The notes under the pieces: generated by a model
Seen by the model: the letters and a program-made list of their open reading frames with translations, nothing else
What the model was told of the DNA's origin: nothing
The model's database searches: none
Program-made: the position numbers and the translations under genes
Assembly (NCBI GenBank): GCA_029938465.1
Contig: JAOZUW010000011.1
Location: forward strand, 1-36,803
DNA length: 36,803 nt
DNA from: Bacteroidales bacterium
Lineage (GTDB): Bacteria; Bacteroidota; Bacteroidia; Bacteroidales; UBA12170
Direction: 5' to 3'
Part shown: positions 1 through 36,803 of the stretch, one piece after another
How the letters are laid out: each line of letters begins with the position of its first letter
Numbering within the stretch: position 1 is the stretch's first letter

Positions 1-1
1 T

Positions 2-585
2 AATAAACAATGGGAACAAGAAATACTAAAATATACAAATGAAGAAAGAACAAAGCGAGGACTTTTAGCACTAGAGTGGAATGAAGAGCTTAGTTATGCT
101 GCGCGTTACCATGCTAAAGATATGGCTGAAAACAATTATTTCAGTCATGAATCATACAATAGAATAAACAAGACCGTTGCAAGAGCAAATATTTTGTTCA
201 AATATGAGGCAAGAGAGTTTTTAAACCCGCAGCATACTACTGTATTCGAGGACTTTAAAAATTCGACAACGAAGTAGTTGAGCAAAAGATTGCTCATTTT
301 TCTGAAAATCCTTCAATTTTGCAACGGTCTTTAAACTCAAAACAATTTCAAAGGCTAGGTGATGTGTTTGAGAGAATAGAATTATTTGTTTTATTTCCTT
401 TTTTAGCTGAGAATATTTCTACTGGAAGGAATTCTGCAAAGTTTACAGTTAAGGCTTGGATGAAAAGTCCGTCTCATAGAAAGAACATCTTGAGTAAAAA
501 GTACACCCAAATAGGTGTGGGTTATTATTATTCAAAGAATTCAGAATACGGTTATTATTGGGTGCAGGACTTTGGTGGATACTAA
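2..585 (+). pseudogene. CAP-domain (SCP/YkwD-like) protein, 5'-truncated and frameshifted
   Basis: The frame from base 2 reads NEERTKRGLLALEWNEEL, then a run with AARYHAKDMAENNYFSHES, typical of the N-terminal half of the CAP (cysteine-rich secretory/YkwD) fold. It stops at 275-277. The second half continues in another frame up to 585, with LAENISTG, a WMKSPSHRKNIL block and a final YWVQDFGGY, the classic CAP C-terminal motifs. The two halves join at the A5 run at 257-261: one extra A would give an uninterrupted product. So this is either a real frameshift or a one-base sequencing/assembly error. The Met at 319 is internal and not a real start. CAP proteins are usually secreted, but the N-terminus and any signal peptide lie outside the window. 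The function of bacterial CAP proteins is mostly unknown. The gene ends one base before the convergent DUF1343 gene. Confidence 0.8.
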
Positions 586-586
586 A

Positions 587-1741
587 TTAATATATCAAAT
601 AGGGCTTCCTTTTATTTTTAAAATCATCAAGATCTTTTTCCCAACTCTTTCGTATCTCTGTTTCAGTCCAACCATTTTTTATTTGTTTTCTTAATTCAGT
701 TGTGCCAGCTAGTTTTTCAAAGAAGGGATTAAAGAAATTTTCTTTATCTGTGTATTTGTCATAAAATTCTAATAGATAGCTTAAGTTTATTTGATAAGGT
801 TTGTTTTGTATTTGATGGTATTTTTCATGTAAATCTAAACCAAAGCATTTTTGATTTTCAAATTTCGGATGCTTACTCACTCCAGCTATACTTTTTGGAG
901 TAAAAGAGAAATTATTATTGGGATATTGTGGGTCTCCAATTACTTGAAAAGGGAAGTTAGTGCCTCGTCCAATACTGATTTTTGTACCTTCGAATAAGCA
1001 TAATGAAGGGTATAAGTAAATGGATTGAAAGTTAGGTAAATTTGGAGAGGGTTTAATAGGAAGTTTATAAACGCTTTCGCGATTATAGTTTTTAATTTTA
1101 ATAATTTTTAAATCGCATTTTTCTTCGTTTTCTAACCATTTTTCGCCATTAATCATCAATGCTAGCTCTGCATCGCTCATGCCATATACAATAGGTATTG
1201 GCAATAAACCCACAAAAGACTGTTGTTCCATTTGCAGAACAGGGCCATCAATATAGTGAATGTTTGGGTTAGGGCGATCGAGAATAATTAGTGGAATGTT
1301 GTTTTCGGCACAAGCCTGCATCACATATGTCATTGTAGAGATATAGGTGTAAAAACGTGCTCCAACACCTTGCAGATCAAAAATCATTATTTCTACACCA
1401 TGAAGTTGATCTTTGGAAGGTTTTTTATTGCTGCCATAAAGGCTAATCACTTCTAATTGAGTTTTTTTATCTATTCCATCTTTAATATGTGCTCCAGCTT
1501 CGGCTTTTCCTCTAAAGCCATGCTCGGGTGCAAATACCCTCACAATATCTATGTTTAGTTTTATTAAGCTATCAACGAGGTGAGTATGCTTAATCAAACT
1601 ACTGGCATTTGCTACAATTCCTATTTTTTTATTTTTTATTAATGAAATATACTCTTGGGTTTGATATGCACCAGGGAGTAGTTGTGCCGAAAGGTTTCCA
1701 AATAATAGAAAAAAGATAATGAAGGATAATATATTTTTCAC
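587..1741 (-). CDS. DUF1343 / NamZ-like exo-beta-N-acetylmuramidase, secreted
   Basis: This 384-residue protein starts with a signal peptide (MKNILSFIIFFLLFGNLSAQ). The rest shows the DUF1343 pattern: KKIGIVANASS near residue 37, FAPEHGFRG, the block FDLQGVGARFYTYIS, LDRPNP, then a C-terminal half with SPNLPNFQSIYLYPS and FEGTKISIGRGT. The Bacillus subtilis family member NamZ removes non-reducing terminal MurNAc from peptidoglycan fragments, so a role in cell-wall turnover or muropeptide recovery outside the inner membrane is likely. The assignment to DUF1343 is firm; the exact substrate is inferred from the family. The start ATG follows an AT-rich stretch with a TATTTTTG box on this strand (1755-1762). 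It is tail-to-tail with the CAP gene and divergent from the LolC/E-type permease. Confidence 0.85.
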   Translation of the reverse strand: MKNILSFIIFFLLFGNLSAQLLPGAYQTQEYISLIKNKKIGIVANASSLIKHTHLVDSLIKLNIDIVRVFAPEHGFRGKAEAGAHIKDGIDKKTQLEVISLYGSNKKPSKDQLHGVEIMIFDLQGVGARFYTYISTMTYVMQACAENNIPLIILDRPNPNIHYIDGPVLQMEQQSFVGLLPIPIVYGMSDAELALMINGEKWLENEEKCDLKIIKIKNYNRESVYKLPIKPSPNLPNFQSIYLYPSLCLFEGTKISIGRGTNFPFQVIGDPQYPNNNFSFTPKSIAGVSKHPKFENQKCFGLDLHEKYHQIQNKPYQINLSYLLEFYDKYTDKENFFNPFFEKLAGTTELRKQIKNGWTETEIRKSWEKDLDDFKNKRKPYLIY

Positions 1742-1754
1742 TTATAGTTTTTTA

Positions 1755-1762
1755 CAAAAATA
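1755..1762 (-). promoter_or_regulatory. Candidate -7 box for the DUF1343 gene
   Basis: TATTTTTG on the minus strand fits the Bacteroidota -7 consensus TAnnTTTG and lies 14 bases before the ATG. No TTG is found at the usual 19-base spacing, so support is modest. Confidence 0.3.
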
Positions 1763-1809
1763 CGTTTTCTTTTAGAATTGTAAAATAACGATTAATTCCT
1801 CTTAATTAT

Positions 1810-1817
1810 TAACTTTG
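1810..1817 (+). promoter_or_regulatory. Candidate -7 box for the LolC/E-type gene
   Basis: TAACTTTG matches TAnnTTTG and lies 30 bases before the ATG at 1848. There is no TTG at the preferred spacing upstream, so only half of the consensus is present. Confidence 0.4.
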
Positions 1818-1847
1818 TAGAATAATGTTTTATAGATTCCTTTTTTG

Positions 1848-3089
1848 ATGAATATGAAAAAATTTCCTTTTGAAATGTTTGTAGCAGGTCGTATTATTCG
1901 TGCTGGCAAGGGAAGCTTTTCAGGTCCAATCATACTTATTTCTATTATCAGTTTAGTATTAGGTTTATCTGTTATGATTCTCTCAGTAGTAGTGCTTACA
2001 GGTTTTAAAAAGGAAATTAGCGAAAAAGTTAGTGGTTTTACAGGTCATATTCATATTACTAAATATGATATGAGCCGCTCTCTAGAATTACCTCCTATTA
2101 TTTTGGATAGTCTTGATATTGATGGGATTAAAGCTGTGAAAGGGGTGAGGCATGTGCAGGAGTTTATATCTAAAGCTGCTATTTTAAGAACTGATGATGA
2201 GATTCATGGATTAATGGTTAAGGGTGTGAATGCTCATTTTGATACTTCTTTTTATCATCAAAACTTATGGAAAGGTAGAATGCCTTTTTTTAATGCACCT
2301 GAGAAAACCAATGAAATATTGCTGTCAAAGACTATAGCCAATTTACTTAAGCTAGATCTTAATGACAGGTTGAAAATATACTTTGTAAACAATGAAACAG
2401 GGCAAATAAAAGGAAGGCGATGGGAGATAGTAGGTATTTATCATACAAGTGTTGAGGAATTTGATAAGCAGTTGCTTATAGCTGATATTCGTCATTTGCA
2501 AAAGATTAATCACTGGGAAAATAATCAAGTGAGTGGTTTAGAGATTTTTGTTGAGGATTTTAGTGAAATGGAACAAGTGGAAGCAGAAATATATGAAGAT
2601 ATTCCCTACGATTTTTCTACGGAGAATGTAAAGGAAAGATATCCTCAGATTTTTGATTGGTTGCAATTACAGGATATGAACGTAATAGTTATTTTAGTAT
2701 TGATTATTTTGGTAGCCACAGTAAGTATGATTTCAACATTATTAGTGCTTATATTGGAGCGCACACAAATGATAGGTGTAATGAAGGCTCTTGGGGCTCG
2801 TACCAGTTTGATGCGTAGAATATTTCTTGTACAAGCTGTATATATAATTGGTCTGGGACTATTTTTTGGAAATATGTTAGGAATAGGATTGGCTCTTTTA
2901 CAAAAATATTTTGGTTTTCTTAAACTCGATGCAGGTACTTACTATATGTCGGTTGTGCCTATAAACCTCGATTTTTGGCCTATCTTAATCATTAATTTGG
3001 CCACTTTGTTCTTAGTGATGATCTTTATGTTGGTTCCTGTTTGGGTGGTTTCTCGTATTTCTCCTGTAAAAGCCATTCGTTTTGACTAA
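1848..3089 (+). CDS. LolC/LolE-type ABC transporter permease (FtsX-like)
   Basis: This is a 413-residue inner-membrane protein with the LolC/E layout. TM1 lies at about residues 22-52 after a basic stretch. A long periplasmic domain follows at about 55-270 (MacB-like core; SGFTGHIHITKYD, EILLSKTIANLLKL). Three TM segments form the C-terminal FtsX domain, with the hallmark LILERTQMIGVMKALGA. In the Lol system such permeases pair with LolD ATPase to release lipoproteins from the inner membrane to LolA; Bacteroidota often have one LolC/E-type subunit. No LolD is in view. The open frame extends to a TTG at 1845, but the ATG at 1848 (or 1854, in frame) is a better start. It converges on the DUF58 gene with 24 bases between stop codons. 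Confidence 0.85.
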   Translation: MNMKKFPFEMFVAGRIIRAGKGSFSGPIILISIISLVLGLSVMILSVVVLTGFKKEISEKVSGFTGHIHITKYDMSRSLELPPIILDSLDIDGIKAVKGVRHVQEFISKAAILRTDDEIHGLMVKGVNAHFDTSFYHQNLWKGRMPFFNAPEKTNEILLSKTIANLLKLDLNDRLKIYFVNNETGQIKGRRWEIVGIYHTSVEEFDKQLLIADIRHLQKINHWENNQVSGLEIFVEDFSEMEQVEAEIYEDIPYDFSTENVKERYPQIFDWLQLQDMNVIVILVLIILVATVSMISTLLVLILERTQMIGVMKALGARTSLMRRIFLVQAVYIIGLGLFFGNMLGIGLALLQKYFGFLKLDAGTYYMSVVPINLDFWPILIINLATLFLVMIFMLVPVWVVSRISPVKAIRFD

Positions 3090-3092
3090 TAC

Positions 3093-3111
3093 ATACTACG
3101 GAATGTGGTAT
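3093..3111. terminator. Weak hairpin between convergent genes
   Basis: A 7-bp stem (ATACTAC with GTGGTAT, one G-T pair) and a 5-base GGAAT loop sit between the stop codons of the LolC/E-type permease and the DUF58 gene. The T-run on the plus strand begins about 10 bases later, so as an intrinsic terminator it is weak, though its position fits a bidirectional one. Confidence 0.35.
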
Positions 3112-3113
3112 TA

Positions 3114-4046
3114 TTAATACATTTTTTTTCGTTTGCTTAAGAAGGGAAATAAGATTTGATCAAAACCTTTTTGGATATCTGTAGCTATTAAATCAATTTT
3201 ATATTGAGCACTTTTTAGTTTTAAGAGTTCAGTAAAGCTTTTCATTTGTTTTTGATACTCTTCTTTCACTTCGTTGGATTGTAGTTTAATCTCTGTGCCG
3301 CTTTCTAAATCAATGAAACGTCTGGGACGATGATCAAAATCAAAATCAAGCTCTGATTTTTTATCAAATACATGAAACAATATCACCTCATGTTTATTAT
3401 GCTTTAGATGTCGTAAAGCATCAAAAAAAGCGTCCATATTGTTGATGTTTTCTAACATGTCACTAAAAACAATGATTAGGCTTCTTTTGTGTAAGGTGTT
3501 TGCAAGGGTATGCAATGCTTCTGCAGCGTTGGTTTTTTGTTTCGGCACTATTTTTTTATTGATTTGGTCGCTGAGTAATTGATAAAGGTGGTTGATGTGG
3601 TTGCTGTTTGATTTAGTATCAGTATGAATATCAATTTTTTGCGAAAAGCAACTTAGGCCAACCGCATCTCTTTGCTTTTTTAAGATATTTATTAAAGCGG
3701 CTGCTGCAATAATGGAAAAGGATAGTTTGTTTTGATTCTCTAGATCGAATTTTTTTACCTCAGGATAGAACATAGATGAAGAAGTATCCATAACAATCCT
3801 ACACCTAAGATTGGTTTCTTCTTCATAGCGTTTTACAAACAATTTATCAGTTCTGCCGTAGAGTTTCCAATCAATATGTTTTATTGATTCTCCTGAATTA
3901 TACAGTCTGTGTTCAGCAAATTCCACTGAAAAGCCATGGAAAGGACTTTTGTGTAAGCCTGTGATAAAGCCTTCAACAACTTGTTTAGCAAGTAATTCAA
4001 GAGTGCTAAATTTTTCTATTTGCTGTCTGTCAATTTCAAAATTCAT
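3114..4046 (-). CDS. DUF58 / von Willebrand A-like domain protein
   Basis: This 310-residue soluble protein carries the DUF58 signature GESIKHIDWKLYGRTDKLFV followed by KRYEEET. A vWA-like fold comes next, with the metal-site motif DTSSSM (about residue 87) and a later VFSDMLEN block. The length is usual for the short cytoplasmic DUF58 proteins of Bacteroidota. These normally sit beside a MoxR-type AAA+ ATPase and BatA/B proteins, where they are thought to assist metal insertion or assembly of membrane complexes. No MoxR or Bat gene is present here, so this copy is an orphan in this window. It lies 122 bases downstream of trxA on the same strand. The family call is firm; the role is not known. 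Confidence 0.85.
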   Translation of the reverse strand: MNFEIDRQQIEKFSTLELLAKQVVEGFITGLHKSPFHGFSVEFAEHRLYNSGESIKHIDWKLYGRTDKLFVKRYEEETNLRCRIVMDTSSSMFYPEVKKFDLENQNKLSFSIIAAAALINILKKQRDAVGLSCFSQKIDIHTDTKSNSNHINHLYQLLSDQINKKIVPKQKTNAAEALHTLANTLHKRSLIIVFSDMLENINNMDAFFDALRHLKHNKHEVILFHVFDKKSELDFDFDHRPRRFIDLESGTEIKLQSNEVKEEYQKQMKSFTELLKLKSAQYKIDLIATDIQKGFDQILFPFLSKRKKMY

Positions 4047-4168
4047 AGGCTTTGCCTTTAAGGTTCTTATGATCTCGCTGGAAACAAAAGAAAAAAGCCA
4101 CCATATACCAGATTATTCTAGTACAGGCAGCTGATGTTTCTAAATTTTTTATAGAATTATTTTCCCTT

Positions 4169-4486
4169 TTAAAGGAGAGGCTCAACTTTTCCAACCAAAA
4201 CTTGCTTAGGAACAGCGCCTACTTGTTTATCAACTACTTCACCATTCTTAAAGAAAAGGATAGTAGGGATATTTCTAATTCCGTACTTAGCTGCAACACC
4301 AGGGTTGTTGTCTACATCTACTTTTCCAACTATAATTGTGTCTTTATAGTCTTCGCCAATTTCGTTAACTATGGGACCTACCATACGACAAGGACCACAC
4401 CAAACTGCCCAGAAATCTACAATTACTGGCTTGTCTGATTTTAATACCAATTCTTCAAAATTGGCGTCTGTTATTTCTAATGCCAT
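4169..4486 (-). CDS. trxA: Thioredoxin
   Basis: This 105-residue single-domain thioredoxin has the active site WCGPC at residues 29-33 after VIVDFWAV. It keeps the buried Asp (D24), the DVDNNPGVAAKYGIRNIPT segment with the cis-proline, and LFFKNGEVV. It would reduce disulfides of cytoplasmic proteins, using thioredoxin reductase and NADPH. The length and absence of a signal peptide point to a housekeeping cytoplasmic enzyme. It stands between the DUF438/hemerythrin gene (121 bases upstream) and DUF58 (122 bases downstream), all leftward, and probably has its own promoter: a TATCTTTG box lies at 4515-4522. Confidence 0.95.
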   Translation of the reverse strand: MALEITDANFEELVLKSDKPVIVDFWAVWCGPCRMVGPIVNEIGEDYKDTIIVGKVDVDNNPGVAAKYGIRNIPTILFFKNGEVVDKQVGAVPKQVLVGKVEPLL

Positions 4487-4514
4487 CTTAATATGTGTTT
4501 TATTTTTCTAGCGC

Positions 4515-4522
4515 CAAAGATA
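4515..4522 (-). promoter_or_regulatory. Candidate -7 box for trxA
   Basis: TATCTTTG on the minus strand is a good TAnnTTTG match 28 bases before the thioredoxin ATG. No TTG at the expected spacing was found. Confidence 0.4.
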
Positions 4523-4607
4523 TACTTTTTAGATAAGCAGATAGTCTTGTGTTGAAATTTTTTTTAATCGATAATAAATTGCGTTTACTGATTGATATTA
4601 GGGATCT

Positions 4608-5801
4608 TTATTCCCAGTCTAAAAGCCTTTGATCACCTGTGAGACTTTGAATCTCGCTTATTTCTTGTGACACTTCTAAAGTTCCTCTAAATAGGCCATT
4701 TTCATCTCGAACAGCAAAATATTGGATTAGAATAAAATGAGGTCCCATATGAATCCAAAAAGAGGCCTTGTCTTTTTCTCCAGCTCGAAAAGAATCTACT
4801 ATTTTTTCTACAATATGTACACTGTCAGGTGGGTGACAATTGTGAACATCACGACCCAAAACAGCGTTGGTGCGTGGAAAGATCCTATGTTTTGGGGTAG
4901 AATAGTATTGTACTATATTGTTTTCATCAACATAGGTAAGGTCGACAGGGAGGTGATTGAAAATCAGTTTTATTTGCTCAGGAAGTATTGATCCTGTTCC
5001 TAAATCAACAGTATTAAGCTGAGTTTTATTTATTTGGGGCTTCATTTCTTTCTTTGAAGCTTGTATAAAAGGAAATTCAAAATCAACAGATGAACTCCAA
5101 AGGTTTTCGAGTTTGTTTTCTTGAATAGTGTCTAGCATTTCTGGATATAGGATTTCTTCATCTCTAAATTTGATAGCCATTATTCTAAAGCTAATATCGC
5201 CAGCTAAACGATTAAGTTTTATTAAATCCTGTTCTTTTTCTTTTAATAGCTCAATAATCTTTTTTAAATCACGACGAATATCATCATGAAAAGCCCACAT
5301 CATTTGAACGCAACGATATTGCTTCCATTCTTGCTCAATTAATGGGAAAAGAACATTCTCTTTAATGGTATAAATATGCATAAAAGGGAGTAGTTTTTCA
5401 TAGGCCAATCGTAGACTCTCTGTGCTAGTTAGTTTCTTATTTTTATTGTATTCTTTTAATTGAACTCCTGCTGACTTAAGCAGTTCTGCCGCTTTTTCAG
5501 TATTCTTAATTAAATACCAAAGGAAATCTTTTTCTTTTGGCTTTGATTGCTTGAAATCTTTGATGGGTTTAAAAACAAGATTCAATAATTTATTGATAAC
5601 AATTTTTAAATCTTCGAGGGGAATATCTTCTTGCATTAGTTTATCCACTGCCTGAATAATATCTGAAGGAATTAGTTTATCAATTTGTTCAGCATATTTT
5701 TTGTACAAGAAACTCACCTTTTTTTTGTCAGTCAATAAAGCATAACTGAGCTCGATTAGCATGTTTATTCTGTTAATATGATGATGTGTAAAATCCGACA
5801 T
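4608..5801 (-). CDS. DUF438 - hemerythrin (HHE) - PAS protein
   Basis: This 397-residue cytoplasmic protein has three modules. Residues ~10-80 match DUF438 (ELSYALLTDKKKVSFLYKKY then PSDIIQAVDKLMQEDIPLED). Residues ~125-235 form a hemerythrin-like bundle with spaced His/Glu ligands (FMHIYTIKENVLFPLIEQE, WAFHDDIRRD, RDEEILYPEML). Residues ~270-390 form a PAS-like domain (LPVDLTYVDENNIVQYYSTP, VLGRDVHNCHPPDS). Proteins of this build are widespread in anaerobes and are presumed to sense or react with O2, NO or another redox cue through the di-iron site and PAS ligand; no output domain is visible. The gene is 57 bases downstream of the small Cys/His-rich membrane peptide on the same strand. The domain calls are firm; the function is inferred. 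Confidence 0.85.
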   Translation of the reverse strand: MSDFTHHHINRINMLIELSYALLTDKKKVSFLYKKYAEQIDKLIPSDIIQAVDKLMQEDIPLEDLKIVINKLLNLVFKPIKDFKQSKPKEKDFLWYLIKNTEKAAELLKSAGVQLKEYNKNKKLTSTESLRLAYEKLLPFMHIYTIKENVLFPLIEQEWKQYRCVQMMWAFHDDIRRDLKKIIELLKEKEQDLIKLNRLAGDISFRIMAIKFRDEEILYPEMLDTIQENKLENLWSSSVDFEFPFIQASKKEMKPQINKTQLNTVDLGTGSILPEQIKLIFNHLPVDLTYVDENNIVQYYSTPKHRIFPRTNAVLGRDVHNCHPPDSVHIVEKIVDSFRAGEKDKASFWIHMGPHFILIQYFAVRDENGLFRGTLEVSQEISEIQSLTGDQRLLDWE

Positions 5802-5824
5802 AGTTTTAGTGTTTTGATTTTTTT

Positions 5825-5832
5825 CAAAAGTA
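5825..5832 (-). promoter_or_regulatory. Candidate -7 box for the DUF438/HHE gene
   Basis: TACTTTTG on the minus strand, 23 bases before the ATG, fits TAnnTTTG. There is no matching TTG upstream at 19 bases. If used, this gene would have its own promoter apart from the small membrane gene. Confidence 0.35.
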
Positions 5833-5858
5833 CAAAATACTATGGAATATAGGTGATT

Positions 5859-6089
5859 TTAGTGATGGTGACCTACAGCATCTTTTCCGTGATGTTCTTC
5901 GAAATTTTCGCAAACATACCCAGGATTCTTTTCGCAAGTGCAGCCCAGGCTAGTGCCATCACTTGTCTCAATATCAGAACTGCAGGTTTTGGTAAAAACA
6001 GCGCCTTTAATAAAAAACATTTTTATACCTATAAGCGCTATTGCAGCACCTACTAAAACTACAGAGATTAAAATAAGTTTTAAAACCAT
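5859..6089 (-). CDS. Small Cys/His-rich single-span membrane protein
   Basis: This 76-residue protein has one hydrophobic segment at residues ~2-28 (LILISVVLVGAAIALIGIKM), then KGAVFTKTCSSD. Four Cys follow (TCSS, GCTCEK, VCENFEE), and the tail is rich in His (HHGKDAVGHHH). The order 'TM, short basic stretch, F-x-K/N-T-C' resembles short conserved Bacteroidota proteins annotated only as 'membrane or secreted protein'. Four Cys plus five His in the last ~45 residues suggest metal or haem-iron handling or redox activity at the membrane; this is inference. The codon usage looks normal and a TATTTTTG box precedes it (6110-6117), so I believe it is expressed. It is upstream of the hemerythrin-domain gene, which supports a redox or metal theme. 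Confidence 0.7.
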   Translation of the reverse strand: MVLKLILISVVLVGAAIALIGIKMFFIKGAVFTKTCSSDIETSDGTSLGCTCEKNPGYVCENFEEHHGKDAVGHHH

Positions 6090-6109
6090 TGTTTTTAATA
6101 TTTAGGGCA

Positions 6110-6117
6110 CAAAAATA
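6110..6117 (-). promoter_or_regulatory. Candidate -7 box for the Cys/His-rich membrane gene
   Basis: TATTTTTG on the minus strand, 20 bases before the ATG, matches TAnnTTTG. The upstream TTG is absent at the usual spacing. Confidence 0.3.
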
Positions 6118-6224
6118 CTATTTTTTAATGATTGCTTTCATCTTTTAATGAAATTATTTATTAAATTTTACTTTCTGTTTTTCTTTCTGTAAGCAAGTCT
6201 CATTGTAGAACTGAGATGGCAGTT

Positions 6225-6974
6225 TTATAGGCGAGAAAATTCTGACAAAATAATACTGCAAGCTATAGCGGCATTTAGTGATTCTGCTTTAGAATGTTTA
6301 CTCTTAGGTATATAAATGGCTTGGGTAATCAAATCCTGAATCTCAGGAGAAATACCTTTCGATTCATTGCCAATAATAATGAAACTACTTTTCTTTAAAG
6401 GAAGTTTGTAAATATTTTTCCCAGAAAGTAAACTACCATATACATGATGCGTTTTTTGATGTGCTTTTAATAATGAAACTAAATTGGTATAAAACAGAGG
6501 TATACGAAAAACTGATCCCATTGATGATTGTATAACCTTTGAATTGTATGCATCAGCAGTTTCTTTGGAGCAAACAATTTTTTGTATTCCATACCAGTCT
6601 GCTGTGCGAATAATAGTGCCTAGATTTCCTGGATCTTGTATAGTGTCTAAAACGAGTACCAAATCATCTTTTTGTATAGAGAAATCTTGTTCTTTAGGCA
6701 ATTCAGCAACAGCTATCACCTGATTAGAAGTGCTAAAGTTACTTATTTTTTGGAGTTCACGATCGGAAATCTCTCTAAATATAGGCAATTGAGTATGATC
6801 TGTATTTGCGGCTCCCCATTCTTTAGTGGCGGCTATAAGTTTGATATTCATTTGAGAACGAATCAATTCTTCCACCATCTTAATACCTTCTACAATAAAA
6901 GCCTGGTATTTTTTACGACCATGGCTTTTTTTCAGAGCATTAATCAGTTTTATTTCAGCTTTTGTTATTTGCAT
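6225..6974 (-). CDS. TrmH/SpoU-family RNA 2'-O-methyltransferase
   Basis: This 249-residue protein has an N-terminal substrate-binding region (INALKKSHGRKKYQAFIVEG, residues ~10-30) and a C-terminal SPOUT domain. The domain shows all three SpoU motifs: LDTIQDPGNLGTIIRTADW (~109-127), IIIGNESKGIS (~198-209) and IPKSKHSKAESLNAAIA (~220-236). It would transfer a methyl group from S-adenosylmethionine to a ribose 2'-OH in rRNA or tRNA, acting as a dimer with a trefoil knot. It is close to RlmB/TsnR-type enzymes, but the exact target nucleotide cannot be read from sequence. It lies just downstream of the terminator of the ribosomal operon, on the same strand, and may get some read-through. Confidence 0.9.
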   Translation of the reverse strand: MQITKAEIKLINALKKSHGRKKYQAFIVEGIKMVEELIRSQMNIKLIAATKEWGAANTDHTQLPIFREISDRELQKISNFSTSNQVIAVAELPKEQDFSIQKDDLVLVLDTIQDPGNLGTIIRTADWYGIQKIVCSKETADAYNSKVIQSSMGSVFRIPLFYTNLVSLLKAHQKTHHVYGSLLSGKNIYKLPLKKSSFIIIGNESKGISPEIQDLITQAIYIPKSKHSKAESLNAAIACSIILSEFSRL

Positions 6975-6990
6975 AGTGTTGGCAAGATAT

Positions 6991-7021
6991 AAAAAAACCC
7001 GCTTCTTTGAAGAAACGGGTT
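6991..7021 (-). terminator. Intrinsic terminator of rpsF-rpsR-rplI
   Basis: The arms AACCCG and CGGGTT (6996-7001, 7016-7021) enclose TTCTT-TG-AAGAA, giving a long stem with one mismatch. On the minus strand it is followed by seven Ts (6991-6997 read as A on plus). It lies about 35 bases past the rplI stop codon and before the methyltransferase ATG. Confidence 0.85.
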
Positions 7022-7055
7022 CCTATTTCTGATCAGGTTTTATCCTTTTCGGTAT

Positions 7056-7505
7056 TTATTCAGCAATTACTTCAAAACTGAAGTCAGCTTTGATGTCTTT
7101 GTATAATTGAATACTTGCTTTGTATGTACCAACTTCTTTAATAGTTTCACCTTCAATGGTGATAGCTTTACGATCTACATCGTAGTTGTGTTGCTCTTTA
7201 ATAGCGTCTGCTAATTGAATAACATTTACCGAACCAAAGATTTTTCCACTTGTTGCAGCTTTTGCTCCAATTTTAAGAGTAAGACCATTTAGTAATTTAG
7301 CTCTATCAGTAGCTTCATTTCTAATCTTCTCTTCTTTAAAAGCTTTTTGCTTTAAGTTTTCGGCCAAGATCTTCTTGTTTTTCTCGTTAGCAACTATAGC
7401 AAATCCTTTAGGGATTAGAAAGTTACGAGCATATCCTGACTTTACTGTTACTTCATCGTTAGCATAACCCAAGTTAGCTACGTCTTTTTTTAATATAATA
7501 TTCAT
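7056..7505 (-). CDS. rplI: 50S ribosomal protein L9
   Basis: This 149-residue protein has the L9 N-terminal domain MNIILKKDVANLGYANDEV...VKSGYARNFLIPKGFA, which binds domain V of 23S rRNA. A long helix (residues ~45-75) and the C-terminal domain with NVIQLADAI and DRKAITI follow. The length is that of typical L9. It is the last gene of the rpsF-rpsR-rplI operon, 13 bases after rpsR, and is followed by a strong terminator. A clear AAGGAGG precedes the ATG by 7 bases, which is unusual in Bacteroidota. Confidence 0.97.
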   Translation of the reverse strand: MNIILKKDVANLGYANDEVTVKSGYARNFLIPKGFAIVANEKNKKILAENLKQKAFKEEKIRNEATDRAKLLNGLTLKIGAKAATSGKIFGSVNVIQLADAIKEQHNYDVDRKAITIEGETIKEVGTYKASIQLYKDIKADFSFEVIAE

Positions 7506-7512
7506 AATACTG

Positions 7513-7519
7513 CCTCCTT
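7513..7519 (-). promoter_or_regulatory. Strong Shine-Dalgarno of rplI
   Basis: AAGGAGG on the minus strand is a perfect anti-SD complement 7 bases before the rplI ATG, and it touches the rpsR stop codon. Most genes in this window have no such site, as is known for Bacteroidota. Confidence 0.7.
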
Positions 7520-7785
7520 TATTTTAATAAATCACCTACGTAAGGCATTAATGCTAAATGACGAGCTCTTTTTACTGCTTGAGCTACTTTTTTCTGAAAT
7601 TTGGTAGAAGTACCAGTTAAACGACGAGGTAATATTTTACCTTGTTCGTTGACGAATTTCAAAAGAAAGTTTGCGTCTTTGTAATCAATATATTTAATAC
7701 CGCTTTTCTTGAAGCGACAGTATTTCTTTTTCTTAGTATCTACCGCTATCGGGGTAAGATATTTAATATCTGTATTTTGTGCCAT
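7519..7785 (-). CDS. rpsR: 30S ribosomal protein S18
   Basis: This 88-residue protein has the S18 core: [39 protein letters not shown] and [21 protein letters not shown]18 pairs with S6 on the platform of the 30S subunit. The gene lies between rpsF and rplI, the standard order. A 55-base gap with a hairpin separates it from rpsF. Confidence 0.97.
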
Positions 7786-7803
7786 TTTTTTTGTTTTGGG
7801 GCC

Positions 7804-7829
7804 TGTTCTTAAAATGTTTTAAGAATGGG
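7804..7829 (-). other. Hairpin in the rpsF-rpsR spacer
   Basis: TTCTTAAAA and TTTTAAGAA form a perfect 9-bp stem around a 2-base loop within the transcribed spacer between rpsF and rpsR, with further C-G pairing outside two mismatches. It is not followed by a T-run on the minus strand, so it is not an obvious terminator. It may be an mRNA processing or stability element. Confidence 0.45.
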
Positions 7830-7840
7830 CAATTGATAAA

Positions 7841-8200
7841 TTAAGCTTCAGCTTTTGCTTTAGTTTCAGCTTTTTTTCTAGCTCTTTTCTTTTCATTATA
7901 AGCAATGGCATGCTTGTCGAGTGATACTGTTAAGAATCGCAATAGTTTTTCATCACGTTTCATAGCAGTTTCAATAACTTGCACTTTATCGCCTTCTACT
8001 GTATACTCATATAAGTGGTAAAATCCAGTAGATTTTTTTTGAATTGGGTAGGCTAGCTTCTTTAAGCCCCATTTTTCTTCGTGAATAACCTTGGCACCAT
8101 GGCCTTTAAGTAAATCACGATACTTGTTTACCGCTTCCTTCATCTGATCTTCAGATAAAACGGGAGTCATAATGAAAACGGTTTCATACTGTTTTAACAT
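7841..8200 (-). CDS. rpsF: 30S ribosomal protein S6
   Basis: This protein of 119 residues starts at MLKQYETVFIMTPVLSEDQM, the canonical S6 N-terminus. It continues with KVIHEEKWGLKKLAYPIQKK, the STGFYHLYEYTVEG strand and RDEKLLRFLTVSLDKHA. The tail is Lys/Ala-rich (KKRARKKAETKAKAEA), as in other Bacteroidota. The reading frame stays open to 8305 upstream, but that part is non-homologous and contains the promoter, so I set the start at 8200. S6 binds S18 and 16S rRNA helices 22-23. It is the first gene of the operon, with its own promoter at 8276-8305 and a ~75-base leader. Confidence 0.95.
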   Translation of the reverse strand: MLKQYETVFIMTPVLSEDQMKEAVNKYRDLLKGHGAKVIHEEKWGLKKLAYPIQKKSTGFYHLYEYTVEGDKVQVIETAMKRDEKLLRFLTVSLDKHAIAYNEKKRARKKAETKAKAEA

Positions 8201-8275
8201 CGTGTTAAATTTTTTGTTAATAATTAATTTATTGACATTTAACGAATTAAGTATTTCATCACTTATTTCGGGCGG

Positions 8276-8305
8276 CAAAGATAGTATTATTTTCTTGAAT
8301 ATCAA
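8276..8305 (-). promoter_or_regulatory. Bacteroidota-type promoter of rpsF operon
   Basis: On the minus strand TTG (8303-8305), exactly 19 bases, then TATCTTTG (8276-8283): a full match to the known -33 TTG / -7 TAnnTTTG consensus. Transcription should begin about 8270, leaving a leader of roughly 70 bases before the rpsF ATG. Confidence 0.75.
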
Positions 8306-8339
8306 TGCATTATTTATATGGATTTTTAATAAAACAAGC

Positions 8340-8347
8340 TATATTTG
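8340..8347 (+). promoter_or_regulatory. Candidate -7 box for aroK
   Basis: TATATTTG fits TAnnTTTG but ends only 3 bases before the likely ATG at 8351, which would make the transcript leaderless or start it inside the codon. No TTG at 19 bases. Treat as weak. Confidence 0.2.
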
Positions 8348-8350
8348 CCT

Positions 8351-8857
8351 ATGCTTATTTATATAATCGGTATGATGGGAAGTGGAAAAACTAAAATTGG
8401 AAAGAAACTAGCCAAACAATTGTCATATCAATTTATTGATGTGGATTCGTATATTGAGGCAAAAGAACAAAAAACAATAGCAGAATTGTTTGCTGATAAA
8501 GGGGAGGAGTCCTTTCGTATTTTAGAGCATAATCATTTACTTAGTATTAGTTTGAGTGAGGATACAGTGATAAGTACAGGAGGGGGATTACCTTGTTATT
8601 ATGATCATATGCAATTGATGAATAATACTGGCGTTTGTGTGTATTTAAAGGCGTCAGCTGCTTTTTTGAGTAGTCGTTTGGAAAATGGAAAAGCTTCTCG
8701 ACCTTTAATTACACATCTTGAGAATGATAAATTGGAATTATTTTTGAGTGATATGTTAGAAAAAAGAAGTCAATATTATGATCAAGCTAGAATTTTAATA
8801 GATGCAAAAGATTTAAAAATCAGTGATTTAAAGGATAGATTATCAAATTTATTATAG
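8351..8857 (+). CDS. aroK: Shikimate kinase
   Basis: This 168-residue P-loop kinase has the Walker A motif GMMGSGKT at residues 7-14. The shikimate-binding DVDSYIE follows (~32-38; Asp and the acidic patch), then ESFRILEHN with the conserved Arg, STGGGLPCY (the GGG motif), and a lid with Arg (KASRPLI). It phosphorylates shikimate at O3 with ATP in the route to chorismate and aromatic amino acids. I use the ATG at 8351; the frame also holds a TTG two codons upstream. It is divergent from rpsF and 11 bases before the BFD-like gene, so the two rightward genes may be co-transcribed. Confidence 0.93.
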   Translation: MLIYIIGMMGSGKTKIGKKLAKQLSYQFIDVDSYIEAKEQKTIAELFADKGEESFRILEHNHLLSISLSEDTVISTGGGLPCYYDHMQLMNNTGVCVYLKASAAFLSSRLENGKASRPLITHLENDKLELFLSDMLEKRSQYYDQARILIDAKDLKISDLKDRLSNLL

Positions 8858-8868
8858 AATACAGTAAA

Positions 8869-9042
8869 ATGGAAGAAAATATTATATGTAATTGTATGAA
8901 TGTGAGTGAGCATGAGATTGTGCATGCTATCAAACATCAAGGAGCGGTTATGCTTCAGGATATTGAAGATATAACAGGAGCCATGAGTGGTTGTGGTAGC
9001 TGCACAGAGGAGGTAGAAAAGATTTTACAACGGGAGCGATAG
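8869..9042 (+). CDS. BFD-like [2Fe-2S]-binding protein, 57 residues
   Basis: This short gene lies 11 bases after aroK. The product begins MEENIICNCMNVSEHEIVHA and ends MSGCGSCTEEVEKILQ. Four Cys, C7-x-C9 and C42-xx-C45, match the [2Fe-2S] cluster pattern of bacterioferritin-associated ferredoxin and of the BFD-like domains in NirB and other reductases (C-x-C, about 32 residues, C-x2-C). The intervening V/I...D..T.A pattern of the helical BFD fold is present. It may carry electrons to release iron from ferritin, or act as a small redox carrier; the partner is not visible here. The length fits a stand-alone BFD domain, so it is complete. Confidence 0.85.
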   Translation: MEENIICNCMNVSEHEIVHAIKHQGAVMLQDIEDITGAMSGCGSCTEEVEKILQRER

Positions 9043-9099
9043 ATAAATCTCAAGAAGATAGTTAAATAAAAAAATAGGTTTTAATTAAAAAAAATAAGG

Positions 9100-9687
9100 A
9101 TGAAAAGTATTGTTTTAATAGTGGTTGCTTTTTTTATGGTGTATATTTCTTATGCACAACAAACTGACACCACAGATAATATGCAACCAAAGTATCAAGA
9201 ACAGCAAAAAATAGAAAAACAACAAAAGCCAAAAGCTGATTTTAAAAGAATTATTTATGGAGGGAGTGTTGGTTTTAGCTTTGGAAGCTACACATCTATC
9301 AGAATATATCCAATGATAGGCTATCGTATCACCCCTAAATTGTCAACTGGTTTAAAATTCCAATACGAGTTTTCTAAATACCATACAGGAAATCAAGAAT
9401 ATTCTTATCATAATTATGGAGCTAGTATTTTTACTCGTTTTCGGTTTATCCCTCAAGCCTATATTCATGCCGAATATAATTATATGAGCTATGAAACCTA
9501 TACGGTTACTTCTGAAAGTGGACGTTATAACGTGCCTTTTCTTTTTCTTGGAGGTGGTTTTGTTCAGCGTTTAGGCGCTAGTGCATATGCCTATGCCGAA
9601 ATTCTTTTTGATGTTTTAAATGATAAAAATTCACCTTATAATGAATGGGCACCGTTTTATACTGTAGGTGTAAGTGTGGGTTTTTAA
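9100..9687 (+). CDS. Small outer-membrane beta-barrel-like protein
   Basis: This 195-residue protein has a clear signal peptide (MKSIVLIVVAFFMVYISYAQ) and a Gln/Lys-rich linker at ~21-50. About 140 residues of alternating hydrophobic and polar strands with many Tyr, Phe and Gly follow (GGSVGFSFGSYTSIRIYP, MIGYRITPKLSTGLKFQYEF), ending in VGVSVGF. A terminal Phe and this strand pattern are typical of 8-stranded outer-membrane barrels. I do not recognise a specific family or function. It stands alone, between the BFD-like gene and the hybrid histidine kinase, on the same strand. Confidence 0.65.
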   Translation: MKSIVLIVVAFFMVYISYAQQTDTTDNMQPKYQEQQKIEKQQKPKADFKRIIYGGSVGFSFGSYTSIRIYPMIGYRITPKLSTGLKFQYEFSKYHTGNQEYSYHNYGASIFTRFRFIPQAYIHAEYNYMSYETYTVTSESGRYNVPFLFLGGGFVQRLGASAYAYAEILFDVLNDKNSPYNEWAPFYTVGVSVGF

Positions 9688-9832
9688 ATTTGTTTTTTTT
9701 ATTCGTATTTTTTGTTTATCTTTATATCCTAATTGCAATACATAGGCCAGTCAAATTAATGCGTCAATTTGCTTGACCAATTTTATTAGTAATACACTTG
9801 ATTTATATACTATCGAAATGCCAAATAGTTAA

Positions 9833-9840
9833 TAGGTTTG
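9833..9840 (+). promoter_or_regulatory. Candidate -7 box for the hybrid kinase
   Basis: TAGGTTTG fits TAnnTTTG and sits 30 bases before the ATG at 9871, which supports that start over the TTG at 9838. No TTG at the usual spacing is visible. Confidence 0.35.
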
Positions 9841-9870
9841 TATTGTATCGTGTTAATTAGGAATTGGAGA

Positions 9871-12486
9871 ATGAGGGTATTCAGTGATCAAAAAGTAAGG
9901 TTTTATTTGTGGGCTACAATTGTTATTGTGTTCACCTTGTTTATTGTGTCTGTAGTTATCATAGATAATAGTAATAGGGTGTTAAGAAAGTCGCTCCAAG
10001 AAAAAGCTGTTATTATTAGTAATTCTATTAATGCCTACGATATACTTAAGCTTAATGCTAATGAAGTGGATGTATATAATTCTGCATATAAAAACCTAAA
10101 GTTACAATTATTACAAATCAACAAATCAGATTCATCATTCCAGAATCTTTACTTATTAGGACGAAATCTTGATGGAAATATTTTCTTTTTTGTAGATTCT
10201 CAGATTCAAAAAACACCTATTTCCATTTCGTCAAGAGAGGATTTCCCCGATGCTTCTGAACTTTTTCATCAGGTTTTTATTACAAAAAAAGAAAGTGTTT
10301 TTGGGCCTGTAGCAGATAGTAGAGGAGATAAAATCACAACTCTAATTCCTGTTTTTCATCCATTGTCAGGTGGCCTTATTGCTGTTTTGGGTGTGGATAT
10401 ATTAAATTCAGTTTGGAAACAACAAATTTTTGAGCAGAGCATATTGCTTTTGATTTTTTTTTATATCGTTTTGTTATTACTATTTAGTTTTGTATTAATT
10501 CGAACGCATTCCAGAATAAAATTGCTTAATAAGGAAAGGAAATTTTTTAAGTTATTTCAGAATAGCCCTACTATTGCAGGATTAAGCGAGTTAGATACAG
10601 GTATTTTTATTGATGTGAATCATGCTTTTTGTGACAAACTAGGCTTTGCTCCTGAGGAGGTGATTGGAAAACCAGTTCAGGATATTTTAGCACTGGAGAA
10701 ATCTTTTGAGGGACCAATATTATCAAAACTCAAGGCTAAAGGTTTTGTTCGTTCTGAGGAAACAAAGATATGTTCACAGAATGGTATTTGTATAAACGTA
10801 CTGGTATCTGCAGAAATTATTACTTTGGGAAAGAAGAAATATAATTTCACCACAGCTGTTGATATATCAGATAGAATAGTTGCTGAAGAGAAACTTACTG
10901 CTATTTATCAGAAAAAGGTTGAGTTAAATAAGGAATTGATGAGTAGTAGGGGGGAGGTTAAAAGATTATTGACAGCGGTGGAACAGAGTGCTAATGTAAT
11001 TGTTATAACTGATCTTTTGGGTGTTATAGAGTATGTTAATCCCAAATTTACACAAACAACCGGATATGAAAAGCGGGAAGTTTTAGGTAAAAAGCCTAGC
11101 ATATTAAATGCAAAAACTCAACCAGTTGCCGTATATAAGGAGTTATGGGAAACCATTAGTTCAGGAAAAATATGGAAAGGAGAGTTTCATAATAAAACCT
11201 TATTTGGTGATTATTATTGGGAAAGTGCTATCATTTCTCCAGTAAAAAATGATCAGGGACAAATAACACATTATATTGGAATAAAAGAAGATATTACGGA
11301 GAAAAAGAAATTAATATCAGAATTAGTTCAAGCTAAAGAAGATGCTGAAGAATCTGAACGTGTGAAATCCTCATTTTTAGCTAATATGAGTCATGAAATA
11401 CGTACTCCAATAAATGGAATCTTGGGTTTTACAGAGTTAATGAATAATTCTGGGTTAATTGGAGAGGAGAGTAAGCAATTTTTAGATATTATTGAAAGAA
11501 GTGGTCTCAGGATGTTAGGCATCATAAACAACCTTATTGATTTCTCAAAAGTAGAAACCTCCCAAATAAAAATCCAAGAACGAGAGTATAATCTTAAAGA
11601 ACAATTGGATTATCTATATTCATTTTTTAAGCCCGAAATGGAGAGAAAAGGTTTGGAACTTAAAATAGTGAATAACCTTAGTAAGCAAGATTCTGTTATC
11701 TACTCTGATCAAGAAAAAATATATGCTATTTTAACTAATTTGATTGATAATGCTCTGAAATTTACAGCGGAAGGTGAGGTTGAAATATCTTGTAGTCGGG
11801 AAAATGGATTCTTGTCATTTTATGTGAAAGATACTGGAATTGGCATTCCGAAAAACCGAAAAAAAGTAGTTTTTGATCGCTTCGTTCAGGTTGATGTAGA
11901 GGATAAATTGGAAACCAATGGTGCGGGTTTAGGACTGGCAATTGCAAAAGCATATGTTGATGTGCTAGGTGGTGAAATATGGGTAGAATCTACTGAGGAT
12001 CAGGGCTCAATATTTTATTTTAATCTACCATTGAAGAAACCAGAAATAATAAGTGATATCGATTGGACTGGAAACACTAAAGCTGATGAAAGCTCAGGTG
12101 CCTTGCCTAAACTGAAAATCCTTATTGCTGAGGATAATAAAATTTCTTATTTGTTATTACAGAATATGTTAAAAGATATTTCGAAAGAAATTATTTTAGC
12201 TTCAAATGGTTTAGATGCCATTTCGCTGTTTAAGGAGAATCGGGATGTTGATTTGATTTTAATGGATATAAAAATGCCTAAAATTAATGGATATCAGGTT
12301 GTTAGAGCCATTAGAGAAATAGATGAACAGGTAGTAATTATTGCTCAAACAGCCTATGCTTTTGCCGATGATAAACAAAAAGCTTTAAATGTTGGTTGTA
12401 ATGATTATGTGTCAAAACCTATAGATAGAGACGAACTAATGACTGCAATAAAAGAGCAAATTATACTATCAAAACTTCAGGGCTAA
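9871..12486 (+). CDS. Hybrid sensor histidine kinase (PAS-PAS-HisKA-HATPase-REC)
   Basis: This is an 871-residue membrane kinase. TM1 lies at ~12-32, an extracytoplasmic sensor region at ~33-185, and TM2 at ~187-212. A PAS domain lies at ~225-340 (FKLFQNSPTIAGLSELDTGI) and a second at ~365-480 (VIVITDLLGVIEYVNPKF with PAC motif). HisKA follows with FLANMSHEIRTPINGILGF (His 508), then HATPase_c with DNALKFT, DTGIGIP and GAGLGLAIA. A C-terminal receiver has ILIAEDNKI, LMDIKMPKINGYQ (Asp 799) and SKPID. It would autophosphorylate His 508 and pass the phosphate to its own receiver. No Hpt or DNA-binding regulator is adjacent, so the output is unknown. The ATG at 9871 with GGAG just upstream is preferred to a TTG at 9838. 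Its last 26 bases overlap the 3' end of murB on the other strand. Confidence 0.92.
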   Translation: MRVFSDQKVRFYLWATIVIVFTLFIVSVVIIDNSNRVLRKSLQEKAVIISNSINAYDILKLNANEVDVYNSAYKNLKLQLLQINKSDSSFQNLYLLGRNLDGNIFFFVDSQIQKTPISISSREDFPDASELFHQVFITKKESVFGPVADSRGDKITTLIPVFHPLSGGLIAVLGVDILNSVWKQQIFEQSILLLIFFYIVLLLLFSFVLIRTHSRIKLLNKERKFFKLFQNSPTIAGLSELDTGIFIDVNHAFCDKLGFAPEEVIGKPVQDILALEKSFEGPILSKLKAKGFVRSEETKICSQNGICINVLVSAEIITLGKKKYNFTTAVDISDRIVAEEKLTAIYQKKVELNKELMSSRGEVKRLLTAVEQSANVIVITDLLGVIEYVNPKFTQTTGYEKREVLGKKPSILNAKTQPVAVYKELWETISSGKIWKGEFHNKTLFGDYYWESAIISPVKNDQGQITHYIGIKEDITEKKKLISELVQAKEDAEESERVKSSFLANMSHEIRTPINGILGFTELMNNSGLIGEESKQFLDIIERSGLRMLGIINNLIDFSKVETSQIKIQEREYNLKEQLDYLYSFFKPEMERKGLELKIVNNLSKQDSVIYSDQEKIYAILTNLIDNALKFTAEGEVEISCSRENGFLSFYVKDTGIGIPKNRKKVVFDRFVQVDVEDKLETNGAGLGLAIAKAYVDVLGGEIWVESTEDQGSIFYFNLPLKKPEIISDIDWTGNTKADESSGALPKLKILIAEDNKISYLLLQNMLKDISKEIILASNGLDAISLFKENRDVDLILMDIKMPKINGYQVVRAIREIDEQVVIIAQTAYAFADDKQKALNVGCNDYVSKPIDRDELMTAIKEQIILSKLQG

Positions 12487-13477
12487 GTTCAATATTAAAA
12501 TCTTTTTTTACTTGCGACTGAACAAATTGTGATAAATGTAGAATTTCTTTTCCTGTAGCATTCCCATTATTAGTTAAAATTAAAGCATGTTGAGGGTGAA
12601 TGCCAGCTTTGCCCTTATGGATACCTTTCAATCCAGAATATTCTATAAGCCATGCTGCAGCTAATTTGTATTGTGAATCCTCCAATTTGTAATATGCAAT
12701 ATCTGGATATTTTTGTTGTAATACATCAAAGGTTTTACTATCCACAATTGGGTTTTTAAAGAAGCTACCAGCATTACCTATTTCTTTTGGATCTGGTAAT
12801 TTACTTTGGCGAATGTGAATCACAGCCTTTCGAATATCCGAAATATCAGGTAGTGATTTACCAGATAATTTAAGAGCTTCCTCTTTAATTTGACCATAAT
12901 CTAATTTTAGCATTGGGAATCGACTTAGTTTAATGATAACTGAAGTGATGATGAATTGGTTTTTTAAGGAAGTTTTAAATTTACTGTTTCTATATTCATA
13001 ACTCATTTCTCCCAAATAAAAATTTGTGTTTTCGCCATTAGAAAGTTGTATTGCTTCCAGACTCTGAAAAACATCTTGAAATTCAACACCATAAGCTCCA
13101 ATGTTTTGAACAGCGGCAGCACCAATTGTACCAGGAATATGAGAAAGGTTTTCAATGCCACCATAACCGTTTTCTACTGCCCAAGATACCACACTATCCC
13201 AGTCTTCTCCAGCAGCCACTTTTACCCAAATATGTGAGGAGCGTTGATCAATAACGTCCATACCCTTATTTCCCATCTTATATAAACTACCAGAATAATC
13301 TTTTGTGAAGAGTAAATTGCTTCCCCCGCCAATAATCATCCTTGTTTGAGGAAGATCATTTTGTTGAAAATAATCTTGTGTTTCCTTACTTTCTTCAAAG
13401 ATGATTAATTCTTGTGCAAAAACTTTTATACCAAAAGTGTTAAACTTTTGAAGTGAAATATTTTTAAATATTTTCAT
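12461..13477 (-). CDS. murB: UDP-N-acetylenolpyruvoylglucosamine reductase
   Basis: This 338-residue flavoenzyme has the N-terminal FAD domain with MIIGGGSNLLFT and IENLSHIPGTIGAAAVQNIGAYG. Next come MSYEYRNSKFK (the substrate-binding Tyr and Arg of type I MurB) and GNAGSFFKNP with the proton-donor Ser. HPQHALILTNNGNATGKEIL near the end carries the terminal Glu region. It reduces UDP-GlcNAc-enolpyruvate to UDP-MurNAc with NADPH in peptidoglycan synthesis. The length and motifs fit the longer type I enzymes. It is the last gene of a leftward run; the hydantoinase gene ends 10 bases upstream. Confidence 0.95.
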   Translation of the reverse strand: MKIFKNISLQKFNTFGIKVFAQELIIFEESKETQDYFQQNDLPQTRMIIGGGSNLLFTKDYSGSLYKMGNKGMDVIDQRSSHIWVKVAAGEDWDSVVSWAVENGYGGIENLSHIPGTIGAAAVQNIGAYGVEFQDVFQSLEAIQLSNGENTNFYLGEMSYEYRNSKFKTSLKNQFIITSVIIKLSRFPMLKLDYGQIKEEALKLSGKSLPDISDIRKAVIHIRQSKLPDPKEIGNAGSFFKNPIVDSKTFDVLQQKYPDIAYYKLEDSQYKLAAAWLIEYSGLKGIHKGKAGIHPQHALILTNNGNATGKEILHLSQFVQSQVKKDFNIELSPEVLIV

Positions 13478-13487
13478 TTTCTTCTTT

Positions 13488-14855
13488 TTATCGGCTGATC
13501 CATTGTCCTTGTGGTAATTTATCTTTTAATCGTCCTTTCTCTACAACAATTTCTCCCGATTTTATAATTAATGAAGGAAGAATAAATGTTTTCTCATTTT
13601 CGTAAGAAAATATATTACTACGACTTTGATTTATAATGGTTTTTAAACTTTGAGCTTGATCTAATACATTCCATAAAACCAAATCAGCATCATATCCTAA
13701 AGCTATCCGTCCTTTTTTACTTAAACCAAATATTTTAGCAGGGTTCTCTGCTGTCAGTTTTACCATATCGCACCAATCTAAAAGCTTTGTTTTTACAAAT
13801 GTAGTATAAAATGTCATTAAGCGATATTGTACGCCACTAATACCGTGTGGGATGGCGTTGTAAGTTGTATTTATTTTATGTTTTGTTTCTCTTGAAAAAG
13901 CACAATGATCTGTACTTATTGTGTCAATATTCCCATTAATAATTGCTTTTAAAATGCCATTTTGGTTCTCTTCGGAACGAATAGGTGGGCTCAGAATAAA
14001 ATCAATGGCTTTTTTTTGCGAGTCCGAATACACTTTATCATTAAATAGGTAGTATTGTGGACAAGTTTCGGCGAAAATAGCTACTCCTTTTTGTTGTGCT
14101 TGCTTGATAGCTTTAATACCATCTTTTGTGCTCACATGAACAATATATGTTTTGCAATTGGTTTTAGCAGAAAGTTTTAGTATTTCTTTAATAGTTGCTA
14201 CTTCGCTTTCAACAGTATGTATTAGCGTATGAATAATTCCAATATTTTGAGTTTCTTGTCCATATTTTCTTTGGAGTTGATTAATGAGGTCACCATTTTC
14301 GGCATGAATCATAACCAAGGCATTTAATTTAGCGGCCTGGAGCATTACTTTCTCCAGTATCTCCATATTTATACCTATAGAATTGGTATATGCCAAATAG
14401 GTTTTAAAACTGCTTATGCCATCTTTAACAACCGCTTCTTCCATTTGTGAGGCTGTGTTTTTATCCCAATGGGTGATGCTTTGATGCAAACTGTAATCAG
14501 TATATATTGTCTTTATATCTTTTTTTCTTTCCTGATAGGCTTGAGCTAGATTTTTATTTTGTTGAGGAGTGATAAAATCAATTATTGTAGTAGTACCACC
14601 TGCTAAGGCTGCTCTGCTGCCACTTTTAAAGTCATCAATGCTATTGCCAAGAGGTGTTTTTAATTTAAAGTGAACATGAGCATCTATAGCTCCAGGAGTA
14701 AGATATAGCCCTTGTGCTGGAATAAGTTGAGCTTTTGCGGGTTTCTTAAAATCACCAATTTGTGTAATGATACCCTTTTCTACCAGAACATTTGCTATTT
14801 GACAAGAGTCTGACAAAACAACTGTAGCAGATTCAATAAATAAGGTAGAATTCAT
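13488..14855 (-). CDS. Hydantoinase / dihydropyrimidinase-family amidohydrolase
   Basis: This 455-residue cyclic amidohydrolase keeps the six metal-site residues with the spacing of bacterial D-hydantoinase: H60 and H62 (IDAHVHF), carboxylated K151 (SSFKTYLAY), H184 (MIHAEN), H240 (IVHVST) and D316 (STDHCAF). AETCPQYY, LSPPIRSEENQ and IPHGISGVQYRL are the further family marks that set it apart from dihydroorotase. It should hydrolyse a cyclic ureide (dihydropyrimidine or hydantoin) with two metal ions, possibly in pyrimidine breakdown. No beta-ureidopropionase or carbamoylase is nearby, so the true substrate is open. It is packed between the YgjV-GNAT gene (4 bases upstream) and murB (10 bases downstream), probably one transcript. 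Confidence 0.85.
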   Translation of the reverse strand: MNSTLFIESATVVLSDSCQIANVLVEKGIITQIGDFKKPAKAQLIPAQGLYLTPGAIDAHVHFKLKTPLGNSIDDFKSGSRAALAGGTTTIIDFITPQQNKNLAQAYQERKKDIKTIYTDYSLHQSITHWDKNTASQMEEAVVKDGISSFKTYLAYTNSIGINMEILEKVMLQAAKLNALVMIHAENGDLINQLQRKYGQETQNIGIIHTLIHTVESEVATIKEILKLSAKTNCKTYIVHVSTKDGIKAIKQAQQKGVAIFAETCPQYYLFNDKVYSDSQKKAIDFILSPPIRSEENQNGILKAIINGNIDTISTDHCAFSRETKHKINTTYNAIPHGISGVQYRLMTFYTTFVKTKLLDWCDMVKLTAENPAKIFGLSKKGRIALGYDADLVLWNVLDQAQSLKTIINQSRSNIFSYENEKTFILPSLIIKSGEIVVEKGRLKDKLPQGQWISR

Positions 14856-14859
14856 AATT

Positions 14860-15474
14860 TTAGGTAATGATTTTTACAAAAGTAATGATTTCTCCTTCTT
14901 TTACTTTTTTAAATCCTAGTCTTTTCAAATATTTGTCATTGGAATTGCTGTAACTATCGCTAATAAATTTTTTATATCCTTGTGATTTTAGTTGCACTTG
15001 GTAATTATTATAAATATATGTTCCAAGTTTATAATCACGGTATTCTGGAGTAACATAATCAAGTTTAATAATTACTTTGTCGTTTTTGGCTTCAGCCAGA
15101 AATACACCTGCTACTTGCATATTTCTCATCACTAATAGAGAGACGTTATAGGGAGTTGCGCTATTAAAGCTTGGAAAGAACTTTTTGATATCTTGCTTAT
15201 GGAATTCCAAAAAATCTAATAGGTATTTATTATCGTGCTTAATTTCCAAGGTTCTAAAATCTTCTTTTTTAGTGTATATTTTAGCTAGATAAATAATATT
15301 TATTATCATAATAAATGCATTTACAGCGCCTACAGGATAAGCTCCAATTGTAAAGCCATAAATAGTAAATAGTGTGCTTCCTGTTAAACTCAGCCATCGT
15401 AATCGTATGATTGAATTAAAAAGCATGGCTGCAGCAACAAAAAAAGATCCTAGATATCCTATAATTTCTATCAT
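14860..15474 (-). CDS. YgjV-like membrane domain fused to a GNAT-like domain
   Basis: This 204-residue protein has two parts. Residues ~1-70 hold three membrane segments (IIGYLGSFFVAAAML, LTGSTLFTIYGF, GAVNAFIMIINIIYL) resembling the YgjV inner-membrane family. Residues ~90-204 look like an N-acetyltransferase: VLAEAK-type strands, YVTPEYRDYKLGTYIY at the acetyl-CoA loop position, and KYLKRLGFKKV near the end. The acetyl-CoA loop is degenerate: Lys replaces the first Gly of the R-x-x-G-x-G pattern. It may modify a small molecule or a peptide at the membrane; nothing more can be said from sequence. It starts 77 bases after the glycosyltransferase stop and ends 4 bases before the hydantoinase ATG. 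Confidence 0.65.
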   Translation of the reverse strand: MIEIIGYLGSFFVAAAMLFNSIIRLRWLSLTGSTLFTIYGFTIGAYPVGAVNAFIMIINIIYLAKIYTKKEDFRTLEIKHDNKYLLDFLEFHKQDIKKFFPSFNSATPYNVSLLVMRNMQVAGVFLAEAKNDKVIIKLDYVTPEYRDYKLGTYIYNNYQVQLKSQGYKKFISDSYSNSNDKYLKRLGFKKVKEGEIITFVKIIT

Positions 15475-15494
15475 AAACTATGTTTTAATAAATA

Positions 15495-15532
15495 GAATTT
15501 ATACAAAATAAAATGTAAATTTATATAAATTC
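15495..15532. repeat. Inverted repeat in the gap before the YgjV-GNAT gene
   Basis: GAATTTATA (15495-15503) and TATAAATTC (15524-15532) are perfect 9-base arms 20 bases apart, in the 77-base space between two leftward genes. AT-rich arms occur easily by chance, so the role is open; an operator or weak hairpin is possible. Confidence 0.3.
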
Positions 15533-15551
15533 ATAGTGTATTTTCTCTTCA

Positions 15552-17519
15552 TTATTTTCTCCCCAATTGTGAAAATCTACGCCAAAGTATTTCTAGATCA
15601 TTAACAATTTTATAATCACGAGAATATAATAGGTTAAGTCTTGATCTGGTATCTTTACTCAATTTTTCTTTAATAAAAGCATCGCTGGGAAATAGTACTC
15701 CTTTTTTGAGATTAGGTAATTCTAAAGTATTATTTTGTTCTCTTAAATCATAAGCCACCCAGGTTTTTCGGGAAAATATAACGGAAAAAATATTTGCAAG
15801 ATAAGATGCTTTGTTTTCAACAAACCACACATTCAGCGGCAAGGTAAGAAGTAATAATAAGGATATAAACAGGTCGAGAAGTCTTTTGTTTCTTTTGTTT
15901 TCTGCTTGATGGATACTATCTACCTCAAGCATAAATAAATCGGTGGTAGTGCTTATATTATGACTCCCAATAATAGCTGAACTTTCTTCAGGTGCAATTT
16001 TATAGCCCACTCCTTTATTCTGAAACTGTATCATTTGATCTATAATACTATGCGCTGATAAATCTTTAGCACAAAAAACAACCTCACCTATACTGTAAAC
16101 TCGAATAATATCTGAAAGTTGATAAGCCATACCAATGATGCCTTTATTTTGTTTGTGGGTTTCTGAAGTGGTAACAAGTCCAATAAATCCTGGTTTTTGT
16201 TCAGTGCTGCGATATAGTTCAGCCACACGCTGTGCTTCATCAGGAGAGCCGACAATCACTACTCTATTTTTCTTTAATTTGCCGTGGCCGAAATCTTTTA
16301 CTCCGAGTATTTGCATCATAAACCTGAGGCCTGATAGTGAAATAAATCCCCAAAAAGTACCAGCAATAATGATAGCTCTACTGTAACGATAGTTCTCAGG
16401 CAAAAGTGCATACATCACTAAGATACTAATAATACCTAAGAATAAACCTTTGATCATTTTTGATATTTGGTAGGGTTTGTCGTAACCACCACCGAGTAAA
16501 ACACCTAAGAGTAACACAGCAATATAGGCTGGTACAATATAAAGTAAATATAGTAATGGATAGCTTCCTCCATTAGGAATGAGCCAGGTTTGTTCCCAAT
16601 AAGATTTGATAAAATAAAAACCAACATATAGAATTCCTGCATCCAATATTGGAAGAAAAATGCTGCTTAAGAATCTTTTTATTAAGGATAGGCTAGCTCT
16701 TAAATATATAGCTAAGTGGATGAGTAATGAAAAAAGTCTTGCATATTTTAAACTAAAGTGTTTTTTAGCAAAAATAACCATAGCATTATAAAAAGTGTAT
16801 ACATAATTTGTACTACTTTTCTTTGTGCTCTCTCCTTTGTAATGTATGATTCTGGTTTCTGGGAAATAATAATTTTTATAGCCACCTTTAATGATTCGAT
16901 AAGACAAATCTATATCTTCACCATACATAAAGAAGGTTTCATCCAGCAAACCAACTTTGTCCAGCGTCTCACGACGCATCAGCATAAAAGCTCCCGATAA
17001 TATATCAATAGAATGAGTTTCTTCTTTATCTAAAAACCCTAAATGATAACGGCCGAATATTTTTGATTTAGGAAAGATACTAGATAAGCCAAAAATTTTG
17101 TAAAAAGCAACAGCTGGGGTGGGGAGACCTCTTTTCGATTCGGGTAAAAAATTCCCATTTCCATCAACCATTTTTACACCTAATCCACCAGCATCTTTAT
17201 GGGCATCCATAAAATCAACTACTTTTTTAAAGGTAAACTCTTCAACTAAAGTATCTGGATTCAACAGTAAAACATATTCACCTTTGCTTTGTTTAATAGC
17301 TTGATTATTAGCAACAGAAAAGCCTCTATTGTCTTTATTAGCAATTAAATGTACTTCAGGAAACTTCTCTTTAACCATTTCTACAGATTGGTCTACAGAG
17401 TTGTTGTCAACTACCCACACTTCAGTAGAAAGGTGTTTCTCTGCTATTCGCACAGAATTTAAACACTGCTCTAAAAAGTGTTTCACATTATAATTGACAA
17501 TTATTACTGAAAGCTTCAT
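15552..17519 (-). CDS. GT2 glycosyltransferase fused to a degenerate phosphoglycosyltransferase-like half
   Basis: This is a 655-residue protein. Residues 1-~265 form a GT-A family 2 domain close to rhamnosyl/WbbL-type enzymes (MKLSVIIVNYNVKHFLEQC, VVDNNSVDQS, LLLNPDTLVEE, LSGAFMLMRRETL, FMYGEDIDLSYR). Several membrane segments follow (~280-400). A Rossmann-like part has VVIVGSPDEAQRVAELYR (~425), and the end resembles a bacterial sugar-phosphate transferase membrane region (KRLLDLFISLLLLLTLPLN). The catalytic stretch of active polyprenyl-phosphate glycosylphosphotransferases cannot be found, so that half is probably inactive and structural. The protein likely works in cell-surface polysaccharide or O-antigen synthesis at the inner membrane. 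The neighbours are not an obvious polysaccharide cluster. Confidence 0.8.
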   Translation of the reverse strand: MKLSVIIVNYNVKHFLEQCLNSVRIAEKHLSTEVWVVDNNSVDQSVEMVKEKFPEVHLIANKDNRGFSVANNQAIKQSKGEYVLLLNPDTLVEEFTFKKVVDFMDAHKDAGGLGVKMVDGNGNFLPESKRGLPTPAVAFYKIFGLSSIFPKSKIFGRYHLGFLDKEETHSIDILSGAFMLMRRETLDKVGLLDETFFMYGEDIDLSYRIIKGGYKNYYFPETRIIHYKGESTKKSSTNYVYTFYNAMVIFAKKHFSLKYARLFSLLIHLAIYLRASLSLIKRFLSSIFLPILDAGILYVGFYFIKSYWEQTWLIPNGGSYPLLYLLYIVPAYIAVLLLGVLLGGGYDKPYQISKMIKGLFLGIISILVMYALLPENYRYSRAIIIAGTFWGFISLSGLRFMMQILGVKDFGHGKLKKNRVVIVGSPDEAQRVAELYRSTEQKPGFIGLVTTSETHKQNKGIIGMAYQLSDIIRVYSIGEVVFCAKDLSAHSIIDQMIQFQNKGVGYKIAPEESSAIIGSHNISTTTDLFMLEVDSIHQAENKRNKRLLDLFISLLLLLTLPLNVWFVENKASYLANIFSVIFSRKTWVAYDLREQNNTLELPNLKKGVLFPSDAFIKEKLSKDTRSRLNLLYSRDYKIVNDLEILWRRFSQLGRK

Positions 17520-17536
17520 TGGTTTTATTTAAACGT

Positions 17537-17544
17537 CAAAAATA
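17537..17544 (-). promoter_or_regulatory. Candidate -7 box for the GT2 fusion gene
   Basis: TATTTTTG on the minus strand, 17 bases before the ATG, fits TAnnTTTG; the upstream TTG is missing at 19 bases. Confidence 0.3.
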
Positions 17545-17609
17545 ATATTTTATTTGGTATGACTGAGTAAGCTATGGGATGTGGGATATCTTTAGTTCCA
17601 TTTTTATAT

Positions 17610-18470
17610 CTATCTGCCGGTATTGTTGAGTTCTTTATGGTAATTGGCTAATGCTTCAATGGGTCTTTTTATAAAATACCCACATTCCATTTGATGTTTT
17701 TTAAGGATTTCTTTTAGTATATCTTGGTAATTCCATGCAATAGAACCTTGAAAATGAATTTTTTCTTTATTAGTGTTCCATAAAGGAAGGATAAAATAGT
17801 CTAAAAATTCCTCAAAAGATTGTTTAATTACTGATTGAATAAAGCTATTGTCTTTGTGTTTTTTAATAAATGGCGAAAAACTTGCCAAAAATCTATTTGG
17901 GAATTCTTGATTATAGAGATGATTTAGCAATTGACTTAAATCTAGCTGAGGATAATCTTTTTTGAAAGCATCAATAATCTCTTTTGGAGCCTTTTGTGTA
18001 AAAATTGCTTTCAATAAAAGCCTCCCAAAATGATTTCCAGATCCTTCATCTCCTAACATAAATCCAAACGACACAGCTTCTTCTGTAATATTTTTTCCAT
18101 TATAAACGCAAGCATTAGATCCTGTTCCTAAAATACATGCAATGCCAGATTTATTTCCTATAAGTGCTCTTGCTGCAGCTAATAAATCATGTTGAATTTC
18201 AATTTCTGCATTTTTGCAGACTTGTTCTATTCCGGAATGGATAATTTTTTTAGAATCAAAAGTACTGCATCCGGCACCATAAAAATATACCTGTTTTATT
18301 TTTAACAGTTGTTCTTCACTAAAAGTATTTTCCAGAGCTTGTGTAACTTGTTCGCTATTTACAAAAAATGGATTTAAACCTTTACTCAGCGAAAAGAGTG
18401 GTTTTGGTGCTTTGGTATGAAGTAAAGCCCAATCTGTTTTTGTTGATCCGCTATCTGCAATTAGTATCAT
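17610..18470 (-). CDS. N-acetylglucosamine kinase-like ATPase (BadF/BadG/BcrA family)
   Basis: This 286-residue sugar-kinase/HSP70-fold protein has the first phosphate motif ILIADSGSTKTDWALL at the N-terminus. ACILGTGSNACVYNGK (~113-128) and GFMLGDEGSGNHFGRLLL (~136-153) follow, with an adenosine-side motif late in the chain (FQGSIAWNYQDIL). This is the layout of the Bacteroidota proteins called N-acetylglucosamine kinase. It would phosphorylate GlcNAc (or a related amino sugar) with ATP in the cytosol, feeding GlcNAc-6-P to catabolism or wall synthesis. It is divergent from the amidohydrolase gene, and a 21-bp palindrome lies directly before its ATG. Substrate by family only. Confidence 0.82.
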   Translation of the reverse strand: MILIADSGSTKTDWALLHTKAPKPLFSLSKGLNPFFVNSEQVTQALENTFSEEQLLKIKQVYFYGAGCSTFDSKKIIHSGIEQVCKNAEIEIQHDLLAAARALIGNKSGIACILGTGSNACVYNGKNITEEAVSFGFMLGDEGSGNHFGRLLLKAIFTQKAPKEIIDAFKKDYPQLDLSQLLNHLYNQEFPNRFLASFSPFIKKHKDNSFIQSVIKQSFEEFLDYFILPLWNTNKEKIHFQGSIAWNYQDILKEILKKHQMECGYFIKRPIEALANYHKELNNTGR

Positions 18471-18479
18471 ATTGAATAA

Positions 18480-18500
18480 TTTGCGCTAAATTAGCGCAAA
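18480..18500. promoter_or_regulatory. 21-bp perfect palindrome, putative operator
   Basis: TTTGCGCTAA and TTAGCGCAAA are perfect 10-base arms around one A, in the 56-base gap between the divergent kinase and amidohydrolase genes. The right arm overlaps a TATTTTTG -7 box on the minus strand (18497-18504), so a bound repressor would block the kinase promoter. The two GC-rich GCGC cores stand out in the AT-rich gap. Confidence 0.65.
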
Positions 18501-18526
18501 AATACAAAAATTGAAAACAAAATAAT

Positions 18527-20158
18527 ATGAAGTCGATATACATTATTATTATGATGATAGCTATTACCTCCTGTTCAGCGCCAAAACAAGTAGATTTTAT
18601 TGTTTATAATGCAAATATTTATGCAGTTGATGCTGATTTTTCACAATTTACGGCCATGGCTATTTTTGATGGAAAAATTATAGATACAGGAAGTGATCAG
18701 AAAATAAGAGGTTTATATCAGGCTGATTTGGAGGTGGATATGAATGCAGCTCCCATTTATCCAGGTTTTGTAGATGCGCATTCTCATTTTATTAGTTATG
18801 GTAAGAGTTTAGTTTCCAAAGCTGATTTAGTGGGTACCAAAAGTTTTGAAGAAGTTATAGAGCGATTAAAAATATTTGAAAAAGAGTTTGAAGCAGAATG
18901 GTTAATAGGAAGAGGCTGGGATCAGAACGATTGGGAGAATCAGTCATATCCTGAGAAAGAGGCATTAGATTTGATTTGGCCTGATAAAGCGGTGTATTTA
19001 ACCCGAATTGATGGTCATGCTGCTTTGTTAAATTCCAAAGCCATGGCATTAGCCGGAATAGATGCTTCAACACATATTGATGGAGGCGAAGTGCTTAAAA
19101 AAAATGGTAGACCTATTGGTGTGTTACTTGATAATGCTATGGAAATGGTATGGAAAATAATGCCTCAAATTAGCGATGATCTATTGAGACAAGCTATTCA
19201 CGAATCAGAAAGAAATTGTTTTTCTAAGGGATTAACAACAGTTTGCGACGCTGGATTGGAATATGATGAAGTGCAGCTATTGGATCAAATGCAAAAAGAG
19301 GGAAGCTTGAAAATGCGTATTTATGCTATGTTAACTCCTACTGATGAAAACATAGAGAAAATGTTGCCACAAGGCCCTTATAAAACGGATAGGCTGAATG
19401 TTCGTTCTATCAAGTTATATGCTGATGGAGCATTAGGTAGTCGTGGGGCCTGCTTAATTCATGATTATTCTGATCAACCCAAGTGGAAAGGTTTTATGTT
19501 GAGCCCTCAACAATATTACGATTCGCTATGCGCATTGGCTTACCGTAGGGGTTTTCAAGTGAACACTCATGCCATTGGAGATTCGGCAAATAGAATGATA
19601 CTGAGAACTTATGCCAGATATCTTGAAAAAGATAACGATAAACGATGGAGGATTGAACATGCTCAGGTGGTGCATCCTGATGATTTTGATTTATTTGCAA
19701 AATCGAATATTATTCCCTCAGTGCAGCCTACACATGCCACAAGTGATATGTATTGGGCTGATGAGCGCCTTGGCAAAGAAAGGATAAAATCAGCGTATGC
19801 CTACGAAAAACTACGCATTCAAAATGGATGGATTCCCTTAGGGACGGATTTCCCCATAGAAAAGATCGATCCGCTTTTAACATTTCATGCTGCTGTTGCT
19901 CGGAAAGATCTTAATAATTATCCTGCCGACGGATTTCAAATGGAAAACGCACTAAGTAGAGAGCATGCTTTAAGAGGAATAACTATTTGGGCTGCAAAAG
20001 CTGCATTTGAAGAAAATGAAAAAGGAAGCTTAGAGCCTGGGAAATTTGCTGATTTTGTGGTGCTAGATAAAGATATTATGGAAATAGATGATGCTGAAAT
20101 CCAAGTAGTTAAAATAAGGAAAACCTACATCAATGGAGAGTTGGTTTGGGAAAGATAA
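18527..20158 (+). CDS. YtcJ-like amidohydrolase, lipoprotein
   Basis: This 543-residue metal-dependent hydrolase of the amidohydrolase-3 group has a lipoprotein signal (IIIMMIAITSCSAPKQ, Cys at ~17), so it is exported and lipid-anchored. It shows GFVDAHSHFISYG (two metal His), RIDGHAALLNSKAMALAG, LYADGALGSRG, NTHAIGDSANR, RIEHAQVVHPDDF, and GTDFPIEKIDPLLTFHAA with the terminal metal Asp, in the usual YtcJ order. Family members hydrolyse N-acyl or amide bonds in varied compounds; the substrate here is not known. The length is typical. It follows the palindrome and is divergent from the kinase gene; it ends 216 bases before the LacI-type regulator. Confidence 0.85.
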   Translation: MKSIYIIIMMIAITSCSAPKQVDFIVYNANIYAVDADFSQFTAMAIFDGKIIDTGSDQKIRGLYQADLEVDMNAAPIYPGFVDAHSHFISYGKSLVSKADLVGTKSFEEVIERLKIFEKEFEAEWLIGRGWDQNDWENQSYPEKEALDLIWPDKAVYLTRIDGHAALLNSKAMALAGIDASTHIDGGEVLKKNGRPIGVLLDNAMEMVWKIMPQISDDLLRQAIHESERNCFSKGLTTVCDAGLEYDEVQLLDQMQKEGSLKMRIYAMLTPTDENIEKMLPQGPYKTDRLNVRSIKLYADGALGSRGACLIHDYSDQPKWKGFMLSPQQYYDSLCALAYRRGFQVNTHAIGDSANRMILRTYARYLEKDNDKRWRIEHAQVVHPDDFDLFAKSNIIPSVQPTHATSDMYWADERLGKERIKSAYAYEKLRIQNGWIPLGTDFPIEKIDPLLTFHAAVARKDLNNYPADGFQMENALSREHALRGITIWAAKAAFEENEKGSLEPGKFADFVVLDKDIMEIDDAEIQVVKIRKTYINGELVWER

Positions 20159-20271
20159 TCTTAGAAATATCCAAGAAGTATAATAATAATTTGCAGAATA
20201 AATCATCAAAAAGAGATCTCTAATTTTAACATATAGTTTTAAAAAAGCGAAGTAGATTAGAAAATTATTCA

Positions 20272-20279
20272 TACCTTTG
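20272..20279 (+). promoter_or_regulatory. Candidate -7 box for the LacI-susCD-PNGase run
   Basis: TACCTTTG matches TAnnTTTG and lies 95 bases before the GTG of the regulator. The TTG at 19 bases is absent. A start here would place the 20345-20360 palindrome in the leader of the transcript. Confidence 0.4.
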
Positions 20280-20344
20280 ATTCGTACTATTGTCAATGCA
20301 ATCATAGTTGCTCATTATCAGTGTTTTATAAATAATAAATGCTA

Positions 20345-20360
20345 ACTAAATTAATTTAGT
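20345..20360. promoter_or_regulatory. 16-bp palindrome before the LacI-type gene, putative operator
   Basis: ACTAAATTAATTTAGT is a perfect 16-base even palindrome that ends 14 bases before the GTG start. LacI-type proteins often bind even palindromes of about this size and repress their own transcription. It is AT-rich and so could occur by chance, but its position is right. Confidence 0.5.
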
Positions 20361-20374
20361 AAAATGATGGTAGA

Positions 20375-21430
20375 GTGAAAAAGAAATCTCTTAACGATAT
20401 TGCCACCGAACTTGGTGTTTCTAAAACACTAGTATCCTTTGTTTTAAATGGTAGGGGTGATGAAAAATCTATCAGTAAAAAGACCCAAGAGAGGGTATTG
20501 TTATTAGCAGAAAAGTACAATTTTAGTCCTAATTTTATGGCGCGGGGATTGCGTATGGGCAAAACCCATACTATTGGTTTGATTGTAGCTGATATTTCAA
20601 ATAAATTTTATGCAAAGATTGCTAAAGAAGTAGAAAAGGTGGCTGCTCAAAATAATTATAATGTTATTTTTTGTAGTTCTGATGAATGTGTGGATAAAGA
20701 AAAAGAATTGATTCAGATACTTCGAAATCGTCAAATAGATGGATTAATTATTTCTACCACTCAAAAAGATTCGAGCTTTTTTACACAAATGAAAAAAGAA
20801 AACTTTCCTTTTGTTTTAATCGATAGGAAATTGCCTAGAATAAAAGCAAATTATGTGGGTAGTGATAATTTTCAAGGAGCTTATGATGCAACATCTCATT
20901 TAATTACTAATGATTATGCCAACATTGGCTTACTTAAAATATCCCCCAATTATTTAAGCTCCATTAAAGAACGTGAACAAGGATATAGAGCGGCTTTAAA
21001 AGAAAATGGTATTAGATTGAATGCCAATTGGATATTTACTATTCCATTTGAGAAAATGCAGGAATCGGTTGATCAGTATTTCGATAGACTTCTTTCTCAA
21101 TCCAATTCTATTGATGCTGTTTTTACTATAAATAATAGTATCGCCATTGCCTGCTTAGATTATTTTAATAGGCATCATCATCATATACCAAATGATATGG
21201 CTATTCTAAGTTTTGACGACATAGAATTGTTTAAGTTTTCTTGTCCAAATATTACGGCTATTGCTCAGCCAGTGGAAGATATTGGTAGGCAGGCTGTACA
21301 ATTATTATTAAGTGACATGAATGGTGTAAGTCATACTAAACAAGAATATAAATTAGCTGTTTCGCTGATAGAGCGTAATTCAACAAGAAAAATCAATCAT
21401 TTATTTGAGAAAAATAATGACAAAAATTAA
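20375..21430 (+). CDS. LacI-family transcriptional regulator
   Basis: This 351-residue protein starts at GTG (no in-frame ATG nearby gives a proper N-terminus). Residues 1-~55 are the LacI helix-turn-helix and hinge: SLNDIATELGVSKTLVSFVL, NGRGDEKSISKKTQERV, ARGLRMGKTHTIGLIVADI. The rest is a periplasmic-binding-protein-like sensor domain (FYAKIAKEVEKVAAQNNYNV, DGLIISTTQ, VGSDNFQGAYDAT, ILSFDDIELFKFSCPNITAI). Such regulators bind a sugar or sugar phosphate. Here the gene is immediately followed by susC (the end overlaps or nearly touches it), so it probably controls this locus and itself. This differs from the hybrid two-component or ECF-sigma control common for Bacteroidota polysaccharide loci. 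Confidence 0.92.
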   Translation: MKKKSLNDIATELGVSKTLVSFVLNGRGDEKSISKKTQERVLLLAEKYNFSPNFMARGLRMGKTHTIGLIVADISNKFYAKIAKEVEKVAAQNNYNVIFCSSDECVDKEKELIQILRNRQIDGLIISTTQKDSSFFTQMKKENFPFVLIDRKLPRIKANYVGSDNFQGAYDATSHLITNDYANIGLLKISPNYLSSIKEREQGYRAALKENGIRLNANWIFTIPFEKMQESVDQYFDRLLSQSNSIDAVFTINNSIAIACLDYFNRHHHHIPNDMAILSFDDIELFKFSCPNITAIAQPVEDIGRQAVQLLLSDMNGVSHTKQEYKLAVSLIERNSTRKINHLFEKNNDKN

Positions 21431-21434
21431 AAAT

Positions 21435-24400
21435 ATGAAGAAACAATTACTGACTTCGATCATTTTACTCTTTCTGTCTACAGCAATTTTAGCTCAGATG
21501 AAAAGTGTAAATGGTACAGTTATTTCTGCAGAGGATGATTTGGGTCTTCCTGGTGTTTCGGTGAGTATTAAAGGAACTACACATGGGGCATCCACCAACC
21601 TAGATGGTCATTTTAATTTATCTGGAGTTGCGGATACTGATATTCTTTTATTTAGCTTTATTGGTTTTAAAGATCAAGAGATTCTTGTTGGAACAAAGAA
21701 GGAGTTTTTTGTAAAAATGGAAGTATCTGCTACTAATTTGGATGAAGTAGTAGTCACGGCTCTTGGAGTAAAACGTCAAAAGCGCGAAATAGGTTATTCT
21801 ACCGATAAAATTGAAACAGAAGACTTGGTTCGATCTAATGCTCCTGATGTAATAAATGCCATTGTTGGACGCTCCGCAGGAGTTCAAGTGGCGCAAGGGA
21901 ATGGTGTAGAAGGAGGCACAACTCGTATTACAATTAGGGGTAATAATAACTTGGATGGTAATAACCAACCCTTGATAGTGGTGGATAACGTACCTTTGGA
22001 TAATCCGGAAAGTAGCGTTGGCATAGGAAGAGGTGTTGATTGGGGAAACCCCATTGCCGATATTGATCCGCAAGATATTGAGACCTATAATATACTTAAA
22101 GGAGGAGCTGCCTCTGCTTTATATGGTTCGCGAGGTGCAAATGGCGTTATTTTAATAACCACGAAAAAAGGCAAGAAAAGAGAAGGAATAGGGGTTTCTT
22201 ATAACTTTACTCATAAAATTATACATCCTTATAAGTACCGAGATGTGCAAAATACATATGGTGCAGGAGGTCCTGTTTCCTTTACACCATCTTCTTTTCC
22301 TATGAATGGTGATACCCTATTATATCCTGGAACATATGGAACTGATAATTTGATTATTAATCAAGATGGAGATGTTTCGTCAAGTGCTGCTGAATTTGGT
22401 TATTATGGGTCATCTGTTTCATGGGGTCCTAAAATGGAAGGTCAAATGGTACAATGGTGGGATGGTGAGATGCGAGCCTACTCTCCTCAACCCGATAATT
22501 TAAAATCAGTTTATCAGGATGGTTCTACTCAAACGCATCATATTTCTGCTTCAGGTGGTAGTGAAAAAGGAACAATGAGAGTTTCCATTATGCGACAAGA
22601 TCATAAAGCAATGATTGAAAATAGTAATTTTGATAGAACTTCAATAAGTGTTGGAGCAAATATGAAAATCTCAAAAAAAATCAGAACTGATGCTTCATTG
22701 TCCTATGTTAAATATAATCGTTTAAATAGCCCAATACTAGGAGATGATCATAATTCTTTTAGTAAAGGTTTTTTGTATTCATGGCCTAGAAGTTACCAAG
22801 GTGTTGATAAGCAAAATTATATGAATTCTGATGGAACTAGAAATGAACAAGAAGGGTTTCCGTATATGTATGTAAGTCCATATTTATGGTGGAACTATTA
22901 TAAAAATAACACACAACTATCTCGAGATAGATATTTTGGATCTATTTCTTTAACTTACGATATTAATTCCTGGATAAGTATAATGGCACGTGCAGGAAGT
23001 GATTTTACTTTAGAACAATTTACAACTAAAAAATCTCCAACAGATTTTATTGGTTTAAAAGATGGGCACTATTCAAGTAGTTTAAAAAGAACTTATTCTA
23101 ATTCCTATGAAACTTTTTTAACTGCCGAAAGGAAAATTGGTGGAAAGTTTAAAGCTAAATTTACAGCAGGAATGAGTCGCTGGGACTATAATCTATATGG
23201 TATTGGTGGAAGATCAGGCACATGGTATTATCCAAATATGTATTACTTTAACAATTATACTGAAACTACTTATATAAAAGATGAAGGTGGTCATAATTAT
23301 GTAGAGCATATGGGAGATGGTTTGTCAAGGGTTGTTGCCAGTGAAGAGGTGAGCCAAGAAAGAAATAGCTCTGTATATTCGTTTTTAAACCTGTCATACG
23401 ATAATTATTTATTTTTGGAGTTGACAGGAAGAAATGACTGGTCTTCAACATTGCCAGAGGAAAACAACTCCTATTTTTATCCATCAGTATCGCTTAGCTT
23501 TATTCCTACCGATGCCTTTCATTTGGAAAGATATACTCCCTGGATGAACTTTATGAAAATACGGGGTGGTATTGCTCAAACGGCTACAGATGCTACTCCA
23601 TACAGAAGGCATTTCTATTATAGCCCTGGTGTATTTGGAGGTCAACAGACTTCTCAATTCCCCAATACTATTCCTCCTTTTAGTTTAAAACCACAAAGAG
23701 TAAATGCCTATGAAATAGGTTTAAACCTAAGTTTTTTACAAAATAGAATTACTTTTGATTTTACTTATTATTACTTATATTCCTTTGATCAATATATTCC
23801 TCAACTTCCTCTTCCTGTTTCATCAGGTGCAAATTTTATTACAACTAACGATGGTATTGTAACTAATAAAGGTATTGAGTTTACTATTGATGCCGTACCT
23901 ATTCAAACTAAAAATGTTTTATTTAAAACAGGCATCAATTTTAGTCGCAATAAAAATACCGTTGTTGATTTAGGAGGATATGCAGATGTGCTGGAATTGG
24001 CTAATATTTGGGGTCTTAATGGTCCATCTATGGTACTTCACGAAGGTGATGAATATGGTACTATTTACGGTTACGATCATTTATATGATGAAAATGGTCG
24101 GCCAATAGTAAACGATGAAGGAACTAAATATTTAATCACCGATAATAGAGTGCCTATTGGTAATGCTTCACCTGATTTTCTGGCAGGTTGGACAACAGAA
24201 CTGCACTATAAAGGCTTCACTCTATCAACACTTATTGATACTAAATGGGGTGGCGATATTTATTCCGGCTCCTATGTGATTAATCTTCAAACCGGACAAA
24301 GTCCCGAAACATTGATCGAGCGAGAGGGTGGAGGTTTACCTTATACCGATCCTGATGGCAATACAAGCAATATTGGAATTATTCTAGATGGAGTACATGA

Positions 24401-24749
24401 GGACGGTTCGGAAAATAATACCGTAGTACACTATTATTATAAATATTTACCCAATGCAGGTGGTTGGGGTAAGTTTATTTCTACTCCCGGAGTAGTGGAG
24501 AATACTTGGATAAAAATGCGTGAAATAGCTTTAGTTTATCAGTTGCCTCATAAAATTCTTAGAAAAACTAAAGTATTCCAAAAACTATCAATTTCTCTTG
24601 TAGGTAGAGACTTGTTTTATTTTTATACTACTTTACCTGACAATATTAATCCAGAGGGAATTATGGGCTCAGGAAATGCACAAGGATTTGAGTGGGCATC
24701 CATGCCAAGTTCTCAATCTTTCACAATAGGAATATCAGCTTCATTTTAA
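21435..24749 (+). CDS. SusC/RagA-type TonB-dependent outer-membrane transporter
   Basis: This is a 1104-residue protein with signal peptide MKKQLLTSIILLFLSTAILAQ. A CarboxypepD-reg-like domain follows at ~22-100 (VNGTVISAEDDLGLPGVSVS, TSTNLDGHFNLSG type). The TonB plug has LDEVVVTALGVKRQKREIGY, VNAIVGRSAG-type repeats and RGNNNLDGNNQPLIVVDNVPL. A long barrel ends in FTIGISASF, a C-terminal Phe. It should import a substrate across the outer membrane with energy from TonB, as a pair with the SusD-like lipoprotein 19 bases downstream. The open frame extends to ATG 21417 and TTG 21405, overlapping the regulator's end; the ATG at 21435 gives the clean signal peptide. No plug-specific clue fixes the substrate; the following PNGase-like genes suggest glycans or glycopeptides. 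Confidence 0.95.
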   Translation: MKKQLLTSIILLFLSTAILAQMKSVNGTVISAEDDLGLPGVSVSIKGTTHGASTNLDGHFNLSGVADTDILLFSFIGFKDQEILVGTKKEFFVKMEVSATNLDEVVVTALGVKRQKREIGYSTDKIETEDLVRSNAPDVINAIVGRSAGVQVAQGNGVEGGTTRITIRGNNNLDGNNQPLIVVDNVPLDNPESSVGIGRGVDWGNPIADIDPQDIETYNILKGGAASALYGSRGANGVILITTKKGKKREGIGVSYNFTHKIIHPYKYRDVQNTYGAGGPVSFTPSSFPMNGDTLLYPGTYGTDNLIINQDGDVSSSAAEFGYYGSSVSWGPKMEGQMVQWWDGEMRAYSPQPDNLKSVYQDGSTQTHHISASGGSEKGTMRVSIMRQDHKAMIENSNFDRTSISVGANMKISKKIRTDASLSYVKYNRLNSPILGDDHNSFSKGFLYSWPRSYQGVDKQNYMNSDGTRNEQEGFPYMYVSPYLWWNYYKNNTQLSRDRYFGSISLTYDINSWISIMARAGSDFTLEQFTTKKSPTDFIGLKDGHYSSSLKRTYSNSYETFLTAERKIGGKFKAKFTAGMSRWDYNLYGIGGRSGTWYYPNMYYFNNYTETTYIKDEGGHNYVEHMGDGLSRVVASEEVSQERNSSVYSFLNLSYDNYLFLELTGRNDWSSTLPEENNSYFYPSVSLSFIPTDAFHLERYTPWMNFMKIRGGIAQTATDATPYRRHFYYSPGVFGGQQTSQFPNTIPPFSLKPQRVNAYEIGLNLSFLQNRITFDFTYYYLYSFDQYIPQLPLPVSSGANFITTNDGIVTNKGIEFTIDAVPIQTKNVLFKTGINFSRNKNTVVDLGGYADVLELANIWGLNGPSMVLHEGDEYGTIYGYDHLYDENGRPIVNDEGTKYLITDNRVPIGNASPDFLAGWTTELHYKGFTLSTLIDTKWGGDIYSGSYVINLQTGQSPETLIEREGGGLPYTDPDGNTSNIGIILDGVHEDGSENNTVVHYYYKYLPNAGGWGKFISTPGVVENTWIKMREIALVYQLPHKILRKTKVFQKLSISLVGRDLFYFYTTLPDNINPEGIMGSGNAQGFEWASMPSSQSFTIGISASF

Positions 24750-24768
24750 TTAATAAAAAGAAAAGACA

Positions 24769-26397
24769 ATGAGAATTTTAATAAAATATATAAGCATCTT
24801 AATCCTCACTCTGGGAATACTGGCTTCCTGTACCAAGGATTTTGAAGAGATAAATACCAATCCACATGGATTCACCAATGCTAGTGATGGATCTTTGTAT
24901 AATGGTGTAATACAAAGGCTTGCGCCTAAAGGCAATGAATTGTTTTATATTAATAGTGAAATATTGTATAAACAAACACAACTTCTTTCATTAACAAGAG
25001 CGGCTTGGGGTAATTTTACACTAGGTACCGAAGCATCTTGGGGTAATTATTATTTAAGCCTTCCAAATTTAAGAGAATTGGAGAAACGTTTCGAGACTAT
25101 GTCACCATCCGATGAGCTAAGCAATATGAAAGCTATGATTAAAATCATTTTGGCTTATGAAACTTTTAAAATTACCGATATGTTTGGTGATATTCCATTC
25201 TTTCATGCAGGTTATGGTTTCCACACTTTGGAATATTTGCATCCTGAATATGATTCTCAAAAAACTATTTATTTATATCTATTAGAAGAGCTAAAATGGT
25301 GTGATGAAAATATCAATACCGAAGCAGTAAATGATGAACCTTTTAAAACCTTTAGAGTTTTTGATGCTTTGTTTAATGGAGATATGTTGCAATATCAAAA
25401 ATTTGCCAACTCCTTGAGATTAAGATACGCTATGCGTATGAGTGATAAAGAACCAGAATTGGCAGGGCAAATAATACGAGATATAGTTGAAAATGAACGT
25501 CCTATATTTCTTGGCTATGATTTTCTTGATTATGTAGGTGAGAGTGCTTGTTTGTGGCCTGCCCAAATGGGTTTCACTAATGGAGCCATCGATTGGGCTT
25601 TTTATGAGCATAAAAACTTAAGAGTAGGTAGCAATGTATGGCATATGGTTTCGAGCAATGATAATATAAATGGTGATGGGATTTTCGATCCCAGAGCATA
25701 TATCTTCTTCGAACCCAATAATGCCAATGAATGGGTTGCCTATCCTCAAATACCAGATAATAACACCCCTGCTCCTGGCGGTATACCTTATGGTACGCAC
25801 CGTGATGGGTTGACTACCTTTACTGTAAAAGGCGAAACCAATAATTATTCTTTTGTAAACTATTTTATGCATAGAGATTATAATAATATACCTATCCTTA
25901 TGATAAGCGGTGCAGAAGTGCATTTTATTCTGGCAGAAGCTTATATGAAAGGTGTTGGAGTAGCACAAGATCCCGAAAAGGCAGATATTGAATATATGGA
26001 AGGCATTAACTCTTCGGTTGAATGGTGGGTAGATGTGTCCAATAACTCTGTATTACCTTTATCACAATTAAAATTTCCAGATATGATTAACATTCCTGAA
26101 GGAATAAATGCAGCAAGTGTTCTTTCAGTCTTTGGTTCTTGGAATGCACCTAGTGATGAGGATAAATTAAAATTTATTTATACGCAACGAATGCTTGATG
26201 CATTTTGGCAACCATGGGAAGCATATGCTTTGGCAAGAAGAACAAATATGACAGCTCGAGAAGGTGATCCAATCAATCATTTTAGACTTCCATACCCACC
26301 TTCAGAACAAGAGTTTAACATGGAAAATATGATGAAAGCCAAACAAAATCAGGGAGGCGATTCACCTGAAGATAAAATATGGTGGATTAATTATTAA
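24769..26397 (+). CDS. SusD/RagB-like surface lipoprotein
   Basis: This 542-residue protein has a lipoprotein signal (SILILTLGILASCTKDFEEI, Cys at ~21) followed by NTNPHGFTNAS, the usual start of the SusD-like 2 group. TPR-like helical segments, the FKITDMFGDIPFF block, and late motifs with AYALARRTNM follow, as in this family. SusD lids bind glycans or peptides and close the SusC barrel. It is 19 bases after susC and 38 before the first PNGase-like gene. No promoter or terminator is seen between them, so one transcript is likely. Confidence 0.92.
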   Translation: MRILIKYISILILTLGILASCTKDFEEINTNPHGFTNASDGSLYNGVIQRLAPKGNELFYINSEILYKQTQLLSLTRAAWGNFTLGTEASWGNYYLSLPNLRELEKRFETMSPSDELSNMKAMIKIILAYETFKITDMFGDIPFFHAGYGFHTLEYLHPEYDSQKTIYLYLLEELKWCDENINTEAVNDEPFKTFRVFDALFNGDMLQYQKFANSLRLRYAMRMSDKEPELAGQIIRDIVENERPIFLGYDFLDYVGESACLWPAQMGFTNGAIDWAFYEHKNLRVGSNVWHMVSSNDNINGDGIFDPRAYIFFEPNNANEWVAYPQIPDNNTPAPGGIPYGTHRDGLTTFTVKGETNNYSFVNYFMHRDYNNIPILMISGAEVHFILAEAYMKGVGVAQDPEKADIEYMEGINSSVEWWVDVSNNSVLPLSQLKFPDMINIPEGINAASVLSVFGSWNAPSDEDKLKFIYTQRMLDAFWQPWEAYALARRTNMTAREGDPINHFRLPYPPSEQEFNMENMMKAKQNQGGDSPEDKIWWINY

Positions 26398-26435
26398 CAA
26401 TAATATATTTTTAGAACTTATAAAAACTTTGCTTT

Positions 26436-28943
26436 ATGAAAAACTTATTAAATAATTTACGAATAGTCTGGTTATTTGCTATTATGCTGACGCCATTCTT
26501 ATTAACCGCACAATCAAACCAATACCTTCATTTCGATGGAGAAGATGACTATGTTATTCTTGAAGAAGCAGGTCAATATGTTGGGGGTGAAGCTCTGACT
26601 ATAACAGGTTGGTTTTATTTAGATCAATTAGGCTATGGTCAAGGTTATATGGGTTTTCGCTCAGGTTCTGGTGATGGCGAATTCTATCTCATTCAACTTA
26701 ACAATGGCGTAATGGAATGCCGTATAGTTACCACAACAGGTCTTCATCAATTTGTGGCTCCAGCCAATACGGTAGCTCCACAAGTTTGGCAGCATATTGC
26801 TTGGGTTTATGATGGAAGTAGTATTAAATTATATGTAGGTGGAATATTAATTGGTAGTTCCTCAGCCAATGGAACTTTTTCAAACCCCACTGTTCCTTTT
26901 GGAATAGGAAAAAGTCTTTTAGGTGGATTTAACTTTGTATATGGTGGTAAAATTGATGAAGTAAGTGTATGGAATAAAGCCCTATCACAAGAGGAGATTC
27001 AAGATATGATGGAGGATGAGTTAAGCGGCGATGAAGAAAACCTTCAGCTTTATTATAAATTTAACCAAGGTGATCCAGGTGGTGATAATACTAGCATCAC
27101 GCATCTAACATGTGATGTAGGTAATGGTGAAAGAGATGGTGAACTGATGAATTTTGCATTAACCGGTGAAACATCTAATTTCAATGGAGATCTTGATCCA
27201 GGTTATCAAGCTATTTCATTTCCACAGATACCAAATCATTTAACTACTGATGCGCCATTTGAACTACAAGCTACTACCACTTCGGGGCTTGAAGTTAGCT
27301 TTGAAGTGCTTTCAGGACCTGCCAGTGTAGAAGGAAATATTTTAACTTTGGATGGCGTTGCTGGTGAAGTTGTTGTGGAAGCTACTCAGGAGGGCGATAG
27401 TCAATATGATCCCGCCGATCCCATTCAAAATATCTTTTTAGTGTTAAATCCAGATACTTTTACTCCGGTAATAGATATTCGAAATCCATTAGCGGGTGAT
27501 GTTTATGTTCCCACTTTGGCACCTATTCAAATAGCTTCCATATGTAGCATAGAATATCCCGATCTTTTTCAAGTCACAAGCGTACAGTTTTCGGTTGATG
27601 GAGAGAGTGTTGATGTAATTAAGCATTATAATACACATTATACAGGATGGTGGACTCCACCATCATACGGCAGTTATAACCTAAGTGTTACTTCTACCAA
27701 TAACTATGGAGCATCAAATACCGAAAGTGTGGAAATAGTAATAGTTGAAACTGCTACAGATATGGATGTCTCAGCTTTTGAAGGTATTTGGCTTAACCCT
27801 AGTATCCCATCTATTGTTGTAGAGGCTGAATTACCTTCATTTTTAGGTGCTTTTGATCAGATTATAGGAAATCTTGAAGTGCAGTGCCCTGATGGTGGAT
27901 GTGGTGAATGGGATAGAGTAGCCAGTATCGATGCCAAAGGACATAATGGTGTGTGGTATGAGATTATCAGATATATTACGCCCTATGGTGTTCCTTGTTC
28001 TCATGAAATAGACTTAACAGATTATGCCAGTGCCCTACAAGGTAAAATTGATTTTAGAGTAAATTGTGGAACTCTGGATAATGGATTTGAGTATTTTTTG
28101 ACTCTTGATTATAAACAAGGTACTCCGGATCATTTGTATAGTAATATCAATAAAGTATGGAACGAAACCTATCCATTTGGCGATTATGCAATGATGCAAC
28201 CTGTGGATGGCTACAGTTTTTCATTTAGAGAAGAAGCCGTTGCAGCAAAACTCAAACTGCTATCAACAGGACATGGTTGGGGCGATCTTAATACTAGTAA
28301 TGCAGCAGAATTTTATGAAGCTACACACAATATCTGGATCAATGGTGAAGAAACCTATGAGCAACATAATTGGCTGGATTGTAATCCAAATCCAGATGCT
28401 TGTCAGCCTCAAAATGGAACTTGGTATTATGATCGTGCAGGCTGGTGCCCTGGTGCCATTGCGCCTTGGTTTGATTATGATCTTACTTCTTATATTTCTA
28501 ATGAAATTATAGAAATGGACTATGTCTTTTATGAAGATTATGTGGATTATTGTCATCCTAATCACCCTGATTGTGTTACTGGTGTAACTTGTGATGATTG
28601 TGAAAGTGGATTTAATCCTCATCTCATTGTTGCCAGTAATTTAATTGTTTTTTCCGATGAACCCATAGTGACAGGAATTACACCGGAAAAACTAAATACG
28701 AAACCTATGATTCATTTGGCTCCAAATCCTACAGATGGTAAATTTGATATTACTGTTATTACAAGAAATGAATCGGTGGATGGTATTATGCACTTATATA
28801 GTATGTCTGGAGAATTGCTTGAACAAATATATATGAGTAATATCACAACGCATTGCGATTTCTCTTCCTATGCTGCAGGAGCTTATATTGTAAAGGTAGA
28901 AGCAAATAATGAAATTAAACAGTTCAAATTGATTATTCAATAA
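26436..28943 (+). CDS. LamG - Ig-like - PNGase F-like amidase with T9SS sorting domain (copy 1)
   Basis: This 835-residue secreted protein has a signal peptide at ~1-26. A LamG/ConA-like jelly roll lies at ~27-205 (GEALTITGWFYLD, WQHIAWVYDGSSIKLYVGG). Two Ig-like modules lie at ~258-440 (NHLTTDAPFELQAT, WTPPSYGSYNLSV). A PNGase F-like region lies at ~445-755: EWDR at 491-494 (D493 aligns with catalytic D60), YEIIRYITPYG, GTPD-LYS, NAAEFYEATHN (E625 aligns with E206), PQNGTWYYDRAGWCPG. The C-terminal T9SS domain is ~768-835 (LAPNPTDGKFDI). PNGase F cleaves the amide between GlcNAc and Asn of N-glycoproteins. The third important acid (E118) is not conserved, so activity is likely but unproven. 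It contains the Cys/His loop C706-H-x2-H-x2-C713-x5-C719-x2-C722. Confidence 0.85.
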   Translation: MKNLLNNLRIVWLFAIMLTPFLLTAQSNQYLHFDGEDDYVILEEAGQYVGGEALTITGWFYLDQLGYGQGYMGFRSGSGDGEFYLIQLNNGVMECRIVTTTGLHQFVAPANTVAPQVWQHIAWVYDGSSIKLYVGGILIGSSSANGTFSNPTVPFGIGKSLLGGFNFVYGGKIDEVSVWNKALSQEEIQDMMEDELSGDEENLQLYYKFNQGDPGGDNTSITHLTCDVGNGERDGELMNFALTGETSNFNGDLDPGYQAISFPQIPNHLTTDAPFELQATTTSGLEVSFEVLSGPASVEGNILTLDGVAGEVVVEATQEGDSQYDPADPIQNIFLVLNPDTFTPVIDIRNPLAGDVYVPTLAPIQIASICSIEYPDLFQVTSVQFSVDGESVDVIKHYNTHYTGWWTPPSYGSYNLSVTSTNNYGASNTESVEIVIVETATDMDVSAFEGIWLNPSIPSIVVEAELPSFLGAFDQIIGNLEVQCPDGGCGEWDRVASIDAKGHNGVWYEIIRYITPYGVPCSHEIDLTDYASALQGKIDFRVNCGTLDNGFEYFLTLDYKQGTPDHLYSNINKVWNETYPFGDYAMMQPVDGYSFSFREEAVAAKLKLLSTGHGWGDLNTSNAAEFYEATHNIWINGEETYEQHNWLDCNPNPDACQPQNGTWYYDRAGWCPGAIAPWFDYDLTSYISNEIIEMDYVFYEDYVDYCHPNHPDCVTGVTCDDCESGFNPHLIVASNLIVFSDEPIVTGITPEKLNTKPMIHLAPNPTDGKFDITVITRNESVDGIMHLYSMSGELLEQIYMSNITTHCDFSSYAAGAYIVKVEANNEIKQFKLIIQ

Positions 28944-28953
28944 ATCTATCATC

Positions 28954-31467
28954 ATGAAAAAGTTTTACTTAATATTGAGCTTATTACTTCTTGGAATAGG
29001 ATTAAATGCTCAGGAGTTTACATATGATTTCAATGATTTAGAATTGGCCAATCTAAATGGACAGGATGGATGGACAATCGTTATAAATGCAGGAGGTTCT
29101 CCTAATGAAATGGAAGTTGCCTATGAATATATGGGTGTTGTTGCTTATGATGGCACAAAAGGTGTTTTTTATGGACAATCAGGTGGTAATTATGGACGCA
29201 CTGCTTCTAGAGAGTCTCTAGAGGATTTCCCCTTTGACTTTACTTTAGGTGGGCCGGTAGAAATTATTGTAGATATACACACTGGTTGGTGGGGAACCTT
29301 ATTTGGCTTTGGCTACGATGCCAACGAAAATGGCTATTTAATGCATGCTCAGGAAACTATTATCGAAATTGAAGATAACGAAGGTGGGTTTGGTTTTCAT
29401 TTGGGTAGTGCCAGTACAAGCTATCCTGTTATCAATAGTTTTTTTATGCCAGATGGAAGTACGATACCATATACTTTTCCCTTAGATGATATAGGCGGAT
29501 GGCATAGATATAAACTCTTTCTAGACTTAGATGCTAATGATGGTGCGGGAAGCATTACTATGTTTGTTTCTGAAATGGATGGTGATTTTGTTGCTGTTTC
29601 TGAGATTTCTGATCTTGACTTAGGTATGACATCCAGTAGTGGCGACAGTAATGACCCTGCTACTTGGACTAAAATATTTTTGCATGCCACAGGAGGCACT
29701 AGTGGTTTTGATAATTTAATTATTAATCAACCAAATACTGGTGGATTGCTTTATCAGTATATTACTTTTAATCCCCTTCCTAATCATCTTTCTACTGATG
29801 CTCCTTTTACAGTAAATGCTACATCAAACCAAGGTTTAGAAGTGGAGTTTTCAATAGAAAGTGGACCTGCAACCATATCTGGAAATATTATTACTTTGAC
29901 AGGAGAAGCAGGAGTTGTAGCGGTTACTGCAAGCCAACCAGGAAATGATGATGTAGCTCCGGCAGACGATGTTACTCAATCTTTTGATGTGATTGATCCT
30001 ATGTCAGTTTTTCCTGAATTGAAGATTAGAAATGCTGTAGATGGAGAAGATGTAAGGATGCCTGAATTGATGGCTATGGCATTTTCTATCTCCACTGAGA
30101 TAGAGCATCCTGATTTATTGCATATTGCTGATGTAAAATTTACAGTAGGAGAGACAGTGATACAAGGCTTTGAAACAAATAATGGCTTTTTTGTTGGAAA
30201 TTGGACTCCTCCATCCTATGGCAATTATAGCGTAAGTGTTAGTATCACAAGCTCGGGTGGAGTATCTGCTAGTGAATCGCTTAACTTTAATGTTGTTGCA
30301 GAAGCTCCTACAATGAATTTTGAGGTTATTAATGAATTTGCCTTTGATGGAGAGAATAAAATCGATACTTCATTCAATCTTCCGAGTTTTGCGGGTACCT
30401 ACACATCTATCATTGCTCACTTAGATTACGGTTGTCCTTGCGACCCATGGGATCGTGTTGCCAGAGTGAGTATCCGTGGTGCCAATGGAGAATGGATGGA
30501 ATTATTCAAATACATTACACCATATGGTGTTGCTTGTGAGGATCAAATTGATATTACTGATTTTGCTTCTCAATTACAAGGTAATATTGATTTTAAAATC
30601 ACTTTTCCTGAGTCAGTAATATCTCTTACTTTTGAATATACTGAAGGTACACCCGAGTATAAGTATTCTTGGATGGATAATCTTTGGCAAGGAACCTATC
30701 CTTTTGGCGACTATGCCAATATGCAACCTGTAGAGCCATACAGTCTCAATTTAAATGGTGGTATCGGAAAAGCATATTTGCGTTTGCTAAGCGGAGGATT
30801 TTCTTGGGGACCAACTAATACTGATAATGCAGCGGAATTTTATGAAGCTACTCATAATATCAAGCTTAACGGAGCAACAGAATTTCAGCAGCATTTATGG
30901 CAAGATTGTAATCCTAACCCAGCTAGCTGTCAACCACAAAACGGTACTTGGTATTACGACAGACATGGGTGGTGTCCTGGAAGTATTCCAATTCTATTTA
31001 GATACGACTTAAGCCCTTGGGTTGGTGTTTCTGGCGTCAACTTACAATATGAGTTTTACCCCGATTATATTGATTATTGCCACCCAAATCATCCTGATTG
31101 TGTAACAGGAGTTACTTGCGATGATTGTAATGCCACTTGGAATCCTGAAATCAATGTGTCAGGAGAGTTGGTTTCCTATAGCAATGAATTGATTATAACT
31201 GCTATAGATGCAAAGCCTATAGAAGATCATATCATTATTGAACCCAATCCTTCTACAGGTTTGTTTATTATTTCTGCTTCCAGTAAGGAACTGTCAAAAT
31301 ATTCTTTTATTGAGGTGTATAATACCGCCGGAGTACTAATGAATACTTTTAGCACTTCAGCGAATGAGAGAATAATTTTAGATTTAACATCCTATTCCAA
31401 AGGTATTTATCTAATGGTTCTTAAAGGTGGTAAAAGTAATATTACTAAGAAATTAATTATTCAATAA
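28954..31467 (+). CDS. ConA-like - Ig-like - PNGase F-like amidase with T9SS sorting domain (copy 2)
   Basis: This 837-residue paralogue starts 10 bases after copy 1. The signal peptide is MKKFYLILSLLLLGIGLNAQ. The N-terminal jelly roll at ~22-265 (NLNGQDGWTIVIN, GNYGRTASRES) is unlike the LamG of copy 1 but like copy 3. Ig-like modules lie at ~270-450 (NHLSTDAPFTVNAT, ESGPATISGN). The PNGase F-like region is ~455-750: CPCDPWDRV (D500), LFKYITPYG, TPEYKYSW, NAAEFYEATHNI (E628), DRHGWCPG. The T9SS domain is ~765-837 (IEPNPSTGLFII). The loop equivalent to PNGase F E118 is shorter and lacks a matching Glu. The Cys/His loop runs C709 to C725. It would act outside the cell or on the cell surface. 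Confidence 0.85.
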   Translation: MKKFYLILSLLLLGIGLNAQEFTYDFNDLELANLNGQDGWTIVINAGGSPNEMEVAYEYMGVVAYDGTKGVFYGQSGGNYGRTASRESLEDFPFDFTLGGPVEIIVDIHTGWWGTLFGFGYDANENGYLMHAQETIIEIEDNEGGFGFHLGSASTSYPVINSFFMPDGSTIPYTFPLDDIGGWHRYKLFLDLDANDGAGSITMFVSEMDGDFVAVSEISDLDLGMTSSSGDSNDPATWTKIFLHATGGTSGFDNLIINQPNTGGLLYQYITFNPLPNHLSTDAPFTVNATSNQGLEVEFSIESGPATISGNIITLTGEAGVVAVTASQPGNDDVAPADDVTQSFDVIDPMSVFPELKIRNAVDGEDVRMPELMAMAFSISTEIEHPDLLHIADVKFTVGETVIQGFETNNGFFVGNWTPPSYGNYSVSVSITSSGGVSASESLNFNVVAEAPTMNFEVINEFAFDGENKIDTSFNLPSFAGTYTSIIAHLDYGCPCDPWDRVARVSIRGANGEWMELFKYITPYGVACEDQIDITDFASQLQGNIDFKITFPESVISLTFEYTEGTPEYKYSWMDNLWQGTYPFGDYANMQPVEPYSLNLNGGIGKAYLRLLSGGFSWGPTNTDNAAEFYEATHNIKLNGATEFQQHLWQDCNPNPASCQPQNGTWYYDRHGWCPGSIPILFRYDLSPWVGVSGVNLQYEFYPDYIDYCHPNHPDCVTGVTCDDCNATWNPEINVSGELVSYSNELIITAIDAKPIEDHIIIEPNPSTGLFIISASSKELSKYSFIEVYNTAGVLMNTFSTSANERIILDLTSYSKGIYLMVLKGGKSNITKKLIIQ

Positions 31468-31546
31468 TCATGTGAATCATTCCACTGATATTTTGAGGTA
31501 AATCTCATTATTTCAGATGGAATGGTTTTTTAAGACCCCTAATATT

Positions 31547-34066
31547 ATGAAAAGTATATATTTAAGTGTAATCTTTCTCTTTTTAAGTATATTTATTCAA
31601 GCTCAAATAGTTAATGAGTATGATTTTAATAGCTTAAGTGAAGGAGATTTAAATGGTCAGGACAATTGGCAAACTATTTTACATACTTCTGGTCCTCATG
31701 ATTTTACTATCAGCTATTCTGTTGGAAGTGTAGCGTCACCCGATGGAACCCTAGCTATTTTTTATAATGGAAGTGGTGGTGGATATGGAAGAACAGCAAC
31801 TAGAAAAACGAGTTCTAATTTTGATTTCGACCTCACACAAGCCGATATTATAGAAGTAGAAATTGATATGCACCGAAATTGGTGGGGTATGTTCTTTGGC
31901 GTTGGATTCGATGCTGATGGTGATGGACATATTGCTCCCGGTTTAGCTTCTGAACCTGATGATGGGGGTATTTATTTCACTATTTCTTCATATGAACCCG
32001 AGACTCATAATAAAGTTGTTTTGCCAAGTGGCGAAGAAGTTATTTATAATGTGGATAACAGCGGTTGGTGTCGCTATAAACTAGTGATGGATTTCACAGC
32101 TAATGATGGAGAGGGAGCCGTTGCATTGATGTTCGATCCAGGGGTAACAGGTGAATGGGTAGCCATTCCTGAGATCCAAGGTGTAAATATGGGCTTAACT
32201 CCTGGTTCTGGCGACATGAAAGATAGATCCGTTTGGGATGGTGTGTTTTTTCATGCTCAAGGAGGTACAGCGGCATATGATAATATTAAAATCACTCAAT
32301 CTGCTAGTAATGGAGAGTCGCAATATATCGACTTTGCTACTATAGATAATATGTTGACAACTCACGAATCATTTGAATTAGAGGCAACAGCCACATCTAA
32401 CTTGCCTGTAGTTTTTGAGGTTACCGATGGTCCTGCAACTCTTGATGGCAATACATTAAGTCTCACTGGAGAAGCCGGTATGGTAACTATTACTGCCAAT
32501 CAAGCTGGTGATGATATATGGGCTCCTGCACAAGAGGTTACCCAAACATTTGAAGTAGTGGATGCAACAGCATATACGGCTGATCTCACTATCCGAAGAC
32601 CTGCTGATTACGATAACTCTAGAGTATACATGACAGAATTAAATGCAATTCTTATTGTTGCTTCGGCATATATAGAGCATCCTGAAGTATTACATATCGA
32701 TAAAGTGAGTTATACTATTGAGGGCGCAAATGAAGTGATGACGGAAAAAAGCTGGGGAACAGGATATTATTCATCAGAATGGACTCCTTCGGATTATGGA
32801 ACATACACCATGACGATTACAGCAGAAACCACAGGTGGAATGTCATCGGTTCAAACCGTAACTTTTGAAGTAACTGATGAGATTGCAGATGTCAATGTTC
32901 AAACTTTCGATCAGGTTCATATCTCTACTTCTACCCAAACAACAGTTATTGATAACTTCGCATTTCCTACATATGTGGGTTCTTTCGATCAGATTATAGC
33001 TTATCTTGATGTTACTTGCCCAAGCGGCGGTTGTGATGCCTGGGATAGAGTTGGGCATATGTATGCCAAAGCTCCAAATGGAGAATGGGTGGAAATTATC
33101 AGATATATAACTCCTTATGGTGTAGCTTGCGATCATAATATTGAAGTGACAGATTATAGCTCTATTTTTCAGGGGCTTGTAGAAATGCGTTTTAGCATTG
33201 GAACCGATTCGCATGGATTTGTTGTAGATGTGAATTTCGATTTCCAAGAAGGAACGCCTCCTTATAAATACAGTTGGGTAAAAACACTTTGGAATAAAAC
33301 CTATCCTTTTGGTGATTATGATAACTTGCAACCTGTAGAGCCACTTGTGTGGAATTTTGAATCCATTACAGAAGTTGCAAAACTAAAAATCTTTAATACC
33401 GGACACGGTTGGGGCCCTTCTAATTCGCAAAATGCAGCCGAGTTCTACGAAGCCACACATAAGATTAAAGTCAATGATACCGATTTCGATCAGCATCTGT
33501 GGGTAGACTGTAATCCCAATCCTGATGGTTGCCAACCACAAAATGGCACTTGGTATTATGATAGGGCAGGTTGGTGTCCAGGTTCTATTGGTGCTATGTA
33601 CGAATATAATCTTACACCTTTTATCAATGAGAGCAATGCGAATATCAGCTATGAGTTTTATCCCGGCTATGTGGACTATTGTCATCCCAACCACCCCGAA
33701 TGTGTTTCGGGAGTAACTTGCGACAACTGTAATGAAGGATTTAATCCACATTATATTGTTTCAGCCTATATGGTTTCTTTTGGCGATGACCTTTTTATAC
33801 CTACCGGTGAGATACAAGAAGATTATTTTGGTATGCAATTATTCCCCAATCCATCACGATATAGTGTTCAACTTACTTCAAATAAGCAAAATCATTATAT
33901 CGATGCTAATGTGGAGATATATACTATTGGTGGTCGTTTGGTGAATGTTTTTACCTGGGATGGAGAAGCAAAAAATATTGATATCTCACAATTTGCCGAA
34001 GGAGTGTATATAGTCTCTATTTCTTCAGAGAAATATAGAGAAGTAAAACGCTTGCTTGTGGAATAA
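31547..34066 (+). CDS. ConA-like - Ig-like - PNGase F-like amidase with T9SS sorting domain (copy 3)
   Basis: This 839-residue paralogue is read from the ATG at 31547, where the signal peptide MKSIYLSVIFLFLSIFIQAQ begins; an ATG at 31517 in frame gives ten extra residues and is less likely. The N-terminal jelly roll matches copy 2 (DLNGQDNWQTILH, GGYGRTATRKT). Ig-like modules include DGPATLDGNTLSLTGEAG. The PNGase F-like region has CDAWDRVG (D500; the Glu before Trp is Ala here), VEIIRYITPYG, GTPPYKYSW, NAAEFYEATHKI (E632), PQNGTWYYDRAGWCPG. The T9SS domain starts at LFPNPSRYS. The Cys/His loop runs C712 to C728. The gap from copy 2 is 79 bases; a strong hairpin follows the stop. Confidence 0.85.
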   Translation: MKSIYLSVIFLFLSIFIQAQIVNEYDFNSLSEGDLNGQDNWQTILHTSGPHDFTISYSVGSVASPDGTLAIFYNGSGGGYGRTATRKTSSNFDFDLTQADIIEVEIDMHRNWWGMFFGVGFDADGDGHIAPGLASEPDDGGIYFTISSYEPETHNKVVLPSGEEVIYNVDNSGWCRYKLVMDFTANDGEGAVALMFDPGVTGEWVAIPEIQGVNMGLTPGSGDMKDRSVWDGVFFHAQGGTAAYDNIKITQSASNGESQYIDFATIDNMLTTHESFELEATATSNLPVVFEVTDGPATLDGNTLSLTGEAGMVTITANQAGDDIWAPAQEVTQTFEVVDATAYTADLTIRRPADYDNSRVYMTELNAILIVASAYIEHPEVLHIDKVSYTIEGANEVMTEKSWGTGYYSSEWTPSDYGTYTMTITAETTGGMSSVQTVTFEVTDEIADVNVQTFDQVHISTSTQTTVIDNFAFPTYVGSFDQIIAYLDVTCPSGGCDAWDRVGHMYAKAPNGEWVEIIRYITPYGVACDHNIEVTDYSSIFQGLVEMRFSIGTDSHGFVVDVNFDFQEGTPPYKYSWVKTLWNKTYPFGDYDNLQPVEPLVWNFESITEVAKLKIFNTGHGWGPSNSQNAAEFYEATHKIKVNDTDFDQHLWVDCNPNPDGCQPQNGTWYYDRAGWCPGSIGAMYEYNLTPFINESNANISYEFYPGYVDYCHPNHPECVSGVTCDNCNEGFNPHYIVSAYMVSFGDDLFIPTGEIQEDYFGMQLFPNPSRYSVQLTSNKQNHYIDANVEIYTIGGRLVNVFTWDGEAKNIDISQFAEGVYIVSISSEKYREVKRLLVE

Positions 34067-34095
34067 AATAATTATCCTCCCCATAGAATAAAAAT

Positions 34096-34135
34096 CACTA
34101 AGTTCTTTATTTGAACTTAGTGGTTCTTTCGTTTA
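34096..34135 (+). terminator. Terminator of the susCD-PNGase run
   Basis: CACTAAGTTC (34096-34105) and GAACTTAGTG (34113-34122) form a perfect 10-bp stem with a 7-base loop, followed by a T-rich stretch (TTCTTTCGTTT). It lies 30 bases past the stop of copy 3 and isolates the locus from rpsA. Confidence 0.8.
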
Positions 34136-34211
34136 ACCAGCCTATAAATCTCTTATTCAAAATGCAGTTTTTTTTAATTCTGATTTTCCTGCAAATCCTT
34201 ATATTTTTCCT

Positions 34212-34241
34212 TTGTCATTAATAATATTCTGTGTACTTTTG
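34212..34241 (+). promoter_or_regulatory. Bacteroidota-type promoter of rpsA
   Basis: TTG (34212-34214, within TTTG), exactly 19 bases, then TACTTTTG (34234-34241): a full match to the -33/-7 consensus. Transcription should start at about 34245-34248. Confidence 0.8.
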
Positions 34242-34243
34242 CA

Positions 34244-34308
34244 GCCCCGTTTCAAAATGTGCAATTAATTGATTATTAACCTGGTTTGATATTTTGTGTA
34301 AATGGGGC
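34244..34308 (+). promoter_or_regulatory. Structured 5' leader of rpsA mRNA
   Basis: GCCCCGTTT (34244-34252) can pair with AAATGGGGC (34300-34308), and directly inside, CAAAAT (34253-34258) with ATTTTG (34291-34296), leaving a 3-base TGT bulge: 15 pairs including one G-T. A small TTAAT/ATTAA hairpin fits inside. The stem begins nearly at the predicted transcript 5' end and stops about 70 bases before the rpsA ATG. No T-run follows, so it is not a terminator. S1 represses its own mRNA in E. coli, so an autoregulatory leader is plausible; this is inference. Confidence 0.55.
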
Positions 34309-34378
34309 AAAATATAAGCCGCAAATTATTGTCTACAACTGTAAAAAAACAGGGAAAAGGCATAAGAAGTTCAAAATA

Positions 34379-36370
34379 ATGAGCGAAGAAATTAAAAAAG
34401 CTGAAGAGCAAGCTGCTGATGCAGTAAAACAAGAAGAAAAAACTGAGGTAGTAGAAACTCCTAAAGCTGAAGCAAAAGTGGAAGAAGTAGAAGCTCCTAA
34501 AGCTGAAGTAAAAGTGGAAGAAGTAGAAGCTCCAAAAGTAGAAGAGAAAGTAACTGAAAAAGAAGCTCCAAAAGCAGAAAAAAAAGTTGCTGAGAAAAAA
34601 GAAGAAAAAGCTGAAGAAGTTCCATTTGATTGGGATGCTTTTGGTAAAAAGCAAGAGGTTTATTCTGCTGACGAGCGTACTCAGCTCGAGGACATGTACA
34701 GCCAAACATTAAAAACCATTAATGAGAACGAAGTAATTGAAGGTATAATAGTATCTATTAGTACTCGTGAAATAGTGGTTAATATTGGCTACAAATCTGA
34801 TGGTTTAATCCCTTCATCTGAAGTGAGATATAATCCTGATTTGAAAATTGGTGATAAAATTGAGGTTTATGTAGAAAACCAAGAAGACCTTAAAGGTCAG
34901 TTACAGTTATCTCATAAAAAAGCTAGAATCTTACAAAGTTGGGATCGTGTGAATAAAGCCCATGATAACGACGAAATTATTACAGGTTTTGTGAAAAGCC
35001 GTACAAAAGGTGGATTAATTGTTGATGTATTTGGTATCGATTCATTCTTACCAGGTTCTCAAATTGATGTGAAGCCTATCCGTGACTATGACATCTATGT
35101 TGGAAAGAATATGGAATTCAAAGTGGTTAAAATCAACCATGAATTCAAAAATGTTGTAGTATCTCACAAAGCACTTATCGAAGATGAATTAGAAGCTCAA
35201 AAAGCTGAAATCATTGCTAAACTAGAAAAAGGTCAAGTATTAGAAGGTACTGTTAAGAATATTACTTCTTATGGTGTATTTATCGATCTTGGTGGTGTTG
35301 ACGGTTTGGTTCATATCACAGACTTAAGCTGGGGACGTATTTCTCACCCAGAAGAGATTGTGAAATTAGATGAGAAAATCAATGTGGTAATCTTAGATTT
35401 TGATGAGAATAAAAAACGTATTGCTTTAGGTTTAAAACAATTAACTCCTCATCCTTGGGATTCTTTAAGTACTGAACTTAAAGTTAATGATCAAGTAAAA
35501 GGTAAAGTGGTTGTAATAGCTGATTATGGTGCGTTTATTGAAATTCAACCAGGTGTTGAAGGTTTGATTCACGTTTCTGAAATGAGCTGGTCTCAGCACT
35601 TAAGAACTGCACACGACTTTGTAAAAGTAGGTGATGAAGTTGACGCTGTTATTTTAACTCTAGATCGTGAAGAGCGCAAAATGTCTCTTGGAATGAAACA
35701 ATTAATTCCAGATCCATGGGCTGATATTGCAACTAAATATCCTGTGAAATCTAAGCATAAAGCTACCGTTAGAAACTTTACTAACTTCGGTATTTTTGTT
35801 GAATTAGAAGAAGGTGTTGATGGTTTAATTCATATTTCTGACCTTTCTTGGTCTAAGAAAATCAAACATCCAGCTGAATTTACAAAAATTGGTGAAGAGT
35901 TAGAAGTATTGGTTCTTGAAGTAGACGAAGAAAATCGTAGATTATCATTAGGTCATAAGCAGTTAGAAGAAAATCCTTGGGATGTATTTGAGACCGTTTT
36001 CTCTGTAAATTCAACTCATAAAGGAACTATCCTATCTGTAAATGAAAAAGGTGCTATTGTTTCTTTACCTTATGGTGTTGAAGGATTTGCTCCTAACCGT
36101 CATTTGAAGAAAGAAGATAATTCTAAAGTTGCTGTTGATGATTCAATGGAGTTTGTAGTGATTGAATTCTCTAAAGATAGTAAGAAAATTATTCTTTCTC
36201 ACGTGAATACTTGGAGAGCTCCAGAAGATAAACCAGCTGCAAAACGTAGTGGTGGATCTCATACTAAGCAAGCTGTTAGGCGACATAACGAATCAAACGA
36301 GGGTACTACTCTTGGTGATATCGCAAATAGCGAATTAGCTAAACTAAAGTCTCAATTGGAAGGAAAATAG
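34379..36370 (+). CDS. rpsA: 30S ribosomal protein S1
   Basis: This protein of 663 residues starts at MSEEIKKAEEQ; the upstream open frame (from 34286) runs through the leader and is not coding. Residues ~1-85 are an acidic/Lys-rich tail with four 12-residue repeats, ending at VPFDWDAFGKKQEVY. Six S1 (OB-fold) domains follow, starting at about residues 117, 203, 290, 375, 460 and 545 (GIIVSISTREIVVNIG, GTVKNITSYGVFIDLGG, ATVRNFTNFGIFVELEE and others). The Ser-rich/basic end includes AAKRSGGSHTKQAVRRH. S1 binds mRNA on the 30S subunit and is needed for initiation on mRNAs without strong SD sites, the normal case in Bacteroidota. A promoter, a folded leader and a terminator flank it. Confidence 0.95.
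   Translation: MSEEIKKAEEQAADAVKQEEKTEVVETPKAEAKVEEVEAPKAEVKVEEVEAPKVEEKVTEKEAPKAEKKVAEKKEEKAEEVPFDWDAFGKKQEVYSADERTQLEDMYSQTLKTINENEVIEGIIVSISTREIVVNIGYKSDGLIPSSEVRYNPDLKIGDKIEVYVENQEDLKGQLQLSHKKARILQSWDRVNKAHDNDEIITGFVKSRTKGGLIVDVFGIDSFLPGSQIDVKPIRDYDIYVGKNMEFKVVKINHEFKNVVVSHKALIEDELEAQKAEIIAKLEKGQVLEGTVKNITSYGVFIDLGGVDGLVHITDLSWGRISHPEEIVKLDEKINVVILDFDENKKRIALGLKQLTPHPWDSLSTELKVNDQVKGKVVVIADYGAFIEIQPGVEGLIHVSEMSWSQHLRTAHDFVKVGDEVDAVILTLDREERKMSLGMKQLIPDPWADIATKYPVKSKHKATVRNFTNFGIFVELEEGVDGLIHISDLSWSKKIKHPAEFTKIGEELEVLVLEVDEENRRLSLGHKQLEENPWDVFETVFSVNSTHKGTILSVNEKGAIVSLPYGVEGFAPNRHLKKEDNSKVAVDDSMEFVVIEFSKDSKKIILSHVNTWRAPEDKPAAKRSGGSHTKQAVRRHNESNEGTTLGDIANSELAKLKSQLEGK
34457..34600 (+). repeat. 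Four 36-bp in-frame tandem repeats in rpsA
   Basis: Units start at 34457, 34493, 34529 and 34565 and encode TPKAEAKVEEVE, APKAEVKVEEVE, APKVEEKVTEKE and APKAEKKVAEKK. Units 1 and 2 are almost identical in DNA (two base differences); 3 and 4 have diverged. They lie in the disordered N-terminal tail, so copy number can vary without breaking the frame. Confidence 0.85.
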
Positions 36371-36402
36371 ATTTTTCAATATTGAAGATAAATAAGATGG
36401 AA

Positions 36403-36430
36403 GTCCAGGTTTTTACCTGGGCTTTTTTTT
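36403..36430 (+). terminator. Intrinsic terminator of rpsA
   Basis: GTCCAGGT (36403-36410) and ACCTGGGC (36415-36422) form an 8-bp stem (one G-T) with a TTTT loop, followed directly by eight Ts. It is 33 bases after the rpsA stop. Confidence 0.92.
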
Positions 36431-36803
36431 ATGTGCAACCTAGGCTTTCTAGTTCTGTAATGCAGATTTTCTTGGATCAAGGTGATTTTCTGGGGGAAAT
36501 GAAAAAATGTAAGATCATTGATATTCTAGAATACCAAAGTTTCAAAGTTACTCCAGGAATATCAGATATATAGCTGTCAATATTAAAATCAGATATATTC
36601 TATTTTATATATGTACTTTCTTCATGATAAGAACCGAGCATAAGAATAGTCTTAATCAATGTGAGATGATTACTTTTAGCGAGCTCTATCTGACCAAAAA
36701 ATAAAATTACTATCAGATAAAAGTACTAAAGAATCTTGTCCAAACAATCCCCTGCCCTCCTCTTCACAAATAATGATTTATCTAACGAAGTAGAAAAATA
36801 ATG
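36431..36803. other. Terminal stretch without a convincing gene
   Basis: About 370 bases after the rpsA terminator contain only short open frames. The plus-strand frame that reaches 36573 runs through the terminator and lacks known motifs. On the minus strand a frame is open from the right edge to a stop at 36726-36728 (25 codons), too short to judge; it could be the end of a gene outside the window. No repeat, tRNA or promoter with both boxes was seen. Confidence 0.5.

What the first reader, a model, noticed from the sequence alone, without database searches (positions are those of the whole stretch)
27880..33760. PNGase F-like modules keep two catalytic acids but lose the Cys pair beside one and the third acid
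Seen: in all three copies the EWDR/PWDR/AWDR Asp (D493, D500, D500) and the Glu of NAAEFYEATH (E625, E628, E632) are present. As I recall Elizabethkingia PNGase F, these align with D60 and E206. There E206 sits in CAEWC, a disulfide; here the same place reads AAEFY without Cys. The loop that carries E118 is shorter or has no Glu in any copy. The other two disulfide pairs seem kept. This points to a distinct subfamily, possibly with a wider active site or different core-fucose tolerance.
Basis: partly seen in the sequence, partly recalled or inferred. Interest (0 to 1): 0.75.

Follow-up and report, generated by a model that had tools for sequence, protein, structure and literature searches.

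The report
Three surface PNGases beside a SusCD importer
A Bacteroidales bacterium carries three side-by-side secreted enzymes of a separate branch of the PNGase F family, next to a sugar importer; they keep the two catalytic acids, and the two 'missing' features that drew attention are also missing in several proven PNGases, so they probably strip N-glycans from proteins in the ordinary way, perhaps including plant or invertebrate glycans that PNGase F cannot cut.

Summary
All three proteins (26436-34066) keep the D60 and E206 equivalents, lack the C204-C208 pair, and have Gly (P1, P3) or a shortened loop (P2) where PNGase F has E118. They form a separate subfamily: one side of a branch supported 100/99 and found in 200/200 bootstrap trees, apart from PNGase F, PNGase F-II, Bacteroides PNGases and Ngly2. 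The two features used as evidence are not special. Among 82 aligned homologues the Asp and Glu are invariant, but only 20 have the Cys pair and the E118 column varies. Characterised PNGF-II and 7ZGN have Gly there and GDEF without Cys; Ngly2 works with Ala there. Better marks are a Cys-rich C-terminal insert, new invariant Cys, N-terminal beta modules and a T9SS tail. In 22 of 26 genomes a member sits beside SusC-SusD; in the window the order is LacI-SusC-SusD-P1-P2-P3. Most likely these are exported PNGases that free N-glycans for SusCD uptake. Tolerance of core alpha-1,3-fucose is plausible for P1 and P3 but untested. AlphaFold models were too poor to use. PNGaseDo (Draconibacterium, 2025) may already be a characterised member.

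The parts
20375..21430 (+). LacI-family regulator, first gene of the likely operon
   Evidence: NCBIfam LacI-type models E 3e-69 (below equivalog cut-offs); ends about 5 bp before the SusC start
21435..24749 (+). SusC/RagA TonB-dependent outer-membrane transporter (ATG at 21435)
   Evidence: TIGR04056 572 bits, above cut-off; start read
24769..26397 (+). SusD-like surface binding lipoprotein
   Evidence: PF12771/PF12741 above cut-off
26436..28943 (+). P1: signal peptide, Laminin_G_3, Ig-like modules, PNGase F-like domain, T9SS tail
28954..31467 (+). P2: same layout, different N-terminal module; truncated E118 loop, CPC, Phe instead of His in TGHG
31517..34066 (+). P3: same layout as P2; probable start M11
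27753..28685 (+). P1 PNGase F-like catalytic domain
30298..31203 (+). P2 PNGase F-like catalytic domain
32885..33811 (+). P3 PNGase F-like catalytic domain
27906..27917 (+). P1 EWDR, catalytic D493 (= D60)
28062..28085 (+). P1 NCGTLDNG, G545 at the E118 position
28299..28328 (+). P1 NAAEFYEATH, E625 (= E206), no Cys pair
28551..28601 (+). P1 Cys-rich C-terminal insert CHPNHPDCVTGVTCDDC; the invariant Asp D704 lies two residues before it
30445..30456 (+). P2 PWDR, D500
30601..30618 (+). P2 TFPESV, shortened E118 loop
30826..30855 (+). P2 NAAEFYEATH, E628
33038..33049 (+). P3 AWDR, D510
33194..33217 (+). P3 SIGTDSHG, G562 at the E118 position
33431..33460 (+). P3 NAAEFYEATH, E642
34093..34125 (.). 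terminator-like 13-pair hairpin after P3, found on both strands
   Evidence: consensus match only

Best explanation
P1, P2 and P3 are T9SS-exported peptide:N-glycosidases of a distinct Bacteroidales subfamily of the PNGase F superfamily. The conserved Asp (D60) and Glu (E206) cleave the GlcNAc-Asn amide bond outside the cell. The freed N-glycans are then bound by the neighbouring SusD and imported by SusC, with a LacI-type regulator in the same gene cluster, and finished by GH29, GH92 and GH20 enzymes coded elsewhere in the genome. P1 and P3, with Gly where PNGase F has E118, probably accept core alpha-1,3-fucose as PNGase F-II does. P2, with a truncated loop and no TGHG His, is a diverged paralogue of altered specificity. 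Shown: homology, residue identities, monophyly, gene neighbourhood, sorting tails and the presence of the T9SS SprA gene. Inferred: activity, surface location, import of the product, fucose tolerance.
For: Matches to solved PNGase F. D60 and E206 are 46/46 in the subfamily and 82/82 across the superfamily set; R248 and C231/C252 are 45/45. Mutating either of these two acids abolishes zebrafish Ngly2, which has Ala at the E118 column (PMC12753239). E118 to Gly is the published mark of alpha-1,3-fucose-tolerant PNGase F-II and the B. massiliensis enzyme (PMC9522356), and the P1 Gly aligns with the PNGF-II Gly by profile alignment. SusC-SusD next to a subfamily member in 22 of 26 genomes; of the other four, three have short or edge-cut contigs. 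GH29 fucosidases beside members in G277, G167 and G228. The own genome has GH29 x4, GH92 x2, GH20 x2 and T9SS SprA.
Against: No activity data. PNGF-II keeps a compensating Glu (E419) that is not conserved here, so neither known third acid is present in P1 or P3. The window locus itself holds no glycoside hydrolase beside the PNGases. P2 has lost several otherwise conserved features. AlphaFold models were not confident (mean pLDDT 45 and 42), so active-site geometry is untested.
Confidence: 0.75

Rival explanations
1. [quoted passage not shown]
For: The E118 column varies freely within the subfamily (G9 E8 P7 A5 V4 T3 and others) although the proteins are otherwise close, so it may not set specificity alone.
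Against: Gly at this column is the published mark of fucose-tolerant enzymes (PMC9522356); six recently tested diverse PNGases were described as more open here, in line with activity on alpha-1,3-fucosylated substrates (PMC12381499).
Confidence: 0.25
2. One or more copies, P2 above all, are no longer enzymes but glycan- or glycoprotein-binding surface proteins that hand substrate to the others or to SusD.
For: P2 lost the TGHG His, shortened the E118 loop and collapsed CxxxxC to CPC; its relative L027 shows the same changes. N-terminal lectin-like modules. Catalytically dead-looking N-glycanase_C proteins exist in this genus.
Against: The Asp and Glu are invariant in P2 and all P2-type relatives, and the fold-wide conserved residues are kept.
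Confidence: 0.12
3. They cleave the same kind of bond in a different substrate, for example N-linked glycans of bacterial, archaeal or algal proteins, or glycopeptides left after proteolysis, rather than typical eukaryotic N-glycans.
For: Three divergent paralogue types are kept side by side, and no glycoside hydrolase lies beside them; the same genome also has a true type II PNGase in a GH29 locus, suggesting division of labour.
Against: GH29 fucosidases and a NagB-like gene sit beside relatives, as expected for fucosylated GlcNAc-containing glycans.
Confidence: 0.15

Closest known systems
PNGase F, Elizabethkingia meningoseptica (1PGS/1PNF)
   Same: Homologous domain by sequence; D60, E206, R248, W59, R61, C51/C56 (P1, P3) and C231/C252 kept
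   Different: No C204-C208 pair, no E118, no W86, loop with S155 missing; extra Cys-rich C-terminal insert, N-terminal modules and T9SS tail; separate branch of the tree
PNGase F-II (4R4X) and B. massiliensis PNGase (7ZGN), type II
   Same: Gly at the E118 position (P1, P3); no Cys pair around the catalytic Glu
   Different: No conserved counterpart of E419; no PNGase_F-II_N domain; distant in the tree. The same genome has a true type II enzyme elsewhere (C227)
PNGaseDo from Draconibacterium orientale (PMC12381499)
   Same: As described: three N-terminal beta modules, PNGase domain, T9SS tail, from a Bacteroidota; one of six PNGases characterised in 2025
   Different: Its sequence could not be obtained here, so membership in this subfamily is a guess from the described architecture
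Zebrafish Ngly2 acid PNGase (9LWG)
   Same: Asp and Glu both essential; TGHG His; no Glu at the E118 column
   Different: Keeps the Cys pair (NCGEFC); very distant; acid enzyme believed lysosomal

Membership tests
PNGase F superfamily (PF09112/PF09113) | Match to N-glycanase_C above the curated cut-off | tested here: met
   50.3, 31.5 and 40.2 bits against 25
PNGase F superfamily (PF09112/PF09113) | Recognisable N-terminal jelly-roll half (N-glycanase_N) | tested here: inconclusive
   Pfam N-glycanase_N is below its cut-off (12.8 of 22.4 bits in P3, none in P1 and P2), but phmmer and profile alignment to 1PGS cover the N-terminal half including D60
PNGase F superfamily (PF09112/PF09113) | Catalytic Asp and Glu (D60, E206) | tested here: met
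   Present in all three copies, 82/82 in the set
PNGase F superfamily (PF09112/PF09113) | Double eight-stranded jelly-roll fold | tested here: inconclusive
   AlphaFold2 with five sequences gave mean pLDDT 45 and 42
PNGase F superfamily (PF09112/PF09113) | Release of N-glycans by GlcNAc-Asn amide cleavage | not testable with these tools
   Needs an enzyme assay
Type I (classical PNGase F) | Glu118 (or Asp) blocking core alpha-1,3-fucose | tested here: not met
   Gly, shortened loop, Gly in P1, P2, P3
Type I (classical PNGase F) | Grouping inside one clade with PNGase F | tested here: not met
   Subfamily split off with 100/99, PNGase F outside; PNGase F is a long branch, but outside in 200/200 bootstrap trees
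Type II (PNGase F-II) | Gly at the E118 position | tested here: met
   P1 and P3 yes, P2 no
Type II (PNGase F-II) | Compensating Glu (E419 of PNGF-II) | tested here: not met
   Aligned region holds no conserved acid
Type II (PNGase F-II) | PNGase_F-II_N bowl-like domain | tested here: not met
   PF22252 not found in P1-P3, found in the C227 enzyme
T9SS cargo | C-terminal Por_Secre_tail and T9SS in the genome | tested here: met
   PF18962/TIGR04183 in all three; SprA in the genome

The most novel reading that the evidence does not exclude
The subfamily uses a rebuilt active site: the missing third acid is replaced by an Asp (P1 D704, invariant in 45 of 45) carried next to a Cys-clamped C-terminal insert that closes over the glycan core. 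Three tandem paralogue types with different E118 loops divide N-glycans by core decoration, so that one SusCD operon harvests plant, invertebrate and mammalian-type N-glycans outside the cell.
Probability: 0.13. Interest if true: 0.65.

Novelty: new member of a known kind. Interest (0 to 1): 0.42.

Why it matters
PNGases that accept core alpha-1,3-fucose are wanted tools for plant and invertebrate glycoproteins. This is a defined Bacteroidales subfamily (about 70 domains found here) with a conserved SusC-SusD neighbour, which makes a clear case for extracellular N-glycan harvesting by amidases. It also shows that the disulfide around E206 and E118 itself are not family-defining, which corrects a natural misreading when annotation is based on PNGase F alone.

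Tried and rejected
Genome-contig search with full-length P3 gave one relative because the patterns mostly fell outside the catalytic core. A first tree was distorted by two wrongly cut rows (L074, L076) and was rebuilt without them. The 2015 PNGF-II paper is not held. No paper on a PNGase 'type III' was found under that name. Rejected: chance match (E-values), pseudogenes (open frames, conserved acids), and membership in the type I or type II group as tested.

Full report
What is there. The window is contig C63 of a 3.07 Mb genome in 260 contigs. The order is Bacteroidales: G277, listed as same order, has a contig of the same length as a record titled Bacteroidales bacterium GMC4_bin_2 and the same match. 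It carries three tandem genes, P1 26436-28943, P2 28954-31467 and P3 31517-34066. Each has a signal peptide by eye, N-terminal beta modules (Laminin_G_3 in P1), a PNGase F-like domain and a T9SS sorting tail. The PNGase domain is certain by sequence: phmmer to PNGase F structures E 4e-26, 5e-25 and 5e-29, profile E 7e-38, Pfam N-glycanase_C above cut-off.

Check of the observation. All three have the D60 and E206 equivalents, AAEFY instead of CAEWC, and no Glu at the E118 column: G545 in P1, a shortened loop in P2, G562 in P3. C231/C252 are kept. C51/C56 are kept in P1 and P3; in P2 they are reduced to CPC, so that disulfide is doubtful there.

Relatives. A profile of the three domains found strong relatives in about a tenth of the 295 Bacteroidales genomes sampled, often in two or more copies, and in one genome outside the order among 395 of the phylum. 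A further sample of highly complete genomes added more, many from one family. In 46 subfamily domains, D60 and E206 are 46/46; C204 is Ala in 44; C208 is Tyr in 41; the E118 column reads G9 E8 P7 A5 V4 T3 and others. New invariant Cys stand at the T89 position (GVxC), at the N238 position and in a C-terminal insert of the form YxDxCHPNHPDCVTGVTCDDC, whose Asp is 45/45.

Is it a distinct subfamily? Yes. A tree of 82 rows with PNGase F, PNGF-II, 7ZGN, 3KS7 and Ngly2 splits the 45 subfamily rows from all others with 100/99 support and in 200 of 200 bootstrap trees. PNGase F and Ngly2 are long branches, so their exact places are unsure. Within the subfamily, P1, P2 and P3 fall in different groups with relatives in other genomes, so the three types are older than this genome.

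Are the two noted losses the reason? No. Across the 82 rows the Asp and the Glu are invariant, but the Cys pair is found in only 20, with at least three changes on the tree, and the E118 column varies. Proven enzymes share the same states: PNGF-II and 7ZGN have Gly at E118 and GDEF without Cys, 3KS7 has Asp and GDEF, Ngly2 has Ala. The literature already explains E118 to Gly as opening a pocket for core alpha-1,3-fucose (PMC9522356), and Ngly2 lost all activity when either of its two acids was mutated (PMC12753239). So the losses do not argue against activity, and they suggest fucose tolerance for P1 and P3. One difference from type II remains: the Glu that replaces E118 in PNGF-II (E419) has no conserved counterpart here.

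Neighbourhood. LacI (20375), SusC (ATG at 21435, about 5 bp after the LacI stop), SusD, P1, P2 and P3 follow each other closely, and a terminator-like hairpin lies at 34093-34125. SusC-SusD lies beside a subfamily gene in 22 of 26 genomes examined; three of the other four have short or edge-cut contigs. A LacI homologue is near a subfamily gene in five. GH29 fucosidases lie beside members in three genomes. The own genome has four GH29, two GH92, two GH20 and SprA of the T9SS. The working picture is release of N-glycans outside the cell followed by SusCD import; import and order of events are inferred.

Known versus new. This is a member of the PNGase F superfamily, neither type I nor type II by the features tested. 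I therefore file this as a new member of a known kind.

Limits. No usable structure model, no activity data, and counts of relatives depend on the genomes sampled.

Noticed in passing
L116:8042-15076 (own genome, contig C227 about 13042-20076): A true type II PNGase (PNGase_F-II_N + N-glycanase_N + N-glycanase_C, with the IGNYDNGG Gly and SMEMLGQ Glu) with two GH29 fucosidases and a DUF4838 protein around it: a second, separate N-glycan locus in the same genome.
   Followed up: partly
L117:1-1551 (own genome, contig C135) and L009, L011, L014, L015, L016 in relatives: A 520-590 aa N-glycanase_C protein found across this genus has, in the copies read, no WDR Asp motif and Lys, Arg or His in place of E206: a conserved, probably catalytically dead PNGase relative.
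   Followed up: partly
window 28065-28067 (P1 C544) and alignment columns 127 and 345: Cys in the E118 loop and Cys in a C-terminal strand occur together in 18 of 46 subfamily domains, neither in 20, only one in 8: a possible disulfide tying the E118 loop. P1 has only the first.
   Followed up: partly
window 587-1741 (-): NamZ exo-beta-N-acetylmuramidase gene, unrelated to the finding.
   Followed up: no
window 18527-20158 (+): Amidohydrolase_3 family protein (543 aa) just upstream of the LacI gene; possible link to the operon not tested.
   Followed up: no

Follow-up and report, generated by a model that had tools for sequence, protein, structure and literature searches.

The window, the whole stretch of 36,803 nucleotides of Bacteroidales DNA that was analysed, carries the gene for the 30S ribosomal protein S1, rpsA, behind an AT-rich gap. 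Upstream, between 26436 and 34066, lie three neighbouring genes for proteins of about 840 aa (at 26436, 28954 and 31517), all three encoding a C-terminal sorting domain for type IX secretion. A hairpin with T runs on both strands (34093-34125) separates the secreted-protein gene upstream from the promoter of rpsA and is likely a bidirectional terminator. S1 itself begins with an N-terminal extension (34379-34620) spanning some 80 residues; K, E, A, P and V are frequent in it, near-repeats (VEEVEAPKAE) occur, and it is missing or divergent in many relatives, whose matches begin near residue 83. The features discussed below are the following.

34211 to 34214, plus strand: -33 promoter element TTTG (sequence; consensus TTTG/TANNTTTG according to the available text of PMC6847099)
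34234 to 34241, plus strand: -7 promoter element TACTTTTG (sequence and pattern match; 19-nt spacer to -33)
34246 to 34247, plus strand: predicted transcript start (from the 4-5 nt spacing in PMC6847099)
34244 to 34252, plus strand: 5' strand of outer helix P1a, GCCCCGUUU, the putative pseudoknot stem (a helix of 9 uninterrupted pairs with the P2 loop, p 0.013 against shuffles; covariation within the genus)
34253 to 34258, plus strand: 5' strand of the inner helix, a possible alternative fold in the window species only (pairing, without covariation)
34273 to 34281, plus strand: conserved single-stranded block UUAUUAACC directly 5' of P2 (column counts in 86 curated leaders; alignments)
34283 to 34296, plus strand: 5' arm of hairpin P2, GGUUUGAUAUUUUG, with G34288 bulged (pairing; P2 covariation in relatives)
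34291 to 34296, plus strand: 3' strand of the inner helix, the same bases as the top of P2 (pairing, without covariation)
34300 to 34308, plus strand: 3' strand of P1a, AAAUGGGGC, inside the P2 loop (pairing, covariation within the genus, contiguous-helix test)
34308 to 34320, plus strand: 3' arm of P2, CAAAAUAUAAGCC, with C34308 shared with P1a (pairing; P2 covariation in relatives)
34321 to 34378, plus strand: 58-nt spacer between P2 and the start codon; the median over 86 leaders is 17 nt (leader counts)
34379 to 36370, plus strand: rpsA, 30S ribosomal protein S1, 663 aa (NCBIfam NF004953, 898 bits vs a cut-off of 720)

The promoter named in a preliminary description of this DNA can be read directly from the sequence in all its parts: the -33 element TTTG, the -7 element TACTTTTG and the 19-nt spacing. 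In Flavobacterium johnsoniae 4-5 nt separate the -7 box from the transcript start (PMC6847099), and the same spacing puts the predicted start here at 34246-34247, so that six or seven of the nine outer pairs would be transcribed. The same description had placed a long stem near the transcript start and about 70 unpaired bases between this stem and the ATG. Its 15 pairs can form, nine in the outer and six in the inner helix, with a 3-nt bulge (34297-34299) and 32 nt enclosed. The position holds in part, as P1a begins within 3 nt of the predicted start, but two or three of the nine outer pairs fall outside the predicted RNA. Some of the downstream bases, in turn, are paired: with 34308, the stretch 34309-34320 makes up the 3' arm of P2, a conserved hairpin that had been overlooked. 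In the window it comprises 12 pairs in the alignment plus G34296-C34308 and one bulged G. P2 takes up bases of the inner helix, and the 3' strand of the outer helix lies within the P2 loop; P2 and the outer helix are therefore compatible with each other solely in a pseudoknot, in which C34308 is contested. A transcription attenuator was rejected, as the sequence after P2 is A-rich and lacks a U run; no terminator-like site was found in the rpsA leader, the two at 34093-34125 lying upstream of the promoter.

Which of these helices are kept by evolution? Compensatory changes, which the preliminary description had proposed to look for, are indeed found in rpsA leaders of Bacteroidia relatives. 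In a genus-level set of eight leaders (the window, L084-L089 and L067), P1a together with P2 scores 0.221 vs 0.163 for shuffled alignments (3/500 as high), and the inner helix 0.024 vs 0.019 (223/500 as high). Of the proposed stem, the outer nine pairs are maintained by compensatory change in relatives while the inner six are not, and a plain long 5' stem was rejected because its inner helix is not conserved. By eye, four of the eight rows have the outer helix shifted by one position (CCCAAUU or CCCGAUU with RAUUGGG). All eight leaders have in common CAnCCC at the start, UUNUUAAC mid-leader and a second possible hairpin. Standard folding of 34244-34400 gives a z-score of -2.47, with 2 of 200 shuffles folding as well, and is dominated by the 15-pair stem; the leader alone (34242-34378) folds at a z of just -1.4. 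Ordinary folding favours the nested hairpin, with -18.7 kcal/mol for the P1 hairpin by itself and -11.2 kcal/mol for P2 by itself, and this counts against the pseudoknot reading.

For a broader comparison 190 S1 loci were used: 80 from named genomes, 29 from related genomes, 80 fetched by place, and the window, with some genomes present as the same record twice. Leaders were parsed at 176 of them, 173 automatically and three by hand, and six others were reset by hand. They fall into two types, 110 long (106 distinct) and 66 short (63 distinct); as the short label was set by a motif pattern, invariance within that pattern is partly circular. A curated P2 is present in 86 long leaders (84 distinct; P2 bounds hand-set in 14, and 12 leaders removed by hand before this count) and lacking in 24. 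A crude P2 finder, which misassigned several leaders, had been replaced.

P2 shows strong covariation, which amounts to 0.687 vs 0.248 shuffled in a first alignment of 16 sequences (A1) and to 0.784 vs 0.239 in an alignment of 24 Bacteroidia rpsA leaders (A4), which was built from matches to a model of A1 and is hence biased towards the structure. In both cases 0/500 shuffles scored as high and slid controls stayed below the true score (at most 0.232 in A4). The hairpin is placed between a conserved UNUUAACC and (U)ACAA: in the 86 curated leaders it begins a few nucleotides past UNAAC, ends directly 5' of ACA in 40 and of UAC in 29, and its 3' end precedes the AUG by a median of 17 nt (10th-90th percentile 14-29). 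The window itself is atypical, as its P2 ends 58 nt before the AUG and is followed by GCAAA rather than ACA, a geometry that counts against reading it as an S1 operator. The arrangement extends to other orders, for which 29 loci were taken from the best S1 matches in a class sample. By eye, UNAAC, P2 and UACAA are recognizable in ten of these (L213, L218, L219, L221-L226, L228), and five more have P2 with a different 3' flank (L203, L204, L208-L210).

The pairing of upstream bases with the P2 loop was tested too. A loose duplex test was uninformative, since long upstream segments pair with anything, and contiguous-helix tests were used instead. Among 40 non-redundant representatives (<0.70 similarity; dinucleotide shuffles of both strands), 11 leaders including the window have a contiguous helix at p<=0.05 where two are expected; controls gave 3/40 for a reversed loop and 9/40 for swapped upstream regions. 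In the window the pairing has p 0.013, yet its own reversed-loop control is equally low (p 0.010), so that the window by itself is weak evidence and the argument depends on the whole set. The 40-leader test did not detect the pairing in several leaders with a clear P2 (L006, L063, L112, L117, L127). An earlier test on 57 leaders with a P2 of at least 24 nt had found 21 with a contiguous helix at p<=0.05 vs loop shuffles, and 19 at rank <=0.05 in a swap test; as relatives are counted repeatedly there, the 40-representative version is preferred.

Two modes of pairing can be distinguished. One group pairs by its 5'-terminal strand, CCCCCGAUU or CCCCGAUU with AAUCGGGG-type strands (L005, L017, L018, L093). 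In another, the pairing strand lies downstream of the first bases and, by eye, within a 5' hairpin, which would give a loop-loop contact; its pairs are GCCCGG/CCGGGC, GUCCGA/UCGGAC and GCCCGA/UCGGGU (L007, L022, L009, L004), and L012 of the same group pairs AUCCGG/CCGGAU out of register. For these five leaders, a clade separate from the genus-level set, 24/500 shuffles score as high. Comparison of the leaders indicates that the 5' end of rpsA mRNA and the P2 loop form a pseudoknot.

The first bases are also distinctive in their composition. In the window (34242-34252) and its relatives rpsA transcripts appear to begin in CAnCCCnTTT, and among 197 distinct leaders C occupies positions 4-6 after the -7 box in 73%, 77% and 64%, figures for which the choice of promoter slightly favoured CC. 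The C-rich start is kept in 34 of the 63 distinct short leaders, which have no pairing partner, and the rpsO promoter of the window's own genome also has CAGCCC (L242, seen among 30 own-genome promoter matches). A control for the C-rich start was too small: it had 13 promoters, and these included some unparsed rpsA leaders. It is possible that a pyrimidine-rich start is common to ribosomal-protein mRNAs.

In one Bacteroidales clade the fold is substituted by a linear element, AUAAUGUCUAACNNAUUAA. The 66 short leaders carry AUAAUGUCUAACNNAUUAAUU or near variants in its place, and the 63 distinct ones are unstructured (mean z +0.27). The exact pattern ATAATGTCTAACNNATTAA occurs once each in 32 of 196 genomes, compared with a single match for the reversed pattern, and it always stands directly upstream of rpsA (25 by position and seven by tblastn). 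In a tree of S1 with 109 rows, a quick tree with long branches for L075 and L077, all 28 short-labelled leaders fall into one clade of 30 rows with 100% support, and the remaining two (L053 and L056) are motif variants by eye. Since the fold type is found across the other Bacteroidales rows as well as the Flavobacteriia and Sphingobacteriia rows, the fold is probably older than the linear form and was lost once. A GUNUAAC-like block is common to both. Six leaders of another order (L200-L202, L205, L220, L227) have a UGUUUAAC- or UUAAAC-type sequence past a 5' hairpin, with AAUUAUUGAC or similar soon after; they resemble the linear element although they lie outside its clade, and may possibly represent an independent reduction.

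How specific is the leader to rpsA? The covariance models R1 and R2 did not recover the window's leader when its own genome was searched. R2, of low sensitivity, matched in 15 of 196 genomes, at rpsA in 11 and elsewhere in four; eight of the 11 are seed sequences and one more is a copy of a seed. Two look-alikes of UUAACC-hairpin-ACAAA stand immediately before start codons in other genomes, one at a symporter-like gene (L231, 1498-1536, plus strand) and one at a secreted-protein-like gene (L233, 1541-1578, minus strand), both probably by chance. Known RNA families offer no match: Rfam 15 had none in the window, with just a 14-bit PreQ1 hit in the leader region vs a cut-off of 39, and only two weak matches far under the cut-off in 14 relative loci. 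A riboswitch or another Rfam family was rejected, as nothing reached the gathering cut-off. Neither was an rpsA leader in Bacteroidota found in the literature searched, in which subscription papers and supplements were mostly beyond reach.

Taken together, conservation, position in the leader and the gene specificity of the linear form support the idea of a Bacteroidota rpsA leader that the preliminary description had put forward. A conserved leader RNA does exist in Bacteroidia genomes, but its architecture is a pseudoknot with UUAACC and (U)ACAA blocks rather than a long stem. It has two hallmarks of a ribosomal-protein leader, namely a covarying conserved structure upstream of rpsA (P2 with the pseudoknot) and an association with rpsA alone, which is complete for the linear form (32/32); the model of the fold form was a weak one (11/15 matches at rpsA, mostly seeds). 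As to its reader, the targets of bS1 include AU-rich sites and pseudoknots, and in gammaproteobacteria it represses rpsA by competition, according to the available text of PMC10931766. Gene specificity and this published preference point to S1, and by comparison alone the leader has the topology expected of an S1-binding pseudoknot, next to single-stranded A/U-rich RNA. We therefore lean towards a cis-acting element that is read by bS1 itself, and that probably lets S1 control its own production.

Such control might proceed as follows. From the comparison of leaders, the first transcribed bases pair with the P2 loop, leaving UUAACC 5' of P2 and, in most relatives, (U)ACAA 3' of it as unpaired flanks; pseudoknot and A/U-rich flanks would then constitute a high-affinity S1 site. 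Bacteroidia ribosomes initiate without Shine-Dalgarno pairing, and a role in choosing start sites has been proposed for S1 instead (PMC3155529, PMC6847099). S1 bound to the 30S subunit could dock rpsA mRNA at the pseudoknot, near the start codon, whereas S1 in excess of ribosomes would fill the site in its free form and block initiation. Domain 4 of bS1 is placed near mRNA positions -12 to -15, a region that is A-enriched in F. johnsoniae (PMC6847099); ACAAA in the median leader falls close to this position, from which the 58-nt spacing of the window departs. In one Bacteroidales clade the fold has been swapped for a linear element, which would play the same part. In the window species the nested hairpin of outer and inner helix may compete with P2, so that a two-state switch is conceivable, although it is without comparative support. 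The boldest form of this reading holds that Bacteroidia have a dedicated operator for S1 in the first part of the rpsA transcript, at its 5' end. It would have begun as a kissing or tail-loop pseudoknot and been replaced once by a linear element of 17 specified bases, confined to rpsA and present a single time in each genome that has it; we would put the chances of this form at a little under even.

Other readings explain part of these observations. The leader might be a translational enhancer or standby site, where pseudoknot and A-rich flank recruit the 30S subunit via bound S1 with no repression by free S1. This would agree with the usual position of P2 about 17 nt before the AUG, followed by ACAAA-type sequence in the A-enriched domain 4 region (PMC6847099), and has a precedent in tisB (PMC7708055). 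We nevertheless regard it as unlikely, as an enhancer of general use should also stand before further strongly expressed genes, and the linear form is present once per genome in 32/196, at rpsA only. Alternatively, a structure at the very first bases could protect the transcript from decay that depends on the 5' end. P1a begins no more than 3 nt from the predicted start, and many leaders have other 5'-proximal hairpins by eye; stabilization leaves unexplained why UUAACC, P2 and the ACAA flank are conserved far from the 5' end, and why 63 distinct short leaders are unstructured, which makes it quite improbable.

Another RNA-binding protein, an sRNA or a ligand might read the leader in place of S1 and match S1 to growth, a possibility to which we give a similarly low probability. 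The strict sequence of the linear element would be unusual for a target of S1, which is described as having no strict sequence preference (PMC10931766), and this counts against S1; on the other side stand the lack of an Rfam family match and the restriction to the S1 gene, which makes S1 the simplest ligand. That the leader is nothing but a plain nested 5' stem, or chance structure in an AT-rich gap, is very hard to believe: the nested stem is the predicted minimum-energy fold, but covariation is found in P2 and P1a and not in its inner helix.

Should the operator reading be correct, S1, usually deemed to have little sequence preference, would possess a genuine recognition site specific in sequence and structure. 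In bacteria whose initiation does without Shine-Dalgarno pairing, the operator would signal how much S1 there is relative to ribosomes; the literature searched holds no description of how the S1 dose is kept in step with ribosomes in Bacteroidia. A short conserved RNA confined to the S1 gene also provides a defined substrate for testing what S1 recognizes, and fold versus linear motif presents a natural experiment in which one lineage exchanged tertiary structure for sequence.

S1 is not known as a primary rRNA binder, whereas S15 is one, and the uS15/rpsO operators differ from the rpsA leader in ligand, fold and gene. What they share is a pseudoknot as the operator in a ribosomal-protein mRNA (PMC10931766). 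Within the phylum, r-leaders are known for L13, S4, S15 and S16 in Bacteroidia and Flavobacteria, with no S1 among those in the available text of PMC7247131, a paper on 20 r-leaders; these too are conserved RNAs directly upstream of ribosomal-protein genes, but for other proteins and with other folds. The tisB mRNA likewise has a pseudoknot at its 5' end beside single-stranded RNA, which is required for S1 and 30S binding (PMC7708055). Its gene and sequence are unrelated, its stems differ in size and order, and the rpsA element lies close to the AUG in most relatives. Closest in function is the rpsA leader of E. coli and other gammaproteobacteria, with the same gene, a structured 5'UTR and AU-rich single strands, for which competition between free and 30S-bound S1 has been proposed (PMC10931766), as we infer here. 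Compared solely with its description in PMC4679880, the three hairpins of the E. coli leader are not seen in Bacteroidia, where a pseudoknot of 5' end and P2 loop with UUAACC and (U)ACAA flanks, or the linear element, takes their place. Judged by that description the gammaproteobacterial leader appears unrelated, and the Bacteroidia rpsA leader is apparently a new family of ribosomal-protein leaders.
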